A stretch of DNA of 64,000 nt, from assembly GCF_014205155.1 (NCBI RefSeq), contig NZ_JACHMX010000001.1, forward strand, positions 1,364,001 to 1,428,000. Reading direction: 5' to 3'. This DNA comes from Amycolatopsis umgeniensis. Lineage in GTDB: Bacteria > Actinomycetota > Actinomycetes > Mycobacteriales > Pseudonocardiaceae. Both the position numbers and the translations under genes were made by a program. This document shows positions 1-64,000 of the stretch, one piece after another (positions within the stretch are counted from its first letter, which is position 1; every line of letters starts with the position of its first letter). The notes under the pieces were generated by a model. The model was not told where the DNA came from, did not search any database, and saw only the letters and a program-made list of their open reading frames with translations.

Positions 1-3
1 GAG

Positions 4-1101
4 GTGTTCGACCTGCTGGTGACGCTGCTGAACGAGACGGATCGCGATCGGGCCTGGCTGAGCCGCGGCGCCGCCCAGCGCATCGCCGAGACCAGCGACC
101 CGAGACGGCTGGACGTCCTGGCCGACGCGCTGGGGCGGGTGCGGCACGGCGCGGCGCACGACATCACCCGCGCACTGAGCCGCGCCGGTGACCTTCGGGT
201 CGCGCCCGTGCTGATCGAGCACCTCCGCCACCGCCGTCCGGGTCGCTTCGCGGCCGCGGAGGTGCTCGGCAACCTGCGGGTCGCCGAGGCGGCCGGCCCG
301 CTCATCGACGTCCTGCGCGAGTCCGACGGCATCCAGGCGCTGCCCGTGGTGGAAGCACTGGGCAAGCTCGAAGCGCCCGACGCCGCGTCGGCGATCTTGC
401 CGCTGCTCGACCATGATTCCTCTGACGTTCGTGAGGGTGCCCTGCTGGCCCTGAACCGGATCGGCGGGCCGTTGGCGACGCCCGCCGCCCTCAAGGCCAC
501 CGACGACGTCCACCCTGCCGTCCGCGCGCGGGCCTTCCGCGTCCTGGCCAAGCACGGCGACCACCGCGCTCTCGGCCGGTTGGCCGCCGCCTGCGAAGGC
601 TGGCACGTCCACACCGCCCTCACCGGCCTGGTTCGCTTGGCCGACGACTCGGTCGCGCTCACCGTGGTGCAGGTGCTGCTGACCACCGACGAGCGGCGTG
701 TCCGCAAGCTCGCCGGACGAATCCTCGCCCGCATCGGCACGCGGTACCACCTGCCCGGCCACGATCCCGACCCCCTCGTCCGCCGCGCCATCGTCTGGAT
801 CATCGGACAACGAGCCGACCCCGCCTACATCTGGACGCTGACCAACGCGCTCGAGGACGAGGACGAGTTGGTCCGATCCCGCGCCGCCGCGGCGCTCGGA
901 CGGATCACCCACGACAAGACGATCCCGCTGTTGACCAAGGCCCTACGCGACACCAGGCCACGCGTCCGGGCCAACGCCGCGACCGCACTGGGCCGAACCG
1001 CTCCCACCGGCCTGCGTTCCCTTCTCGCCGACGCTCTGGTCGACCCCCACCCCGCCGTCCAGTCCGCCGCCGCCGCGGCTCTGCGAGCGACCGATCACTG
1101 A
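4..1101 (+). CDS. HEAT-repeat protein
   Basis: The 365-residue product is built almost wholly of about 30-residue helical repeats of the PBS-lyase HEAT type, with recurring A-A-x-A-L-G-x-I/R helices over roughly residues 75-360 (for example LVRSRAAAALGRI and RPRVRANAATALGR). Such repeats form superhelical scaffolds that bind proteins; no catalytic motif is visible. The GTG at position 4 is only the first possible start in the window. The frame is open to the left edge, so the true N-terminus may lie outside. Its last 7 bases overlap the 3' end of the convergent regulator gene. The role is unknown. Confidence 0.8.
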   Translation: MFDLLVTLLNETDRDRAWLSRGAAQRIAETSDPRRLDVLADALGRVRHGAAHDITRALSRAGDLRVAPVLIEHLRHRRPGRFAAAEVLGNLRVAEAAGPLIDVLRESDGIQALPVVEALGKLEAPDAASAILPLLDHDSSDVREGALLALNRIGGPLATPAALKATDDVHPAVRARAFRVLAKHGDHRALGRLAAACEGWHVHTALTGLVRLADDSVALTVVQVLLTTDERRVRKLAGRILARIGTRYHLPGHDPDPLVRRAIVWIIGQRADPAYIWTLTNALEDEDELVRSRAAAALGRITHDKTIPLLTKALRDTRPRVRANAATALGRTAPTGLRSLLADALVDPHPAVQSAAAAALRATDH

Positions 1102-1958
1102 CTGTCCTTCGTGGACTGTGGCGTCGCCGTGCGCGTGCGGTACGTGGTGGCGTGGAGGCTGCTCAACAACGCGAGGGCGTGGGCGCTGGGTGTGGCGGGT
1201 TCGGCGTGGTAGATGACCAGTTGCTGGCCAGGGGCGCTGCGCACGTCGAAGGCCTGGTAGGTGAGAGTGAGCGGGCCGACATCGGGGTGTACGAGCTGTT
1301 TGGGTTCGCGGGTCTTGCCGCGCACCTGGTGGGTCTCCCACAAGGCACGAAAGTGCGCGCTGCCCTCGCTGAGTTCGGCCACCAGACGTTCCAGGGCGGG
1401 GTCTTGCGGGTTGAGACCCGCGGCTACTCGCAGGTTCGCCACGGTGGCCTGTGCGGTCCAGTCCCAGCGGGCGTAGAACTGTTGTCCCTCGGGGTCGAGG
1501 AAGGTCATGCGGGCGAGGTTGTCCGCCGCGCGGAATGGTGAGAACAGCGCGTCGGCCAGGGTGTTGGTGGCCAGTACGTCCAGAATGTGGTTGAGCACGA
1601 AGGCGGGAGTGTGCGGATAGCCGTCCATGAGTTGCCGCAGTTCGGGGCTCACGGTCCGGGATGCCGGCGAGGGTGTGTTGTCCGGTGTGGCACCGGCCAG
1701 CCGGTACAGGTGCTCGCGGGCGTCGGGGTCGAGATCCAGCGCGCGGCACAGGGCGTCGAGCACCTGCGGTGACGGGTGGGTCTCGCGGCCCTGTTCCAGG
1801 CGGGTGTAGTAGTCGGCGTTCACCCCGGCGAGGACGGCGACTTCTTCGCGGCGCAGTCCGGGCACTTTGCGCCGGCCGGAATAGAGCACGCCCGCGTCTT
1901 CGGGTGTCCGTTGTGCACGGCGCGCGCGCAGGAACGCTCCCAGCTCACCACTGCCCAT
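1095..1958 (-). CDS. XRE-family regulator with MmyB-like ligand-binding domain
   Basis: A 287-residue one-component regulator. Residues about 1-80 form an XRE-type helix-turn-helix (LRREEVAVLAGVNADYYTRLEQG), and the rest matches the MmyB-like ligand-binding domain (YRLAGA, FLDPEGQQFYARWDWTAQATVANLR). I chose the ATG at 1958 because the helix-turn-helix family starts there; an in-frame extension to 2006 adds 16 residues that do not look conserved. It is divergent from the short-chain dehydrogenase across 182 bases. This pairing recurs in actinobacteria and suggests, by inference, that it controls the dehydrogenase. The ligand cannot be told from sequence. Confidence 0.9.
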   Translation of the reverse strand: MGSGELGAFLRARRAQRTPEDAGVLYSGRRKVPGLRREEVAVLAGVNADYYTRLEQGRETHPSPQVLDALCRALDLDPDAREHLYRLAGATPDNTPSPASRTVSPELRQLMDGYPHTPAFVLNHILDVLATNTLADALFSPFRAADNLARMTFLDPEGQQFYARWDWTAQATVANLRVAAGLNPQDPALERLVAELSEGSAHFRALWETHQVRGKTREPKQLVHPDVGPLTLTYQAFDVRSAPGQQLVIYHAEPATPSAHALALLSSLHATTYRTRTATPQSTKDSQ

Positions 1959-2140
1959 GACATCAGGGTAGGTCGCGGTCCGTCCGGTTGGGTGGGTGCG
2001 GCACACCCGGTCACCACACGTCCTGCCTTCGCCTTTCGCCGTGGTCGACGCTGGTCGGTATAGCGAGCGATATCGACGTGGTCGGCGTGTGGATCACCGC
2101 CGCCTGACCACCCCGGCAACCACAGGAAAGTAGAGACATC

Positions 2141-2896
2141 ATGCCCGCACGCCTCGACGGCAAGGTCGCGTTGATCACGGGCGCGACCGGCGGTATCGGT
2201 CACGCCACCGCGGAACTGTTCGCCCGTGAAGGAGCAGGCCTGGTCGTCACCGACATCTCCCAGGACACCACGGAAAAGCTCGCCGCACGTCTGCGAGCCA
2301 CCGGCGCCGAAGTGCTGGCGGTCCGGTTGGACGTCACCTCTCCGGAGAACTGGAGTGAGGCGATCGAACTCACCCGGCGGCGCTTCGGCCGCCTCGACGT
2401 CTTGGTCAACATCGCCGGTGTCGTGGACTGGCCCGGTGTCGAGGAGACCACGAAGGATGGCTGGGACCGGGTGGTCGCGGTCAACCAGACCGGAACCTGG
2501 CTTGGGATGAAGGCCGCCATGCCCTTGCTGCGCGCCTCCGGCAACGCGTCCGTCATCAACACCTCCTCGGTGCTCGGCCTGGTCGGCAGCGGAGCCGCCG
2601 CCGCGTATCAGGCGACCAAGGGAGCGGTGCGGCTGCTGACCAAAACCGCCGCCGTCGAATACGCCACCCGTGGCGTCCGGGTCAACTCCGTGCACCCCGG
2701 TGTCATCGCCACCCCGATGATCCAAGACCTGCTCGACGAGCAGGGCGACCGGCAACCCGATATCGCGCGTACCCCGATGCGCCGCGCGGGCAGCCCCGCC
2801 GAGGTCGCTTCCACGATGCTCTTCTTGGCAGGCGACGAATCATCGTTCGTCACCGGGACCGAACTCGTCGTCGATGGTGGACTCACCGCGCACTGA
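2141..2896 (+). CDS. SDR-family NAD(P)-dependent oxidoreductase
   Basis: A classical short-chain dehydrogenase/reductase of 251 residues, the usual length. The Rossmann glycine motif TGATGGIG is near residue 13, the NIAG motif near 90, and the catalytic Ser (INTSS) and YQATK tetrad lie near 137-160. The C-terminus GTELVVDGGLTAH is typical of the family. It probably oxidises or reduces an alcohol/ketone in the cytoplasm. The acidic residue after the second strand (VVTDIS) suggests NAD over NADP. The substrate is unknown. It is divergent from the MmyB-type regulator, its likely controller. Confidence 0.92.
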   Translation: MPARLDGKVALITGATGGIGHATAELFAREGAGLVVTDISQDTTEKLAARLRATGAEVLAVRLDVTSPENWSEAIELTRRRFGRLDVLVNIAGVVDWPGVEETTKDGWDRVVAVNQTGTWLGMKAAMPLLRASGNASVINTSSVLGLVGSGAAAAYQATKGAVRLLTKTAAVEYATRGVRVNSVHPGVIATPMIQDLLDEQGDRQPDIARTPMRRAGSPAEVASTMLFLAGDESSFVTGTELVVDGGLTAH

Positions 2897-3027
2897 CGCG
2901 ATCGCGACCAGGAGCCAGGAAAGCACCGCGGCGAGCTTGAGCGAAGAAATCGGGAGGAAGGCGCACACCTGACTAGGCTGATCCAGTATCCGCCTGAGCC
3001 GTATCCCCAGCCGCCGAGGAGTGCCCG

Positions 3028-3588
3028 ATGATGCCGGTGATCTACTCGATGAGCGTTTCGATGGACGGTTTCATCGCGGGACCGGACGGCGACTTCGGCT
3101 GGAGCGCTCCCGAAGCGGAGGTGTTCCGCTTCCACGTCGAGCAGACCCGTCGGCTCGCCGGATATCTGTGCGGGCGCAACCTGTACCGGGAAATGCTGGT
3201 CTGGGAGACCGCCGAGCAGACCATGTCCGGGGAGGCGGAACTGGAGTTCGCCCGGCTCTGGCGGCCGATCCCGAAAGTGGTGTTCTCGCGGACGCTGGAC
3301 ACGGTGGAGGGCACCGCGCGCCTGGCCACCGACGACCTCGCCACCGAGGTCGCCAGGCTTCGTGACCGGCCGGGTGACGGTGTGGTGTCCATCGGCGGGG
3401 CGAGTCTGGCCGCGGACGCCATCGCCGAGGACCTGATCGACGAGTACCGCCAGTTCGTCTACCCGGTCGTCCTCGGCGGCGGCACCCCGTATTTCCCGCC
3501 ACTGGCCGAATCTCACGACCTGCGGCTGGTCGAGTCCCGGAAACTGGGTTCCCGGGTCGTCTACCTTCGGTACCGACGTCTTCGCTGA
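3028..3588 (+). CDS. Dihydrofolate reductase-family protein (RibD C-terminal domain)
   Basis: A 186-residue protein with the RibD C-terminal/DHFR-like fold. The N-terminal strand (VIYSMSVSMDGFIAG) is followed by GDFGW, and near the end come GGASLAADAIAEDLIDEYRQFVYPVVLGGGTPYF and a terminal strand (VVYLRYR). These are typical of stand-alone actinobacterial yyaP/RibD-like reductases that use NADPH; the physiological substrate is generally not known. Two adjacent ATGs open the gene (3028 and 3031). It appears to be a monocistronic unit. Confidence 0.88.
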   Translation: MMPVIYSMSVSMDGFIAGPDGDFGWSAPEAEVFRFHVEQTRRLAGYLCGRNLYREMLVWETAEQTMSGEAELEFARLWRPIPKVVFSRTLDTVEGTARLATDDLATEVARLRDRPGDGVVSIGGASLAADAIAEDLIDEYRQFVYPVVLGGGTPYFPPLAESHDLRLVESRKLGSRVVYLRYRRLR

Positions 3589-3648
3589 ACCGGTTTGAAC
3601 CGGCGGTTTTCCGGACATCCAGTACACCGACCGTGAGGTGGCGATCGG

Positions 3649-4071
3649 ATGGAAACGAACTTCGGCGAAGCGGCCTTACAGGGCCTCCAACGTTATGTGC
3701 GCGGCGTGAACGAGGCGCTGGGATTGCACGGTGACGCGTTCTACACCCAATCCGAGCCGACGGCGAGCGCGTACATCGCCTTGGAGCGGCGGCTTCCCGA
3801 CCGGCCGGACCGCGATGTGGCGTTGCTCTGGACGGAGCGGCACGGGTGGGCGTTGACCGTCGAGACCCACGCCGGCGAGGACCTCGTCGTCGCCGGTTAC
3901 CTCACCGCGGAGCCGCTTCCGGCGCCCAGGGTGGTGGCCGAGTTCGCCCATGGCCTGCTCTCGGGCGAACGCTCGCCGCGACCCGAACCGCCCCCTTCGT
4001 ACGAGGGCGAGGACGATCTGGCGCACCGGCTCGCGGCGTATCCGAAGCCCGCCTTCCCCCGGCGCGGGTGA
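3649..4071 (+). CDS. DUF6292-family protein
   Basis: A 140-residue acidic protein. The opening LQRYVRGVNEALGLHGDAF, the central AYIALERRLPDRPDRDVALLWTERHGWAL and GEDLVVAGYL match the DUF6292 family as I remember it from Pseudonocardiaceae, where many paralogs occur. No enzymatic motif, signal peptide or membrane segment is visible, and the function is not known. The C-terminal 30 residues are proline-rich and probably disordered. The gene lies alone between the reductase and the GAF-ANTAR gene, in the same direction. Confidence 0.72.
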   Translation: METNFGEAALQGLQRYVRGVNEALGLHGDAFYTQSEPTASAYIALERRLPDRPDRDVALLWTERHGWALTVETHAGEDLVVAGYLTAEPLPAPRVVAEFAHGLLSGERSPRPEPPPSYEGEDDLAHRLAAYPKPAFPRRG

Positions 4072-4139
4072 GCGCGTCGTTCCGTGCTGCGGCTTCGTGT
4101 TCCGGTGGGTGATGATGGAACCGGATCCCCGGAACGGAG

Positions 4140-4865
4140 GTGGCGACGGTGGACGGTCGGCGCCGGGAGCGGTTGTGGCGGCTCGTCACCGAACGCGTGG
4201 CGGACCGCGACCCTGACACCGGATGGGTCGGTGTGGTCTGCGCGGTCGCCGTCGGGGAACTCGACGTCGACGGCTCGGCGGTCTCCTTGCGCCTGCGCGA
4301 TCACGATCAGGAACTGGTGGCCGCGGACGGCCCGTGGGCCACGTCGTTGGAGGAACTCCAGTACACGGTCGGCGAAGGCCCCGGCGTCGAAGCCTTCGCC
4401 GTCGGTGATCCCGTGCTGGTCGACGAACTCGCCGCCGACGAACAGCGCTGGCCGGGGTTCGCCGACGGTGCCGCGGAGAGCGGGGTCGGCGCGGCGTTCG
4501 CCTTCCCGCTCGGGATCGGCGCGCTCCGGCTCGGCACCCTGGATCTCTACCGCCACGAGCCCGGAACGCTGGGGCGGGAGGGATTGGGCGACGCGCTCGC
4601 ACTGGCCACCATCGCCACGACGGCGCTGCTCACCGACAGCAACGGCGGGGACGACCCGCACGCGCACTGGGCGCGGCCCGACGTCGCGGGTCACTACGAC
4701 GACGTGAACGTCGCGACGGGAATGCTGGCCACGGAACTCGGGATCAGCCTCGAAGACGCCTTGGTGCGGTTGCGCGCCCACGCGTTCAGCCACCGGCTCC
4801 CGGTGACGGAGGTCGCGCGGGCGGTGCTCAACCGGCAGTTGCGCCTCGATGCGCCGCTGGAGTGA
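4140..4865 (+). CDS. GAF and ANTAR domain protein
   Basis: A 241-residue two-domain regulator. Residues about 20-160 form a GAF sensor (VGEGPGVEAFAVGDPVLVDEL, then AFAFPLGIGALRLGTLDLYR), and residues about 180-235 form an ANTAR domain (VNVATGMLATELGISLEDALVRLRAHAF). ANTAR domains bind paired RNA hairpins and prevent termination. GAF-ANTAR proteins are common in actinobacteria, usually as orphans without a partner kinase. The GTG at 4140 follows a GGAACGGAG ribosome site. I did not find an obvious tandem hairpin target next to it. Confidence 0.9.
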   Translation: MATVDGRRRERLWRLVTERVADRDPDTGWVGVVCAVAVGELDVDGSAVSLRLRDHDQELVAADGPWATSLEELQYTVGEGPGVEAFAVGDPVLVDELAADEQRWPGFADGAAESGVGAAFAFPLGIGALRLGTLDLYRHEPGTLGREGLGDALALATIATTALLTDSNGGDDPHAHWARPDVAGHYDDVNVATGMLATELGISLEDALVRLRAHAFSHRLPVTEVARAVLNRQLRLDAPLE

Positions 4866-4877
4866 GCGGCCCCTCGC

Positions 4878-6053
4878 TCACTTCGCGGGCAGCACTCGGC
4901 CCCGCACCTCGCCGAATCCGATCCGCGCGCCGTCCGCGCCGGGTGCGGTTCCGGTGATCACGACCTCGTCGCCGTCCAGCAGGAAGGTGCGCTCCTCCCC
5001 CTTGACCGTGAGCGGTTCCTTGCCACCCCACGACAATTCGAGGAACGCGCCGCGCTGGTGCTTCTCCGGTCCGGAGATCGTTCCGGAGCCGTACAGGTCG
5101 CCCGTGCGCGACGAAGCGCCGTTGACCGTCAAATGGGCGAGCATCTGGGCGGGCGACCAGTACATCTCGCGGAACGGCGGGCGGCTGACCTCCTCGCCGT
5201 TCCACTCGATGACCAGGTCGATGTCGAGGCCCCACGGCTTGCTTTCCCGCAGGTACGGCAGCGGCACCGGATCCAGCTGGCCGGGCAGCGGGACCCGCGC
5301 GGCCTCCAGCGCCAGGATCGGTACGACCCAAGGGGAGATCGAGGTCGCGAAGCTCTTCCCGAGATGCGGGCCCAGCGGAACGTATTCCCACGCCTGGATG
5401 TCGCGGGCCGACCAGTCGTTGAGCAGGACGGCGCCGAAAACGTGGCGGGAGAAGGCATCCGGGGAGATCGGGGTGTTCAGCGGGGTTCCGGTGCCGACGA
5501 CGAAACCCAGTTCCGCTTCGATGTCCAGCCGCGTACTCGGACCGAACACCGGCGCGGCGTCGGCCGGGGTCTTGCGCTGACCGCTCGGGCGCACGATGTC
5601 CGTGCCGGAGACCAGGACCGTGCCGGACCGCCCGTGGTAGCCGACCGGGAGGTGTTTCCAGTTGGGCAGCAACGGTTCCGCGTCGGGGCGGAACAGCCTG
5701 CCGACGTTCGAGGCGTGGTGCTCGGAGGCGTAGAAGTCGACGTAGTCCGCGACCTCGATCGGCAGGTGCGTGGTCACCCGCGCGACGGGATGGACCACGC
5801 CGTCGGGGAGTTCACCGGCGATCAGCTCGCGGATCCGCTCGCGGACCGCCACCCAGCGGTCGTATCCCTGCGCCATGAACGGGTTCAGCGTCGGCGCGGC
5901 GAAGACGTCGTCACCGAGGGCCGCGGCCAGGTCGAGAACCGAGTCCCCGACACGCACGCCGACACGAGGGGAATCGCCGTCGACGGAGAACACGCCGTAG
6001 GGCAGGTTGCCGATCCCGAACAGGGAGCCTGCGGGGATGTCGATCGTGGTCAT
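4878..6053 (-). CDS. fahA: Fumarylacetoacetase
   Basis: A 391-residue fumarylacetoacetate hydrolase, which splits fumarylacetoacetate to fumarate and acetoacetate in the last step of tyrosine/homogentisate degradation in the cytoplasm. Seen in the sequence: the N-terminal domain (GIGNLPYGVFSVD), the metal-binding region (DFYASEHHASNVGRLFRP), PVGYHGRSGTVLVSGTD, ELGFVVGTGTPLN, LLNDWSARDIQAWEYVPLGP and the final GDEVVITG. Length fits bacterial FahA. The gene overlaps the upstream gene by 4 bases, so both form one operon probably controlled by the MarR regulator nearby. The homogentisate dioxygenase gene is not in the window. Confidence 0.95.
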   Translation of the reverse strand: MTTIDIPAGSLFGIGNLPYGVFSVDGDSPRVGVRVGDSVLDLAAALGDDVFAAPTLNPFMAQGYDRWVAVRERIRELIAGELPDGVVHPVARVTTHLPIEVADYVDFYASEHHASNVGRLFRPDAEPLLPNWKHLPVGYHGRSGTVLVSGTDIVRPSGQRKTPADAAPVFGPSTRLDIEAELGFVVGTGTPLNTPISPDAFSRHVFGAVLLNDWSARDIQAWEYVPLGPHLGKSFATSISPWVVPILALEAARVPLPGQLDPVPLPYLRESKPWGLDIDLVIEWNGEEVSRPPFREMYWSPAQMLAHLTVNGASSRTGDLYGSGTISGPEKHQRGAFLELSWGGKEPLTVKGEERTFLLDGDEVVITGTAPGADGARIGFGEVRGRVLPAK

Positions 6054-6895
6054 GCCTCTCCTCGGGGCTTCTCGAGCAGGCCGAGTCCGGCCAGTTCGGT
6101 CAGGGGGTCGGTGATGCTGCAGGTGCCGAACGACGTGAAGCCCGCGCGGGTGGCGGCGGCCCGGTCCGCGTCCAGCGCCCGCAGACGGGCGGCGACGACC
6201 GCGCCATCCCGTTCCGCGAGCAGGGCTTCGGGGTCGCCGTCGTCGTGGAGGACGGCGTCGGTGGCCAGCAGCAGGTTCAGGAATCCGTGCTGTTCGAAGC
6301 CGGTCTCCGGGTCGGTGTTGCGGAGCGCGTGGTGCAGCCCGGCGGTGGCCTTGAACGGAACACCCGCCCCGACGGCCGTCCGGACGGCGTCGGCGAGTTC
6401 GGCTTCGCCGGGGTACAGGTCGGCCCGCACGCCGCCGGTGCGGAACTTCGCGCGGTGACCGGTGCCGGACAGGGCGGTCAGCAGCGGGACACGCCGGTCG
6501 TCACGCGGGATCTCGACGTAGACCGGTGCGGTGGCACCGGAAAGCGCGGCGAGCACCTCGTCCGGTCCCATCCCGTCCGGGACGGCGATCTCGAGTGCTT
6601 CGAGCTTCACCGGCAGCGCGCCGACGGCCCCGAGCACGCCATCGAGCCGCGCGGGGCCGCCCGGCAGGGTCACCGCGACCGGCAGCGGGAGAGCCCGCTC
6701 GCCCAGCACCTCGGTGAGGTCGTTCAGCGCGGTGGCGGCGACCACCAGCGGTCCGACGAGGTCCGCGTACCAGGCCGAGACGTGCTCGTCGTGCGCCACG
6801 ACGGCGTCCGGCAGCGGAGCCAGACCCGGCGGAAACACCGCGGCGTCGTCGCACAACCCGGCGAAGAGCGCGGGAATCCGTCCGGCGTCCACCAT
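6050..6895 (-). CDS. Conserved protein of unknown function coupled to fahA
   Basis: A 281-residue soluble protein that I do not recognise as a named enzyme. It begins MVDAGRIPALFAGLCDDAAVFPPG, then shows regularly alternating strands and helices (LPVAVTLPGG, VKLEALEIAVP, VYVEIPRD, AKFRTGG, VPFKATAGLHHALR), a pattern that would suit an alpha/beta barrel. Its stop overlaps the fahA start by 4 bases, so translation is coupled. By context it probably serves homogentisate/tyrosine breakdown. The segment FKATAGLHHALR contains two adjacent histidines that could be catalytic or metal ligands, which is only a guess. Confidence 0.75.
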   Translation of the reverse strand: MVDAGRIPALFAGLCDDAAVFPPGLAPLPDAVVAHDEHVSAWYADLVGPLVVAATALNDLTEVLGERALPLPVAVTLPGGPARLDGVLGAVGALPVKLEALEIAVPDGMGPDEVLAALSGATAPVYVEIPRDDRRVPLLTALSGTGHRAKFRTGGVRADLYPGEAELADAVRTAVGAGVPFKATAGLHHALRNTDPETGFEQHGFLNLLLATDAVLHDDGDPEALLAERDGAVVAARLRALDADRAAATRAGFTSFGTCSITDPLTELAGLGLLEKPRGEA

Positions 6896-6912
6896 GGTCT
6901 CCTCCTCGCCGA

Positions 6913-6930
6913 TTTAGTTCACACTTTTAC
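6913..6930 (+). promoter_or_regulatory. Candidate MarR operator before the fahA operon
   Basis: The 18-base element TAGTTCACACTTTTACTA has TAGT/ACTA ends. It begins 17 bases upstream of the start of the fahA-linked operon. It matches the element before the neighbouring marR gene at 13 of 18 positions, in opposite orientation. A shared site before both transcription units fits control by that regulator. Confidence 0.55.
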
Positions 6931-6979
6931 TATCCGTGGGGCAGCGTAGTCCGGTCTTCCGGGCGACGGGAAGGGTCCG

Positions 6980-7066
6980 ATGGAGCTGAAGGGGCCTTTC
7001 CCCGCATCCGACGTGGTGAAGGGCGCTTTCCTCACATCGCATGCGGTGAAAGCGTCCTTCAGCCGC
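6980..7066. repeat. Degenerate tandem GAAGG/CCTTC repeat
   Basis: Three imperfect units of about 28-30 bases follow each other between the fahA operon and marR. Each carries a small dyad: GCTGAAGGGGCCTTTCC, then GGTGAAGGGCGCTTTCC, then GGTGAAAGCGTCCTTCA. The pattern TGAAGG...CCTTT recurs in the palindrome at 60148-60200. It is intergenic and non-coding; it may be a dispersed repeat or a termination or processing signal. Confidence 0.6.
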
Positions 7067-7069
7067 CCC

Positions 7070-7603
7070 CTAGTTGCGGCTCCGGGTGCCGAACTCCTCG
7101 CGGCTCGTGATCAGCTTCCCCAGCAGCATCACGAGGATGCGCTGTTCGGTCTCGGTCAGCGCGTTCGTCCAGCCGAACTCGCGTTCGTTGTGCTCTCGGA
7201 AGACCGAGACCATCTCTTCGTGCCCGGCCTCGGTCAGCGACAGCTGCACCGAACGGCCGTCCCGCTCGTCGGGGACCCGGTGGAGCATCCTCTCCGCGAC
7301 CAGCGTCTTGACCAGATTCGACACCGCCGCGCGGCTCATCCCGGTCAGCCGGGCCGCGCTCGTCGGTTCGAGCGGGCCGGCGAGCCACACCACGAACAGC
7401 AGCCGGAACGCCGACCACGACCGGCCGCGCGGCCGGTGCACCGCCGCCTCGAGGTCGTAGGTCACCAGGTCCGAGGCACGGTTGAGGGTCAGCAGCACCT
7501 CTGTCGCCAGCTGATGCCGAAAGCCGTACTCCTGCGCGAGCCGCCGGTTCGCCAGCGCCACGAACGACCAGAAGTCCAGCCCGGCCGTTTCCCCGTCTTC
7601 CAT
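7070..7603 (-). CDS. MarR-family transcriptional regulator
   Basis: A 177-residue winged-helix regulator. The DNA-binding part is TSAARLTGMSRAAVSNLVKTLVAERMLHRVPDERDGRSVQLSLTEAG (residues about 80-130), including the D-x-R-D/S-x-R wing motif, flanked by dimerisation helices. It is somewhat longer than the usual 140-160 residues because of an N-terminal helical extension. It is transcribed toward the fahA operon, and the same motif precedes both. It probably represses tyrosine/homogentisate catabolism and itself. The ligand is unknown but may be homogentisate or a relative. Confidence 0.9.
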   Translation of the reverse strand: MEDGETAGLDFWSFVALANRRLAQEYGFRHQLATEVLLTLNRASDLVTYDLEAAVHRPRGRSWSAFRLLFVVWLAGPLEPTSAARLTGMSRAAVSNLVKTLVAERMLHRVPDERDGRSVQLSLTEAGHEEMVSVFREHNEREFGWTNALTETEQRILVMLLGKLITSREEFGTRSRN

Positions 7604-7632
7604 CGCCGAACACTAACCCCGCGGCACGAAAA

Positions 7633-7655
7633 TGGTCAAAGTCGAAACTAGTTTC
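7633..7655 (-). promoter_or_regulatory. Candidate autoregulatory MarR operator and 12-base palindrome
   Basis: Read on the minus strand, 7633-7650 is TAGTTTCGACTTTGACCA, the partner of the site at 6913. It overlaps a perfect 12-base palindrome GAAACTAGTTTC at 7644-7655. It lies 30-52 bases upstream of the marR start, within the expected promoter, and also faces the divergent DUF1989 gene. Confidence 0.55.
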
Positions 7656-7743
7656 ACGCTCCTGGAGATTTCTCCACCTGGAGAGCAGGATCATGGATGT
7701 TCCTCCATGGCGGGAGCACCCCCTTCACCGGTTTGCTGAAGAC

Positions 7744-8358
7744 ATGAGCAGAACGGAAGTGCCACCGGGGACCGCCAAGGCCGTCCGGGTGGCCGCGGGA
7801 GAGCTGGTGCGGGTGATCGACGTCGACGGCGGCCAGGTCGGCGACGTGTTCGCGTTCCGGGACAGCGGAAGCGACCTGGCCGAGCACCACAGCGCGGCGC
7901 ACACCCGCGCCGCGAACGACAGGCTGTTCCCTGTCGTCGGCGAGTCCTTCGTGACCGACCGGCGCCGCCCGATCCTGACCCTGGTCGAGGACACCTCCCC
8001 CGGCGAGCACGACATGCTCATCCCGGCCTGCGACCCGGCCCGGTACGCCGCCCTGGGGGCGCCCGGTCATCGGTCCTGCGCGGAGAATCTGCGCGAGGCA
8101 CTTGCCGAGACCGGGCTGACCTTCACCGGCCCGACTCCCCAGCCGATCAACGTCTTCATGCGCATCCCGGTCGGCGAAGACGGGCGGCTGAGCTGGCTGA
8201 CAGCGTCTTCACGGCCCGGCGACGCGGTGACCCTGCGGGCCGAAATGGACTGCGTCGTCGTGGTCTCCGCCTGTCCCCAGGATCTCGTGCGGATCAGCGC
8301 CGCCGGACTCTCCCCGCTCGCCATCGAAACCGTCCACAATGGAGGATCACGATCATGA
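7744..8358 (+). CDS. DUF1989 protein (urea carboxylase-associated family)
   Basis: A 204-residue protein of the DUF1989 family, often annotated urea-carboxylase-associated. Seen: VPPGTAKAVRVAAGELVRVIDVDGGQVGDVFAF, TRAANDRLFPVVGESFVTDRRRPILTLVEDTSPGEHDMLIPACD, and the later CAENLREAL and PINVFMRIPV. I chose the ATG at 7744 because the domain begins just after it; a start at 7693 would add 17 residues. The stop overlaps the next gene's start by 4 bases. Family members are linked to nitrogen-compound and amidolytic pathways. The PucR regulator and the PuuE-like gene downstream agree with this, but the substrate is unknown. Confidence 0.85.
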   Translation: MSRTEVPPGTAKAVRVAAGELVRVIDVDGGQVGDVFAFRDSGSDLAEHHSAAHTRAANDRLFPVVGESFVTDRRRPILTLVEDTSPGEHDMLIPACDPARYAALGAPGHRSCAENLREALAETGLTFTGPTPQPINVFMRIPVGEDGRLSWLTASSRPGDAVTLRAEMDCVVVVSACPQDLVRISAAGLSPLAIETVHNGGSRS

Positions 8359-9476
8359 CCACCACCGTCGAACACCCCGCGCTCGCCCCGGTCACGCTCG
8401 GCGACCTCGCGCTGCGCAACCGCTACGCCGTCGCCCCCATGACCCGGGTCTCGGCCTCGCCCGACGGCACGCCGACCGGCGAAATGGCCGACTACTACGC
8501 CGAATTCGCCCGCGGCGGGTTCGGACTGGTGATCAGCGAGGGCACCTACACCGACACCGCGGCCAGCCAGGGATATCTCAACCAGCCGGGCCTCGCCCGC
8601 GACGAGCACGTCGCGGGCTGGCGCGTGGTCACCGCCGGAGTCCGCGCGGCGGGCGGGCGGATGATCGCCCAGCTCATGCACGCCGGGGCCATCTCCCAGG
8701 GAAATCCGCACCGGGAGCACACCGTCGGCCCTTCGGCCGTCCAGCCTCGCGGGGAGATGATGCCCGCGTACGGCGGTTCCGGACCGTGGCCCGCTCCCCG
8801 CGAACTGACCACCGCCGAGATCGACGACATCGTCGACGGTTTCGCCGCCGCGGCCCGGCGCGCCCGTCAGGCCGGTTTCGACGGTGTCGAGGTGCACGCG
8901 GCCAACGGCTACCTGCTCGACCAGTTCCTCACCGACTACACCAATCAGCGCGCCGACTCCTACGGCGGCCCGGTCTCGCACCGGATCCGGCTGACCGCCC
9001 GCGTCGTGACCGCCGTCGCCGAAGCCGTGCCCGAGCTGCTGACCGGCGTGCGGCTTTCGCAGACGAAGGTCAACGACTTCACCTATCGCTGGCCCGGCGG
9101 CCGCGACGACGCCGAGGTGATCTTCGCCGCGGTCGCCGAGACGGGCGCGGACTACCTCCACATCGCCAGCGAGGGCCGGAACTGGCTGGAGACGGCGAAA
9201 CTGGCCGACGGCGGCACCATCACCGCCCTCGCGCGGCGCGTCACCGGACTGCCGGTGATCGCCAACGGCGGGATGCACGACCCCACCCAGGCGCACGAGG
9301 TGCTCACCGGCGGGCACGCCGACCTGCTCTCGCTCGGGCACGGCGCGCTGGCCAACCCCGATCTGCCCGCCCGCGTCGCCGCGGCGGAACCCCTGGAGGA
9401 GTTCGACCGGGCGATGGTCTCCCCGACGGTCACGGTGGCGAACGCGCGCCGCTGGCGGGAGAGTCGGCAAGCGTGA
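8355..9476 (+). CDS. Old Yellow Enzyme-family NADH:flavin oxidoreductase
   Basis: A 373-residue FMN-dependent TIM-barrel ene-reductase. Motifs are LGDLALRNRYAVAPMTRVSA at the N-terminus, MIAQLMHAGAIS, GFDGVEVHAANGYLLDQFLTDYTNQRADSYGG (the flavin/substrate region with the HxxN pair), GVRLSQ, and VIANGGMHDP near the phosphate-binding loop. It lacks the second half of 2,4-dienoyl-CoA reductases, so it is a single-domain OYE. It overlaps both neighbours by 4 bases, giving a tightly coupled three-gene operon. It probably reduces an unsaturated or nitrogenous ring intermediate; that role is inferred from context. Confidence 0.92.
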   Translation: MTTTVEHPALAPVTLGDLALRNRYAVAPMTRVSASPDGTPTGEMADYYAEFARGGFGLVISEGTYTDTAASQGYLNQPGLARDEHVAGWRVVTAGVRAAGGRMIAQLMHAGAISQGNPHREHTVGPSAVQPRGEMMPAYGGSGPWPAPRELTTAEIDDIVDGFAAAARRARQAGFDGVEVHAANGYLLDQFLTDYTNQRADSYGGPVSHRIRLTARVVTAVAEAVPELLTGVRLSQTKVNDFTYRWPGGRDDAEVIFAAVAETGADYLHIASEGRNWLETAKLADGGTITALARRVTGLPVIANGGMHDPTQAHEVLTGGHADLLSLGHGALANPDLPARVAAAEPLEEFDRAMVSPTVTVANARRWRESRQA

Positions 9477-10342
9477 CGGAAACGAGCTGGCACGGCGGCG
9501 CGGCCGCGGTGGCGACCCTGACCTTCGACGTGGACGCGGAATCCCCGATCCTCGCGCGGGGACGGGGCTACGCCGACCACCTGTCCACCATGTCCCATCA
9601 GGCATACGGGCCCCGGGTCGGGGTGCCGCGCATCCTCGGCCTGCTCGACGAACTGGCCGTACCGGCGACGTTCTTCGTACCGGGCTGGGTCGCCGAACAG
9701 CGGCCCGGCCTGGCCGCCGAGATCGTGGAACGGGGGCACGAGGTGGCGCACCACTCCTACAGCCACCGGCCGCCGACCACGATGACCGCCGACGGGCAAC
9801 GGGCCGATTTCGAGCGGGGCATGGCGGTCTTCGCGAGCCAGGGCATCGAAATCAGCGGGCATCGCGCGGCGGGCTGGGAGTCCACTTGGGACACTCCGGC
9901 GCTGGTGGCCGAGCACGGGCTGAGCTATGACTCGTCGCTGATGGCCGACGACCGGCCCTACCTGATCGAAACCGGGGCGGGCCGGATCGCCGAACTTCCC
10001 GTGCACTGGTCGCTCGACGACTGGGAGCAGTACGCGTTCCTTCCCGCGCCGCAGATCGGATCGGTGATCACCTCTCCCGTGCGGGTACTGGAGATGTGGC
10101 GCGCGGAACTGGACGCGATGCGCCGCTACCGATGCCTGTTCAACCTGTGCCTGCACCCGTTCCTCTCGGGCCGCCCGGGACGGCTCGAAGCGGTGCGCGC
10201 GCTCATCGAGTTCGGACTCGGCCTCGGCGACGTCCGGTTCGCCCGGTGCCGGGACGTGGCGGCCGCGGCGCTGGCCGATCCGGCCCTGCCCGCGGAACCC
10301 TTGCGGCGCCTCGAAGTCGACCCGGCGGTCTACCCTGACTGA
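9473..10342 (+). CDS. Polysaccharide deacetylase-family protein, PuuE/allantoinase-like
   Basis: A 289-residue NodB-fold protein starting at a GTG that overlaps the preceding stop (GTGA). Seen: LTFDVDAES (strand with the catalytic/metal Asp pair), VPRILGLLDELAVPATFFVPGWVAEQRPGLAAEIVERGHEVAHHSYSH (metal histidines), GHRAAGWE, YDSSLMADDRPY and the C-terminal LCLHPFLSGRPGRL. The combination of HHSYSH, DDRPY and LHPFLSGRP is typical of the PuuE-like amidohydrolase branch rather than of cell-wall deacetylases. There is no signal peptide. I infer a cytoplasmic amidase/deacetylase in a nitrogen-compound pathway. The gene converges with pucR and overlaps it by 13 bases. Confidence 0.85.
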   Translation: MTETSWHGGAAAVATLTFDVDAESPILARGRGYADHLSTMSHQAYGPRVGVPRILGLLDELAVPATFFVPGWVAEQRPGLAAEIVERGHEVAHHSYSHRPPTTMTADGQRADFERGMAVFASQGIEISGHRAAGWESTWDTPALVAEHGLSYDSSLMADDRPYLIETGAGRIAELPVHWSLDDWEQYAFLPAPQIGSVITSPVRVLEMWRAELDAMRRYRCLFNLCLHPFLSGRPGRLEAVRALIEFGLGLGDVRFARCRDVAAAALADPALPAEPLRRLEVDPAVYPD

Positions 10343-11946
10343 GCCGCCTCGAGCGCCAGGAACAGGTCGACCCGGTCCGCGGTCCGGCCGATGTCGCGGC
10401 CGGTCAGCTCGGTGACCTTCGCCAGCCGATTGCGCAAGGTGTTGACGTGCACGAACAGGGCCGCGGCGGTGGCCGCCCACTGGCCGTCGTGGTCGAGGAA
10501 CGCCCGCAGGGTCGTCTCCAGGTCGCCGTCGCGGACTCGGTCGTGCTCGCGCAGCGGACCGATCAGGGCGTCGGCGAAGGTGTGCCGCCACTGTTCGTCG
10601 TGCGACTCCAGCAGCAGCCGGTAGCTGCCCAGCTCGGCGAAACTCGCCGCCACCGGCCCGCCGCGCCTGCCGCGAAGCACCCGGCAGGCTTCGCGGCTGC
10701 GCGACAGCGGCTCGCGCAGCCCGGCCGCTCCGGACACCGGATCGGCCAGTCCGACGACCACGCGACCACCGGACAGCCGATGGGACACGGCCGCCGCCAA
10801 CCGGGGCGCGAAGGCGGCGGGCGACTGCCTCCCCGCGCGGAAGGGCAGCACCGCCACGACGTCCCGGCTGCCCGCCGCCACGACCGCGGGCAGTCCGTCC
10901 GCCAGCAGGAAGTCCGTCACGGCCTCCGCCATCCCCGGCGGGGTCGCGGTGGTGTCGTCGCCCGCGAACGCCAGCGCGATCACCGCCAGCGGACCGTCCG
11001 GGTCGACGCCGAAAGCTCGCAGCCTGCCGGGCACCTCCGCGACCCGCTGCGCGCCGGAGAGCACCATGTCCAGCAGTTCGACGGCGAACCGCATCTCGAT
11101 GGCCTGCACCGCCTGGTGCCGGGCCACTTCCAGGCTGAGGTAGCGGGCGGTCTGCTCCAGTGCGTCCCGCTCCTCCCCCGTCAGCTCCGCCACGGGACGC
11201 AGGCACAGGAGCGCGGCGTCCGCCTCGCCGATCGCGCCGACCGGGAACAGCGCCGCCCGCGTCCCCGCGCCGAGATCCGCCTCCAGCGGCGGCGGACGCC
11301 TGGCCAAGGCCTCCGCCGCGGCGCGCGACTGGCCGGCGTCCAGTTCGGCACCGGCGGACGCCAGTTCCCGGCCCATCCGGTCCACGACAGCCAGCGGCAG
11401 CTCGTGCTCACCGCGAAGGACGGCGAGCACCCCGGACGCCCCGGCGCCCCTCGACAGCGCCGAAGTCAGCTCGTCCCCTCGGCGCACCAACGACATCAGC
11501 GCGTTCTGCCGGTCCGCGGCCTGGATCGCGGCCGCGGCGCGCGTGACCGCCGTGAACGGCACCGCCACCGAGATCTCCAGCAGGGGCAGCCCGGCTTCCC
11601 GGCACGCCTCGGCGAGTTCCGGAGGGGTGTCGCGTTGCTCCACGCGCAGGCCGAAGATGATCCCCGCCGCTCCCGCGCGGACCACCCGCGCGACGAAATC
11701 CGCCGGGCCGGTGCGGTCCAGCCACAGGCCGTTGGTGAGCACGACCTCGTGCTCACGCACATACGGCGCGGGATCGGGCAGCTCGGTGTTGTGCACCCAG
11801 AGCACCTGCTCGGCCAGTGCCCCGTCGCGGCCGGGGACGACCACCCGCAGTTCGAGATCCGGGTCCGCGACCAGCGCCGCCAAGCTCAGCATGGCTGTGA
11901 ATATATCCAGCCCGACCGGACCTTTATGGACGATCAGCCATTTCAT
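10330..11946 (-). CDS. PucR-family transcriptional regulator
   Basis: A 538-residue activator of the PucR/CdaR type. The N-terminal PucR ligand domain covers about residues 20-130 (LELRVVVPGRDG, then LTNGLWLDRTGPADFVARVVRAGAAGIIFGL), a central GGDEF-like/degenerate region follows, and the C-terminal helix-turn-helix is LRAFLDHDGQWAATAAALFVHVNTLRNRLAKVTELTGRD. PucR proteins sense purine-catabolic or other nitrogenous ligands. It converges on the DUF1989-OYE-deacetylase operon and is the obvious candidate to control it, although no binding site could be identified by eye. Confidence 0.92.
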   Translation of the reverse strand: MKWLIVHKGPVGLDIFTAMLSLAALVADPDLELRVVVPGRDGALAEQVLWVHNTELPDPAPYVREHEVVLTNGLWLDRTGPADFVARVVRAGAAGIIFGLRVEQRDTPPELAEACREAGLPLLEISVAVPFTAVTRAAAAIQAADRQNALMSLVRRGDELTSALSRGAGASGVLAVLRGEHELPLAVVDRMGRELASAGAELDAGQSRAAAEALARRPPPLEADLGAGTRAALFPVGAIGEADAALLCLRPVAELTGEERDALEQTARYLSLEVARHQAVQAIEMRFAVELLDMVLSGAQRVAEVPGRLRAFGVDPDGPLAVIALAFAGDDTTATPPGMAEAVTDFLLADGLPAVVAAGSRDVVAVLPFRAGRQSPAAFAPRLAAAVSHRLSGGRVVVGLADPVSGAAGLREPLSRSREACRVLRGRRGGPVAASFAELGSYRLLLESHDEQWRHTFADALIGPLREHDRVRDGDLETTLRAFLDHDGQWAATAAALFVHVNTLRNRLAKVTELTGRDIGRTADRVDLFLALEAAQSG

Positions 11947-12009
11947 CGGTTTTTCATGATCGCTGGCTAGCGTGCCTCGAAGACACTTCAGGATTCGAGG
12001 AGACCGACT

Positions 12010-13239
12010 GTGACGGCAGTTTCACGCACGATCGCCGAGCGCTACACCCTGCTCGAGAAGCTGGGCGGCGACGGGGCGGCCGTGCTGTGGCGTGGGGAGG
12101 ACGGCTCCGACGGCAGCCAGGTCGCCATCAAGGAACTCCTGCTCCCCGTACTCGACGAGCCGGGCCGCGCGGCTCTCGTGAAGCGGCTCCAGGCCGAAGC
12201 CGGTGTCGTGGTGGACCATCCGTCGGTGGTGGCCGTCCACGATGTCGTGGTGGCGGACGCGGCGGCGTTCATCGTGATGGATCCGGTGGAAGCGAAGACC
12301 CTGGAGGACCTGGCGTCCGCCGGTCCGCTGCCGCCGCGGTTCGTCGCCGATATCGGCAGGCAGGTGCTCGGCGCGCTCGCCGCCGCGCATACGGCGGGCG
12401 TCGTGCACGGGGACGTGCGGCCCGCGAACATCCTGGTGTCCCCCGACGGCACGGTGAAGCTGACCGGCCTCGGGATCGCCAAGGCCCTCGACCCGTCCGG
12501 CACACCGGCTTTCCTGGCCCCCGAACGGATCGCGGGGCACGAAGGCACTCCCCACTCGGATCTCTGGTCGCTCGGCGTGACCCTGCTCAGTGCGAGCGAG
12601 GGCATGAATCCCTTCCAGCGGGTGAACATCGCGGCCACGCTTTACGCCGTCGTCAACGAACAGCCGCCGTTCGGCCGGACGTACGGGGTGCTGGCGGACG
12701 TCATCCGCGGGCTGATGGCGAAAGCGCCGCACGCGCGCATGCTGCCGGACCACGCGCTCCCGCTCCTGACTCAGGCCGCGAGCGGTGTCGAACCCTCCGT
12801 TCCGATCCTGCCCGCCCCGTCGCGTCCCGGTTTGAGCACGCCTTCCGTGTCCGCGGCCCTGGCGGGGGTGGCGGGCATGGTGCTCGGATTCGCGCTGCTC
12901 ACGAACGCGATGCTGATGCACCACGCCTACTACCTCTTCGACTTCGCGGAACTGTCGATCATCGCCGGATGCTTCAGCCTGATCCTCGCCGGAGTGTCCG
13001 CGGTGGTGGGCGGCGCGAGCCTGCTCGCCAAGGTCCGGGCGGGGCAGATCATGCTCAGCGTCTCCGCGGGGCTGACGCTGATCTCGACCTGTCTGCTGAC
13101 CTTCATCGGCGATGACCGGATACACCTCGGCCTTCCGGTCCAGCCGGGGCTGACCATCGATCTCCTCATCCTCGTCTTCGCCCTCGGCCTGACGCTCGCC
13201 GTGTGGTTCGTCCCCGCCCGGCGTCCTGCTGTGGGCTGA
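12010..13239 (+). CDS. Membrane-bound protein kinase-like protein (probable pseudokinase)
   Basis: A 409-residue protein with a Hanks-type kinase fold (residues about 10-260) and about four membrane helices (residues about 277-400), so the kinase part would be cytoplasmic. Present: glycine-rich loop ([12 protein letters not shown]), Lys41 (VAIKE), catalytic Asp135 (HGDVRPAN, with Gly for the usual Arg), Asn140, APE and DLWSLG. Missing: the DFG aspartate. The segment reads LTGLGIA, with Gly153-Leu154 in place of Asp-Phe. Loss of this metal-binding Asp usually abolishes catalysis, so it is probably a pseudokinase or very weak kinase. GTG start after GAGGAGA. No PASTA domain is present. Confidence 0.88.
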
Positions 13240-13274
13240 TCCGCTCACAGCAGAGAAACCGGCGGTCGGCGGTT
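13226..13274 (+). promoter_or_regulatory. Two dyads upstream of the clpP pair
   Basis: CTGCTGTG at 13226-13233 is matched by CACAGCAG at 13246-13253, with a 12-base loop spanning the kinase stop codon. Four bases further, 13257-13274 reads AACCGGCGGTCGGCGGTT, a near-perfect 18-base palindrome ending 21 bases before the clpP ATG. The segment at 13238-13256 also shares TCCGCTCA with the CGC-N5-GCG element before the PopR-like gene. One may be a terminator and the other an operator. Confidence 0.45.
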
Positions 13275-13295
13275 CCCCGGCGGCATGGTCGGGAC

Positions 13296-13922
13296 ATGAC
13301 CGACCACGAGAAGCAACCCCTCTTCGACCAACGGCTCCGGGAACGGTTCTTCAGCCAGCGCGTCCTCGTCCTCGACGGCGCGCTCGACGACGACAACGGG
13401 ACGGTGCTCACCACCCAGCTGCTGTCACTGGCGAGCGAGGATCCCCGCAAGGACATCGCCCTGTGGATCCACTCGCCGGGCGGCTCGGTCCCCTCGATGC
13501 TGGCCATCCGCGACGTGATGCGGCTCGTCCCGTGCGACGTCGCCACCCTCGCGCTGGGACTGGCGTGCAGTGCCGGGCAGTTCCTGCTGTCCGCGGGCAC
13601 CCCGGGCAAACGGTTCGCGCTGCCGCACGCGCGGATCCTGATGCACCAGGGTTCGGCGGGCATCGGCGGCTCGGCCGTCGAGGTGGAGGTGCAGGCGGAC
13701 GATCTGCGCTACACGCGGGACACGGTGCTCGGCCTCATCTCCGACGACACCGGGCAGCCCATCGACCGGATCTTCGCCGATTCCCTGCACGATCGCTGGT
13801 TCACCACCGAACAGGCGCGCGAATACGGCTTCATCGACCACATCGTCGAGAGCCTCGACCAGGTCGTCCCCGTGCGCACCCACAAACTCGGCCTCGGCAC
13901 GGAAAGGGGCGTCGGCGCATGA
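13296..13922 (+). CDS. clpP: ATP-dependent Clp protease proteolytic subunit (catalytic triad intact)
   Basis: A 208-residue ClpP subunit. The catalytic triad is Ser92 ([13 protein letters not shown]), His117 ([10 protein letters not shown]) and Asp166 (HDRWFT). Their spacing of 25 and 49 residues equals that of the E. coli enzyme. The ATG at 13296 is preferred; upstream in-frame codons have no ClpP similarity. It overlaps the second clpP by 4 bases. With the facing PopR-like regulator, the pair corresponds to the inducible clpP3-clpP4 locus of streptomycetes rather than to housekeeping clpP1-clpP2; that mapping is inferred from gene context. Confidence 0.93.
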
Positions 13923-14509
13923 GCACCTACACCATTCCCAACGTCATCTCCCGCAGCCCCGGGGGCGAGCGGATCATGGACGTCTACTCGCATCTGCTGT
14001 CCGAGCGGATCATCTACCTCGGCACCGCGATCGACTCCGGCGTGGCGAACGCGCTGATCACGCAACTGCTCTACCTGGAGGCGGACAACCCGGAGCAGGA
14101 GATCAACCTCTACATCAACACCGAAGGCGGCGACCCGTCGGCGATGCTCGCGTTGTACGACACCATGCGCTTCATCAAGGCGCCGGTGGCGACGACGTGT
14201 GTCGGCCAGGCCGTCGCGGCGGGTGCGATCCTGCTGGCCGCGGGCGAGGCCGGGCACCGGTTCGTGCTGCCCCACACCCGCGTGGTGCTGCACCAGCCTG
14301 CGGCGCAGGGGCGCGGCACGATCCCGGATCTCATCCTCCAGGCCGACGAGGTCGTGCGGGTGCGGACACAGCTGGAGGAGATCCTTTCCTCGCACACCGG
14401 CCGCGCCGTCTCGGACCTCCGGCACGACACCGACCGGGACCGCGTGTTCGACGCGGCGGGCGCCGTCGCCTACGGGCTCGCGGACAAGGTCCTCGACAGC
14501 CGGGGCTAG
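13919..14509 (+). CDS. ClpP-like subunit lacking the catalytic serine
   Basis: A 196-residue ClpP paralog. His125 (VVLHQP) and Asp174 (DTDRDRVF) stand at the expected positions, but the residue 25 before the His is Ala100 ([13 protein letters not shown]) where active ClpP has Ser. The codon is GCG, so it is not one base away from a Ser codon by a trivial misread at the third position. The fold, including LYINTEGG and the handle helix, is otherwise complete. It is translationally coupled to an intact clpP, so the two probably form a mixed tetradecamer in which this ring is structural or regulatory, as with ClpR subunits elsewhere. Confidence 0.93.
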
Positions 14510-14518
14510 GCGGTGCGC

Positions 14519-14857
14519 CTAGGCGGCCATCAGCACGGGTCCCGATGGGCGGCGGCCGACCGCGAGGCCCGTGCTGCCACCCCGCCGGACCGTGCCCGCG
14601 ATCCCGAAAAGGAGATCCGCCAGGTCGATCCCGAGCGCGCCGGTGACCGCGGCGATCATCTCGCTGGAGGGCTCTTTGCGGCCGCGCTCGATCTCCGAGA
14701 GGTACTGCGGCGAGATGCCGGCGCGCTCCGCGATGTCGATGAGACGGCCGCCCTGTTCTTCCCTCGCCGCGCGCAGGCTCTGGCCCAGCACGTCTCGCCA
14801 CAGCGGCTCCGGTTCGGGATCCGTGCGCTTCTGCTGGAAAGGGAGGATGTCCGCCAT
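14519..14857 (-). CDS. PopR/ClgR-like XRE-family regulator
   Basis: A 112-residue regulator with one XRE helix-turn-helix (LRAAREEQGGRLIDIAERAGISPQYLSEIERGRKEPSSEMIAAVTGALG) in the arrangement of ClgR/PopR proteins. The C-terminus ends MAA. In Streptomyces, PopR activates clpP3-clpP4 and is degraded by ClpP1P2 depending on its two terminal alanines. Here the gene converges on a clpP pair with 9 bases between and ends in Ala-Ala, so I call it PopR-like. A CGC-N5-GCG dyad lies 39 bases before its start, in line with autoregulation. Confidence 0.82.
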   Translation of the reverse strand: MADILPFQQKRTDPEPEPLWRDVLGQSLRAAREEQGGRLIDIAERAGISPQYLSEIERGRKEPSSEMIAAVTGALGIDLADLLFGIAGTVRRGGSTGLAVGRRPSGPVLMAA

Positions 14858-14895
14858 ACGCTCATCGTGACATCGGGCCGGGGCCCGTGCGCGAC

Positions 14896-14914
14896 GTTCC
14901 GCTCAAGGCGAAAC
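14896..14914 (-). promoter_or_regulatory. Candidate ClgR/PopR box
   Basis: The 19-base dyad GTTCCGCTCAAGGCGAAAC contains CGC-N5-GCG flanked by GTT and AAC, the pattern known for ClgR-type regulators. It sits 39-57 bases upstream of the PopR-like start codon, a normal promoter position. Confidence 0.6.
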
Positions 14915-14962
14915 CGAGCCCCGGGATCCGGCTACGGAGTCTCAAGGCCCGAGTCCGGTCAC

Positions 14963-15017
14963 GGAGGGGTGTGTGGAAATAGGGACATTGAACGTCCCTA
15001 TTTCCACACACCCCTCC
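14963..15017. repeat. Perfect 24-base inverted repeat
   Basis: The arms at 14963-14986 and 14994-15017 are perfectly complementary over 24 bases, with a 7-base loop (ATTGAAC). The arms contain GGAAATAGGGAC and GTCCCTATTTCC and are AT-richer than their surroundings. No U-tract follows directly. It lies in the 250-base gap between the PopR-like and CsbD genes, both transcribed leftward. It looks like a dispersed intergenic palindrome and could form a cruciform or RNA hairpin. Confidence 0.85.
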
Positions 15018-15067
15018 CTCCGGGAACACCGGCGCGGGCAAACCCGTCTCCCGCACGAAAACACGAA

Positions 15068-15097
15068 AAAGGGGCCTGCCCGAAGGCAGGCCCCTTT
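15068..15097 (-). terminator. Rho-independent terminator of the CsbD gene
   Basis: A 13-base-pair GC-rich stem (AAAGGGGCCTGCC with GGCAGGCCCCTTT) has a 4-base loop. Read on the minus strand it is followed by a run of T, and it lies 10 bases beyond the CsbD stop codon. Confidence 0.85.
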
Positions 15098-15107
15098 GGT
15101 CGCACGG

Positions 15108-15284
15108 TCAGTCCCGAACGCCCTTCACGGCGTCCTTGAGCTTCTCCCCGGCCTGCTTGACGTTGGCCTTGCCCTGCTCGGCCTTGCCTTCGGCCTGCCA
15201 CTGCTCGTTGTCCGTGGCGTTCCCGACGGCTTCCTTGGCCTTGCCCTTGAGTTCTTCGACCTTGTTCTCGGCTTTGTCGTTCAT
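15108..15284 (-). CDS. CsbD-family stress protein
   Basis: A 58-residue, highly charged protein with the CsbD pattern: NKVEELKGKAKEAVGNATDNEQWQAEGKAEQGKANVKQAGEKLKDAVKG. CsbD proteins are small, abundant general-stress proteins of unknown mechanism, under SigB in Bacillus. The ATG at 15284 follows GGAGG. A strong terminator follows the stop. Its position beside partner-switching regulators suggests it belongs to the same stress response. Confidence 0.93.
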   Translation of the reverse strand: MNDKAENKVEELKGKAKEAVGNATDNEQWQAEGKAEQGKANVKQAGEKLKDAVKGVRD

Positions 15285-15381
15285 CAGGCCTCCATTCGTT
15301 CTCGTCCGTTGCCTTCGGATACCCGCCGGACGGGCCCCGAAACAGCGGGCCGGACGTGGCGCCGGACACGTTTGACTTTCG

Positions 15382-15780
15382 TCAGGCCTGGGCGAGTTCC
15401 GCCCACACGGTCTTGCCGTGTTCGTCGTGGTCCTGGCCCCACGCGGTGGCGCAGGCGTCGATGAGCGCGAGGCCGCGGCCACCGGTTTCCGAGGGCTGAC
15501 GCGGGATCGCGGGTGCCTTGCCCGAGTCGTCGACCTCGATGCGCAGGCGGCCCGGCCGCCTCAGCAGGCGCACCTGCCTCGGCGGCTTCCCGTGCCGCAC
15601 AGCGTTGGACACCAGTTCGTCCAGGACGAGGATCGTGTCCGTGAGGTCCGCTTCGGTGAAGTCACGAAGTTCCGCCCGCGCCCAGGCGCGCACCCTGGCC
15701 GGTTCGCTCAGGTCGCCACCGATGTCCAGGGTCAGGATTTCGACCTTGGCGCCGGTGCGTGCGGCCTGATCGGTGGACAC
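15382..15780 (-). CDS. ATP-binding anti-sigma-like protein (HATPase_c_2)
   Basis: A 132-residue GHKL-fold protein like RsbW/SpoIIAB. The N-box is DELVSNAVRHGKPP, the G1 box IEVDDSGKAPAI and the G2 box GGRGLALIDACAT. The end, GKTVWAEL, is the usual last strand. Such proteins bind a sigma factor or a STAS antagonist in an ATP-dependent switch and may phosphorylate the antagonist. GTG start at 15780 after a GGAGG site. It is separate from the operon just upstream (82-base gap) but in the same direction. Confidence 0.9.
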   Translation of the reverse strand: MSTDQAARTGAKVEILTLDIGGDLSEPARVRAWARAELRDFTEADLTDTILVLDELVSNAVRHGKPPRQVRLLRRPGRLRIEVDDSGKAPAIPRQPSETGGRGLALIDACATAWGQDHDEHGKTVWAELAQA

Positions 15781-15862
15781 GGGGACCTCCAGGTGCTCTG
15801 CGGCCAGTCGGGGCTCGCGAGGACCTAGTACCCCGAATGCCGCGAACCTTAACGATCATCCC

Positions 15863-16069
15863 TCAACGTTCACTGCCCGTGTGGCCGCACGGGTAGACCG
15901 TGCCCGCCGCGAGGGCTTCGCAGGCGGGGCAGTTGTTCACCGGCCGCTCGCGACGGCCCCAGAAGGGATGGGTGGCCCCGCAGAGCGCGGTGACCAGGTC
16001 ACCGCGGCCGGGATCCGGGGTGCACACGGGACAGTAAGCGTGCGCCGCCCGCTCGATTTCGGCGGTCAT
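15863..16069 (-). CDS. Small cysteine-rich protein, putative zinc-binding
   Basis: A 68-residue protein with three cysteine groups: CPVC near residue 13, CGATH near 30 and CPAC near 46, then PCGH. The spacing suggests one or two zinc sites. I do not recognise a named family. Its ATG overlaps the stop of the ATP-binding protein gene by 4 bases and has GGAGGA before it, so it is the last gene of the STAS-phosphatase-HATPase operon. A role as a partner or redox-sensitive modulator of that switch is inference only. Confidence 0.7.
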   Translation of the reverse strand: MTAEIERAAHAYCPVCTPDPGRGDLVTALCGATHPFWGRRERPVNNCPACEALAAGTVYPCGHTGSER

Positions 16070-16485
16070 CTTCCTCCTCGGGGGCTCGTCGTCCAGGTCA
16101 TGGTCACCGTGGTGCCGTCGCCCCGGTACGCGCATTCGGCGTGGTCGGCGAGGCGCTCGATCAGCAGCAGACCGCGGCCGCGGATCGTGTCGGCCGGGTT
16201 CGCGGGCTTCCAGTTGCCGTAGTCGGTGACGACGATCTCGATCTCGTCGCGGTCGGCGGTGGCGCGGATGTCGATGACGCCGTCCGTGCCGTCCCGGTAG
16301 GCGTGTTCCGCGGAGTTGGCCAGCGCCTCGTTGCTCGCCAGGACGATGTCCTCCTGCCGTTCCCCGTCGACGCCGAGGCCGGCGAGCCAGATCGAGAGCT
16401 GCTTTCGGAGCCCGACGAGCCGTCCCGGTTCGGCGGGCACCCGATCGCGGAACTCGTGCGGCACCGGGGCCGGTACGTGCTTCAT
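16066..16485 (-). CDS. ATP-binding anti-sigma-like protein (RsbW-type)
   Basis: A 139-residue HATPase_c_2 protein. The N-box is [15 protein letters not shown], then come [14 protein letters not shown] and the G2 region [18 protein letters not shown]. The last strand is TTVTMTWTT. It overlaps the phosphatase gene upstream and the small zinc-type gene downstream by 4 bases each, so it is co-translated with them. Operon order STAS, phosphatase, kinase/anti-sigma is that of partner-switching systems, where it would phosphorylate the STAS protein and hold a sigma factor. Confidence 0.9.
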
Positions 16486-17765
16486 CGTTCGCCGCCTGTC
16501 GTGTGCTGGACGTGGATCACGGCGATGTCGTCGTCGTGGCGGTTGTGGGTGATCTCCTCGATGAGGTCGTCCCAGGCGGCCGCGTCACCGAGCCGGTCGC
16601 CGTATGCGACGAACGCGCCGAGCAGCCGTTCGATACCCAGCGTGATATCCCTCGTGGGGCTCTCCACCAGGCCGTCGGTGTACAGCAGCAGATCGGTGCC
16701 CGGCGGGAAGCCGGTCCGCTCCTCGGTGAACACGGTACCGACGCCCAGCGGCGGTGAGAGCGCCTCGCCGACCTGGTCGATCCGGCCGTCCGGGCGTCTC
16801 AGCACGGCGGGCGGATGCCCTGCGTTGGCGTAGGTCAGCGAGTGGTCCTCGGGATCGTGGACCGCGTAGAAACAGGTGACGAATCCGGGTTCCGTCAGCT
16901 GGGAGACGCGGCGCAGCAGTTCCGACGGCCGCAGCTCCAGCAGGGCGTAGGCGCGGATGGCCGTCCGGGTCTGGCCCATCACGGTCGCCGCCGGGACACC
17001 GTGCCCGACGACGTCGCCGATGACGAACGCCGTGCGCCCGGAGGGCAGGCGGATGACGTCGAACCAGTCGCCGCCGACGTTGATCCCGGTGGCGGCGGGC
17101 AGGTAGCGGGTGATGATCCGCAGGCCGGGGATGTCGGGCACCTCCGGCAGCATGCTGCGGGCCAGTTCGGTGACGAGGGTGCGCTCCCGTTCGTACAGCC
17201 GGGCGTTGTCCAGCGCGATCGCGCTGTAGCCGGCGATGCCCTCGGCGAGGTACTCGTGCCTTGCGGTGAACCGGCCCGGTTCGGCGTGGCCGAAGAAGAA
17301 ACCGCCGAGGACCTTTCCGGTGGTCGGGCTCAGTACCGGCACCGCGAGATAGCTGCGGACCGGGAGATGCCCTTTCGGCATGCCGTTGTAGGGCGGGTTC
17401 TTGCCGAAACAGGGATCCGCGGTGATGTCGTCGCTACGGACGGTGCGGACGCCGTCGAAGGTGGGCGCGAAGATCTCGGTGTTGCGCGGCATGGGGAACT
17501 GGGAGAAGGCCTCGCGAGGGACACCGGACAGCGTGTACAGGGTGTAGGACTCGCCGAACTGGTCGACGAGGTTGTAGAAGAACGCGCCGAAGGCCGCCCC
17601 GGTCGCCTTCGTGGCGGAGTCCGTCGCGTCCTGCACGATCCGGTCGATGTCGAGTTGCGACGTCAGCCGGCGGCCGACCGAATGCAGCCCGTCGATCAGC
17701 GCGGCCTCGGCGCGCAGGCGCCCGACGAGCTCGACGAGCGGGGAGGCGTCAGCACCGGATTCCAT
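16482..17765 (-). CDS. GAF-PP2C (SpoIIE-type) serine phosphatase
   Basis: A 427-residue protein. Residues about 30-185 form a GAF domain ([44 protein letters not shown]), and residues about 205-425 a PP2C-like SpoIIE phosphatase. The metal-binding acidic positions are in [21 protein letters not shown] and HDDDIAVI. It should dephosphorylate the STAS antagonist in answer to a signal sensed by GAF. Its ATG overlaps the STAS stop by one base (TGATG) and its stop overlaps the HATPase start by 4, so the operon is fully coupled. Confidence 0.93.
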
Positions 17766-18118
17766 CAGGCCTCCAGCGCCGCGGTCCTCGTCGGATACAC
17801 CGCCAGCTCATCGGTGAGGCGGGTGAGCTCCAAGGGCCGCAGCACGACCCTGCTGCCCGCCACGACGCGGACCTGGGTGGTCCCCGCGCACAGCCGCTCC
17901 GCCCGGACCAGCTCCGCCATTCCCGCCGACGCCAGGAACTCCACGGCCGTCAGATCGACGATCATCACCGCGGGACGCAGCCGGAAGGCGCGTTCGACCA
18001 TCAGCCGCAGCCTGGACGCGAGGGCGAGATCGAGCGCGCCGGTCACCTCGAGCACGGCCGTGTCGTCCGTGCCCTCCAGCGCGACTGCCCCGCTCTCCAC
18101 TCTCTCCGATTCCGTCAC
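17765..18118 (-). CDS. STAS-domain anti-sigma factor antagonist
   Basis: A 117-residue SpoIIAA/RsbV-like protein: [25 protein letters not shown], then [29 protein letters not shown], then [17 protein letters not shown]. The serine in FLASAGM is at the usual phosphorylation position. I prefer the GTG at 18118 (start VTESERVES) as it fits the family length; an ATG at 18154 would add 12 residues. First gene of the partner-switching operon, so its promoter should lie in the 424-base gap shared with narG. Confidence 0.88.
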
Positions 18119-18542
18119 CGGTTCATTTTGCCGGGGGACGCGGCGGCCCGCCATCCAGGCGGGCTCGGCCGCGCCCGCCGGTATAGGTCGTTATACATAC
18201 TTTCGACCCTGTCCGACATCCGGTGATACTTGTTCCGCGTTTTCCGGTTTACCCGGCCCCGAATCCGCTCAGCACCATGGCATCCGGTTTCGGGAATTCG
18301 CATCGGAACACATTTCTATCGCCCGACAGAAGGGATTAATCGAGTTTCTCACGCCAATTACCCCGACATTACCAAACCCTTTACTTACTGGTCTTTTCGA
18401 GTGATCAACACCCATGATCACCTTCGCGGAAAGACAGTGGGCAGCCACTGCCGCTAGCATTGCGCTCGTTCCCCGGACAGACTCGGCACGTCCTGTTCGC
18501 GCTGTCTGCCTCATTCACGACTTTAGTCGGGAGGTCGCGAGC
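18119..18542. promoter_or_regulatory. Divergent intergenic region of the STAS operon and narG
   Basis: These 424 bases carry no gene I can support and are visibly AT-richer between about 18185 and 18400. A perfect inverted repeat GTGATCA-N7-TGATCAC occupies 18401-18421, 122 bases before the narG GTG. The end of the region has GGGAGG placed 8 bases before narG. The palindrome is a candidate site for a regulator answering to oxygen, nitrate or nitrogen; no regulator gene for it is adjacent. Confidence 0.55.
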
Positions 18543-21500
18543 GTGCGCTCGCCACGAAAAGCCAACGGAAACGGCTCCGAAAACCACCACAACGAAGGCG
18601 CGGCGACCACGGCCCTGCTCCGGCTCGGCCGTTATCTGACCCGGGCGGAGAGTTCGGCGGATCTGCGCTCCGTACACCTGACCGGTGGCCGGGAAGCCGA
18701 CGCTTTCTACCGTGATCGCTGGAGCCACGACAAGGTGGTCCCGTCGACGCACGGCGTGAACTGCACCGGTTCTTGCCGCTGGAACGTGTACGTCTCCGAC
18801 GGGATCATAACGTGGGAGAGCCAGGACCCGGATTATCCCTCCGTCGGTCCGGACAAACCGGAGTACGAACCGCGCGGTTGTCCTCGCGGCGCCTCTTTCT
18901 CGTGGTATTCCTATTCCCCGACAAGGGTACGTTTTCCGTACGCGCGAGGCGTACTGGTGGAAATGTACCGCGAGGCGCTGAAACAGCACGGAGACCCGGT
19001 CGTCGCTTGGGCGTCGGTGATGGACGACCCGATGAAGAGACTGTCCTATCACCGTGCCCGCGGAAAGGGCGGGCTCGTCCGGATCAGCTGGGACGAAGCC
19101 GCGGAAATCGCCGCCGCCGCGCATGTGCACGCCATTTCGCGCTACGGCCCGGACCGGGTCGCCGGCTTTTCGCCGATTCCGGCGATGTCCATGGTCTCGC
19201 ACGCGATCGGATCCCGGTTCATGGCGCTGATCGGCGCCCCGATGCTGTCCTTCTACGACTGGTACGCCGATCTGCCGGTGGCCTCGCCGCAGGTGTTCGG
19301 CGATCAGACCGACGTGCCGGAATCCGCGGACTGGTGGGACGCCGCGTATCTGATGATGTGGGGCTCGAACGTCCCGGTGACCAGGACACCGGACGCGCAC
19401 TGGATGGCGGAGGCGCGCTACCGCGGCCAGAAGGTCGTCGTGGTCTCCCCCGACTACGCCGACAACACCAAGTTCGCCGACGAGTGGCTGGCCCCGCACC
19501 CGGGTACCGACGCCGCACTGGCGATGGCCATGGGGCACGTCATCCTCACGGAGTTCTTCGCCGAACGGCAGGTTCCGTACTTCACCGACTACGTCCGCCG
19601 CTTCACCGACCTTCCCTTCCTGGTCACGCTGACCGAACGGGACGGCGCGTACGTACCGGCGAAGTTCCTCACCGCCGCGGATCTCGACGTCGAGACGGCG
19701 GAACCCCAGACAGCCGAACCACAGTGGAAGACCGTGCTGGTCGACGACCGCACCGGGGACCCGGTCGTGCCCAACGGTTCGGTCGGCCACCGCTGGAACG
19801 AACACGACCGGGGCAAATGGAACCTCGACCTCGGCGACGTCGTGCCGCGGTTGAGCCTGCTCGCCGATCCGGGCCATCAAGGTGTCGAGGTGCTGCTCCC
19901 GCGGTTCGACGCGGACGGCGTCCTGCGGCGCGGGGTGCCCGCCGTGGAGCAGGGCGGGCAGCTGGTCACCACGGTGTTCGACCTGCTGATGGCGCAGTAC
20001 GGCGTGCGACGCGGTGATCTTCCGGGCCGGTGGCCGTCCGGCTACGACGATCCGGCGGAACCGTGCACCCCGGCGTGGCAGCAGGAGATCACCTCGGTCC
20101 CGGCCGAGCGGGTCACCCGCATCGCCAGGGAATTCGCCGAGACCGCCGAGGCCTCCCGCGGCCGCTGCATGATCCTGATGGGCGCGGGCACCAACCACTG
20201 GTTCCACTCCGACACCATCTACCGCTCCTTCCTGGCGCTGCTGACGATGACAGGCTGCCAGGGCCGCAACGGCGGCGGCTGGGCGCATTACGTCGGCCAG
20301 GAGAAGGTGCGGCCGTTGACCGGGCACCAGACGCTGGCGGGCGCGATGGACTGGATGCGCCCCGCCCGGCAGATGATCGGGACGGCCTACTGGTACCTCC
20401 ACACCGGCCAATGGCGCTACGACGCGCTGCGCAACGACGAACTGACCTCCCCGCTGGCGTCCGGCAAACTCGCCGGGACCAGCGCCGCGGACACGCTGGC
20501 GCAGTCGGCGCGACTGGGCTGGATGCCCTCGTTCCCCACTTTCGACCGCAATCCGCTCGATCTGGTCGACGAGGCCGAGGAAGCCGGGCTCGACCCCGTC
20601 CGCCACGTCACCGAAAGGCTCCGCGAAGGCACGCTGGGGTTCGCCGCCGAGGATCCGGACGAGCCGAAGAACTGGCCCCGGGTGCTCACGGTGTGGCGGT
20701 CCAACCTGCTCGGCTCCTCCGCCAAAGGCCACGAGTACTTCCTGCGCCACCTGCTCGGCACCGACGCGAACCTGCGCGGCGAGGAAGCGCCGCCGGACGC
20801 GCGGCCGAAAACCGTGAAATGGCACGACATCGCCCCGGTCGGCAAGTTGGATCTCATGCTGGCAATCGATTACCGCATGACCAGCACCACCCTGTTCGCG
20901 GATGTCGTACTGCCCGCCGCGACCTGGTACGAGAAGCACGATCTCTCGTCGACGGACATGCATCCCTTCGTGCATTCCTTCAACGCCGCCGTCGATCCGC
21001 CGTGGCAGACCCGCACCGACTTCGAGGCGTTCCACACGATCGCGAAGCGGTTCAGCGAGCTCTCCGAACGGCATCTCGGGGTGCGCAAGGATCTCGTCGC
21101 CACCCCGATGACGCACGACACCCCGAGCGAAACGGCGCAACCCGGCGGGGTCGTCCGTGACTGGCGCGACGGCGACGTCGAGCCGATCCCTGGTGTCACC
21201 ATGCCCCGGCTGACCGTCGTCGAACGCGATTACCCCGCGGTGGCGGCGAAACTGGCCACACTCGGTCCGCTGCTGGAGAAACTGGGCGCCACCAGCAAGG
21301 GCCTGACCTACGACGTCGGCGAGGAAGTGAACTGGCTGCGCGCGAAGAACGGCGTCGCGACCACCGGGGCCGCTCAGGGCCAGGCGCTGATCGACACCGA
21401 CATCAAGGCGGCGGACGCCGTGCTCGCCCTGTCCGGCACCACCAACGGACGGCTGGCCACCCAGGGATTCCGCGATCTCGAGAAACGGGTCGGCACCGAA

Positions 21501-22247
21501 CTGGCGCATCTTTCCGCCGAACACGAAGGCAAGAAGATCACCTTCGCCGACACCCGGTCCCGCCCGGCGGCGGTGATCACCAGTCCGGAATGGTCCGGCA
21601 GCGAGAGCGGCGGACGGCGCTACTCGGCGTTCGTGATCAACGTCGAACACGGGAAACCGTGGCATACGCTCACCGGCCGTCAGCATTTCTTCCTCGACCA
21701 CGACTGGATGCACGAACTCGGCGAGGCGCTGCCGGTCTACCGGCCGCCGCTGGGTTCGCAGCACCTCACCGGCGGAACGGGGGACGCCGCGGAAGTGACC
21801 GTGCGCTATCTGACCCCGCACAGCAAATGGTCGATCCACTCGACGTACCAGGACAACCTGCACATGCTCACCCTGTCCCGCGGCGGGCAGGGGATCTGGA
21901 TGAGCCCCGCCGACGCCGAAGCCATCGGCGCGCGCGACAACGACTGGATCGAGGCGGTCAACCGCAACGGAGTCGTGGTGGCGCGCGCGATCGTCTCCCA
22001 CCGGATGCCGACGGGCACCGTTTTCCTTTACCACGCCCAGGACCGGGCGGTGAACGTGCCGCGCAGCGAGGCCACCGGCAAACGCGGCGGGACGCACAAC
22101 TCGCTGACCAGGCTGCTGCTCAAACCCACCCATCTCATCGGCGGCTACGCCCAGCTCTCCTTCGGTTTCAACTACCTGGGCCCCACCGGCAACCAGCGCG
22201 ACGAGGTCACCGTGATCCGCCGCCGTTCCCAGGAGGTGCGTTACTGA
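18543..22247 (+). CDS. narG: Respiratory nitrate reductase alpha subunit
   Basis: A 1234-residue molybdopterin (bis-MGD) catalytic subunit that reduces nitrate to nitrite at the cytoplasmic face of the membrane. The FS0 cluster ligands are His70, Cys74 and Cys78 (HGVNCTGSC) and Cys112 (RGCPRGASF), a His-plus-three-Cys set typical of NarG. Also seen: MMWGSNVPVTRTPDAH, NGGGWAHYVGQEKVRP and FNYLGPTGNQRDEV at the end. I chose the GTG at 18543, which follows GGAGG; the ATG at 18414 adds 43 residues of non-family sequence. First gene of narGHJI, overlapping narH by one base. Confidence 0.97.
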   Translation: MRSPRKANGNGSENHHNEGAATTALLRLGRYLTRAESSADLRSVHLTGGREADAFYRDRWSHDKVVPSTHGVNCTGSCRWNVYVSDGIITWESQDPDYPSVGPDKPEYEPRGCPRGASFSWYSYSPTRVRFPYARGVLVEMYREALKQHGDPVVAWASVMDDPMKRLSYHRARGKGGLVRISWDEAAEIAAAAHVHAISRYGPDRVAGFSPIPAMSMVSHAIGSRFMALIGAPMLSFYDWYADLPVASPQVFGDQTDVPESADWWDAAYLMMWGSNVPVTRTPDAHWMAEARYRGQKVVVVSPDYADNTKFADEWLAPHPGTDAALAMAMGHVILTEFFAERQVPYFTDYVRRFTDLPFLVTLTERDGAYVPAKFLTAADLDVETAEPQTAEPQWKTVLVDDRTGDPVVPNGSVGHRWNEHDRGKWNLDLGDVVPRLSLLADPGHQGVEVLLPRFDADGVLRRGVPAVEQGGQLVTTVFDLLMAQYGVRRGDLPGRWPSGYDDPAEPCTPAWQQEITSVPAERVTRIAREFAETAEASRGRCMILMGAGTNHWFHSDTIYRSFLALLTMTGCQGRNGGGWAHYVGQEKVRPLTGHQTLAGAMDWMRPARQMIGTAYWYLHTGQWRYDALRNDELTSPLASGKLAGTSAADTLAQSARLGWMPSFPTFDRNPLDLVDEAEEAGLDPVRHVTERLREGTLGFAAEDPDEPKNWPRVLTVWRSNLLGSSAKGHEYFLRHLLGTDANLRGEEAPPDARPKTVKWHDIAPVGKLDLMLAIDYRMTSTTLFADVVLPAATWYEKHDLSSTDMHPFVHSFNAAVDPPWQTRTDFEAFHTIAKRFSELSERHLGVRKDLVATPMTHDTPSETAQPGGVVRDWRDGDVEPIPGVTMPRLTVVERDYPAVAAKLATLGPLLEKLGATSKGLTYDVGEEVNWLRAKNGVATTGAAQGQALIDTDIKAADAVLALSGTTNGRLATQGFRDLEKRVGTELAHLSAEHEGKKITFADTRSRPAAVITSPEWSGSESGGRRYSAFVINVEHGKPWHTLTGRQHFFLDHDWMHELGEALPVYRPPLGSQHLTGGTGDAAEVTVRYLTPHSKWSIHSTYQDNLHMLTLSRGGQGIWMSPADAEAIGARDNDWIEAVNRNGVVVARAIVSHRMPTGTVFLYHAQDRAVNVPRSEATGKRGGTHNSLTRLLLKPTHLIGGYAQLSFGFNYLGPTGNQRDEVTVIRRRSQEVRY

Positions 22248-23812
22248 TGCGGGTCATGGCACAGCTGGCCATGGTGATGAACCTGGACAAGTGCATCGGC
22301 TGCCACACCTGTTCGGTGACCTGCAAGCAGGCCTGGACAAACCGGGCCGGCACCGAGTACGCGTGGTTCAACAACGTGGAAACCCGGCCGGGGCAAGGAT
22401 ATCCGCGTCGCTATGAGGATCAGGAGCGTTGGAAGGGCGGCTGGGAGCGGACGGCGAAAGGCCGGTTGCGACTGCGCGCGGGCGGACGGCTGAGCAAGCT
22501 CACGAAGCTCTTCGCCAACCCGGATCTGCCGGAGATCTCCGACTACTACGAGCCCTGGACCTACGACTACGCCACCCTGATCGAGGCGCCACTGGGCGAC
22601 GACGTGCCCACCGCCGCGCCGCGGTCGGCCATCACCGGCGAGCCCACCCAGCCCACCTGGGGGCCGAACTGGGACGACGACCTCGGCGGCTCCACCGAGC
22701 ACGGCGTCAAGGACCCGATCGCCGAGAAACTGCGCGACGAACTCGGCATCCGGATCAAGTTCGAGTTCGAGCAGAGCTTCATGTTCTACCTGCCGCGGAT
22801 CTGCGAGCACTGCCTCAATCCGTCCTGTGTGGCCAGTTGCCCTTCCGGCGCGATGTACAAACGCGAAGAGGACGGGATCGTGCTGGTCGACCAGGACCAG
22901 TGCCGCGGCTGGCGGATGTGCGTCACCGGCTGCCCGTACAAGAAGGTCTACTTCAACCACAAGACCGGCAAAGCCGAGAAGTGCACCTTCTGCTACCCGC
23001 GGGTGGAAGCCGGGCAGCCGACGGTGTGCGCGGAAACCTGCGTCGGGCGGCTGCGCTACATCGGCGTCCTGCTCTACGACGCCGACAAGGTCACCGAGGC
23101 CGCGTCCGTCGCCGACGAGCACGACCTCTACCCCGCGCAACTCGATCTGCTGCTCGATCCGCACGACCCCGCGGTGATCCGGGCCGCCGAGGCGGCGGGC
23201 ATCCCGCACGACTGGCTGACCGCGGCGCGGCGTTCGCCGGTGTACCAGCTGATCCACGACTACCGGCTGGCGCTGCCGCTGCATCCGGAGTACCGCACGA
23301 TGCCGATGGTCTGGTACGTCCCGCCCTTGTCACCGGTGGTCGACGCCGTCAGCGGCAGCGGTCACGACGGCGAACACCGCGACAACCTGTTCGGCGCCAT
23401 CGACGCCCTGCGCATCCCGATCGAGTACCTGGCCGAACTGTTCACCGCCGGGGACACCGAGCCGGTCCGGCGGTCGCTGCGGCGGCTGGCGGCGATGCGG
23501 TCCTACATGCGGGCGGTGAACCTCGGGCAGGAGACGGACGAAGACATCCCCGCTTCCGTCGGGCTCACCGGCGAGCAGATCTTCGGCATGCACCGGCTGC
23601 TCGCGTTGGCCAAGTACGACGAACGTTATGTCATCCCCACCGCGGGTGTCGGGCAGGCGCACGACCTGGAGGGTATCGCCACCCAGTGCAGTCTCGACGT
23701 CGACGGCGGCCCCGGCATGGGCGGCGGCGAGTCCACAGTGGACCTGGTCAGCTGGGACGACGGCGCCCGCCCGGACTCGCTGTTCCCGACTCTGCGGGGG
23801 CCGGGCCGGTGA
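22247..23812 (+). CDS. narH: Respiratory nitrate reductase beta (iron-sulfur) subunit
   Basis: A 521-residue electron-transfer subunit. The first cysteine set is Cys16-x2-Cys19-x2-Cys22-x3-Cys26 (CIGCHTCSVTCK). Further sets are CEHCLNPSCVASCP, CRGWRMCVTGCP (Trp replacing one Cys, the sign of the 3Fe-4S cluster) and CTFCYPRVEAGQPTVCAETC. It passes electrons from the NarI hemes to NarG. The start overlaps the narG stop (TGATG) and the stop overlaps the narJ start by 4 bases. Length is typical. Confidence 0.97.
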   Translation: MRVMAQLAMVMNLDKCIGCHTCSVTCKQAWTNRAGTEYAWFNNVETRPGQGYPRRYEDQERWKGGWERTAKGRLRLRAGGRLSKLTKLFANPDLPEISDYYEPWTYDYATLIEAPLGDDVPTAAPRSAITGEPTQPTWGPNWDDDLGGSTEHGVKDPIAEKLRDELGIRIKFEFEQSFMFYLPRICEHCLNPSCVASCPSGAMYKREEDGIVLVDQDQCRGWRMCVTGCPYKKVYFNHKTGKAEKCTFCYPRVEAGQPTVCAETCVGRLRYIGVLLYDADKVTEAASVADEHDLYPAQLDLLLDPHDPAVIRAAEAAGIPHDWLTAARRSPVYQLIHDYRLALPLHPEYRTMPMVWYVPPLSPVVDAVSGSGHDGEHRDNLFGAIDALRIPIEYLAELFTAGDTEPVRRSLRRLAAMRSYMRAVNLGQETDEDIPASVGLTGEQIFGMHRLLALAKYDERYVIPTAGVGQAHDLEGIATQCSLDVDGGPGMGGGESTVDLVSWDDGARPDSLFPTLRGPGR

Positions 23813-24426
23813 AACTCCTCCGCCCCCGGGCCACCGCTCCCCGCGATCACGCGGCGCTGCGCCAGATCGCCGGATGGTGCCTGCAATATCCCGACGAAGC
23901 CGTCCTCGGCAAACTCGGCCTGCTGCGCGCTTGCCTCGACGAGACCGGCGGCCCCGGTCACGACGAGCTCTCCCGCACCGTGGCCTATCTCGAACGAGGC
24001 GAACCCGGCGAGCTGGCCTCGCACTACATCGAGGTCTTCGACCGGAAACCCCGCCGGACACTGCATTTGAGCTGGTTCCTCGACGGTGACACCCGCCGTC
24101 GCGGGGAAACACTGGCCGCGGTGCGCCGGTTCTACCGCACGCACGGGTTCGCCCCCGCCGAGAACGAGCTCCCGGATTTCCTGCCCGTGATCCTGGAGTT
24201 CGCCGCCGCCGCGGAGCCGGAAGCGGCCGAGCAGGTGCTCGCCCGCTTCCATCCCGCGCTGGATCTCCTGCGGCGCAACCTGTCCACTATGGACACACCG
24301 TATCGCGACGCCGTCACCGCGGTGCTGGCCACGCTGCCCGCCGTCCCCGCACCACTCCCCGTGGAGCCCCAGGCCGAACTGGTCGGCCTCGATCCGTTCC
24401 CCACCGGCGCCGGAGGTGCCCGATGA
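23809..24426 (+). CDS. narJ: Nitrate reductase assembly chaperone NarJ
   Basis: A 205-residue all-helical chaperone. Typical features are ALRQIAGWCLQYPDEAVL near the N-terminus, LASHYIEVFDRKPRRTLHLSWFLDGDTRRRGE, FYRTHGFAPAENELPDFLPVILEFAA and the RNLSTMDTPYRDAV helix. NarJ is needed for molybdenum cofactor insertion into NarG and is not part of the final complex. GTG start overlapping the narH stop (GTGA); the stop overlaps narI by 4 bases. Confidence 0.95.
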   Translation: MKLLRPRATAPRDHAALRQIAGWCLQYPDEAVLGKLGLLRACLDETGGPGHDELSRTVAYLERGEPGELASHYIEVFDRKPRRTLHLSWFLDGDTRRRGETLAAVRRFYRTHGFAPAENELPDFLPVILEFAAAAEPEAAEQVLARFHPALDLLRRNLSTMDTPYRDAVTAVLATLPAVPAPLPVEPQAELVGLDPFPTGAGGAR

Positions 24427-25148
24427 GTTCCGGACTGGACCTGCTGCTGTGGGGCGCCGCGCCCTACGCGTCGATCGCGCTGCTGGTGTTCGGCACGATC
24501 TGGCGGTACCGCCACGACAAGTTCGGCTGGACGAGCCGCTCCAGCCAGCTCCACGAATCGCGGCTTCTGCGGGTGGCCAGCCCGGTGTTCCACATCGGAC
24601 TGCTGATGGTCATCGGCGGGCATGTGCTCGGACTGCTCGTGCCCAAGGGCGTCACCGAGTTCGCCGGGCTCGACGAACACGGCTATCACCTGATCTCGCT
24701 CGGGATGGGCAGTGTCGCCGGGCTGGTGGCGATCGGCGGGCTCGGTCTCCTGCTGTGGCGGCGGATCAGGGTGCCCGCCGTGCGCGGGGCCACGTCGGTC
24801 AGCGACAAGTTCATGTACGTGGTGCTCGTGCTGGTGATGCTCGCCGGGCTGGCGAACACGCTGGTCGACAACGGAGTCCGTGGCGGATACGACTACCGCG
24901 AGACGGTCGCGCCCTGGTTCCGCGGCATCCTGCTCCTCGATCCCCAGCCGGAACTGATGGCGTCGGCGCCGCTGGACTACCGGCTGCACACCGCGCTGGC
25001 CATGGTGTTGTTCGCGCTGTGGCCGTTTTCCCGCCTGGTGCACGCTTTCAGCGCGCCGGTGCGGTACCTGCTGCGTCCGTATGTGGTCTACCGGCGCCGC
25101 GCTCCCGGCGCGGTCGGTAACCGTGATCCCCGCCGTGGCTGGGAATGA
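24423..25148 (+). CDS. narI: Respiratory nitrate reductase gamma subunit (cytochrome b)
   Basis: A 241-residue membrane subunit with five helices, which oxidises menaquinol and carries two b-type hemes. Seen: TIWRYRHDKFGWTSRSSQLHESRLLRVASPVFHIGLLMVIGGHVLGLLVP (heme histidines in the second helix), FRGILLLDPQPELMASAPLDYRLHTALAMVLFALWPFSRLVHAFS with the second histidine group, and RPYVVYRRR at the end. It anchors NarGH to the membrane. It overlaps narJ and the following HPP gene by 4 bases each. Confidence 0.96.
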   Translation: MSSGLDLLLWGAAPYASIALLVFGTIWRYRHDKFGWTSRSSQLHESRLLRVASPVFHIGLLMVIGGHVLGLLVPKGVTEFAGLDEHGYHLISLGMGSVAGLVAIGGLGLLLWRRIRVPAVRGATSVSDKFMYVVLVLVMLAGLANTLVDNGVRGGYDYRETVAPWFRGILLLDPQPELMASAPLDYRLHTALAMVLFALWPFSRLVHAFSAPVRYLLRPYVVYRRRAPGAVGNRDPRRGWE

Positions 25149-25699
25149 CCCGGCTCCGCCGCACCGCCTACGTCGCGCTGAGCTCGTTCGGCTGCATCGT
25201 GTTCATCGGCCTCTGCGCGATCCTGTCCGGCGCGCCCTTGCTGTTCCCCTCGCTCGGGCCCACCGCGTTCCTGGTGTTCGCGAGCCCGGCGGCGCCGGGC
25301 GCGAGCCCTCGCAACACGGTGCTCGGGCATCTGGCCGGCGTACTCGCGGGGCTCACCGGGCTCGCCGTCACCGGGCTGCTCACCGCCGCCCCGGATCTGA
25401 CCCATCCTTCGTGGGCCAGGATCGGGGCGGCCGCGATCGCGCTGGGCCTCACCTGCGCCGCGATGGCCGCGCTGGAGATCCCGCATCCACCGGCCGGGGC
25501 GACCACGCTGATCATCGCGCTCGGCCTCCTGCACACCGCTCCGCAGATCGTCGCGGTCCTGGTGGGCGTGGCCCTCATCGCGCTGCTGGCCGTGCTGGTC
25601 AACAAGGTGTTCGGGGTGCCTTATCCCTGGTGGCGTTCTCCCGCTCCGGTCGACGCGCCACCGCGCCCACTCCATCCCGAATCGTCCGCAACGGGCTGA
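25145..25699 (+). CDS. HPP-family membrane protein, candidate nitrite transporter
   Basis: A 184-residue protein with about four to five hydrophobic helices and the family signatures SLGPTAFLVF, RNTVLGHLAGVLAG and the HPP motif in EIPHPPAGATTLIIALG. The ATG overlaps the narI stop by 4 bases, so it is the fifth gene of the nar operon. Some cyanobacterial and plant plastid HPP proteins move nitrite. No NarK-type transporter is seen here, so a role in nitrate import or nitrite export is a fair inference. Its last 101 bases overlap the 3' end of the convergent MFS gene. Confidence 0.87.
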   Translation: MTRLRRTAYVALSSFGCIVFIGLCAILSGAPLLFPSLGPTAFLVFASPAAPGASPRNTVLGHLAGVLAGLTGLAVTGLLTAAPDLTHPSWARIGAAAIALGLTCAAMAALEIPHPPAGATTLIIALGLLHTAPQIVAVLVGVALIALLAVLVNKVFGVPYPWWRSPAPVDAPPRPLHPESSATG

Positions 25700-26888
25700 C
25701 GAGGACGAACACCGCGCCGCAGCAGATGATCCCCGCCGACAGCACCAATCCCGGCAGCACGCCGACCACCGTGCCGACGAAGCCCGCGGCGAGACCGCCG
25801 AGCGTCCCGGTGCCGAAGACCACCGAGAGCGCGGTGCCGTTGACCCGTCCCATCATCTCCGGCGGCGTGATGCGCTGGACCAGGCTGAGCACGTGGATGT
25901 TGAACACCGAGTCGGCGAAACCGATCAGGAACTGGCTCACGATCAACGTGGTCAGCGCGGCACCCGGTCCGCCCGCGGGCAGGAGGAGGAAACCCGCTCC
26001 GGTCACCAGGATCGAGGCCGCCAGCGTCCGGCCGAGGGTGAGCCTGCGGGCGATCGCGCCGGACGACACCGCGCCCAGGATCAGGCCCGCCGTCCCGATC
26101 GCGAAGGCGAGACCGACCGCGCCAGGACTCAGCTTTCCCTCGTCGTAGGCGAAGACCAGCACGAGCGCGTTCGCCGTCGCCACGCCGAGGTTCACCGTCG
26201 TGCTCGCGAACATCAGAGTGCGCAGCCGGACGTCGGACAGCAGCACCTCCAGGCCCTCCCTGGCCTCCTTCAGTGCCGACCGCCGCTCTTCGGTCCTGGC
26301 CACGGGCGGCTCGCGGTGGCGCATCAGGAGCAGCGTCACCAGCGAAGCGAGGAAGGACAGGGCGTCGGCCAGGATCGCCAGCGCGGAGCCGAGGATCTGC
26401 ATCAGCCCGCCCGCGGCGGCCGCGCCGCCGACCTCCGCGACCGCGCGGGAGGTCTGAAGCCGTTCGTTGCCCGCCACGATCCCGTCGGACCCGGCGAGCA
26501 GCGGCAGATAGGACTGGGCGGCGACCTCGAAGAAGACCGTCAGCACGCCGACCACACCCGAAACGACGAACAACTGGCCGAGTGTGAGCACGCCGAACAG
26601 GTACGCGACCGGGATCGACCCCATCGCCACCAGCCTGCCGGCGTCGGCCCAGATCATCGTCCTCCGGCACGAGATCCGGTCGACCCAGACGCCGGCCACG
26701 GAACCGATCAGCACGAACGGGAGGAACCTCAGCGCGGCCAGCAGCCCGACGTCCCAAGCGGTGCCGCCGAAGCCGAGCAAGGCGACCGTCGGCAACGCCA
26801 TCCGCGAAACCTTGTCGCCGAACGCGCTGATCGTCTGGCCGATCCACAGGCGCCGGAAGTCACCGGGGAAAGCAAAAGGTGAAGGCAT
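25599..26888 (-). CDS. MFS exporter (MefA/EntS-like)
   Basis: A 429-residue major-facilitator protein with about 12 helices. It opens FRRLWIGQTISAFGDKVSRMALP, the pattern of the drug/siderophore exporter branch (MefA, EntS), and has the loop GVWVDRISCRRTMIWADAGR between helices 2 and 3. It is not a NarK: the nitrate signature is absent. I start it at the ATG at 26888, since the upstream 14 codons add nothing conserved. The C-terminal tail overlaps the HPP gene by 101 bases on the opposite strand. It is divergent from the HTH gene. Confidence 0.88.
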   Translation of the reverse strand: MPSPFAFPGDFRRLWIGQTISAFGDKVSRMALPTVALLGFGGTAWDVGLLAALRFLPFVLIGSVAGVWVDRISCRRTMIWADAGRLVAMGSIPVAYLFGVLTLGQLFVVSGVVGVLTVFFEVAAQSYLPLLAGSDGIVAGNERLQTSRAVAEVGGAAAAGGLMQILGSALAILADALSFLASLVTLLLMRHREPPVARTEERRSALKEAREGLEVLLSDVRLRTLMFASTTVNLGVATANALVLVFAYDEGKLSPGAVGLAFAIGTAGLILGAVSSGAIARRLTLGRTLAASILVTGAGFLLLPAGGPGAALTTLIVSQFLIGFADSVFNIHVLSLVQRITPPEMMGRVNGTALSVVFGTGTLGGLAAGFVGTVVGVLPGLVLSAGIICCGAVFVLVSPLRTIRDGVGAVARRPERENATRDKAPRTPC

Positions 26889-26976
26889 CGAAATCCGATC
26901 ACGAGAAGGGAAAATCAGCCTAAGATCCAATACACGTCAAAGCCGGGTCGGTTATTCGAACTCGAGGAGTGCGGAA

Positions 26977-27375
26977 ATGCCCCAGCGGTTGGTGGGTTCC
27001 GGGGGAATCGCGGGGATGACCCAGCTGCACCAGGCGGCGCCGCTGGTCGAACGGCAGCACGCGATCATCGAGTTGCTGCGGGTGCGGGCACCGCGCCGGG
27101 TGGCGGGCGCCGACCTCGCGACGGCGACAGGGGTGAGCCTGCGGACCGTGGAACGCGACATCACCCGTCTGCGCGAAGCGGGCGTTCCCATCACCATCCG
27201 CCGCGGACCTCGCGGCGGTTACGGCATCGACGCCCGGCCCGTCCTGCCGCCGATCTCCTTGACACCGGGCGAGGCGTCGGCGCTCATCGCCTCGCTGGTC
27301 GCCGTCGGCCCGTACACCTCGGCGGTGGCGCAGTCCGCGCTGGGCAAGATCCTCGAAGCACTCACCGAGGACTGA
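26977..27375 (+). CDS. HTH-domain regulator (YafY/DeoR-like, truncated type)
   Basis: A 132-residue protein. Residues about 22-85 form an HTH_11-type winged helix (ERQHAIIELLRVRAPRRVAGADLATATGVSLRTVERDITRLREAGVPITIRRGPRGGYGI). It then continues only into LPPISLTPGEASALIASLVAVG and a short helix. The WYL domain of full YafY-type regulators is absent, so it is a short form. ATG at 26977 after GAGGAG. It is divergent from the MFS exporter over 88 bases and is its likely regulator. Confidence 0.83.
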   Translation: MPQRLVGSGGIAGMTQLHQAAPLVERQHAIIELLRVRAPRRVAGADLATATGVSLRTVERDITRLREAGVPITIRRGPRGGYGIDARPVLPPISLTPGEASALIASLVAVGPYTSAVAQSALGKILEALTED

Positions 27376-27462
27376 TCGTCAGCGGCCGTCCCCCTTTCGT
27401 GGCTCACCGGGGCCCTGAATGGCCGATGTGGCACTACGCGTCCAGTCCTATCGTTCGAACGC

Positions 27463-27990
27463 ATGGCAAGCGAGTTGCAGCGGCGCAAGGTCTCGAGCGT
27501 TTTCGCCGCGATGGACGTCGACGGCGACGGTTTCCTTCAGGAGCAGGACTTCCAGGCCTTGGCCGACCGCTGGGCGCGACTGCGCGGCCCCGGTGACGAG
27601 CGGCACCTGACCGGCATCATGCTGAGCTGGTGGACGACCCTGCTGGCGGCGTCGGATCTCGACCGCGACAACAAGGTCTCCCTCGACGAGGTCCTGCTGG
27701 TGGTGGACAAACTGCCGGAGACCCCCGAGGCCGTGACAGCGACCGCCGACGCGATGTTCGAGGCGATCGACGAAAACCGGGACGGCCTGATCTCCGCGGC
27801 CGAGTACCACCGGCTGATCGAGGTCTGGAACGGCCGCCCCACCGACACCGACGCCACGTTCCCGCTGCTCGACTCCGACGGCGACGGAATGCTGTCCCGG
27901 AACGAGTTCGCGGCGCTGTGGCTGGAGTTCTGGGCCGGTGACGACGCCGGGGCGCCGGGCACTCTCGTCTTCGGGCCACTCGCCGCCTGA
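27463..27990 (+). CDS. EF-hand calcium-binding protein (calerythrin-like)
   Basis: A 175-residue protein with four EF-hand loops at about residues 18-29 (DVDGDGFLQEQD), 65-76 (DLDRDNKVSLDE), 103-114 (DENRDGLISAAE) and 137-148 (DSDGDGMLSRNE). All have acidic residues at positions 1, 3 and 5; the first ends in Asp rather than the usual Glu. The layout matches actinobacterial calerythrin-type calcium buffers or sensors. No signal peptide or membrane segment. Monocistronic; role unknown. Confidence 0.93.
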   Translation: MASELQRRKVSSVFAAMDVDGDGFLQEQDFQALADRWARLRGPGDERHLTGIMLSWWTTLLAASDLDRDNKVSLDEVLLVVDKLPETPEAVTATADAMFEAIDENRDGLISAAEYHRLIEVWNGRPTDTDATFPLLDSDGDGMLSRNEFAALWLEFWAGDDAGAPGTLVFGPLAA

Positions 27991-28082
27991 CACCCGCCCC
28001 TCGGGAGACGGTCTCGTCCTGTCGCTGTGCCTTCCCCTCGCTCTGTGACATCGTGGAGGGGGCAGCGTGGGAGGAGCTGATC

Positions 28083-28775
28083 GTGGCGTTTCGAGCCGTC
28101 TTCGGAGCCAAGAACCGGCGTCACCCGATACGGGTCTCGTTCAGTGCCCTGCTCAGGGTGACCGACGACGATCGGTACGTCCTGTTCGACTCACCCGCGA
28201 GACCCAGTTCGTACGGACCGCCCGGCGGTGTGCTCAAGATCCACCCTCCCGCCGTGCGTATCCTCGAATCCTGGGGATTCCAGCCCGATCGCACCGTCGA
28301 AGGCGCCAACCGGATGAAAGGCGACCTCCGGGGAATACTGCCGGCGGACTCGTTGCGCGCGTTCCAGGAATGGTTCGACACCGCCGCGTACCGGGAGAGC
28401 GCCACCGAATGCCTGCGCCGGGAATTGCGGGAAGAAATGTCCGAGGTCGGCCTCGGCTCCCCGGGATCGTCCATCGGGTCGCTGACCTTCGACCCGATCC
28501 GGACCGTCCGCGAAGGGCCCAGCGAGGTGCCGGGGAAGCCGTACCTGCAGCTCCGGAACTTCGAGGTGTACGAACTGGCGATGCGGACGCCCGCGGCCAT
28601 CCGGCTGCGCCGGGACCTGGTCGAGGCCGGTCACGACGAAGAGCGGCCGGGGGTGATCTGCGCGGGCTTCGCCGACATCGCGCACGGCCGCCTCGGCCGC
28701 GCCCTCATCGCCCCGCAGAGCGCGTTCCTCGCCGGATCGACGAGGCTCACCGCCGACCTCCCCTCGCTCCGGTGA
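28083..28775 (+). CDS. NUDIX-like protein resembling the SMODS-associated NUDIX family
   Basis: A 230-residue protein. It opens with a strand pattern (PIRVSFSALLRVTDDDRYVLFD) and YGPPGGVLKI, and has a partial Nudix box, RRELREEMSEVGL near residue 125, that keeps the R-E-x2-E-E-x2-G core but lacks the leading Gly. This is the layout I associate with NUDIX domains linked to SMODS nucleotidyltransferase conflict systems, where they may sense or cut a nucleotide. The GTG at 28083 follows GGGAGGAG by 6 bases and is preferred to a GTG at 28053. It overlaps the cyclase-like gene by 4 bases. Family assignment is from memory and moderate. Confidence 0.6.
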   Translation: MAFRAVFGAKNRRHPIRVSFSALLRVTDDDRYVLFDSPARPSSYGPPGGVLKIHPPAVRILESWGFQPDRTVEGANRMKGDLRGILPADSLRAFQEWFDTAAYRESATECLRRELREEMSEVGLGSPGSSIGSLTFDPIRTVREGPSEVPGKPYLQLRNFEVYELAMRTPAAIRLRRDLVEAGHDEERPGVICAGFADIAHGRLGRALIAPQSAFLAGSTRLTADLPSLR

Positions 28776-29899
28776 GCGGCACCGGTTCCGCGGCGGCGGA
28801 CCTCGTCTGCGGCGCCTCGCGCCTCGGCGGCGTCCGGTTCGACCTCCCGCGGACACGTCCGGTGCCCCCTCCCGCCGACCCGGCCGCCGACATGGGGTAC
28901 TTCGAGGTACACGGCAGGTTCTCCCTCGAACAGGCGCGGAGCGACCTGCCGTTCGTGGCGGCACATCTCGTCATGGGTTTCGACGATCCTCGCGTCCGGG
29001 TGCCGGAAGCGGCGGGTGAGGCCGTCGCGCCGGGCGGTCCGATGGCGGTCGGCGAACCGCCGGGGGGCTGCGGCTGGCTGCTCGGCGATCCACTCGGGCT
29101 CACGCCGATACCGCCTGCCGGCACGGTGCGGGCGACGCTGTGCGCCCCCGCGGATCTGACGACGTTGTCGGGCTTCGTCCGGCTGGACGCCACGGTCCTG
29201 ACCGGTCGTGGCCGTCCGCGCCGCGCGCACGGGGGCTGCCGGCCGATCCGGTTCGAAACCCGGCCACCGGAAGGCTGGGCACCCACCGTCGCCCCGGGCG
29301 CCGCGACTCCCGCGACAGGTTTCGCGACACCGGCCGTACGGCTGTGCGTCGCGGTGGACACCGAGTCCTACAGCCGGTTCACCACCAGCGAAGCCGCCCG
29401 GTCACAGCAACGGCTCCTCGACGCGCTCGTCCACGCCAGGGGGCACGCGGGCCTTCGCGAGGCGGACGTCGACCTCCAGCATTCCGGTGACGGGCAGTTC
29501 GCGATCCTCCCCGCCGGAATCGACGAGTCGGTGGTCATCCCCCGGTTCGTGACCGGCTTGCGGACCGCGCTCGCCTCGACCAACGCTGACCTCAGCGCGC
29601 ACGCCCGGCTTCGGCTGCGCGTCGCCCTTCACCGCGGGCATGTGGCCGCTGGGGTCAACGGCTGGATCGGGTACGCGCCGATCGCCGTGCACCGGTTGCT
29701 CGACAGCGCGCAGGTCCGCGCCGCGCTCCTGCGGGAAAGCGGCGCGGACTTCGCCCTGATCGTTTCGGAAGTGCTGTTCACCGACGTCATCGCGGACGGC
29801 GCGGCGTCACTGGACCCGGCGAGCTTCGACCCCGTCGAGGTACGGATACCGGAGAAGAACTTCGCCGAACGGGCCAGGGTGTACGTGCCGGGATGCTAA
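28772..29899 (+). CDS. Protein with C-terminal class III nucleotidyl cyclase-like domain
   Basis: A 375-residue protein. The N-terminal half (to about residue 185) is unrecognised, rich in Gly and Pro. The C-terminal half looks like a class III cyclase homology domain: CVAVDTESYSRF with the first metal Asp, HSGDGQFAILP with the second (GDG), RLRLRVALHRGHVAAGVNG, then APIAVHRLLDSAQVRAALL and LIVSEVLF. Both metal aspartates are kept, so activity is possible. The GTG start overlaps the NUDIX-like stop (GTGA). I infer that the pair makes and senses or removes a nucleotide signal; this has not been shown. Confidence 0.62.
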   Translation: MSGTGSAAADLVCGASRLGGVRFDLPRTRPVPPPADPAADMGYFEVHGRFSLEQARSDLPFVAAHLVMGFDDPRVRVPEAAGEAVAPGGPMAVGEPPGGCGWLLGDPLGLTPIPPAGTVRATLCAPADLTTLSGFVRLDATVLTGRGRPRRAHGGCRPIRFETRPPEGWAPTVAPGAATPATGFATPAVRLCVAVDTESYSRFTTSEAARSQQRLLDALVHARGHAGLREADVDLQHSGDGQFAILPAGIDESVVIPRFVTGLRTALASTNADLSAHARLRLRVALHRGHVAAGVNGWIGYAPIAVHRLLDSAQVRAALLRESGADFALIVSEVLFTDVIADGAASLDPASFDPVEVRIPEKNFAERARVYVPGC

Positions 29900-29927
29900 G
29901 CGCTCATCCCGGCACGCCCCTCCACCC

Positions 29928-31181
29928 TCAGCGTTCCTTGCGGAACAACACCGGGACCTCCCCGCCGCGGCCGTGGACGTCGCCTGCCATCATCGACGCC
30001 CTGGCGATCCCGTAGGCCGGTTCGATCTCCAGTCCGGCAGCCAGCGCCTGGTAGAAGCCCACGCTGAAGTCCATCGCGGACTGGTCCCCGATCCAGGTGC
30101 GCATCCCGATCACGTAGTCGATGTGTTCGGACAACGCCTTCGCCATCGTCTCGCTGTAACACGCGTTGACGAGGACGCACTCGACCGTTTCGTTCAGCTC
30201 CGCGAACAACGCGGCGACCCCGGCCACCGGAAGCGGCCGTTCCCCGCCACCCGCGTCCTCGGCGAGGAACCGGCCGTCCTCGTCACCGTGCCCGGAGAAG
30301 TGCACGATCCTCGGCTTGTGATCGAGCAACGCCTGCGTCAGATCCCTCGGCTGCAGAGCACCGTGATCGTCCAGTTCGAAGCGATCGCGATGGGCGCCCT
30401 TGCGCAAGGTCTCTTTGATGTCCCGGACTTCTCTCGCCAGCCGGAGCCGCTGCTCGCTGTCCGGATTCGCGGAGAGATAGAGGATCCGGATCTGATCCGG
30501 GCCCGCCTTCTCCGCGTGGCTGACCTGCACCGTGAATCTCCTGGAGATCTCGGCCCGCTGCCCGGCCTTGTCGGTACAGCGCGCCGAGATGTGGACAGGA
30601 ACCTCGCGACCGGCTTCCCTTGCCAGCACGTGACAGTCGAACGGTTCCTTGGCACCGGGCGGCACGCTGCCCAGTTCGACGAAAGGCCGATTGGGGTCCA
30701 AGGCGAACGGGCCCTTCAAGGTCAGTTCGCCCCAGCTGATCGGCTGGGTGCCGATGTTCGTCAAGGACCCGCGCAGGATGTCCCATTCCCCATGGGCCAG
30801 CACCGGCGTGGCGAGCGAGATCTCGAAGCGCGGCGGCGGCACCTTGATCTCCTCGACCGCGGGAGCGACCAGCAGCGGCGCGGTGAAATCCGGGACACGG
30901 CAAGCCACGCCACGGAAGTCGCGGTACGAGAAGCTCGCGCCCGCAGTCCAGGAACCGGCTCTCAAGGGGCGGACCCGGACCACGGCGCTCCGGCTTTCCC
31001 CCGGCGCCAGACTGGGCACCTTGAGCTCCTTGCTCCCGCGCACGGCCGAAAACGAAGGCGGCAGCCTGAGCGTGAACACGATGTTGGTGCAGACGCGGTC
31101 GCCGTTGTTGGCCAGCAGGAGGGTGAGGTCGGTCGCCCGGCCGGCGTTCAGCTCGCCGGCGAGCACCTCCGCCGTGATCAT
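29928..31181 (-). CDS. CHAT-domain (caspase-like) protease with N-terminal beta-sandwich domains
   Basis: A 417-residue protein. Residues about 1-115 and 118-225 look like two Ig/CARDB-like beta-sandwiches (SLAPGESRSAVVRVRPLRAGSW; LGSVPPGAKEPFDCHVL). From about residue 230 comes a CHAT peptidase domain (IRILYLSANPDSEQRLRLAREVRDI) with the catalytic dyad His298 (VHFSGHGDE) and Cys341 (VNACYSE). Such caspase-fold proteases are effectors in bacterial conflict and cell-death systems. It is last in the leftward run, 2 bases after the small zinc-finger gene. It converges with the cyclase-like gene across 28 bases. Confidence 0.88.
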   Translation of the reverse strand: MITAEVLAGELNAGRATDLTLLLANNGDRVCTNIVFTLRLPPSFSAVRGSKELKVPSLAPGESRSAVVRVRPLRAGSWTAGASFSYRDFRGVACRVPDFTAPLLVAPAVEEIKVPPPRFEISLATPVLAHGEWDILRGSLTNIGTQPISWGELTLKGPFALDPNRPFVELGSVPPGAKEPFDCHVLAREAGREVPVHISARCTDKAGQRAEISRRFTVQVSHAEKAGPDQIRILYLSANPDSEQRLRLAREVRDIKETLRKGAHRDRFELDDHGALQPRDLTQALLDHKPRIVHFSGHGDEDGRFLAEDAGGGERPLPVAGVAALFAELNETVECVLVNACYSETMAKALSEHIDYVIGMRTWIGDQSAMDFSVGFYQALAAGLEIEPAYGIARASMMAGDVHGRGGEVPVLFRKER

Positions 31182-31183
31182 AC

Positions 31184-31423
31184 TCAGACCCCTTCGAAGA
31201 ACGTCGCCCGTGAATGGTGCGCCTGGACGCAGGTTTCGCAGTGCACGGCCGACCGGATCACCGAGACCGGCGCGTCCGAACGAGGTTCCGCGAAGCCCTC
31301 GTCGGTCTCCACCACCTTCTGATGCCTTCCGCACAGCGGTTTGCCGCAGTGATGACAGACCGCGTCGATCACCACCTCTTCCTCGCCCTCGCGGGTGTTG
31401 CAGTCACCGCATTTCCAGACCAT
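31184..31423 (-). CDS. Small zinc-finger protein, copy of the finger in the adjacent membrane protein
   Basis: A 79-residue protein with Cys5-x2-Cys8, Cys23-x2-Cys26-x4-Cys31-x2-His34 and Cys62-x2-Cys65. The core VCHHCGKPLCGRH is nearly the same as LCHHCGRPLCRKH in the protein encoded next to it. The pattern is like a B-box or LIM-type finger. The gene sits 1 base after the membrane protein gene and 2 bases before the CHAT gene, so it is co-translated. It may act as a soluble adaptor that competes with or bridges to the membrane-bound copy (inference). Confidence 0.8.
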   Translation of the reverse strand: MVWKCGDCNTREGEEEVVIDAVCHHCGKPLCGRHQKVVETDEGFAEPRSDAPVSVIRSAVHCETCVQAHHSRATFFEGV

Positions 31424-31424
31424 C

Positions 31425-33350
31425 TCAGTCCTCCTCGTCCCATCGGGAATGCTGGTCCGCCCCCGCCAGTTCGCTGTCGAGTTCGGCGTCCAGCTGCCGG
31501 AAGAGCTGTTCGGAAATGCGCCCGTCCATCACCGCGTCCCTGAGATCCTTCCTGCGCCGTTGCAGCTCCGAGGTCCCGGTGGTCCGCTCGGTGTCGTCCG
31601 GCCCGCTGTGCCGGGGCCGGTACGGGGCTTCCGCGGCCCGGCCGTTCGGTTCGGGCCCCTTGCGCAGCTCGAGTGTCTCGCTGACGATGTCGGTGAGGCT
31701 GTGCCAGACGGTTTTGATGCGGTCTTCCATTTCCTTGGTCGCGTAGGCACCGTTGACCGAAAGCCGCACCTTGCTGCTGCCCGCGACAGCGTGGATGTCG
31801 CCGCCGTAGATCTCGTCGCCCGCCAGCCCGACGTAGAAGTCGACGGGGTACACGCCTTCGTAGAGCCGGCCGCCGACGTCCCAGGCCCGTTTGAGGGCGT
31901 TCACCTGGTCCCCGTTCCGGGGAGAGTGACCGACGACGTATTTGACGTAGTAACCGTTCTCGCTCATCGCGTCCGTCAACGCGATCAGCGTCGAGTGATC
32001 CGGGATCACCCCCGGGAAGGAGACGCTTTCCGGACGCTCGGTGAGATCGTCCTTCTTCTGATCCGGTACGACACGCCTGTCCTGATAACGCACCCCGGAC
32101 AGGCTCAGCGAAAGATCGGCGGTGACCTCGGTCTTCACCGAACTGTCCCGGTTCTCCTTCTTCAACGGCCCGCCCATCGGCGGATAGAAGTCGATGTTCT
32201 TGATCCCGGAAAGGGCACCGTTGAACGAGACCACCATGGAACCGGTGATCACGTCGCTCAGCTCGATCGTGTTCTCGAACCGGACCGACAGGGTGAGCCG
32301 GTGGTCGGCGCCTTCGCCGAGCGAAAGCTGCTTCCATTCGATCAGCCGTCCGCCGGTGACCGGATCCGCGTGCCTGCCCACGGTCGGGTACTCGGAAGCG
32401 GATTCGACGTTCCCCCAGCCGACGGGGACGTACAGGGTCAGCCGCTCCACGCGATCGGCGTGGAGACTCGCCTCCTCCGAAAGCCAGTCGCCCAGCCATT
32501 GCAGGTCCAGTTGCAGGGCCCGCTGATCGGATTCGGGAACCAGGGCCGGGGTCAGCCAGAGCGGGATCTCGTGGATGTCGAGGCCACCGAAAATGCGGTG
32601 GGACAGCCTGAACCGCCATTTGGCACCGGCCCGGCTGTCCTGTGCGGACAGGAAGGGATGCTCGCTCACGCGACCGGCCAGCGGCAGGACCGGCGGGGCG
32701 TACCGCGAATCGGCGAACTGGAGCCCCGCGCGGCCGGTCAGGACCGCGTATCCGGCGGAGAACTCGACGTCCTGCTCCGAGCCGAGCCGGAACTTCTCCC
32801 GGTAGGTGCCGAGACGGTTCTGATCCGTCCGGCCGAAGGTCATGTCGACGGTGATCTCGCCTTCGACCGGGGTCATCGAACTGTGGTAGTTCCCGCTCTC
32901 GTCGAGGGTGAGGTTGCCCCGGACGACCTCGCGCACCCGCACGGAATCGATGCTCGGCTCGACCGGCAGCGGCGGTCTGCTCGCCACCGCGGCGTTGAAC
33001 CGGCTGCGGTTCTCGTGCCAGGCGAGTGCTCCGCCCGCCAGCCCGGCCAGGAGCAGGATCAGGCCGCCGGGCACCCAGAGGAACATGAGCACGACGCCCA
33101 GCGCGGCCACCGCCGCCCCGGCCTTGATGAACCGGACGATCGGCGGTTTGACGACGTGTTTGTGCTCTTCACAGTGCTGGGGAACCGAATCCGGGTTTCC
33201 CAGGTCGTCGAATTCACTGGTGACGAAGTCCTTCGAGCTGTGCTTCCGGCACAGCGGACGGCCACAATGGTGGCACAAGGCCGCGATTTCCCGCGAACCA
33301 CAGCGATGACACCGGGGGCGTGGTGCGCGGGCCCGGATCTCGATCGACAT
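31425..33350 (-). CDS. Membrane-anchored zinc-finger protein of unknown function (conflict locus)
   Basis: A 641-residue protein. It has an N-terminal zinc finger (Cys14, Cys17, Cys26, Cys29, Cys34, His37, Cys60, His63), two adjacent membrane helices at about residues 73-111, then a large soluble part of mostly beta structure. From about residue 290 the soluble part resembles the product of the gene upstream (VERLTLYVP, RLIEWKQL, GVIPD..., SKVRLSVNG). A charged helical tail (about 590-641) ends DQHSRWDEED. I do not know the family. It is 25 bases after the upstream gene and 1 base before the small zinc-finger gene. Confidence 0.78.
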   Translation of the reverse strand: MSIEIRARAPRPRCHRCGSREIAALCHHCGRPLCRKHSSKDFVTSEFDDLGNPDSVPQHCEEHKHVVKPPIVRFIKAGAAVAALGVVLMFLWVPGGLILLLAGLAGGALAWHENRSRFNAAVASRPPLPVEPSIDSVRVREVVRGNLTLDESGNYHSSMTPVEGEITVDMTFGRTDQNRLGTYREKFRLGSEQDVEFSAGYAVLTGRAGLQFADSRYAPPVLPLAGRVSEHPFLSAQDSRAGAKWRFRLSHRIFGGLDIHEIPLWLTPALVPESDQRALQLDLQWLGDWLSEEASLHADRVERLTLYVPVGWGNVESASEYPTVGRHADPVTGGRLIEWKQLSLGEGADHRLTLSVRFENTIELSDVITGSMVVSFNGALSGIKNIDFYPPMGGPLKKENRDSSVKTEVTADLSLSLSGVRYQDRRVVPDQKKDDLTERPESVSFPGVIPDHSTLIALTDAMSENGYYVKYVVGHSPRNGDQVNALKRAWDVGGRLYEGVYPVDFYVGLAGDEIYGGDIHAVAGSSKVRLSVNGAYATKEMEDRIKTVWHSLTDIVSETLELRKGPEPNGRAAEAPYRPRHSGPDDTERTTGTSELQRRRKDLRDAVMDGRISEQLFRQLDAELDSELAGADQHSRWDEED

Positions 33351-33375
33351 CTTTCGGCTGTCCTCTCGTACTGGT

Positions 33376-34959
33376 TCAGCGGGCCCTGGCGAAACGTTCC
33401 CAAATGATGGCGTGCAGGGCGTTCATCTCCCGGGTGATCGCCTGGCTCGTACCCGGCAGCTCGCCGGAGATGAACAGCAGGATCTCGCCACTCGCGAGGA
33501 TCTTCTTCTGGCTCTGGCCGCCGCGATGGACTCGTCGCTCGGTGTCGTACATCATGCCTTCGACGAACAGTCTCAGCTTCATCCTCTCCGGTCCCTCGGA
33601 GCGATCCGCCGTGCCTTCCCATTGCTGCTTCTTGCCGTTCAGCTGCTTCGCTCCGAAGTGGACGGTGAACCCCCTCGTCCGGAGCGCGTTCTCGATGTCG
33701 GCGATCCGGGCCTCGTCCGGGATCACGTCGTCGAAGTGCAGGTGCTGATGCGGCCTCAGCGGGCGGCGCGCGAAGGCGTCGTAAAGGACGAGCCGGAATC
33801 GCGAAGTGATCCAGCTGACCTCCTTGTGGCCCTTGCGGTCACCCTGGTGCCGGGTGTCTTCCTGCTCGTCGCCGTCACGTTCGTCCATCCGGCCGGTACC
33901 GTCGAAAAGCCTGCTCCGCGTACCCGACACCAAGAAGCCGGGGAGCTTGACCTCGACGCGGCCGTCCAAATTCTTCTGTTCATAGAGCTCACCTGGTTGT
34001 TCGATCTTGAGGACCATCGGTTCGGTGACGAAGACGAGTTCGTCCTTGCGGCCTTTCGCCGGGGTGTCCTTGCGCATGGGGACGTTCCGCCACTCGATGC
34101 TCCGGTCCACGGGGTTGTAGGTGATCGGGACGGGATCGGCTCCCCGGTCGGGAAAGACGAGACTGAGCGCGTGCAGGGACGTGATCGACGGCCAGTCGAT
34201 CGAGACCCGTTCGACCACCGGACGCGGCGGGCGCCGTTCCACGGCCGGCCGCGAAGGATTCTGTTCGTCGTTTTCCTCCTTCTTCCACGGCAGGACCACC
34301 CTGACCTGGATCACCAGCCAGAGGAACGATTGGAAATTCGGTTGCTGACTGAGTTTCGACAGATCCGCGGTATCCGTGCCGCTCATCGAAAACGCGTGGA
34401 TGTCGCTGATGGTGTCCGGGTCGAGCAGATGCGCCGAGACCCCGATCGGGATCAGTTCGGGCGGCGTGGGCGTGTAGTCGTGGCTGATGAAGCAGGCGTG
34501 CCTGTCGGTGCTCAACTCCTCGACACCGCCCGGGCTGCCCCGTCCGGACACCGGTACCCGGATCGGGAACGAACCGTAGGAGTCGTCGAGACCGAGCCTG
34601 TCGGCCAGATCGGTTTCCTGGTGGCCCGCGAAGACCACGTGCCCGATCAGGGCGCTGACCGCCTCGTCGGGCGACTGCCTGAGCAAGGCGGCGGCGACGT
34701 CGTCGCAGGCCTCACGGGTGAAATGGTCCGCACCGTCGAAAGGGACGACGATCTCGAGCTGCCCGGTGGGGTCTTCGGCGGCACCGTTCTCCGAGTTGTG
34801 GGAGATCTCCTGCTCGTAGTAGTACCTCTCGGTGACCCGGACGGTCTCGGGACGGGCACGGGCGAAGACCTCCGTCCCCGGCCCCGGCCCCGCTCGCCGG
34901 GGATCGAACTTGCTGACCACCTTGCGCATGATCTGGAAGCTGTCGCGGGGAGCCGGCAT
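33376..34959 (-). CDS. Large soluble protein of unknown function, paralog of the membrane protein
   Basis: A 527-residue protein without signal peptide or membrane segment. I do not recognise the N-terminal half (VRVTERYYYEQEI, LEIVVPFDGADHFTREACDDVAAALLRQ, HACFISHDY). The C-terminal half (about 240-520) runs parallel to its neighbour: VERVSIDWP, RSIEWRNV, DDVIPDEARIADIENALRTRGFTVHF and GEILLFISGE. A very charged insert (about 365-395, DERDGDEQEDTRHQGDRKGHKE) breaks the similarity. ATG at 34959 with AAAGGG before it; an upstream in-frame extension is less likely. First of four tightly spaced genes ending with the CHAT protease. Confidence 0.75.
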   Translation of the reverse strand: MPAPRDSFQIMRKVVSKFDPRRAGPGPGTEVFARARPETVRVTERYYYEQEISHNSENGAAEDPTGQLEIVVPFDGADHFTREACDDVAAALLRQSPDEAVSALIGHVVFAGHQETDLADRLGLDDSYGSFPIRVPVSGRGSPGGVEELSTDRHACFISHDYTPTPPELIPIGVSAHLLDPDTISDIHAFSMSGTDTADLSKLSQQPNFQSFLWLVIQVRVVLPWKKEENDEQNPSRPAVERRPPRPVVERVSIDWPSITSLHALSLVFPDRGADPVPITYNPVDRSIEWRNVPMRKDTPAKGRKDELVFVTEPMVLKIEQPGELYEQKNLDGRVEVKLPGFLVSGTRSRLFDGTGRMDERDGDEQEDTRHQGDRKGHKEVSWITSRFRLVLYDAFARRPLRPHQHLHFDDVIPDEARIADIENALRTRGFTVHFGAKQLNGKKQQWEGTADRSEGPERMKLRLFVEGMMYDTERRVHRGGQSQKKILASGEILLFISGELPGTSQAITREMNALHAIIWERFARAR

Positions 34960-35068
34960 CAAGAACCCTTTCGGCGCGGTCTGCGCGTAACGCCTTCGCC
35001 CGGACGGACGCGCCCGGACGCGGGGCAAAGTCCATCGTTTGGCGGTGGCGGAACAATGACGGCCCCAC

Positions 35069-35095
35069 TGTGTGACACAACGCGCCGGGTGACCC
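35069..35095. promoter_or_regulatory. Palindromes between crp/fnr-like gene and the four-gene operon
   Basis: Within the 140-base gap, TGTGTGACACA (35069-35079) is a perfect odd palindrome and GGGTGACCC (35087-35095) another. TGTG/CACA arms are of the kind Crp/Fnr proteins bind, and such a regulator is encoded next door. The first shares the core GTGACAC with the palindrome in the promoter of the STAND gene at 41052. Confidence 0.45.
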
Positions 35096-35099
35096 CGTA

Positions 35100-35798
35100 C
35101 TAGTACGGGATCTCGTCAGAAAGTTCGCCGAACCGCCGTAACCTGCTCAGATCGGTGACCAGGACGCGGCGATAGAGCCTGTCGAGCGCGCCCGCTTCCT
35201 CCAGGAGCCTGAAGGCTTTCTCCACCGAACTCAGGCCGGTTCCCGCCAGTGAGGCGATGTCCTTCTGGGACAACGGGATTCCGAGACCTCGGCCGGTCAT
35301 CGGCGATTCGCCCCATCTGCGCGTGACCTCCAGCAACGTCCTCGCGATCCGGACCGGTGCCGGGCAAGCGATCAGATCGACCCCTCGGCGGTCCGAGCCG
35401 CGCAGGCGTTCGCTCAGCACCTTCGCCAAGGCAAGGCACGTCTCCGGGCTGCGTTCGAGGAACTCCACCAGATCCGGGCTGTGGATCACTTTCGCCTGCA
35501 CCGGGACGCACGCGATCACATGCGCCGAACGGGGGCGCCGTTCGAGCGCCGCCATTTCCCCGAGCAGGTCGCCCGCTCCCCGGACGGCGATCACCACGTC
35601 CTTGCCGCGTTCGGTGTCGACGACGATCTTGACCAGACCGGCGAGGATGAGGACGGTGTGCTGCGCCGACTCGCCTTGGCGGACGATACGTTGGTGCGCC
35701 TGGTAGTTGATCGGCATACCGAGAGCGAGCAGTGCTTCTTTGTTCCGGCGGCCGAGCAGGCCGAGCAGGGAGCCGGGTGGCCATTCCTCGACGTTCAC
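35100..35798 (-). CDS. Crp/Fnr-family regulator (first copy)
   Basis: A 232-residue regulator. It has a cyclic-nucleotide-binding-like beta-roll (residues about 10-120: RIVRQGESAQHTVLILAGLVKIVVDTERGKDVVIAVRGAGDLLGEMAALERRPRSAHVIA), a long dimer helix and a C-terminal winged helix (IPLSQKDIASLAGTGLSSVEKAFRLLEEAGAL). The start is uncertain: GTG at 35798 (then NVEEWPPGS) fits the family, GTG at 35807 is also possible, and no strong ribosome site is seen. It is 86 bases after a second Crp/Fnr gene and 140 bases before the operon ending in CHAT, which it may control. Confidence 0.88.
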   Translation of the reverse strand: MNVEEWPPGSLLGLLGRRNKEALLALGMPINYQAHQRIVRQGESAQHTVLILAGLVKIVVDTERGKDVVIAVRGAGDLLGEMAALERRPRSAHVIACVPVQAKVIHSPDLVEFLERSPETCLALAKVLSERLRGSDRRGVDLIACPAPVRIARTLLEVTRRWGESPMTGRGLGIPLSQKDIASLAGTGLSSVEKAFRLLEEAGALDRLYRRVLVTDLSRLRRFGELSDEIPY

Positions 35799-35884
35799 CG
35801 GCAGCACTTTGCCGGTTGTGTTCCCACCGGACCCCGTGCTGGCACGGGATTCGGCCTGCTCGTTTCGGCGGGCGGTGCCCTCTT

Positions 35885-36580
35885 TCAGGAAGCGGGCAGG
35901 ACGGCGGCGGCCCGCAGCGCGGGCAGGTCGACGATGGTCATCCGCCGGTAGCCGGTGTCGAGGATCGCCCGGTGCCGCAACTCGGTGAGCGATTTGTGCA
36001 CGGTCGGCTCGGCGGCGCCGATCAACGCGGCGAGTTCGGGCTGGGTGAGCGGGAAACCGATCTCCCAGCCGCGCGAAGTGAGGCTGCCGTAGGTCGAGAC
36101 GAGGGCGACGAGGACTCGCGCCAGGCGCACCGCGACGTCGTAGCCGCTGAAGTCGATCCGCCGATCCGTCGACCATCTCAGCTTGGCCGCCATCAGCCTG
36201 CTGACCGCCACCGCCGCGTCCGGGTGCTCCACGAGAAAACGGTGGAACTCGGCCCGTGGCGCCACGCGGGCGGACAGCCGTCCGACCGCCGTCACGGTGG
36301 CCGAACGCGGTTCCCCGTCGAAACCGGCCAGTTCGCCGATCAGATCACCGGCACCCCGGATCGCCAGCAACGCCCGGCCACCGTCGGCGGTGGTCGCTGT
36401 CACCTTGGCACAGCCTTCCAGCAGGAGAACGACGAAAGTCGTCGATTCCCCTTCGCGCATCAGCACTTCCCCAGGCCGGAAGGCTCGTCCCGTCCCGATC
36501 CGCACGAGTCCGGCGGAGGTGCCGGGGTTCACCGCGGCGCACAGTCCTCGGTCCGGCGGGATCGGAGCGCGTACGGTCAT
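35885..36580 (-). CDS. Crp/Fnr-family regulator (second copy)
   Basis: A 231-residue regulator of the same build as the next gene but clearly diverged. The beta-roll runs over about residues 25-130 (GEVLMREGESTTFVVLLLEGCAKVTATTADGGRALLAIRGAGDLIGELAGFDGEPRSATV), then the dimer helix and winged helix (FPLTQPELAALIGAAEPTVHKSLTELRHRAIL). ATG at 36580. There are no cysteines for an Fe-S cluster, so it is not an oxygen-sensing Fnr. Two such regulators in tandem between the STAND gene and the CHAT operon suggest graded or dual-signal control of the locus. Confidence 0.9.
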   Translation of the reverse strand: MTVRAPIPPDRGLCAAVNPGTSAGLVRIGTGRAFRPGEVLMREGESTTFVVLLLEGCAKVTATTADGGRALLAIRGAGDLIGELAGFDGEPRSATVTAVGRLSARVAPRAEFHRFLVEHPDAAVAVSRLMAAKLRWSTDRRIDFSGYDVAVRLARVLVALVSTYGSLTSRGWEIGFPLTQPELAALIGAAEPTVHKSLTELRHRAILDTGYRRMTIVDLPALRAAAVLPAS

Positions 36581-36672
36581 CGCCGGTCCCGGCCCTTCCC
36601 GGATTTCCGATTTCACGCCAGTAAGCTCGCGGGAAATAGCGTGCGCGTTACGCCCCGCCCCGTTCGGCCCAA

Positions 36673-39600
36673 TCAGAAGGGACGGGTCAGAAGTTTTCCG
36701 TGCTTCCGTTCCGCTTCGTGGGTTAGTTCTTCGAGGAGTGCCCGTCTTTCCGGTCTCATTGTCGGTACGGCGAGGAACCGTAGCAGTCTCGCCGCGATTT
36801 CCCCGGGGTCGCGCGATTCGGCCGGGGTGCACGGACCGGGCACCCAGTGCAGGATCGCCTGACGGGAGGCGGTGTCCAGCGGCCCGCCGTCGCCGCGCAC
36901 CGCGAGGAGCAAGGGTTCCCAGTCGCCCAGGAAAGCCAGCCCCGCCAAGCGTCCCGCTTCGACTGTCGGATGCAGCCCCGTGACGTCGAAGCCGGTGAGC
37001 ACGCGGTGCGCGTCCGCGTATTCGCCGGTTTCCCGCGCGAAGTGACCCAGCGCCGCCAGAACACGGGCGTGCGGAGCGATTTCGACGATTCCGTGACGCC
37101 CCGTCGAAATCGTCTCCGTCGCGGTGGCGAGCGTACGGTTTTCGGCGATTTCGATCACGTCGGGAAGCGCATTCGTCAGCCTCGCCGCCGCGACGGCGAG
37201 TGCCCACTCCCCGTCGTCGTCACGCCGCTCGAGTACGGCCTCACAGGCGGCCGCGCTCAACGGCAGCGCGGCGTGACAGGTTCCGTCCCATGAGGGCGCG
37301 TACAGCGCCAGTTCCCCGATCGCGCCGTCGACACCGGCGACGAGAAGGTGGTCGAGTTCGTCCGGCGCCGGGCTGGTGTGGGCCAGCATCGTGCTCCACG
37401 GCCAGAACAACCGTGCCGCCAGCTCGCGTTCACGGAGGACTCGTGCCGCGGTCCGGGACACGGCGAATCCCCGTCGAGGATCGGCTCGCACCACGGCGTG
37501 GCACAGCGCGGCCAGCCCTTCGATCCGGTCGGCCTCGACGACGGGGGCGAGTTCGGTGACCAGCTTCTCCACCTGATCGACGGCGATGGGCGAGGCCGCC
37601 GCGTTCGCGGCGATCAGCAGCAGATGCAGCGGTGACGTGGCCCGGACGGGGAGGACCAGCGCGTCGCGGTCCTGGGAAGCGCCGGAAAGCATCTGGTGGG
37701 CCAGAAGGACGGCTTCGGACTCGGGTAGTGCCGGATATCGGGAAAGCGCGTCCGGAGGCAGCGGTTCGGACGGGCCCTCGGACAGCAGATCACCGACTTC
37801 GTAAGCGATCCCATAGGAGAACCGCCTGCTGATCAGATCCGCCGGGGAGTCCTTCCACTTCAGCGACTTCACCCGCAGTTCGTTCGCCTTCCGGATCCCC
37901 CTGCTGCCGGACATCTTCGGAAGCCGCTCTTCGAGATCGCGAAGACCGCGTGCCGCCAGCTCGGCCCGTACCTTGCGCAGCCGGGGCGGCACCAGGACCG
38001 AGAGCCGGCGCAGGACGCCATCGGCCGCGAGAGCGAGCTGCGAATCGTCCGCCTCGAGCAAATCCGCCAGGAGCACCTCGAGCCCCCTGATCCGCGCGGC
38101 GTCGATCACCGCGATGGCCGCGATCAGGACTTCGGCCGGGTACTGCCCCGCCAGGAGTTCACCGAGGCCGTAGCGGCCCCAAACGCCGAAGATCGGGTCG
38201 GAAGGCGCCGACCTGGCGCGGAGTTCGAGTACTTCCAGGATCTCGAGCCTGGTCGAGGCGGGGGTCCATGGGTCGTGGAGAACCTCGGAAAGTACTTGGC
38301 GGGCGGGCGGGATCCCGGTCAGCAGCAGGGCTTCCGCCACCGAACGATGCGTATGGGAACCCGCCCGGCGATCGGTGAGCGACGCTTTCCACTCCGGCAC
38401 CTGACCGAGCGCCAGCACCGGCCGGAACGCCAGCATCCTTGCCGCGAACCGCGGATCCGCCGAGACCACGCTCCGCGCCATCCGGTCCACGACGGCGTCC
38501 GGTGTACTCGGCGACCTCGCCGCGAGGACGCAGATGTCACGCCACGCGAAGGTCCGCGCCCGATCCTCGGCGAAGTCACCGGACAACGCCCGCGTGGCGA
38601 AGTAGTCGCGCTCGGCGAGCCTGAGGAAGCGCACGCCCTCCGGGCCCGATTCCAGGATTCCGCGCGCGAGCAGGCCGCCCAGCTCGAAACCCGGCCGGAC
38701 CGGCTCGCCGGTGTCGACGGCCGCGGCCGCCACCGAGGCCAGCGCCTTGATCTCCTGTTCGGTCAGATCACCCGCGAAATAGTGCTCGTACAGGGCACCG
38801 ATCGACACGGAAGGCTGACTTCCCGCCGCGGCCTCGGCGAGCATCGCGACCAGCCCCGGAGGAGCTCCCCCATCGGCGCGATGCGTCTCGGCGAGCGTGG
38901 CCGCCAGCTCTTTCCGCATGCTCGCCTGGAGCGGACGTCTGCTGAGGAACCAGGTGATGTCCTGTTCGTCCCAGAGGGCCAACCTGAGCACCGGGAGCCC
39001 GAACGCCTCCGCCGCACGGCCACCGTCGCGCGCGGCGACCGTCAGGCGGACCCGGGGGAAGCGGGTGAGCAGTGAACGGGCCCACTCCGCGATCCGGTCG
39101 TAGCCCGCGGCCGGGATCTCTTCGAGACCGTCGAGCAGCAGGTGGACGGCGCCGAGCACAAGCGCTTCCCGGGGTGTTTCCAGGCTCGGCCCCGCCGGAT
39201 CCGCCAGGAGTTCGGCCGCTGTCGTCAGCACGGGGAACCGCAACGGGCCGGAGCCCGGCCCGGGTCCGGCGATGTCCAGGGCGCGCCAGTAGGCCACTTC
39301 CCTGAGCAGACGTGACTTCCCGGTCCCCGGTCCGCCGGTCACCACCGCCGAGTCCTCGTGATCGGCCGCCAGAGGGAATTCACCGTGGTCGCGGGAAAGC
39401 CGGACGATCAGCTCCCGCGCCCGCTCCAGATCACGCGTCCGGATGAACCGATCACGCAGTTCGTCGACCGCCGGCGCCTCCAAACCCGGACTCCGCGCGT
39501 CCACGGCTGTCAGCAGTGCCGTCAGCATCGGCGCGGCCCCCGGCCGGGCGAGGTCGACTTCCGGGGAGATCCTGCTGAACAGTTCGGGAAGCAGACTCCA

Positions 39601-41022
39601 AGAGGTGAAAGGGTTCTCTGCCGTCAGCCACTCCGTGGCCACCGCGGCGACGGCGTGCGTCGCGCGCAACGCGTGTTCGGGATGCGATGCCCATTTCACC
39701 GTGCGGTACGCCGACAAGTGCAGCACCGCCGCGTAGTCGAGCCAGGCGCCGTCAAGCGGGTAGTGGCGCTGGGACGCCGACCGCACCTCGGAGAGGATCT
39801 GAAAAGCGACGAGTGCCCGGCCTTCGAAGAACTCCTCGAAGATCCGGTCGAGTTCGGCGACGTCCGTCGCCAATGGCCTGACGCGGGTGGAGAGCGCGAG
39901 CAAGCGCTGGATCCGGACGAGGTCGGCGTACGGGAGTCCGGCGAAGACATCGCGCATCAGGCCGACCTCGAGCCACGCCGCGTCCGACAGCACCGGACGG
40001 TCCTCGGCCGTCCGCGCGAAATCTATCAGCACCGGACGGCCTTCGACGCACATCACGTTGCGGGCGTTGAGATCACCGTGCACGACTCCGCGCACCCTGC
40101 CGAATCGTGGCTCGGTCAGCGCGGGCCGCAGCCCATCGGCGGGATCGGCCGTCCGCACCCCGTCCGCGACGACCGAGCGCTCGTCCCTTTCCAGGGAAAC
40201 GAAAGCGCCGTCGAGCGCGTGACGCTGTCCGGAAAACCTGCTCCGGATCACCCGTCCGGAAAGGGCGGAACCGTCGTCGTCCCCCGACAGTTCGACCCGG
40301 ACTTCGGGATTTCCGGAGTCCGCGATCCGCAGTTCCTGCCCGGGACCGAACTCACCGTTGCCGAGAGAGACTTCGAGAACGTCCTCCAGATAGATCGGAT
40401 CTCCAAGCACCTCGCCGGGACTGAGGACGAGATCGGGCCCCAAAGTCGGGTTGAGATCCCGCAAGCTCCGCGAAGAAAGGACGTCCCTGCGATTGTGGAA
40501 AGGGGTGGCCATCTGAGCGAAGAGATCCCGGATCACCTGCCGGACGGCCGAGACCGAGGCGGGATCGGCGAGCGCCGTCCGGACGAGGTCCTCCAGGGTC
40601 GGCACCGTGGTCCTCGGCTTGCCCGCGTAGTCGGCGACGTGCGAATACACGACGGCCTCGATCTCACCGTCGCGCTTCCCGCCGATGTCCGAGGCCCCTT
40701 GCGTCGCCTCTTGAATGGGAGCGCACACCGCGGCCGGATACGGGACGAGCAGCCGCCGGTAATTGTCGAACTCGGCCGCCATTTCCTCGGCGCGGCCGAT
40801 CTTCACCACCCGCTGCCGGTATTCCGCGCCCGCCAGCAAGGCGATCTCGAGGACCAAGGCCCCGCTCCGGCCACCGTCCATCACCCTGGTGATTTCGATC
40901 CGTTCGACCGGTCCCTGCCAGCCTTGCCCGGATCGGCCGATACTGTGCAACGCGTGCCAGATCATGCCTTTCCGGCCCGGCGGTATTTCGACGTTTCCCG
41001 AGAAGATCTCGACGTCGGCCAC
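36673..41022 (-). CDS. Kinase-like (TCAD9-type) and STAND/NACHT NTPase fusion protein
   Basis: A 1449-residue protein. Residues about 20-340 resemble the APH-like kinase fold, with VVKIG near residue 72, HGDLNARN at 315-322 and LIDFA around 333, the type found as ternary-complex-associated domain 9 in conflict systems. A P-loop NTPase follows: Walker A GGPGTGKS at 563-570 and Walker B LLLDGLEEIP near 630, as in NACHT/STAND switches. From about 900 on come alpha-helical, HEAT/TPR-like repeats. The GTG at 41022 follows GGGGAGG by 5 bases; an extension to 41238 would cover the divergent gene. It is probably the sensor/switch of the locus that controls the CHAT effector. Confidence 0.85.
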   Translation of the reverse strand: MADVEIFSGNVEIPPGRKGMIWHALHSIGRSGQGWQGPVERIEITRVMDGGRSGALVLEIALLAGAEYRQRVVKIGRAEEMAAEFDNYRRLLVPYPAAVCAPIQEATQGASDIGGKRDGEIEAVVYSHVADYAGKPRTTVPTLEDLVRTALADPASVSAVRQVIRDLFAQMATPFHNRRDVLSSRSLRDLNPTLGPDLVLSPGEVLGDPIYLEDVLEVSLGNGEFGPGQELRIADSGNPEVRVELSGDDDGSALSGRVIRSRFSGQRHALDGAFVSLERDERSVVADGVRTADPADGLRPALTEPRFGRVRGVVHGDLNARNVMCVEGRPVLIDFARTAEDRPVLSDAAWLEVGLMRDVFAGLPYADLVRIQRLLALSTRVRPLATDVAELDRIFEEFFEGRALVAFQILSEVRSASQRHYPLDGAWLDYAAVLHLSAYRTVKWASHPEHALRATHAVAAVATEWLTAENPFTSWSLLPELFSRISPEVDLARPGAAPMLTALLTAVDARSPGLEAPAVDELRDRFIRTRDLERARELIVRLSRDHGEFPLAADHEDSAVVTGGPGTGKSRLLREVAYWRALDIAGPGPGSGPLRFPVLTTAAELLADPAGPSLETPREALVLGAVHLLLDGLEEIPAAGYDRIAEWARSLLTRFPRVRLTVAARDGGRAAEAFGLPVLRLALWDEQDITWFLSRRPLQASMRKELAATLAETHRADGGAPPGLVAMLAEAAAGSQPSVSIGALYEHYFAGDLTEQEIKALASVAAAAVDTGEPVRPGFELGGLLARGILESGPEGVRFLRLAERDYFATRALSGDFAEDRARTFAWRDICVLAARSPSTPDAVVDRMARSVVSADPRFAARMLAFRPVLALGQVPEWKASLTDRRAGSHTHRSVAEALLLTGIPPARQVLSEVLHDPWTPASTRLEILEVLELRARSAPSDPIFGVWGRYGLGELLAGQYPAEVLIAAIAVIDAARIRGLEVLLADLLEADDSQLALAADGVLRRLSVLVPPRLRKVRAELAARGLRDLEERLPKMSGSRGIRKANELRVKSLKWKDSPADLISRRFSYGIAYEVGDLLSEGPSEPLPPDALSRYPALPESEAVLLAHQMLSGASQDRDALVLPVRATSPLHLLLIAANAAASPIAVDQVEKLVTELAPVVEADRIEGLAALCHAVVRADPRRGFAVSRTAARVLRERELAARLFWPWSTMLAHTSPAPDELDHLLVAGVDGAIGELALYAPSWDGTCHAALPLSAAACEAVLERRDDDGEWALAVAAARLTNALPDVIEIAENRTLATATETISTGRHGIVEIAPHARVLAALGHFARETGEYADAHRVLTGFDVTGLHPTVEAGRLAGLAFLGDWEPLLLAVRGDGGPLDTASRQAILHWVPGPCTPAESRDPGEIAARLLRFLAVPTMRPERRALLEELTHEAERKHGKLLTRPF

Positions 41023-41051
41023 CTGAACCTCCCCGGCGAGGCGCCCCTGCG

Positions 41052-41066
41052 TAGGGTGACACCCTA
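41052..41066. promoter_or_regulatory. Perfect 15-base palindrome in a divergent promoter
   Basis: TAGGGTGACACCCTA is a perfect odd palindrome in the 79 bases between the STAND gene and the divergent small gene. Each arm begins TAGGGT, a typical actinobacterial -10 hexamer, so it may hold two back-to-back -10 elements, an operator, or both. Confidence 0.6.
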
Positions 41067-41101
41067 GCGAGATCCTGGCGCCCGGCAACACCGGAGGTGG
41101 C

Positions 41102-41467
41102 ATGTCGCAAGACCCTCGTCGTGAGGAATGGGCGGCCGTGTGCACCCGGCTGCGACGGCTCGCCGGTGACGCGAACTGGTTTTCGCTCCGTCCGGATTTC
41201 GACGACTTGACGGCGTCGACCCGCACCGGGGAAGACACCCTGGACGGCTGGCACGCCCTCGAGGCCGAGCTCGCCCGCCGCGCCGAGGTGGAGCTGGACC
41301 ATGTCGTCCGTCACGGCAAAGGCGGCGACGCGCACGCGTATCGAGGTGACGGCTCGCAGACGAGACACGGCTGCCCGCGCGAGATCTGCGATCGCGTCGC
41401 TTGGGCCCCGGCGGGCGCGCCGCCGGAATGCCTTCTGTTCGGTGCGCCGATGCACGAGCTGCCCTGA
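41102..41467 (+). CDS. Small protein of unknown function, divergent from the STAND gene
   Basis: A 121-residue soluble protein, first residues MSQDPRREEWAAVCTRLRRLAGDANWFSLRPDFDDL. The C-terminal third has Cys91, Cys96 and Cys110 with nearby histidines (HGCPREICDRV, PECLLFGAPM), a pattern that could bind zinc and that I recall from C-terminal ends of vWA-MoxR-associated conflict proteins. ATG at 41102 with GGAGG before it. Its shared promoter palindrome ties it to the STAND gene. Function unknown. Confidence 0.68.
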   Translation: MSQDPRREEWAAVCTRLRRLAGDANWFSLRPDFDDLTASTRTGEDTLDGWHALEAELARRAEVELDHVVRHGKGGDAHAYRGDGSQTRHGCPREICDRVAWAPAGAPPECLLFGAPMHELP

Positions 41468-41723
41468 CCCCCGCGCTGCCCTTTCGGTCAGTACCGTCGG
41501 CCGTGCGGTCCGAAAACCGCCGCACCGGGCCGAACCACGTTAGCGTCGGAGAAGCGGCCGGCGACGTCCTGGATTCGGTGTTTCTCCACAACCCCCCGGT
41601 GAAAGCACCGCACCGGACGGCGACCGGTCCCGCGCAGACGGATGTGCGCCGGCTGACCGCCGGCGCGCATCCGGTCGCGGCTTTCGGGCCGACCCACCGT
41701 CCATAGGGGCCAGAACCCGTCCG

Positions 41724-44351
41724 ATGCGCACGTCGTGGCGGCCTTCCCGGCTCAAGATGGCGGACGTGGACGAGGTGACCGAGCAGATCCTGGAGCGTGT
41801 CACCGGCACGGGCGCCCCCTGCGTTTGGGTGACCGGACCGGCGGGCGCCGGCCGGACCACGCTGCTCGCCCGGCTGTGTGAGCGGCTTTCCGCGTCCGGG
41901 CAAGGGGTTTCGAGCGTGCGCTTCACGCAGGACGGCGATCTGGCGCCCGGCGGCTTTCCCTGGCCCGTACCGGCGACGGGCGCGGCCGACGATCTCGCGG
42001 TGGCCGGACGGGCGGCGCGATCCGTGGCCGCGCCGATCCTCGGCGGTGGCAGGCACGTGCTGATGCTCGACGACACCCAGTGGATGGGCCGCGATTCCCT
42101 CGCCGTCCTGGACGCCTTGATCCGCCGCCTCGACGGCACCTCGGCCCGAGTGGTCTGTACCACCCGTACCCCGGTCCGCGACGTGGCCGAAGGGCTCGCC
42201 ATGGTGCGGCGGCTGCGGGCCGACGGGCTGGTGCATCCGGTACGGCTGCTGCCGTTGAAGGCCGACGAGATCACGCGACCGGTCGTCGAAGAGCTGGGCG
42301 CCGTACCGAGCGCTTCGCTGCGGGACCGGCTGCACGAACTCAGCCGGGGAGTGCCCGCCGCACTGCACCAGGCGCTGGACCTGCTGCGCGCGCAGGGCGC
42401 CATCCGGATCGTCGACCGGCGCGCGTATCTCGTCCCCGGCACCGTGGTCCCGCTGCGGTCCGTGCACCTGGACCGCGAGCGGCTCGCTGTCGCGAAGGCG
42501 GCCGCCGTCCTGCACCCGCTCGGCGAGGCGATGCCGTCGCTGATCAGCGGGGTGCTGGCGCAGGATCCCGCGGAAACCCTTGCGGCGCTGGAAGTCCTGC
42601 GCGCCGACGGGGTGCTGCACCGCGGCCGCGGATGGCGGTTCACCGTACCGGTGGTGGCTTACGCGCTGATCGCCGAACTCGGGCCTTTCGAGCGGCGGAG
42701 GTTCTCCGCGGCCGCCGTCACCGCGTTGTGGAACGGGACCGCGTACACGTCGGACCCGTACTATCTCGCCGACCGGATCGCCGAGGCGGGCAAGCTGATC
42801 GACCCGCGGCGCGCCCTCGCCGAGCTGCTCGACAACGCGGCCTTCCTGCCCGACGACCAGACCACCCGCGGCGCGCGGTGGCTGCGCGCCGCCGTCGAGC
42901 TGACCGAAGACCGGCCGCAACGGGCGAGGGTGACCCTCCTCCACACGATGTGGTGCCATCTCAACGGCGATCACGAACAGAGCCTCGCGGGAACGCGGCG
43001 GCTGCTGGAGGAATTCCCCGACCGCCTTTCCGCCGACGCCGCGCAGGAAGCCCAGTCGATCGCCGTCTGCGCGCTGCACAACTCCGGCAACACGGCCGAA
43101 CTGGCGAGGATCGCCACGAACCCGCCGGAATGGTCGGTGGCGTCGAGCGCGATCGCGCTGAGCCTGCTCGACCGATGGGCCGAAGCGGCCGAACTGCTGG
43201 CGGAGAACGACTCGTGGCGGACCGAATCGACGGTTTCCGCGATGCTGGGCGAACTCTTCGGCGGTCTGGCCGAACTCTGGACCGGCCGGTCCGCGCGGTT
43301 CGGCGCGAACCTGACCGAACGCGAGCGGTGGCCGTTGAGGACGGCGAGGCGGCCCAGGAACGACCAGATCACGTCGTATGTCACCGCGCTGCTGGTGCTG
43401 GGCGAACGGGCGCGCGCGGAAAAGCTGCTCGCCGACGAGGTCTTCCCGGAGACAGGCCTGCGCGACAGCGAACGTTCGATGCTCGCGGCCATGCGCGGCG
43501 ACTCCTCGCGCGCGGTCGACTTCGCCCACCGCAGCGTGGCCGACCGGTCGCGGCGCGGCTACGACACCGGCTCGGCCGCGATGCACCTCTCGACCGTGTC
43601 GGTCCTGCTGTCGCAGGGACGGTTCACCGCGGCGCGGGAACTGCTGACCGCCGCCCGCGCCACGGCACCGATGCTGGCGCATCTGCTGGACATCGCGGAA
43701 GCCCGCGTCGACACCGCGTTGGGCGAAACCGACCGCGCCGCCAGACGCCTGCACGCGGCGACCTGCGGTTTGGCTGTCGGCACGGACATCGCCTGGGCCG
43801 ATCTCGCCGAACTGGCGTTGCGGAAGAACGACCGGGCCGGCGCGAAGAAGGCCCTCGACGCGCTGGAAGACCTCGCTTCCGCGATGCCGACCGGACGGGT
43901 GCTGCTGCATCGTCACCTGGTCCGGGCCTGCCTCGGCCACGAATCCGACGGCGAATGCCTCTGGCTGGCCCGCGAACGCGCGCAGCCGCTCGAACTGGTC
44001 ATCGCGGCCGAACGCCTGGTGCGCCACGGCGCGACGGATCCGAAGGTGCTCACCGAGGTGTACGAGGTTCTCGGCTCGATGGACGCGCTGCTGTACCGCG
44101 CGCGGCTGCGGAACCTGATGCGGGAGAACGGGATCGAGACACCCGGCGGTCCGGAAGAGACGGTCGCCGAGAACGAGCACCTGCTGGCGCTGCTGGCGGG
44201 CGAAGGGCTGACGAACGAACAACTGGCGACGGCGCTGCAGACGAGCCAGAAAAGTGTGGAGGGGCGCTTGAGCCTGCTCTTCACGCGGACCGGCTACCGG
44301 TCCCGGATCGAACTGGCCACGGCGCTGCTGAACGGCCGATACGCCTCGTGA
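41724..44351 (+). CDS. LAL-type ATPase regulator with LuxR-like C-terminus
   Basis: An 875-residue large regulator. It has an AAA/STAND-like ATPase (Walker A GPAGAGRTT near residue 39, Walker B HVLMLDDTQW near 112), a long helical TPR-like region and a C-terminal LuxR-type helix-turn-helix of low canonical score (LLALLAGEGLTNEQLATALQTSQKSVEGRLSLLFTRTGYRSR). The start is unclear: ATG 41724 or ATG 41757, neither with a clear ribosome site. It overlaps the next regulator gene by 4 bases, so both are made together. Targets are unknown; such proteins often govern secondary metabolism or sugar use. Confidence 0.85.
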   Translation: MRTSWRPSRLKMADVDEVTEQILERVTGTGAPCVWVTGPAGAGRTTLLARLCERLSASGQGVSSVRFTQDGDLAPGGFPWPVPATGAADDLAVAGRAARSVAAPILGGGRHVLMLDDTQWMGRDSLAVLDALIRRLDGTSARVVCTTRTPVRDVAEGLAMVRRLRADGLVHPVRLLPLKADEITRPVVEELGAVPSASLRDRLHELSRGVPAALHQALDLLRAQGAIRIVDRRAYLVPGTVVPLRSVHLDRERLAVAKAAAVLHPLGEAMPSLISGVLAQDPAETLAALEVLRADGVLHRGRGWRFTVPVVAYALIAELGPFERRRFSAAAVTALWNGTAYTSDPYYLADRIAEAGKLIDPRRALAELLDNAAFLPDDQTTRGARWLRAAVELTEDRPQRARVTLLHTMWCHLNGDHEQSLAGTRRLLEEFPDRLSADAAQEAQSIAVCALHNSGNTAELARIATNPPEWSVASSAIALSLLDRWAEAAELLAENDSWRTESTVSAMLGELFGGLAELWTGRSARFGANLTERERWPLRTARRPRNDQITSYVTALLVLGERARAEKLLADEVFPETGLRDSERSMLAAMRGDSSRAVDFAHRSVADRSRRGYDTGSAAMHLSTVSVLLSQGRFTAARELLTAARATAPMLAHLLDIAEARVDTALGETDRAARRLHAATCGLAVGTDIAWADLAELALRKNDRAGAKKALDALEDLASAMPTGRVLLHRHLVRACLGHESDGECLWLARERAQPLELVIAAERLVRHGATDPKVLTEVYEVLGSMDALLYRARLRNLMRENGIETPGGPEETVAENEHLLALLAGEGLTNEQLATALQTSQKSVEGRLSLLFTRTGYRSRIELATALLNGRYAS

Positions 44352-44947
44352 GCGCGCCGGACATCCGGGTGGCGGTCTACACGGCCGACCCGCTGACCCT
44401 GGCGGGGCTGGTGGGCATGCTGTCGCGGGCGGCGGCACTCGAGGTCGTGCCGCCCGGCGTCCGGGGCGCGGACGTGCTGGTGGCCGCCGAGGATCCGGCC
44501 GACCACGAACTCCCCGTCCTCCGGCGTGCGGTGACCGAACAAGGCGTCCTGCCCGGCGTGCTGATCGCCGGCCCGCTGCCCCCGGCGGGCTACCGCTCGG
44601 CCGCGACCTCCGGGGTGCGCTGCGCCCTGCCGCGGCTGGAGGTCCGGCCGGAACGGCTGATCGCGGAGGTCACGTCCGCGCGGACGGCTGTCGCGACCTC
44701 CGCCGTCCGGCTGGCCGCCGGATACGACGCCCTGGTGAGCGGCCCGGACGAGCCCTCGCGGTTCCACGAACGCGAGATCCGCGTCTTGCGGATGATCGCG
44801 GAGGGCAGGGACACCGCGGAGATCGGCGAGGCGATGGGCTACTCCCAGCGCACCATCAAGAACATCCTGCACCAGGCCCAGCACCGGCTGGCGCTGCGGA
44901 ACCGGGCGGAAGCGGTGGCCGCGGCCATCCGGGCCGGGCTGATCTGA
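44348..44947 (+). CDS. LuxR-family regulator with degenerate receiver
   Basis: A 199-residue response-regulator-like protein. The N-terminal part starts like a receiver (IRVAVYTADPLTLAGLVGMLS) but lacks the phospho-acceptor signature: the expected hhhD strand reads ADVLVAAEDPAD and no conserved Lys follows. The C-terminus is a NarL/LuxR helix-turn-helix (REIRVLRMIAEGRDTAEIGEAMGYSQRTIKNILHQAQHRLALRNRAEAVAAAIRAGLI). GTG start overlapping the LAL stop (GTGA). A paralog is encoded immediately beyond, on the other strand. Probably works without a histidine kinase. Confidence 0.87.
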   Translation: MSAPDIRVAVYTADPLTLAGLVGMLSRAAALEVVPPGVRGADVLVAAEDPADHELPVLRRAVTEQGVLPGVLIAGPLPPAGYRSAATSGVRCALPRLEVRPERLIAEVTSARTAVATSAVRLAAGYDALVSGPDEPSRFHEREIRVLRMIAEGRDTAEIGEAMGYSQRTIKNILHQAQHRLALRNRAEAVAAAIRAGLI

Positions 44948-44979
44948 GGGCGTGACTCGCGGTGTCGCGGCACCCCTGT

Positions 44980-45615
44980 CTAGATGACCCCGGCCCGGAC
45001 GGCGTACGCGACGGCGTGCGGCCGGTTCTTCAGTTTCAGGCGTCCGGTGATCCCTTGGATGATGTGCTTCACGCTGCGTTCCGAGTAGCAGAGCTCGCCC
45101 GCGATCTCGACGGTGTCCTTGCCGTCGGCCATCAGGCGCAGCACGTCGATCTCGCGTGTGGTGAGCCCGGCGGTGTTGACGCCCATCGGGTCGAGCACCT
45201 CGCGTTGCAGCCGCTCGACGTGCTTGAGCAGTTCGCCGAGCAGGCTCGGCGGGAGGACCCCGCCGCCGGAGGCCGCCGCGCGGACGGCGTGGGCGAGCCG
45301 CTCGCCGGTCGTCGCCGAACGCGGCAGGACCGCGACCACCCGGCATTCGATCGCGGGGACCAGTTCAGCCTCGCTGATCTGGCTCACCACGAGCACCACC
45401 GGCTTGCCGTCCTCGGAGGCCAGCCGTCGCAGCCACAGCACGATCTCGGGCGTCAGCCACTCGGCGGCGAACACCAGTACGTCGGTCTCGGCGCGTTGCT
45501 CCCAGTCCCGGATGTCGATCCCCTGCTGCGTGCCCAGCTGACTGGCCAGGCCTGCCGTGGTGATCGGATCGGGCGCGTGCACCGCCACGGTGATCTGTCG
45601 GGTTTCCGTGTCCAC
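44980..45615 (-). CDS. LuxR-family regulator with degenerate receiver (paralog)
   Basis: A 211-residue paralog of the convergent neighbour. Its start is ITVAVHAPDPITTAGLASQLG. The acceptor strand is TDVLVFAAEWLTPEIVLWL, where Ala or Glu stands for the usual Asp. The C-terminus is REIDVLRLMADGKDTVEIAGELCYSERSVKHIIQGITGRLKLKNRPHAVAYAVRAGVI. I take the GTG at 45615, which has GAGGGG 5 bases before it, over the ATG at 45660. The two genes end 32 bases apart, tail to tail. Target genes are unknown. Confidence 0.86.
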   Translation of the reverse strand: MDTETRQITVAVHAPDPITTAGLASQLGTQQGIDIRDWEQRAETDVLVFAAEWLTPEIVLWLRRLASEDGKPVVLVVSQISEAELVPAIECRVVAVLPRSATTGERLAHAVRAAASGGGVLPPSLLGELLKHVERLQREVLDPMGVNTAGLTTREIDVLRLMADGKDTVEIAGELCYSERSVKHIIQGITGRLKLKNRPHAVAYAVRAGVI

Positions 45616-45699
45616 CTCTGTCCCCTCCGCTTGATCCGCGGCCCCAGTCGGATGGGACACAGTCTGCGAAGGAGCTCTTCACGAACTCTCCACGAGTTC

Positions 45700-45951
45700 T
45701 CAACGAGGTGTGAAGAACTTCGTGGCCAGCTGAAACGCCTCCACGTACTTGGGCAGCTCGTCGAGGATCTCGCGGAGCCTGTCCTCGGGTCCGGTGTAGT
45801 CCGGGTCGGCGAGGAGGGCGTAGCCGTAGGCCAGCGTCCGCCGAAGCTCGGCGACACGCGCTTCGGCCTCGTCGGCGTCGAGCATCAGCCTGCCGCCGTG
45901 GGCGAGGCTGAGCAGGACATCACCGGCGAAGCGCTCTTGATCCTGGCTCAC
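45700..45951 (-). CDS. Small helical protein of unknown function
   Basis: An 83-residue protein, very probably all alpha-helical, acidic, with no cysteines or membrane segment (FAGDVLLSLAHGGRLMLDADEAEARVAELRRTLAYGYALL, PKYVEAFQLATKFFTPR). GTG at 45951. I do not recognise it. It lies 84 bases upstream of the LuxR paralog in the same direction and could be its operon partner. A small helical binding partner is a possibility only. Confidence 0.62.
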   Translation of the reverse strand: MSQDQERFAGDVLLSLAHGGRLMLDADEAEARVAELRRTLAYGYALLADPDYTGPEDRLREILDELPKYVEAFQLATKFFTPR

Positions 45952-46269
45952 CGATACAGCATGCACAGCCACGCATGCCATCGACAGGGCCGGACGACAC
46001 TCTGCCCCCGAGAACGCCCGGCTTTGCCCAGTCGTCCCTCGTCTGTCCGCATCTTGAAAACCACATGAACGGGCACTCGACCCCGGGCCGTTCACGGTGG
46101 TGAACCCCCGGAACCGGACTGCCCTGGCAAAACGCGAGAATGTCTCATGACCAGCGGACGAAACCCACACGCTGAGTGCCCGATTGATTGCGAAACCCAC
46201 AACGGCCCCACTAGGATTTTCACCGGGCGCGATGCTCTTTTCGAAAGTCGGACGCACAGGCGGCAGGTC
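45952..46269. promoter_or_regulatory. Divergent intergenic region before the SARP-ATPase gene
   Basis: This 318-base gap separates the small helical gene and the first SARP gene. I see no gene, no strong hairpin and no clear direct repeats of the kind SARP proteins bind. It must contain both promoters. Confidence 0.5.
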
Positions 46270-48354
46270 ATGGACGAGGTTCCCTCGCTGACGGTGCGGC
46301 TGCTGGGCGGTTCCCCTGCCCGGCACGGCTCCGGCGAGATCGCCCTCGGTCCCGCCCAGCGGCAAGCGGTCTTCGCCGCGCTCGCCCTGCACGCCGGCCA
46401 GTTCGTCTCCCGCAAGGACATCATCGACGCCGTCTGGGGTGAACGGCCCCCCGACAGCGCCACCGGAATCGTGTACACCTACGTCTCCGCGCTGCGCCGC
46501 GCGCTGGAACCCGTGGGCGAGCCGCTCGTCGCCACCCGCGCCGGCTACAGCCTCGACCTGCCCAGACAGCAGGTGGACGTCCACGTCTTCGAAGCCGAGC
46601 TGGAACGGGCCCGCACGCATCGGCTCGCGGGCGCGCCCCACCGGGAGCTGGAGTCGCTGCGTTCCGCGCTCGGGCAATGGCGGGGTTCCGCGCTCAACGG
46701 CATCCCCGGCCCGTTCGCCGAAACCCAGCGCGCCCGGCTGAACGAACTGCGCATGGGCGCGCTCGAACGCCAAGCCGAGGTCGCGCTGCACCTGGGCGGC
46801 TATCGCGAACTCGTGGGCGAGCTGGCCGTGCTGGTCGAACGTCATCCGTTGCGCGAAGGTCTGCACCGCATGCTGGTCACCGCGTTGTTCCGGTCCGGCA
46901 GGCAGGCCGAGGCGCTGGCCGCGTTCGACAGCGCCCGCGAGACGATCATCGAGCAATCCGGGCTCGAACCCGGTCCGGAACTGCTGGCCCTGCGGCAGCG
47001 GGTCCTGGACGGCGACCCGTCACTGCACCACCAGGACCAGCCCGAACGCCACAAGCCGACGCAGGCGCTGCCCGAACGGCCGTCCGCGTTCGTCGGCCGC
47101 GAGTTCGAACTGGGCCGGTTGCGCCGCCGGCTGTCCGCCCTGCTGGACGAGGGCCGCGGCGGGACGGTGTGGCTGGACGGCGAGGCGGGCAGCGGCAAGA
47201 GCGCGTTCCTGGCGGAAGCCCTCGCGACGGCGAGAAACCGGACAAACTGGGTCGAAGCCGATGAACTGACCAGCGCGGTCCCGCTGAGCCTCATCGCCGA
47301 CTGCCTCGGCGGCGAAGCGCTCGACAAGCTCAGCAAGACGGTCACCGAGCTGTGCGAGACCGGGCCGCGGGTACTGGTCTTCGAGGATCTGCATTGGGCC
47401 GACGAGGAAAGCCTGCTCGCCTGGCAGCAGCTCCACCGGCTCACCGCGCATCTGCCCTTGCTGCTGATCGGCTCCGCGCGCCCGCTCCCCCAGCGCCGCA
47501 CGCTCGACGTCCTCCGCTCGCGTCTCGACGGCGAGATCATCTCGCTGCCGCCGTTCGACGGCCCGGCCGTCACCGCGCTCGCCGAGGAGACCCTGGCCAG
47601 GGATCCCGGCGAGGACTTCCTCGGATTCGCCGCCGAGTACACCGCGGGCAACGCCGCTTACCTGTGCGAGCTGTTCGCCGAGTTCGCCGACGGCCGCGAT
47701 CTGGCCACCACTCCGCACAGCCGGGCCGCCGCCGTGGTGGAAGATCATCTCGCCACGCTTTCCGTCGCGGGCAAGCGAACGCTGACTTCGGCCGCGTTGC
47801 TCGGCTCGTCGTTCACCGTCGCCGACCTCGCCGGTGTCACCGGCCGCGAGCTGCGGGTGCTCATCGAAGAGGTCGAGGAGGCGCTCGCCGCGCGCGTGCT
47901 GGAAACCGAAGGGGATCGCCTGCGGTTCCGCGTCCCCCTGGTGCGCTCGGTGTTCGCCGCGAACACCCCGCCCGCCATCCGCGCCGTGCTGCACCAGGAG
48001 ATCGCCGCGACCATGGCCGGTTCCGGCGCGCCAGCGGACCGCGTCGCCGAGCAGTTGCTGCAGGTGGGCGACGAGCTGACGGCGCGCTGGATCCCGCAAT
48101 GGGTGCTCGACAACGTCGGCGCGCTGTCCACCGGGCCCGCGGTCGAACTGCTCCACCTGCTTTCGCACCAACGGAACCTCACCGAGGAACAGCACCAGAG
48201 CCTGGCGGGCGAACTCGCCGCGCTCCTGCTGCCCGAAACGGACGCCGTACCCTTCTCTCCCGCGACACGCCACCTGGGGGCCGCCCAGCCCTGGTGCGCG
48301 CCGCTGCACGCGCTCACCCGGGTGCGCAACCAGGACGCCACGCGCACGTCCTAA
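46270..48354 (+). CDS. SARP-family regulator with ATPase domain
   Basis: A 694-residue AfsR/DnrI-like protein. Residues about 5-95 form an OmpR-type winged helix (LTVRLLGGSPARHGSGEIALGPAQRQAVFAALALHAGQFVSRKDIIDAVWGERPPDSATGIVYTYVSALRRALE), about 100-245 the bacterial transcriptional activation domain, and from about 275 an ATPase (Walker A GEAGSGKSAFL, Walker B VLVFEDLHWADE). It ends soon after the ATPase, without the TPR part or LuxR helix-turn-helix. ATG at 46270 is chosen since the winged helix begins there. A very similar but longer gene follows 60 bases later. Confidence 0.9.
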   Translation: MDEVPSLTVRLLGGSPARHGSGEIALGPAQRQAVFAALALHAGQFVSRKDIIDAVWGERPPDSATGIVYTYVSALRRALEPVGEPLVATRAGYSLDLPRQQVDVHVFEAELERARTHRLAGAPHRELESLRSALGQWRGSALNGIPGPFAETQRARLNELRMGALERQAEVALHLGGYRELVGELAVLVERHPLREGLHRMLVTALFRSGRQAEALAAFDSARETIIEQSGLEPGPELLALRQRVLDGDPSLHHQDQPERHKPTQALPERPSAFVGREFELGRLRRRLSALLDEGRGGTVWLDGEAGSGKSAFLAEALATARNRTNWVEADELTSAVPLSLIADCLGGEALDKLSKTVTELCETGPRVLVFEDLHWADEESLLAWQQLHRLTAHLPLLLIGSARPLPQRRTLDVLRSRLDGEIISLPPFDGPAVTALAEETLARDPGEDFLGFAAEYTAGNAAYLCELFAEFADGRDLATTPHSRAAAVVEDHLATLSVAGKRTLTSAALLGSSFTVADLAGVTGRELRVLIEEVEEALAARVLETEGDRLRFRVPLVRSVFAANTPPAIRAVLHQEIAATMAGSGAPADRVAEQLLQVGDELTARWIPQWVLDNVGALSTGPAVELLHLLSHQRNLTEEQHQSLAGELAALLLPETDAVPFSPATRHLGAAQPWCAPLHALTRVRNQDATRTS

Positions 48355-48414
48355 ACTGCGGGGACCACGGTAGTGATCCGGCCACTTTCGGTGAGAACGA
48401 GAAATGGAGCCGGC

Positions 48415-51400
48415 GTGACGAACGGGCTGCGCGTCGAGCTGCTCGGGCCGCCTCGTGCCTGGCTCGAAGACGTCGAGCTGAAGCTCGGGCCCGCCCGTCA
48501 GCGCGCGGTTTTCGCCACCCTGGCGGCGCGCTGCGGCCAGTCCGTCTCACTCGGCGAACTGATCGCCGACGTCTGGGGCGGATCGGCGCCCGCCAGCGCC
48601 ACCGGCAGTGTCCACACCTACGTTTCCGGTCTGCGCGGGGCGATCCGCAAGGCGGGCGGCGCCGCGCACGAAATGCTGCATTCGTCCGGATCGAGCTACG
48701 TGCTGCGGCTGGACCGCGAGGCGCTCGACGTCCGACTGTCCGAACAGGACGCCGCCGAGGCCCGCCGCCTGCTCGCCCGCGCGGACCAGCGTGGCGCGGC
48801 CGCGCGGCTCACCACCGCGCTCGGCCGCTGGCGCGGCGAGGCCTATTCCGGCGTACCGGGCCCGTTCGCCGAAGCAGAACGCGTCCGCCTCGCGGAACTC
48901 CAGCTGACCGCCACCGAACTGCGGGCCGCGGCCCTGCTCGGCCTCGGCGACCACCGTGAACTGGTCGCCGAGCTGACGGCCTTGGTCCAGCGGCATCCGT
49001 TGCGCGAGTCACTGCACGAGACGCTCATGCGCGCCCTGCACGCGAGCGGGCGGCAGACCGAAGCGCTGACCGCCTACCGCGACGCCCGGCGCGTGCTCCG
49101 TGACGAACTCGGCGTCGAGCCCGGCGTCCCGCTGCGCGAACTGCACCAGCGGATCCTCGACGGCACCGAAAAACCTGTCACCGGATCGAAACCCGTTCCG
49201 GTCCGCGTCGTGCCGCCACCGGTGGCCAAGGCGATCGAACGCGGCGGCCAGGGTCATCTGCCCGGCCGGACCCGTCAGGTCGAACGCCTGGACGGGTTCG
49301 TCACGGACCTGCTCGCCGGCCGCGGCCGTCCGGTCTGGCTCGAAGGCGAACCGGGGATCGGCAAATCGGAACTGCTGATCGCCGGGCTGGCGAGCGCCGG
49401 GGCGCGCGGCTGCCAGCTCGCCTGGACCGCGGCCGACGAGCTCCAGCAACGGTTCCCGCTGCAGGTGATCATGGAATGCCTCGGCGTGCACCACGGCGCC
49501 GCGGATCCGGCCAAGGCCAAACTGGCCGGTGAGCTGCACGCCGAGCCCGCGCACGGGAACTGGGGCCCCACCGACCCGATCCTGTCCACTGTGGACAAAC
49601 TGCTGGCGCTGGTCGACGAGACCTGCGCGGCCGGCCCGCTGGTGCTGGTGATCGACGACCTCCACTGGGCCGACGAGGCCAGCGTGCTGCTGTGGCAACG
49701 CCTCGCCGCCGCCACCCGCCAGCTGCCGCTGCTGCTGGTCGCCGCCACGCGCACCGGGCACGGCCGCCGGGATCTGGCCCAGCTGCGTCGCGGGATCGAG
49801 GCGAGGGACGGCGCGATCATGCCGGTCGAGGTCCTGACCGAAGACGAGGTCACCGCCGTCTTCGAGGTGATCCTCGCGGCGAAACTGGGGCCGAGCCTGC
49901 GCCCGCTGGTCCGGCGCGCGGCCGGGAACCCGCTCTACGCCAGGGAAATCGCGCACGACCTGGTCCGCACCGGCTCGCTGCGGATCAAGGCGGGCGTGGC
50001 CGAGGTGACGCTGAACGGCACCGAGAACGCGCCGCGGTCGCTGCTGGCGGCGGTGGGCCGCACCCTGGAATGCCTCGACCCGGCCACGACCGACATCCTG
50101 CGCACCGCCTCGCTGCTGGGCGCGGAGTTCGCGGTCGAGGACCTCGCCGCGCTGGCGGGCAAGAGCCCGCTGGAGGTTCTGCAGGACCTCGAACCGGCCA
50201 CCACGGCGGGGGTGATCGAGTACGCGGGCGACAAACTCGCCTTCCACCATCCTTTCCAGCGGCAGGCGCTCTACGGCGGCATCGCCGAGCCGGTCCGCGC
50301 GGCACTGCACCGCCGCGCCGCCGAGGCGCTCGCGCGCGGGGGCGCGCCGATCAAACGGGTCGCCGAGCAGCTGGCGGCCGAGCCGGTGCCGGTCGACCCG
50401 TGGCTGGTCGGCTGGCTCACCGACAACCACATCGCGGTGTCCAACCGCGCCCCGCATATCGCGGCCGACCTCCTCCGCGGCGCGCTCGACAGCACGGTGC
50501 CCACCCGCGAGCAGCGGGAGACGCTGATCGCCGCGCTGGTGCGCGTGCTGTTCCGGCTCGAACAGGATCCGGAGGCCGAGGCCGAGCAGGCGGTGAAGAC
50601 GGTCGGCGACAAGGCGGATCTGGCGCAGATGCGGCATGTCCTCGCCGCGCTGCGGTACCGCCGTGGCGACACCCCCGGCGCGATCGAGGCGCTCGCCGAC
50701 ACGGCGGACGATCCGTCCATGCCGGAACTGTGGCGGACCAGCACCCGCACCCTGCTCGCCAACTTCCGGCGCGGCACCCTCGACGATCTCGACGAGACCG
50801 AACGGATCGCGCGCGGCCTGTACGTCGAGGCCGTCGAGGCGGGCGGGCGCTATCCCGCAGCGCACGCGCAGCAGACGCTGTGGCTCGTGCACTCGATCCG
50901 CCGCGAGCACGACAAGGCGCTGGCGGCGATCGACGCCGCGCTCGAGACCACCGGCGACGAAGCCGGCCTGGCGACGCTGCGGTTCGACCTGCTCGACAAC
51001 CGCCTCTTCACTCTGCAGAACCTCGACCGGCTCGACGAAGCCGACGCCACGCTGCACGCCGGATACGAAACGGCGGCGCGACACGGGCTGCCGACCGGTC
51101 CGCAGGTCTCGGCGGCCGTGCACTACTACTGGACAGGCCGCTGGGACGAGGCGCTGGCCGAACTGGACTCGGTCACCGAGGACGGCCCGGCCATCACTTT
51201 CTACGGCGTGCGCGAGCCGGGTGCCGCCGCCCTGCTGTTGCACGGGGTCGCCGCCCTCATCGCGGGCCACCGGAACGAACGCGTCTCCGTCCGGGCTCAT
51301 CTGGAAGCGGCCGAGGCACACTCGCCGTCGAACTCCGCCGAGCGTGAGAGCTGCGACTTCTATCTCGCGGCCCAGGCGATGGCCGCCGAACAGCGCGACC

Positions 51401-52068
51401 GGCTCGGAGACGCCCTGCGGCTGTTCGCCCCGGTGCTGCGCCCCGACTACGCGCGGATGATGCTGCGCCACCAATGGCTGCCCGACGTCGTCCGGATCGC
51501 GCTCGCGGCCGGGAACGAAGACGTCGCGAGGGAAGCGCTCGCCGTCTGCGTGGAGGAGGCGAGTCAGGAGACCGTGCCCGCCAGGGCCGCCGCGGCCGCC
51601 GCCCGGTGCCGCGCGCTGATCGACGGCGATCCGGAAGGCGTGCTGGCCGCGGCCGATCACTACCGCGAAGTCCGCCGCCCGATCGAACTCGCGGCCTCGC
51701 TGGAGGACGCCGCCGAACTCCTCGGCCGCGCCGGCTACCTCGAAGCGGCCACCCAGTCGCTCACCGAGGCGTGCGAAGTGCTCGGGCCGGTCGGCGCCAT
51801 CTGGAACATCCGCCGGGCGGAAAGCAGGCTGCGCCGCTACGGCGTGCTGAGCAGGGCTGAGCAGGGCCCCCGGCACGCCGGGGCGTTGTCGCCGCTGGAA
51901 CTGCGGGTCGCGCGGCTGGTGGCGGCGAAACTGTCCAATCCGGAGATCGCCGCGGAGCTGAGCCTGCCGAGGCGGACGGTGCAGTCGCTCGTTTCGCGCG
52001 TGCTGACCAAACTGCACGCCGATTCCCGGCTGACCGTCGGCGACCAGTTGCCGAGACGGCTCGCGTGA
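48415..52068 (+). CDS. SARP-ATPase regulator with LuxR C-terminus
   Basis: A 1217-residue regulator. It has a winged helix (residues about 5-90), the BTAD helical domain (to about 245), an ATPase (Walker A GEPGIGKSELL near 317, Walker B LVLVIDDLHWADEAS near 418), TPR-like repeats over about 680-1130, and a LuxR-type helix-turn-helix (LSPLELRVARLVAAKLSNPEIAAELSLPRRTVQSLVSRVLTKLHA). Having DNA-binding domains at both ends is unusual for SARP proteins. GTG at 48415 follows GGAG; a GTG at 48373 is less likely. The N-terminal 600 residues parallel the preceding gene, pointing to tandem duplication. It ends 113 bases before the sugar-binding lipoprotein gene, a possible target. Confidence 0.9.
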   Translation: MTNGLRVELLGPPRAWLEDVELKLGPARQRAVFATLAARCGQSVSLGELIADVWGGSAPASATGSVHTYVSGLRGAIRKAGGAAHEMLHSSGSSYVLRLDREALDVRLSEQDAAEARRLLARADQRGAAARLTTALGRWRGEAYSGVPGPFAEAERVRLAELQLTATELRAAALLGLGDHRELVAELTALVQRHPLRESLHETLMRALHASGRQTEALTAYRDARRVLRDELGVEPGVPLRELHQRILDGTEKPVTGSKPVPVRVVPPPVAKAIERGGQGHLPGRTRQVERLDGFVTDLLAGRGRPVWLEGEPGIGKSELLIAGLASAGARGCQLAWTAADELQQRFPLQVIMECLGVHHGAADPAKAKLAGELHAEPAHGNWGPTDPILSTVDKLLALVDETCAAGPLVLVIDDLHWADEASVLLWQRLAAATRQLPLLLVAATRTGHGRRDLAQLRRGIEARDGAIMPVEVLTEDEVTAVFEVILAAKLGPSLRPLVRRAAGNPLYAREIAHDLVRTGSLRIKAGVAEVTLNGTENAPRSLLAAVGRTLECLDPATTDILRTASLLGAEFAVEDLAALAGKSPLEVLQDLEPATTAGVIEYAGDKLAFHHPFQRQALYGGIAEPVRAALHRRAAEALARGGAPIKRVAEQLAAEPVPVDPWLVGWLTDNHIAVSNRAPHIAADLLRGALDSTVPTREQRETLIAALVRVLFRLEQDPEAEAEQAVKTVGDKADLAQMRHVLAALRYRRGDTPGAIEALADTADDPSMPELWRTSTRTLLANFRRGTLDDLDETERIARGLYVEAVEAGGRYPAAHAQQTLWLVHSIRREHDKALAAIDAALETTGDEAGLATLRFDLLDNRLFTLQNLDRLDEADATLHAGYETAARHGLPTGPQVSAAVHYYWTGRWDEALAELDSVTEDGPAITFYGVREPGAAALLLHGVAALIAGHRNERVSVRAHLEAAEAHSPSNSAERESCDFYLAAQAMAAEQRDRLGDALRLFAPVLRPDYARMMLRHQWLPDVVRIALAAGNEDVAREALAVCVEEASQETVPARAAAAAARCRALIDGDPEGVLAAADHYREVRRPIELAASLEDAAELLGRAGYLEAATQSLTEACEVLGPVGAIWNIRRAESRLRRYGVLSRAEQGPRHAGALSPLELRVARLVAAKLSNPEIAAELSLPRRTVQSLVSRVLTKLHADSRLTVGDQLPRRLA

Positions 52069-52181
52069 GCCGTCTCTTCGGGCAACGCCGTTGTCCCAAC
52101 GGACGACACGCGCTGCCACCGCCCGATCACCACGACATAATTCGCCTGCAGTCCGTGAATCGCGCACGACCGAGGAGAGTC

Positions 52182-53441
52182 ATGACCCGCCTGCTGGCCG
52201 GATTGGCGGCCTTCGCGCTGCTGCTCAGCGGCTGTTCGGGAAAGCCGGCGGAAACCGGCGGCCCGATCAAGCTGACCGTCGCCACCTTCGGCGAGTTCGG
52301 GTACGAGAAGCTCTTCCAGGACTACGAGAAGGCGCATCCGGGGATCACGGTCGAAGGCCGGGTCGCCGACTTCGAGACGCACCACCGTCAGCTCGCCACC
52401 GGCCTCGGCGCCGGACGCGGCGGCGCGGACGTGGTGGCGATCGAGGAGCAGTACCTCCCCAAGTTCCGCCAGTCGACGGACAAGTTCACCGATCTGTCCG
52501 AATTCGGCGCGCAGGGCCTCCGGGCGAACTGGCCCGGCTGGAAATGGGACCAGGGCACCGCGAACGACGGCAAGTTCGTGATGGGCCTCGGCACCGACAT
52601 GGGCAGCCTCGCCCTCTGCTATCGCCGTGACCTGTTCGCGAACGCCGGTCTGCCCGCCGATCGCGACCAGGTGGCCGCGCTGTGGCCGACCTGGGAGAAG
52701 TTCGCCGAAACCGGGGAGAAGTTCAGCTCGAGGGCGCAGGGCGTCAAGTTCGCCGACTCGGCGGGGACCATCTACACGGCAATGCTCAACCAGGCTCAGG
52801 AGAACTACTTCGCCAAGGACGACGCGTTCATCGGCGACACGAACCCGAACGTGCGCAAGGCCTTCGACCTGGCGGGCGGGATGGCGCTGAAGAAGGAGAC
52901 GGCCGCCGTCACCACCTTCACCCAGCCGTGGACGGTGGCGATCAAGCAGAGCCGGTTCGCCGCCATCACCTGCCCCGCCTGGATGCTCACCCAGATCGAA
53001 GAGGCGGGCGGCCCGGAACTGGCCGGCAAATGGGACGTCACCTCGATTCCCGGCAAGGCGGGCAACTGGGGCGGATCGTTCCTGACCGTCCCGAAGCAGG
53101 GCGCGCACCGCAAGGAGGCCTACGACCTCGCCGTCTGGCTCACCGCGCCGGAGCAGCAGAAACGGATCTTCCTCGAGAGCGGCCTGCTGCCGAGCGCGCT
53201 GGGCGCCTACCAGGACGGCGCCGTGCTTTCCCACACCAGCAAGTACTTCAGCGACGCGCCGATCGGCAAGATCTTCGCCGCGTCCGCCGAGGCACTGAGG
53301 CCGAACTACCGCGGGCTGCGCGACGGTGAGGTGCGGCCCGTGTACGGGCACGCGCTCGGCCGTGTCGAAGAGGGAAGACAAGCGCTCGACCAGGCCTGGG
53401 ACCAGGCTTCGACCGAAGGCCGCGCCGCGGCCGCCAAGTGA
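52182..53441 (+). CDS. Sugar ABC transporter substrate-binding lipoprotein
   Basis: A 419-residue extracellular solute-binding protein (family 1 type). The lipoprotein signal is MTRLLAGLAAFALLLSGCSG, with the lipobox Cys near residue 18. Then come IKLTVATFGEFGYEKLFQDYEKAHPGITVE, KWDVTSIPGKAGNWGGSFLTVPKQGAHRKEAYDLAVWLTAPEQQ, typical of oligosaccharide-binding proteins. ATG at 52182 follows GAGGAGA. The stop overlaps the beta-glucosidase start by 4 bases. The two matching permeases are on the opposite strand just beyond the glucosidase. No ATPase gene is here, so a shared MsiK-type ATPase elsewhere is likely. Confidence 0.95.
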   Translation: MTRLLAGLAAFALLLSGCSGKPAETGGPIKLTVATFGEFGYEKLFQDYEKAHPGITVEGRVADFETHHRQLATGLGAGRGGADVVAIEEQYLPKFRQSTDKFTDLSEFGAQGLRANWPGWKWDQGTANDGKFVMGLGTDMGSLALCYRRDLFANAGLPADRDQVAALWPTWEKFAETGEKFSSRAQGVKFADSAGTIYTAMLNQAQENYFAKDDAFIGDTNPNVRKAFDLAGGMALKKETAAVTTFTQPWTVAIKQSRFAAITCPAWMLTQIEEAGGPELAGKWDVTSIPGKAGNWGGSFLTVPKQGAHRKEAYDLAVWLTAPEQQKRIFLESGLLPSALGAYQDGAVLSHTSKYFSDAPIGKIFAASAEALRPNYRGLRDGEVRPVYGHALGRVEEGRQALDQAWDQASTEGRAAAAK

Positions 53442-54823
53442 GCGGGGACGGCGTGACACGCGGGTTTCCGGCCGGGTTCCGCTGGGGAACGGCCACGGCG
53501 GCGTATCAGATCGAGGGCTCGACGACGGCGGACGGCCGCGGACCGTCCATTTGGGACACCTTCACCGCGCGACCGGGCCGGGTGCTCGACGGCGCCACCG
53601 GAGATCCGGCTTGCGACCACTACCGGCGGTATCGCGAGGACGTCGGCCTGCTGAGCGAACTCGGCGTGCCGTACTACCGTTTCTCGGTCGCGTGGTCGCG
53701 GGTCATGCCGGACGGCCGCACGATCGAACCACGCGGGCTCGCCTTCTACGATCGCCTTGTCGACACGGTGCTGGAGCACGGGATCACCCCGATGGTCACG
53801 CTCTACCACTGGGATCTTCCTCAGGCGTTGCAGGACGAAGGCGGCTGGCCGAACCGCGATGTCGCGAGTCTCTTCGCCGACTACACCCTGACGGTCCACA
53901 AAGCACTCGGCGATCGCGTCCGGCAATGGACCACGATCAACGAGCCGTTCTGCGCCGCCTTCATCGGCTACGGCAACGGCGATCACGCGCCGGGTATCCA
54001 GGACGAGGGCGCCGCACTGGTGGCGGGGCACAACCTCCTGCTCGCGCACGGGCAGGCCGCGCAGGCGTTGCGCGCGGGCGGCGGTGAGCAGGAAGTGTCC
54101 ATCGTGCTCAACTTCGCGCCGGTGCTGACCGATGTGGACGACGCCGCGCACCGCGAGGCCGCGCGCAAATTCGACTTCCTGCACAACAGGTTCTTCCTCG
54201 ACCCGCTGCTCGGCCGCGGCTATCCGCCCGAGTTGCTGGCGGATCTGGAGCATCTCGGCACGCTCGAAGGGGCGATCGCGGACGGCGACCTGGAGATCGT
54301 CGCGCAGCCGCTGGACGTCCTGGGCGTGAACTATTACGCACCCGCCCGCGCCGTCCCGCTCGCGGACCCCGAGGCCGACAGCAACTGCCCGCTGCCCGGT
54401 CTGCGCGGGATGGACGTCACGCCACCCCGCGGTGACCTGACCTCGCTCGGCTGGGAGCAGCGGCCGGAGTCGTTCACCGATCTGCTGCTGTGGCTGCGTG
54501 ATCACTGCCCCGGCCTGCCGCTCGTGATCGCCGAGAACGGGGCGGCCTTCGAGGACGAGGTCGTGGACGGGCGCGTGCGCGACACGAAACGCGTGCGGTA
54601 CTTCGCCGAGCATCTCGCCGCCGTCCACGACGCGATCGAGCGCGGCGCCGACATCCGCGGCTACATGGCCTGGTCGTTGCTGGACAATTTCGAATGGGCC
54701 ATGGGGTACACGCAGCGGTTCGGCCTCGTGCACGTCGACTTCGAGACGCAGGAGCGGGTGCTCAAGGACAGTGCCCGGTTCTACGCGGACGTGGTGGCGC
54801 GCAACGGGCTTTCATCCCCGTAG
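53438..54823 (+). CDS. Beta-glucosidase, glycoside hydrolase family 1
   Basis: A 461-residue GH1 enzyme. The N-terminal signature is FPAGFRWGTATAAYQIEG. The acid/base Glu169 is in TTINEPF and the nucleophile Glu366 in LVIAENGAAF. WSLLDNFEWAMGYTQRFGLVHVDF near the end forms the aglycone/sugar site. No signal peptide, so it cleaves imported beta-glucosides (for example cellobiose-type sugars) in the cytoplasm. GTG start coupled to the binding-protein stop (GTGA). It converges with the permease gene and overlaps it by 12 bases. Confidence 0.96.
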   Translation: MSGDGVTRGFPAGFRWGTATAAYQIEGSTTADGRGPSIWDTFTARPGRVLDGATGDPACDHYRRYREDVGLLSELGVPYYRFSVAWSRVMPDGRTIEPRGLAFYDRLVDTVLEHGITPMVTLYHWDLPQALQDEGGWPNRDVASLFADYTLTVHKALGDRVRQWTTINEPFCAAFIGYGNGDHAPGIQDEGAALVAGHNLLLAHGQAAQALRAGGGEQEVSIVLNFAPVLTDVDDAAHREAARKFDFLHNRFFLDPLLGRGYPPELLADLEHLGTLEGAIADGDLEIVAQPLDVLGVNYYAPARAVPLADPEADSNCPLPGLRGMDVTPPRGDLTSLGWEQRPESFTDLLLWLRDHCPGLPLVIAENGAAFEDEVVDGRVRDTKRVRYFAEHLAAVHDAIERGADIRGYMAWSLLDNFEWAMGYTQRFGLVHVDFETQERVLKDSARFYADVVARNGLSSP

Positions 54824-55639
54824 CGCGCCGCGCATGACACCGTCGACCACCTTCCTGGCCAGCAGGATGAACAGCACGATGACCGGCAGGACACCGAGCG
54901 TGGCCGCGGTGAGCATCAGCGAGTAGTCGGTGAAGTAACCGCTGGCCAGCCGTGACAGTGCCACCTGGACGGTCGGGTGTTCGTTGGGGTCGAGCACGAT
55001 CAGGGGCCAGAAGAAGTCGTTCCACGCCGTCATGAACGTCAGCATCGCGAGCACCGCGGCCTGGGGGCGGATGGCGGGCATGGCGACGCTCCAGAACAGC
55101 CGCGCCGTCGAGCAGCCGTCGACGCGACCGGCGTCGAGCAGCTCGCTCGGGATCGCCTCCTCGCACGCCTGCCGCATCCAGAACACGCTGAAGGCGCCGA
55201 TGAGTCCCGGCACGATCACCGCTTCCAGCCGCCCGTACCAGCCGAGTTCGCCGACCACCAGGTAGAGCGGGATGACCCCGAGCTGGGCGGGCACCATGGC
55301 GGTGCCGATCACGACCAGGAAAAGCGAGTCACGGCCGGGGAACCGCAGGCGCGCGAAGGCGAATCCGGCCATGCTGGAGAGCAGGACGTTCGACACGGTC
55401 ACCGTGCCGGCGACGATCAGCGAGTTCTGCATCGCCAGCCAGAAGTCGACCGTTTCGAAGACCTTGCCCACGTTCTCGAGCAGGTTGCCGCCGGGCAGCA
55501 GCGGCGGGGTGGTCTCGCCGAGGGCGGAATTGTCCTTGGAGGACACCACGAAAGACCAGTACAGCGGGAAGATCGAGGCGATGCCGACGGCGAGCAGCAG
55601 CCCGTAGACGACGAAACCGGTCCGTTCCCTTGCCGCCAT
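54812..55639 (-). CDS. Carbohydrate ABC transporter permease (MalG-type)
   Basis: A 275-residue inner-membrane permease with six helices. The EAA loop that contacts the ATPase reads SELLDAGRVDGCSTARLFWSVAMPAIRPQ. Seen too: LFLVVIGTAMVPAQLGVIPLYLVVGELGW and SVFWMRQACEEAIP. It forms a pair with the MalF-type permease just upstream (3-base gap). Their binding protein is encoded on the opposite strand. Its substrate is probably a beta-glucoside or oligosaccharide, by its neighbour's activity. Confidence 0.94.
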   Translation of the reverse strand: MAARERTGFVVYGLLLAVGIASIFPLYWSFVVSSKDNSALGETTPPLLPGGNLLENVGKVFETVDFWLAMQNSLIVAGTVTVSNVLLSSMAGFAFARLRFPGRDSLFLVVIGTAMVPAQLGVIPLYLVVGELGWYGRLEAVIVPGLIGAFSVFWMRQACEEAIPSELLDAGRVDGCSTARLFWSVAMPAIRPQAAVLAMLTFMTAWNDFFWPLIVLDPNEHPTVQVALSRLASGYFTDYSLMLTAATLGVLPVIVLFILLARKVVDGVMRGALRG

Positions 55640-55642
55640 GCC

Positions 55643-56536
55643 TCACTCACCGCCCCGCATCCGGCGCACGAGCGAGAAGTTGAACAGCGCGAAGCCCGCC
55701 GAGAACAGGAAGAGCAGCCACGCGATGGCCGCCGCGTATCCGGCGTCGAACTCGCCGAACCCCTTCTCGTACAAGTACATGGCGAGCGTCTGGAACTGCC
55801 GGTCGGCGCCGCCGGTCCCGTTGGTGCCGGTGTCGTCGAACAGCTGCGGTTCGGCGAACAGCTGCAGCCCGCCGATGGTCGAGACGACGACGGTGAAGGC
55901 GATCGTCGGCCGGATCGCGGGGACGGTGATCGACCAGAACGTCCGCCAGCGCGAGGCGCCGTCGAGCATGGCGGCGTCGTAGCGCTCCTGCGGCACGGAC
56001 TGCATGGCCGCGAGGTAGAGCAGCGCGTTGTAGCCGGTCCAGCGCCACATCACCATCACGCTCACCGCGACGTGCGAGGCGAACCTGTCCGAACGCCAGT
56101 CCACCGGGTCGAGCCCCACCAGGCCCAGCGCCCAGTTGACGACGCCGTAATCCTCGGCGAAGAGCTGGCTGAACACCAGCGCCACCGCGACCACCGAGAC
56201 GACGTTCGGCAACAGCACACTGGCCCGCCACAGGGTCCGCGCGCGCAAGGGACGGTCGAGCAGCGCGGCGAGCCCGAGCGCGGCCAGCAGCTGCGGGACC
56301 GTCGACAGGACGAAGATGCTGACCGTGTTGAAGAGCGCGTTGTAGAAATGCGCGTCCTGGAGCAACACGGCGAAGTTGCCGAGCCCGGTGAACCCGGTGT
56401 CGCCGTTGATCAGATGCCAGTGGTGCAGCGCCACCCAAGCGGTGTAGAGCAGCGGGAAGAGGCCGAAAACGCCGAACAGGACGTAGAACGGCGCTGTCAT
56501 CAGGTATCCGGCGAGCCGCTCGCCCGTCCGCCTCAA
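55643..56536 (-). CDS. Carbohydrate ABC transporter permease (MalF-type)
   Basis: A 297-residue permease with six helices. It opens ERLAGYLMTAPFYVLFGVFGLFPLLYTAWVALHHWHL, the usual MalF/UgpA start, and has the EAA loop QERYDAAMLDGASRWRTFWSITVPAIRP. It probably starts at the TTG at 56536, which overlaps the DeoR stop (TTGA); an internal ATG 13 codons later is the alternative. It is the second gene of the deoR-malF-malG-like operon. Confidence 0.93.
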   Translation of the reverse strand: MRRTGERLAGYLMTAPFYVLFGVFGLFPLLYTAWVALHHWHLINGDTGFTGLGNFAVLLQDAHFYNALFNTVSIFVLSTVPQLLAALGLAALLDRPLRARTLWRASVLLPNVVSVVAVALVFSQLFAEDYGVVNWALGLVGLDPVDWRSDRFASHVAVSVMVMWRWTGYNALLYLAAMQSVPQERYDAAMLDGASRWRTFWSITVPAIRPTIAFTVVVSTIGGLQLFAEPQLFDDTGTNGTGGADRQFQTLAMYLYEKGFGEFDAGYAAAIAWLLFLFSAGFALFNFSLVRRMRGGE

Positions 56537-57294
56537 ACGATGATCACCTTGACGCCGGTCCGGGTGATTTCGTCGGCCACCCTGGGATCGACGCCGGTGT
56601 CGGTGATCAGGGTGTCGACGTCACAGAGGTCACCGAACCGGGCGAAGTGGTCGTTGCCGATCTTGGTGTGATCGGCCAGCAGCACCGAACGCCGCGCGGA
56701 CGCGATGGCGGCGCGTTTGACCATCGCCTCGGCGGTGTCCGGTGTGGTGAGCCCCCGCTCGACGGAAAGTCCGTCGGCTCCGATGAAGGCGATGTCGACG
56801 TAGGTGTCCTTGAGGGCGTTGAGCGCCCAGCTGTCGACCGAGGCCATGGTGTGGCCTCGAAGTCTTCCGCCGACCAGCATCAGCGTGATGCCGGGCCGGT
56901 TGGCGAGCGCGGAGGCGATCGGCAGCGAAGGGGTGACCACGGTCAGCTCGCGGTCGGCGGGGATGAGGCTCGCCAGCCGTCCCATGGTGGTGCCCGCGTC
57001 CAGCAGGATCGCGCCCTCGGCGGGGATCTGGTCGAGCGCGGCGGCGGCGATCCGGTCCTTCTCCGTCGCCATCACGGTGTCACGGACGTCGAGACCAGGC
57101 TCGATGCCCAGCCGCTCGACCGGGATCGCTCCCCCGTGCACGCGCCGCAGCACCCCGCTGCGCTCCAGCGCCGTCAAGTCACGGCGGACCGTCTCGCTGG
57201 TGATCTCGAAAGCGGCCGCGAGCGTCGCCACGTCGACGCGGCCGTCCTGCCGGGCCTGCTTGAGAATGGCGCGTTGCCGCTCTTCGGCGTACAA
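56533..57294 (-). CDS. DeoR/GlpR-family transcriptional regulator
   Basis: A 253-residue repressor. The N-terminal helix-turn-helix is ERQRAILKQARQDGRVDVATLAAAFEITSETVRRDLTALERSGVLRRVHGGAIP. The sugar-phosphate-binding DeoRC domain has ILLDAGTTMGRLA, LTVVTPSLPIASAL, and IAFIGADGLSVERGLTTPDTAEA. The start is a TTG, made credible by a strong AGGAGGTGA site a few bases before. It leads the permease operon and probably answers to a phosphorylated sugar derived from the imported glucoside. It may also control the facing binding-protein operon. Confidence 0.95.
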   Translation of the reverse strand: MYAEERQRAILKQARQDGRVDVATLAAAFEITSETVRRDLTALERSGVLRRVHGGAIPVERLGIEPGLDVRDTVMATEKDRIAAAALDQIPAEGAILLDAGTTMGRLASLIPADRELTVVTPSLPIASALANRPGITLMLVGGRLRGHTMASVDSWALNALKDTYVDIAFIGADGLSVERGLTTPDTAEAMVKRAAIASARRSVLLADHTKIGNDHFARFGDLCDVDTLITDTGVDPRVADEITRTGVKVIIV

Positions 57295-57737
57295 CGGTCA
57301 CCTCCTGCCCTGGCGGATGAGCGGTCATGGCGACAATAGTTGCTTTCTCACCGGTCCGACAACGGAACCCCTCGGTAACCGGGAGCCTTCCGCGGCGCTC
57401 TGTCCATTGAGGACACAGCGCCGGGTGGACTTCAGCTCGGCATTGCCCGAATCGGCGGCGGGTTTGCCCCTTCGGTCAGTCCTCGTGATCAGAGGGACGA
57501 CTCACGGACCTGTTGGGATTGCGTAGGTACCGAAGGCGCAGCCACGTTGCGAACGCCCCTTTCGCAACACACCCACACCCAAGACAGGCTCGTCTTACCC
57601 TCGCTGGACCCCGGATTCGCCACTCACCACCCCCCGTACCGGCGGTCCCGATGAACGAGACCCGGCGAACGGCGGATTTACAACGTTGTATCAACGATGT
57701 AAATCTGATCGCACCGGGCCAGGAAAGGGGAAACCCC
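57295..57737. promoter_or_regulatory. Divergent intergenic region, deoR operon and GH127-like gene
   Basis: 443 bases with no supported gene. A leftward sigma-70-type promoter is plausible: TTGTCG (57357-57362) and TATTGT (57333-57338) with an 18-base spacer, about 40 bases before the deoR TTG. An 8-base inverted repeat GTTGCGAA-N7-TTCGCAAC lies at 57546-57568. A LacI-type operator lies close to the GH127-like start. Confidence 0.55.
57679..57690. promoter_or_regulatory. LacI-type operator before the GH127-like gene
   Basis: TACAACGTTGTA is a perfect 12-base palindrome with the central CG typical of LacI/GalR operators. A second imperfect half-site pair, TCAACGATGTAAA, follows directly. They end about 35-48 bases before the start codon. 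No LacI-family gene is in the window. Confidence 0.6.
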
Positions 57738-60134
57738 ATGTCAGTCCCCCGCCGCAACTTCCTCAAAGCCACCCTCGCGACAGGCCTCGCCGTCGGCGTC
57801 GGCACGCAAGCCACGGCCGAAGCCGCGGCCGCATCGCCCTATGTCGCGAACCGCGCGCCGCTCTTGCCCGCCCCGTTGTTGCGGCTCCCGCCCGGCTCGG
57901 CGCGGGCAGGCGGCTGGCTGGCCACACAGCTCCGCAAGCAGCTCGACGGCCTCAACGGCCGCTATCAGGAGGTCTCGCACTACCTCGCGTTCGACAACAC
58001 CGGCTGGACGCGGCCCGAGCTGAAGGGCTGGGAGGAGGTTCCGTACTGGCTGCGCGGCTACGGCGACCTCGGCTACGTCACCGGCGACGCCCGCGTCTTG
58101 GCCGACACGCGCCGCTGGATCGGCGCCGTCCTCGCCACCCAGGCCCCGGACGGCTTCTTCGGGCCGTCCGAGCTGCGCACCCGTCAAGCAGGCCACGCGG
58201 ACCTGTGGCCGCACATGCCGATGCTGCACGCGCTGCGTTCGTACGAGGAGTACACAAAGGACGCTCGCGTGGTCCCGTTCCTCAGCCGGTACTTCCGTTT
58301 CATGGCGGCACAACCGACATCCGTCTACACCGACGGCTGGGGCAACACCCGCTGGGCCGACACGATCGACGTCGTCTACTGGCTCTACAACCGCACCGGC
58401 GAGTCGTTCCTGCTGGACCTGGTCCGGACCATCCACCGCCACTCGGCGAACTGGGTGGACAACCTGCCCACCGGGCACAACGTCAACATCACCCAGGGCT
58501 TCCGCGAACCGGGCCAGTTCTGGGTCCTCTCCGGCGATCCGGCTCATCGTGCGAGCGCCTACGCGAACTACGACCGGATCCAGGGCCGCTACGGCCAGTT
58601 CCCGGGCGGCGGTTTCGCCGGCGACGAGAACGTCCGCCCCGGCTACGACGATCCGCGGCAGGGCTTCGAAACCTGCGGGATCGTCGAGTACATGATGAGC
58701 CACGAGATCCTCGCCAGGACGACCGGCGATCCCGTCTGGGCCGACCGCGTCGAGGAACTCGCCTTCAATCTGCTCCCCGCCGCGCTGGACCCGGCGGGCC
58801 GCGGCGTGCACTACGTGACGTCGGCGAACGGGATCCAGCTCGACAGGCAGCCGAAGACGTTGAGCCAGTTCGACAACGACTTCACCATGCAGGCGTACGA
58901 ACCGGGTATCGACAACTATCGCTGCTGCCCGCACAACTACGGGATGGGCTGGCCGTACTACGTCGAGGAGATGTGGCAGGCCACGGCGGGCGGCGGGCTC
59001 TGCGCGATGCTGTACGGCGCGTCCACGGTGACCGCGAAGGTCGCCGACGGCACTCCGGTGACCATCACCGAAGCGACCACGTACCCGTTCTCGGACACCA
59101 TCACGTTCACCTTCTCACTGCCGAAACCGACGGAATTCCCTTTCCAGGTCAGGATTCCCGGCTGGTGCCCGACACCGGCGCTGTCGGTGAACGGCGGCAC
59201 GGTCGCCGTGAGCGGCGGCCCGCGCTACGAAACCGTCCGCCGCATCTGGCGGACCGGCGACCGGGTCACCCTGCGGCTGCCGATGGTCACCCGCACGCGG
59301 ACCTGGGCGCGCAACCACGATTCCGTCTCGGTCGACCGCGGGCCGCTGACGTTCTCCCTCGCGATTCAGGAGAACTGGAGCCGGGTGGCGGGCGACGAAC
59401 AGTGGCCGGTCCACGAGGTCCGGCCAGGATCCGCGTGGAACTACGGCCTGGTGCCGCAGGCCGCGTTCACGGTCGTCACGTCGGGCGGGAACGCGCTCGA
59501 CCCGTTCACCCCGGCGAACAGCCCGGTCCGGCTCACCACCGACGCCCAGCGCATCGACGCGTGGCAGGCGAGCGAACAGAACGTGATCGACGAACTGGCC
59601 GACAGCCCGGTCGCCGTGACCACACCGGTCCAGCGCGTGACCCTGATCCCGATGGGCGCGGCGCGACTGCGGGTGACGTCGTTCCCGCGCACCGGCGGCT
59701 CCCGACCGTGGCGGAGCGGCTGGACGCGGATCGAGAACCGCAACTCCGGCAAGCTCCTCGGCGTCGACCGGATGTCCACGGCGGACTCGGCACAGGTCGT
59801 GCAGTTCCACGACAACGGCACCGCGGACCATCTGTGGCGCACCATCGACAACGGCGACGGCTGGTTCCGCGTCAAGAACCGCAACTCCGGCAAAGTCCTC
59901 GGCGTGGACCGGATGTCGACGGCGAACTCGGCGCGGGTCGTCCAGTTCGACGACAACGGCACCGCGGATCACCTCTGGCGGTTCCTGGACAACGGGGACG
60001 GCTGGTTCCGGCTCCAGAACCGCAATTCGAGCAAGGTCCTCGGCGTCGACCTCATGTCCACGGCGGACTCGGCGATCGTGGTTCAGTTCGACGACAACGG
60101 GACCGCGGATCACCTCTGGCGCCTGCTGGACTAA
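57738..60134 (+). CDS. Tat-exported GH127-like beta-L-arabinofuranosidase with ricin-type lectin domain
   Basis: A 798-residue secreted enzyme. The N-terminus has a twin-arginine signal (PRRNFLKATLATGLAVG, then an Ala-rich cleavage region). Residues about 50-660 belong to the DUF1680/GH127 family. The zinc-thiolate site is visible: Glu311-x-Cys313 (FETCGIVEYM), Cys396-Cys397 (NYRCCPHNYG), with a Glu near 297 (GDEN). The last 138 residues are three 47-residue repeats of a ricin B-like trefoil with carbohydrate-binding QxW-type motifs (ADHLWR). It should remove arabinofuranose or similar sugars from plant glycans outside the cell. ATG at 57738 after AGGAAAGGGG. Confidence 0.9.
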   Translation: MSVPRRNFLKATLATGLAVGVGTQATAEAAAASPYVANRAPLLPAPLLRLPPGSARAGGWLATQLRKQLDGLNGRYQEVSHYLAFDNTGWTRPELKGWEEVPYWLRGYGDLGYVTGDARVLADTRRWIGAVLATQAPDGFFGPSELRTRQAGHADLWPHMPMLHALRSYEEYTKDARVVPFLSRYFRFMAAQPTSVYTDGWGNTRWADTIDVVYWLYNRTGESFLLDLVRTIHRHSANWVDNLPTGHNVNITQGFREPGQFWVLSGDPAHRASAYANYDRIQGRYGQFPGGGFAGDENVRPGYDDPRQGFETCGIVEYMMSHEILARTTGDPVWADRVEELAFNLLPAALDPAGRGVHYVTSANGIQLDRQPKTLSQFDNDFTMQAYEPGIDNYRCCPHNYGMGWPYYVEEMWQATAGGGLCAMLYGASTVTAKVADGTPVTITEATTYPFSDTITFTFSLPKPTEFPFQVRIPGWCPTPALSVNGGTVAVSGGPRYETVRRIWRTGDRVTLRLPMVTRTRTWARNHDSVSVDRGPLTFSLAIQENWSRVAGDEQWPVHEVRPGSAWNYGLVPQAAFTVVTSGGNALDPFTPANSPVRLTTDAQRIDAWQASEQNVIDELADSPVAVTTPVQRVTLIPMGAARLRVTSFPRTGGSRPWRSGWTRIENRNSGKLLGVDRMSTADSAQVVQFHDNGTADHLWRTIDNGDGWFRVKNRNSGKVLGVDRMSTANSARVVQFDDNGTADHLWRFLDNGDGWFRLQNRNSSKVLGVDLMSTADSAIVVQFDDNGTADHLWRLLD
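59721..60131 (+). repeat. Three 141-base coding repeats (lectin module)
   Basis: Units start at 59721, 59862 and 60003, exactly 141 bases apart, and encode 47 residues each with NRNSGKVLGVDRMSTA and DNGTADHLWR cores. Units two and three are nearly the same at the DNA level, a sign of recent duplication or gene conversion within the gene. They form one beta-trefoil. Confidence 0.9.
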
Positions 60135-60147
60135 GCGCTGTTCCTGT

Positions 60148-60200
60148 GTCCTGAAGGCCACCTTTGAGACGATCAACGTCTCAAAGGTGACCTTCAGGAC
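60148..60200. repeat. 24-base inverted repeat between the GH127-like gene and glmS
   Basis: Arms at 60148-60171 and 60177-60200 are complementary at 23 of 24 positions with a 5-base loop (ATCAA). The core CTGAAGG...CCTTTGAGACG recalls the repeat units at 6980-7066. Lying between two convergent genes, it could act as a two-way transcription stop, although it has no U-tract. Confidence 0.85.
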
Positions 60201-60210
60201 AGCCGAGCGG

Positions 60211-62031
60211 TCACTCCACGGTGACGGACTTCGCGAGGTTCCGCGGCTTGTCGATGTCGTGGCCGAGGATCAGCGCGGCGTGGTAGGCCAGCAATTGCAG
60301 CGGGATCGTGAGCAGGATCGGGTCGAGTTCCGGCTCCGAACGCGGGACCACGAACCGCGGCACGTCGAGGTCGCCGAAGTCGACGTCCTCGTGGGTGATC
60401 GCCAGGACCGGGCCCTTGCGCGCCTTGATCTGCTGCATCGCGGCGAGGTTGCGGTCGGCGAGGTCGTCGGACGGCACGATCGCGACCGTCGGCAGCGACT
60501 CGTCGATCAGGGCGAGCGGACCGTGCTTGAGTTCCGAGGTCTGGTAGGCCTCGGCGTGCCGGTACGAGATCTCCTTGAACTTCTGCGCGCCTTCCCGTGC
60601 CACCGGGAAACCCCGGACGCGGCCGATGAAGAACAGGCTCCGCGCGTCCGCGCAGGTCTTGGCGTGCTCGGCGATCTGCGACTCCGCCTCGACGATGGAC
60701 GCGACCTGCTCGGGCAGCGCCCGGATGGCCGCGACGATCCGCTGTCCGTCCGCGTTGGACAGATCGCGGACCCGGCCCAGCGCCAGCGCGATCATCGCGA
60801 ACCCGACGGCCATGTTGGTGAGCGCCTTGGTCGAGGCGACGGCGATCTCGGGCCCGGCGTGCAGGTACAGGCCGCCTTCGCAGGCCCGCGCGATCGTCGA
60901 GCCGACGACGTTGACGAGGCCGACCACCCGGCCGCCCTTGCGCTTGACCTCTTCGACGGCGAAAGCGGTGTCCGCGGTTTCGCCCGACTGGCTGACCGCG
61001 ATGTAGAGCGTGTCCGCTTCGATGATGGGGTTGCGATAGCGGAACTCGGACGCGGCCTCCGCGTCGGCCGGGACGCGCGCCAGGTCCTCGATCATGGTCG
61101 CGCCGATCTGGCCGGCGTAGTACGCGGAGCCGCAGCCGAGGATCTTCACCCTGGCGAATCCGCGCAGGTCACGGGGAGTCAGGTTCAGACCGTCCAAACG
61201 GGACACACCGAACCGGTCGTCGAGGCGGCCCCGGATCATGCGCTCCAGGCATTCCGACTGCTCCTGGATCTCCTTGTACATGTAGTGCCGGTGGCCTCCG
61301 AGGTCGAGGTCGTCGGCCTTGATGTCGATCGCGGTCGCGGCCTTGCCGGTGTCGCTCTCGTCGACGGTGAAGGTGCGGTAGCCCGTGGCCGAGACGCTGG
61401 CGAACTCGCCGTCGTCGAGGTGCACCACCTGCGAGGTGTGCCGGACCAGCGCGGACAGGTCGCTGGCCACGAACATCTCGCGGTCGCCGACGCCGATGAT
61501 CAGCGGCGAACCGTTGCGCGCGACCACGACGCGGTCGGGGTGCTCGGCGTCGGTCACCGCGATCGCGTAGGTGCCGGTGACGCGGGAAACGGCCTCGACG
61601 ACGGCGTCTTCGAGGGTCTTCGCGCCCGACCTCGCGATGAGGTGGGCGAGCACCTCGGTGTCGGTCTCGGAGGTCAACGTCACCCCGGCCTGGCCGAGTT
61701 GCTCGCGCAGGCTGTCGGCGTTGTCGATGATCCCGTTGTGCACCACGGAGATCCGGCCGTCCTCGGAGACGTGCGGATGGGCGTTCGCCTCGGTCGCCGG
61801 GCCGTGCGTCGCCCACCTCGTGTGCCCGATGCCGACCTTGCCCGCGAGCCGTTTGGGCAGGGCCGCCGTCAGGTTCCGCACCCGCCCCACGATCCGGTGC
61901 ACCTGAGCGCCTTTACCGCCAAGGACGGAGATCCCGGCCGAGTCGTAGCCGCGGTATTCCAGCCGCGTGAGCCCCTCGATCAGGATCGGGGCGGCGTTCT
62001 GGCCGCCGATGTAGCCGACGATTCCGCACAT
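60211..62031 (-). CDS. glmS: Glutamine-fructose-6-phosphate aminotransferase (isomerizing)
   Basis: A 606-residue GlmS, which makes glucosamine-6-phosphate for the cell wall. After the initiator Met, Cys2 (MCGIVGYIG) is the glutaminase nucleophile. Also seen: GLTRLEYRGYDSAGI, HTRWATHGPATEANAHPH, CGSAYYAGQIGATMIEDLARVPADAEAASEFRYRNP, VSQSGETADT and the C-terminal HDIDKPRNLAKSVTVE. It is full length. No glmS ribozyme is expected or seen in this phylum. A small gene lies 60 bases upstream in the same direction. Confidence 0.97.
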   Translation of the reverse strand: MCGIVGYIGGQNAAPILIEGLTRLEYRGYDSAGISVLGGKGAQVHRIVGRVRNLTAALPKRLAGKVGIGHTRWATHGPATEANAHPHVSEDGRISVVHNGIIDNADSLREQLGQAGVTLTSETDTEVLAHLIARSGAKTLEDAVVEAVSRVTGTYAIAVTDAEHPDRVVVARNGSPLIIGVGDREMFVASDLSALVRHTSQVVHLDDGEFASVSATGYRTFTVDESDTGKAATAIDIKADDLDLGGHRHYMYKEIQEQSECLERMIRGRLDDRFGVSRLDGLNLTPRDLRGFARVKILGCGSAYYAGQIGATMIEDLARVPADAEAASEFRYRNPIIEADTLYIAVSQSGETADTAFAVEEVKRKGGRVVGLVNVVGSTIARACEGGLYLHAGPEIAVASTKALTNMAVGFAMIALALGRVRDLSNADGQRIVAAIRALPEQVASIVEAESQIAEHAKTCADARSLFFIGRVRGFPVAREGAQKFKEISYRHAEAYQTSELKHGPLALIDESLPTVAIVPSDDLADRNLAAMQQIKARKGPVLAITHEDVDFGDLDVPRFVVPRSEPELDPILLTIPLQLLAYHAALILGHDIDKPRNLAKSVTVE

Positions 62032-62091
62032 GACGAGTCAACCTCACAAAAGAAAACGGACGAATGGCACGCGAAGACCGGGCGTGCTCCG

Positions 62092-62367
62092 TCAGCCGTA
62101 GACGATGCGGCGCAGTTGCCGCTCGGACAGTTCGGGAGGCGCGACGAGCCGCGCGCCCAGTTCACCGGCGATGAGGGGGAAGATCTCGGGGTTCTTCCTG
62201 CCTTCGCCCTGCAACCGGGCGTGCCGCGACCGGACGTACTGCTCGACCGGCTGCCGGTAGAACGCCAGGACGTCCTCGACGACACGGGCGGCGATGGCCG
62301 TCGACAGACCCGTCGACAGGGCCACCTGCTCGACGATGTCCGCGTCCTCCACGCTCCCATCATGCAC
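62092..62367 (-). CDS. Small protein of unknown function upstream of glmS
   Basis: A 91-residue, likely helical protein: VEDADIVEQVALSTGLSTAIAARVVEDVLAFYRQPVEQYVRSRHARLQGEGRKNPEIFPLIAGELGARLVAPPELSERQLRRIVYG. I do not recognise the family; the first part has the look of a small helical DNA- or protein-binding unit. The start is uncertain between GTG 62367 (preferred, AAGG before it) and GTG 62352. It precedes glmS by 60 bases. A palindrome overlaps its leader. Confidence 0.7.
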   Translation of the reverse strand: MHDGSVEDADIVEQVALSTGLSTAIAARVVEDVLAFYRQPVEQYVRSRHARLQGEGRKNPEIFPLIAGELGARLVAPPELSERQLRRIVYG

Positions 62368-62382
62368 AGCGAGGCCTTGAAG

Positions 62383-62418
62383 CGCCAGTTCTTGCCCGAA
62401 ATCGGGCAAGAACTGGCG
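62383..62418. repeat. 17-base perfect inverted repeat with 2-base loop
   Basis: CGCCAGTTCTTGCCCGA at 62383-62399 is perfectly complementary to 62402-62418, and AGCGAG/CTCGCT outer arms (62368-62373, 62420-62425) extend the fold. It lies between the M20 peptidase stop and the small gene. Both are transcribed leftward, so it may end peptidase transcripts or shield the 5' leader of the next. Confidence 0.85.
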
Positions 62419-62429
62419 TCTCGCTGAGA

Positions 62430-63506
62430 TCAGTCGCCTCGGATCGCCGCCACGAGTCCGGTGACGAGGTTCGCCCGCTCCATCATCGACCCCACCAGCA
62501 GGTACTCGTGATCCGCGTGCGCGCCGCCGCCGACGGCGCCCAGCCCATCGAGCGTCGGCACGCCGACAGCGGCCGTGAGGTTGCCGTCACTCCCGCCGCC
62601 GACGGCGACACCGGCGACGCCGGGCAGCAGCCGTTCCGCCACCGCGAAGAGGTCCGCGGCGGCGGACTCGGGCATCGGGGGACGGTGGATCCCGCCTCGC
62701 ACCACGACTTCCGCCCCGTCGAGACGCGGGGTCAGCGCGGCGAAACCCGCTTCGACGCGCTCCTTCTCCGCGGCGGACTCGACACGGACGTCGACCACGA
62801 CGGTCGCGGAGGCGGGAACGACGTTGCTCGCCGTTCCCGCCGAGGCGACGGTGGGAGTGACGCTCGTCCCCACCTCGGGCCGGTCGAGCGCGACGATGGC
62901 CAGCACCTGATGCGCGGCCTCGGTCAGCGCGTTGATCCCGGCCTCGGGCTCGAGGCCTGCGTGCGACGCCCGACCGGTGATGACGACCTCGAAAGTGCCG
63001 CATCCCTTGCGGCCGATCTTGAGACCGCCGCCGTCGGCCGCTCCCTCGAACACGAGCACCGAGCCGCACGCGCGGGCGCGTTCCTCGATGAGCGCCCGGG
63101 ATTCGTGCGAGCCCGTTTCCTCGTCGGCCGTCACCAGGATCTCGACACCGGTCAGGTCCTCGAGCGCCGCCAGACCGTGGATCGCCTGCACCAGCCCGCC
63201 GAGCATGTCGAACACCCCGGGGCCGGTCACCCTGCCGTCGGATACGGCGAACGGGCGGCGGGCCAGCGTGCCGATCGGGAACACGGTGTCGTGATGCCCC
63301 AGGATCAGGATGCGAGGCTCACCGCCGCCGGACCACCGGACGTGCGGCCCCGCCGCGCTCTCCACCAGACTCGCCGTACCGCCGAGGCGGGTCTCGACGA
63401 GGGCGGCGACAGCCTGGGCCGAGACCGTCAAAGCCTCGAGATCACCGGAAGGCGACTCGATTTCGACGAGTGTCCTGAGGTCTTCGATCATCGCGTCCAC
63501 AGTCAT
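62430..63506 (-). CDS. M20-family metallopeptidase
   Basis: A 358-residue zinc peptidase of the ArgE/DapE/carboxypeptidase G2 group. Metal-ligand positions: His72 (ILGHHDTVFPIG), Asp100 (GVFDMLGG, with Leu in place of the common Lys), catalytic Glu129 and Glu130 (TADEETGS), and the late His (GGGAHADHEYL). The dimerisation lid domain holds GRASHAGLEPEAGINAL. The ATG at 63506 is preferred to the TTG at 63524. No signal peptide, so it acts inside the cell on a small peptide or N-acyl amino acid. Confidence 0.93.
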   Translation of the reverse strand: MTVDAMIEDLRTLVEIESPSGDLEALTVSAQAVAALVETRLGGTASLVESAAGPHVRWSGGGEPRILILGHHDTVFPIGTLARRPFAVSDGRVTGPGVFDMLGGLVQAIHGLAALEDLTGVEILVTADEETGSHESRALIEERARACGSVLVFEGAADGGGLKIGRKGCGTFEVVITGRASHAGLEPEAGINALTEAAHQVLAIVALDRPEVGTSVTPTVASAGTASNVVPASATVVVDVRVESAAEKERVEAGFAALTPRLDGAEVVVRGGIHRPPMPESAAADLFAVAERLLPGVAGVAVGGGSDGNLTAAVGVPTLDGLGAVGGGAHADHEYLLVGSMMERANLVTGLVAAIRGD

Positions 63507-63530
63507 CTCGCCACTTTCGCGCAAGCGCCC

Positions 63531-64000
63531 TCACGCCACTCCGGCGGGGACGGTCTCGTCCTCGCTCAGCCGCTCGGTTTTGGTCCAGCTGTTGCGACGG
63601 GCCAGCACGCGGAAGAGCGCCCGCCAGGTGGCGATCACGCCCAGCACCAGGAATCCCGGATAGAGAAGGCCCGCGAGCAGGCATCGGTGGAACGGTTCCT
63701 CACCGAGGCGCAGCCGGTGCACGATCGCCCACACCACACCGGGGACCAGCAACACGACCGCGCCGATCAGGGCCGCGCCCGGCAACGCCGACGGCGGCGC
63801 GATCAGCCCGCCCAAGGTGACGCCCGACCAGGAAGCGACGAGCGTGCCCACGAACAACAGCGAAACCACCAAGGACAACGGGACCGTCAACCAAGGCGTC
63901 ACGAGATAAGCGAGGAAGTCCAGGAGGCCGATACTGCCCACGTGACGCGAAGCCAGCAATTCCCGCAAATGCCTTGCGCATTGCAAATTGCCCTGCGCCC
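63531..64000 (-). CDS. Family 2 glycosyltransferase, C-terminal part (cut by the window edge)
   Basis: The open frame runs to the right edge, so at least the catalytic GT-A domain lies outside. The part seen begins AQGNLQCARHLRELLASRHVG, the end of the Q-x-x-R-W catalytic motif region of processive membrane GT2 enzymes. It continues with three to four hydrophobic helices (FLAYLVTPWLTVPLSLVVSLLFVGTLV, AALIGAVVLLVPGVVWAIVH, LLYPGFLVLGVIATWRALF) and the tail SWTKTERL common in this family. It would be a membrane polysaccharide synthase. An internal TTG at 63986 should not be taken as its start. Confidence 0.85.
   Translation of the reverse strand, partial: AQGNLQCARHLRELLASRHVGSIGLLDFLAYLVTPWLTVPLSLVVSLLFVGTLVASWSGVTLGGLIAPPSALPGAALIGAVVLLVPGVVWAIVHRLRLGEEPFHRCLLAGLLYPGFLVLGVIATWRALFRVLARRNSWTKTERLSEDETVPAGVA

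Follow-up and report, generated by a model that had tools for sequence, protein, structure and literature searches.

The window analysed here is a stretch of 64,000 nucleotides from Amycolatopsis umgeniensis, a soil actinomycete. Within it, ten genes between positions 28083 and 41467 form one accessory island (27991..41467, no strand assigned), a block that is absent at the corresponding place in three relatives. The positions given for the ten genes by an earlier note on this DNA, made from the letters alone, are all borne out. Codon-usage gene models agree, and also return the outer gene ends at 28083 and 41467. The borders were located by comparing window positions 24001-46500 by blastn with the flanks in three island-free genomes (G085, locus L032; G201, L033; G211, L034) and reading the junctions. 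Similarity on the left stops at 27991-27997 in all three and resumes on the right at 41463 in L032 and at 41663-41671 in L033 and L034, with the left flank joined to the right flank at the same site. Among 80 genomes of the genus, the genes for three of the island's proteins (the membrane protein, the TCAD9-NACHT protein and the full-length cyclase-like protein, all described below) occur in the same seven. Because of the three empty sites and this co-occurrence, the grouping goes beyond chance. The earlier note had asked whether the gene order is conserved and had allowed that the genes might be scattered in relatives; within Amycolatopsis the order is conserved and 7/80 genomes carry the set together. 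The island is rare and patchy, and is gained or lost as a block.

Six of the genes form an outer, accessory layer. At the left end, a gene for a NUDIX protein (28083..28775, + strand, 230 aa; Sa_NUDIX, Pfam PF18167, 6e-35) overlaps by 4 bases the gene for a 375-aa protein (28772..29899, + strand), which we took from its motifs to be class III cyclase-like. The latter has an N-terminal half of its own and a cyclase-like C-terminal half. Full-length copies were present in 7/80 genus genomes, and the C-terminal part alone was matched in 12 more. In all eight aligned homologues the two metal-binding Asp residues are conserved, but other residues occupy the places usual for the purine-contacting Lys and the transition-state Asn, so cyclase activity is doubtful and the protein is probably degenerate. 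Two Crp/Fnr regulators follow on the opposite strand (35100..35807, −, 235 aa, cNMP_binding 5.4e-18 and HTH_Crp_2 1.1e-12; 35885..36532, −, 215 aa, cNMP_binding 6e-19 and HTH_Crp_2 2.5e-14), and since both carry DNA-binding domains they probably act on transcription. The largest gene (36673..41022, −) encodes 1449 residues with a Pfam match to the kinase-like TCAD9 (1.2e-81), a NACHT-like NTPase and a long C-terminal region. The NTPase falls below the Pfam cut-off (E 0.0011, 19.3 vs 26.7 bits), with a Walker A motif visible by eye. The last gene is small and divergent (41102..41467, +, 121 aa) and lies at the island's right junction; homologues were found in six other loci with the accessory layer, and the seventh stretch (L025) stops short. 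Neither this protein nor the cyclase-like one has a Pfam family.

The remaining four genes, all on the − strand, encode the core: an effector, a small Zn-finger protein, a Zn-finger/transmembrane (TM) protein and a soluble protein. The effector (29928..31181, 417 aa) has an N-terminal NEW3/Ig-like domain (NPCBM_assoc, 5.9e-6) followed by a CHAT caspase-like domain above the curated Pfam cut-off (3.3e-9). It carries the catalytic His and Cys motifs of CHAT enzymes and is predicted to be a protease. Pfam thereby confirmed the NUDIX, CHAT and both Crp/Fnr assignments of the earlier note, and TCAD9, the NACHT-like NTPase, CHAT and Sa_NUDIX were detected as the conflict-type parts it had suspected. 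These four are conflict-system domains in the passages of two papers that deal with them (PMC7159879, PMC10910872), and the outer layer is composed of known conflict parts. One of six effectors scanned also gave an Alpha_adaptinC2 match (E 0.004, below cut-off), which serves as a lead only.

Next to the effector lies the gene for the small Zn-finger protein (31184..31423, 79 aa), in which an alignment of 14 members brings out a CHHCG motif. It is paralogous to the Zn finger with which the TM protein begins, and the two proteins fall into one phmmer cluster. The TM protein itself (31425..33350, 641 aa) starts at 33350, a start common to its relatives that corrects an earlier gene model, and combines the Zn finger and membrane segment with mu-homology-like and helix-grip-like domains and an uncertain, SHOCT-like tail. 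A hydrophobic stretch was present in 10/10 TM proteins examined, so that the membrane link proposed earlier is borne out through this one protein. The hydropathy profile has a single peak, not two, in 8/10, which makes a hairpin, and hence a cytoplasmic position of the domains, less than certain. The TM protein of one locus, from Actinomycetospora (L023), is spread over two reading frames. The soluble protein (33376..34959, 527 aa) has predicted mu-homology-like and platform-like domains. Comparison of the two large proteins by hhalign shows that they are relatives (probability 87.9, E 3.2e-6 for whole proteins; probability 52.1 for the domain region alone). In Pfam, the small Zn-finger protein and one large protein had only sub-threshold matches and the other large protein none, and no Pfam, NCBIfam or PADLOC model matched any of these three constant core proteins above cut-off. 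PADLOC, which sets no cut-off, gave a sole weak match among them, to Csf1 (E 0.032), which we took as chance.

Gene order and strand of the core are kept in 19/19 distinct loci (the window and 18 others) from Actinobacteria, Cyanobacteria and one Atribacteria metagenome-assembled genome (MAG); the small Zn-finger gene is present in all 19, in five of them at the level of open reading frames only. A scan of the genome collection with three strict peptide patterns gave at least 14 core loci, a lower bound; four of the genus and family loci used came only from separate genome searches, and L026, L027 and L030 were left out of the counts as copies of L011-L013. Matches occurred in 5/200 genomes of a family-wide sample, of which two (G044 and G077; E 4.0e-4 and 8.3e-4 over ~60 residues) were then excluded as unsafe. 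Broader sampling, of low sensitivity because few candidates were scored per genome, gave 1/396 genomes of the phylum and 2/397 of the order. Searches by tblastn for the soluble protein returned no match in plasmids (queries from two loci) or phages (query from one locus). In the locus of a Crocosphaera MAG (L016), a histidine kinase gene and a MotA/ExbB-like gene lie upstream on the same strand.

This distribution bears directly on the mechanism of the earlier note, in which a nucleotide signal from the cyclase and NUDIX proteins and a STAND switch control the CHAT protease, together with the two Crp-like regulators. The genes do travel together in Amycolatopsis, where the three tested share the same 7/80 genomes, and the NUDIX gene is present in 8/8 loci carrying the accessory layer. 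In the 11 of the 19 loci that lie outside Amycolatopsis and Kibdelosporangium, only the four-gene core was found. The stretches compared there showed neither a Crp or TCAD9 gene nor one of the NUDIX or cyclase-like kind, although five of these stretches span only 6-16 kb, so that distant accessory copies could escape. We therefore rejected cyclase/NUDIX signalling as the centre of the system. With a cyclase deprived of two usual catalytic positions in 8/8 homologues and Crp proteins whose DNA-binding domains point to transcription, such control of CHAT seems improbable.

What varies within the core is the end of the effector. Its N-terminal domain is constant (matched weakly in two loci, at 20.9 bits in the Atribacteria MAG, L021, and 16.9 bits in the Actinomycetospora locus), and its C-terminus is CHAT in 16/19 loci, the same number in which the HxxGHG and NAC motifs were found. 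The Actinomycetospora effector ends instead in TIR_2 (7.4e-14), and those of the Crocosphaera and Atribacteria MAGs end in regions without family assignment. This variability rests on 3/19 loci, one with an identified domain, and two of the three are single MAG contigs. Effector swapping is typical of conflict systems, and the locus combines constant sensor genes, a variable effector domain and patchy distribution as a block. We give a probability of about 0.5 to the reading that it is an effector-coupled conflict island, probably anti-phage or for programmed death, built around a four-gene adaptor-like core.

The same genes could also serve regulated proteolysis or an envelope stress response rather than defence, with the adaptor-like proteins watching membrane proteins and CHAT cleaving a regulator during stress or development. 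CHAT proteases can serve as specific signalling proteases, a membrane-anchored sensor and Crp regulators are compatible with stress sensing, and both the upstream genes of the Crocosphaera locus and the lack of a copy found in phages or plasmids would fit. Housekeeping pathways are seldom so rare and patchy, gained or lost as a block, spread over distant phyla and subject to exchange of their effector for a TIR domain, and we consider a stress pathway rather unlikely.

The suggestion that the core is adaptor-like comes from predicted structures. The two large proteins were modelled separately. With the model of the TM protein, mu-homology domains (MHDs) were the top matches and made up 50/50 of those listed (53 reached E<=0.001); with that of the soluble protein they were again on top, making up 8/10 matches at E<=0.001. 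A VIA comparison gave mu-homology in 48/50 and 44/50 rows, and both predicted structures have a two-subdomain beta-sandwich with the MHD strand order. A viral structure library held no confident match for the soluble protein's model.

At the level of sequence, the two large proteins do not match the family profile of the MHD. No mu-homology family was among the 12 Pfam families listed at E<=10 for the soluble family (44 members), nor among 25 of the 38 Pfam families listed for the TM family (37 members), and no mu-homology chain appeared in PDB sequence-profile searches with both. Against mu/delta-COP profiles, hhalign gave probabilities of 0.1-21.3% over 16 profile pairs (best 21.3%, P 0.001), and a 39-sequence mu-rich profile gave 0.1% and 0.7% when aligned locally, against 0.0% and 0.1% for global alignment. 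In four pairs, reversed profiles always scored below the real ones and column-shuffled profiles equalled the real score in 0, 0, 0 and 4 of 60 cases, while profiles shuffled in blocks of 12 columns did so in 3, 1, 0 and 10 of 60. Homology at the sequence level is thus suggestive only.

It is a distinct possibility that the core is real and its mu-homology likeness convergent, in which case two beta-sandwiches in tandem, with a helix-grip domain behind them, would make these proteins new Ig-type sensors unconnected to coat adaptors, under the same effector control. The lack of a significant sequence link across the 16 pairs, the block-shuffled scores and the modest TM-scores (query-normalised <=0.31, target-normalised <=0.52) all favour convergence. 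Tentatively, and with slightly less confidence, we entertain the proposal that these are true bacterial relatives of the MHD, two per operon and each followed by a platform-like domain, an arrangement also seen in adaptin appendages. Instead of building vesicle coats, they would carry out membrane surveillance and arm interchangeable effectors (CHAT, TIR and others).

Comparison with described systems sharpens what is particular to the conflict island. The likeness to the MHDs of clathrin adaptors AP-1 to AP-4, COPI delta and the FCHO/SGIP1 muniscins lies in the predicted two-part beta-sandwich, covered almost completely and in sequence order, and in Trp and Ser-Gly positions that coincide in the profile alignments. 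Unlike eukaryotic MHDs, the two large core proteins are bacterial, gave no significant match when their sequences were searched against Pfam and the PDB, are fused to a Zn finger and TM segment or a platform-like domain, and are linked to CHAT or TIR effectors. Unlike AP and COPI coats, they have no partner of the adaptin type (large subunits) or sigma chain, as judged by Pfam families among the ten island proteins. According to the part of PMC10307638 concerned with them, the five functional domains that Pfam assigns to AP complexes all occur in Asgard archaea, including the mu subunit C-terminal domain, so this domain is already reported outside eukaryotes; these AP/COPI homologues are archaeal and are described in terms of vesicle trafficking, and that part is silent on effector proteases, TIR domains and conflict operons.

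The closest published counterpart to the soluble/TM pair is in the archaeal Meth_adaptin and Halo_adaptin ESCRT loci, going by the section of PMC10936438 that describes them. They encode two adaptin-appendage-like proteins with Ig and TBP/helix-grip domains, one with a Zn ribbon and one with a TM link. They are centred on a Vps4 ATPase and ESCRT-III, families without a match in the ten island proteins, and the section mentions no TIR effector and does not use the term CHAT at all. MoxR-vWA (VMAP) ternary systems, as outlined in the relevant passages of PMC7159879, share with the island the pairing of an invariant core with exchangeable effectors, likewise in multicellular bacteria, and caspase-like, TIR, NUDIX, cNMP cyclase and Crp-like parts recur in them; TCAD9 is associated with them according to a figure legend of PMC10910872. 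The constant part of the island is adaptor-like instead, and membership was rejected since no MoxR AAA+, vWA or VMAP protein is among the ten, only the associated TCAD9. CBASS and Pycsar resemble the island in Sa_NUDIX and cNMP-binding domains, with PADLOC effector models matching the NUDIX and Crp cNMP domains; they were also rejected, as there is no CD-NTase match, the cyclase-like protein has no PADLOC match, and the cNMP proteins carry HTH rather than toxic domains. No described system with this gene set was found in open-access full text, in agreement with the earlier note, whose interpretation overall is partly supported.

For the conflict island, we propose the following course of events. 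The membrane-anchored and soluble proteins, each mu-homology-like and helix-grip/platform-like, would assemble at the cytoplasmic side of the membrane into an adaptor-like complex, where their domains may grip short peptide motifs or protein partners as in eukaryotic coats. What they grip might be made by a phage, or might be a membrane protein of the host that has been disturbed. The small Zn-finger protein, which duplicates the Zn finger of the anchor, could link or restrain the effector, which would dock through its constant Ig-like N-terminal part. Recognition would then free the CHAT protease to cleave its target, and the cell would be stopped or killed. In Amycolatopsis and Kibdelosporangium, the second layer (TCAD9-NACHT, two Crp proteins, the NUDIX/cyclase-like pair and the end gene) may add regulation.

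The core appears new in kind, with no family model above cut-off for its three constant proteins and no described system containing them found in open-access full text; for mu homology this literature negative is weak, since papers that print the Greek letter escape a word search. The part of PMC10307638 devoted to the mu-homology domains of vesicle coats places them in eukaryotes and Asgard archaea. Here, a mu-homology-like fold is predicted in Cyanobacteria, Actinobacteria and other bacteria, within an operon whose effector is of the caspase-like or TIR type. If confirmed, the finding would link membrane-coat proteins to bacterial self-defence, and if the relationship is true, the part of eukaryotic coats that grips cargo would have a common ancestor with a bacterial immune sensor. 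Such an operon would represent a new class of conflict system and also offer a fresh clue to the origin of coat adaptors.

The ten-gene layout at 28083-41467, described in the earlier note as a conflict-type locus, was reproduced by a codon-usage gene caller. Pfam assigned the NUDIX protein to Sa_NUDIX (6e-35), recognized two Crp/Fnr regulators, and placed a NEW3/Ig-like domain ahead of CHAT (3.3e-9) in the effector; another protein combines TCAD9 (1.2e-81) with a following NACHT-like NTPase at E 0.0011, under the Pfam cut-off. No Pfam match was obtained for the cyclase-like protein, the small end protein, or one large protein; for the small Zn-finger protein and the second large protein, every match was sub-threshold. 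Of the large proteins, termed soluble and TM, the TM protein starts more plausibly at 33350 (641 aa), a start position common to its relatives.

The core of this island is a conserved four-gene unit, in which the one-strand order soluble, TM, small Zn-finger, and Ig-domain effector was kept in all 19 loci, with the small Zn-finger gene visible at ORF level only in five. Scanning 84,980 species genomes yielded 14 of these loci, and genome searches contributed four more distinct ones; the window completes the set. They comprise seven Amycolatopsis (including the window), Kibdelosporangium, Actinomycetospora, Trebonia, a Streptosporangiaceae MAG, Asanoa, two Dactylosporangium, Symbioplanes, and an actinobacterial MAG, together with Crocosphaera, Scytonematopsis, and Candidatus Atribacteria MAGs. 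Accessory genes were found in eight loci, counting two genes detected at ORF level, the L029 NUDIX and the L011 end gene. Their arrangement is uniform in the seven Amycolatopsis loci (the L025 stretch stops before the end gene), and in Kibdelosporangium TCAD9 and the end gene have shifted to the opposite side. They were not found in the remaining 11 loci, five of which are stretches of 6-16 kb.

The effector's N-terminal Ig-like part could be aligned across the 19 loci, with weak phmmer scores in the Atribacteria (20.9 bits) and Actinomycetospora (16.9 bits) loci. A CHAT domain bearing His and Cys motifs forms the C-terminus in 16 of 19 loci, TIR_2 (7.4e-14) takes its place in Actinomycetospora, and Pfam assigned no family to the Crocosphaera and Atribacteria C-termini. 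Separately, in Scytonematopsis (L020, 12443-13438) the effector's Ig-like part has a sub-threshold match (E 0.004) to Alpha_adaptinC2, which represents the Ig subdomain found in adaptin appendages. Conflict systems as described in PMC7159879 are marked by sensors that stay constant as effectors change; the effector change here is based on three loci, in one of which the domain is identified.

In two loci, further genes precede the core in its own orientation. The gene directly upstream of it in the TIR-bearing Actinomycetospora locus (L023, 4317-7808) encodes a patatin-like phospholipase of 1163 residues (Patatin 7.8e-11, DUF3376 1.7e-10), possibly a second effector. The TM protein of this locus was matched in two reading frames (about 10001-11789), reflecting either a broken gene or a sequencing error. 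In the Crocosphaera MAG, the upstream region (L016, 4514-8332) encodes a histidine kinase, a MotA/ExbB-like protein, and two products lacking a Pfam match at E<=0.01.

Within the genus, the TM protein, the TCAD9-NACHT protein, and the full-length cyclase-like protein (28772-29899) occur in the identical 7 of 80 genomes, as raw counts ignoring kinship. The C-terminal part of the cyclase-like protein alone was present in 12 further genomes (best matches 35-42% identity), and full-length partners for its first ~185 residues are confined to island genomes; these residues may form a separate sensor domain.

The neighbors flanking the island lie close together in island-free relatives, for which the junction sequences were read. 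Similarity to the window extends to 27997 and resumes at 41463 in G085, with a 12-base overlap, and extends to 27991 in G201 and G211, resuming at 41663 and 41671, respectively. G244 has the island and the window's left flank. The left-junction gene (27511-27990, g31), EF-hand calcium-binding-like by eye, has its stop codon at the island junction. Near the island's left end, the empty-site stretch of G085 holds ~1.1 kb of extra DNA (L032, about 5573-6690) between the counterparts of 27368 and 27378. An adjoining LuxR-type gene (41757-44351) is intact in the window, and its match is limited to about residues 458-765 in G211, G244, G252, G124, and G217; this partial matching indicates a separate deletion history for the flank.

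Mu-homology domains work at membranes by binding partner proteins or short peptide motifs, and PDB titles of structure matches to the TM and soluble proteins include mu-homology domain-peptide complexes. No mu-homology family appears among the Pfam families listed for 44 soluble-protein members, nor among the 25 displayed (out of 38) for 37 TM-protein members. Using hhalign against mu1/mu2/mu3/delta-COP, the diverse TM profile reached 21.3% probability (P 0.001) and the diverse soluble profile 2.3% (P 0.021) at best, with much lower probabilities from other sequence sets. Column shuffles mostly fell under the real score, and block shuffles reached it at times. In the profile alignments, the conserved Trp and Ser-Gly of both bacterial families fall on corresponding mu2 positions. 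We regard the sequence-level evidence for a relation as suggestive, and our claim for both proteins is limited to a modeled fold likeness. PMC10307638 reports a mu C-terminal domain encoded in Asgard archaea, and PMC10936438 describes archaeal ESCRT loci whose adaptin-appendage proteins bear Zn ribbons or TM links. Open-access full text, with Greek-letter spellings and subscription papers beyond reach, yielded neither a bacterial mu-homology-like protein nor the four-gene operon.

The predicted TM protein layout runs from an N-terminal Zn finger through a hydrophobic region to mu-like and platform-like domains. The hydrophobic region forms two helices in the structure model, and hydropathy shows one peak in eight of ten homologues and two peaks in the other two. 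Basic residues on either side fit a membrane hairpin, from which we infer that the mu-like and platform-like domains are intracellular. In the likely scheme, the effector's Ig-like part and the small Zn-finger protein would tether the effector to an adaptor-like complex at the membrane, which would release it upon recognition. A second check would come from the TCAD9-NACHT protein and the Crp regulators in Amycolatopsis and Kibdelosporangium.
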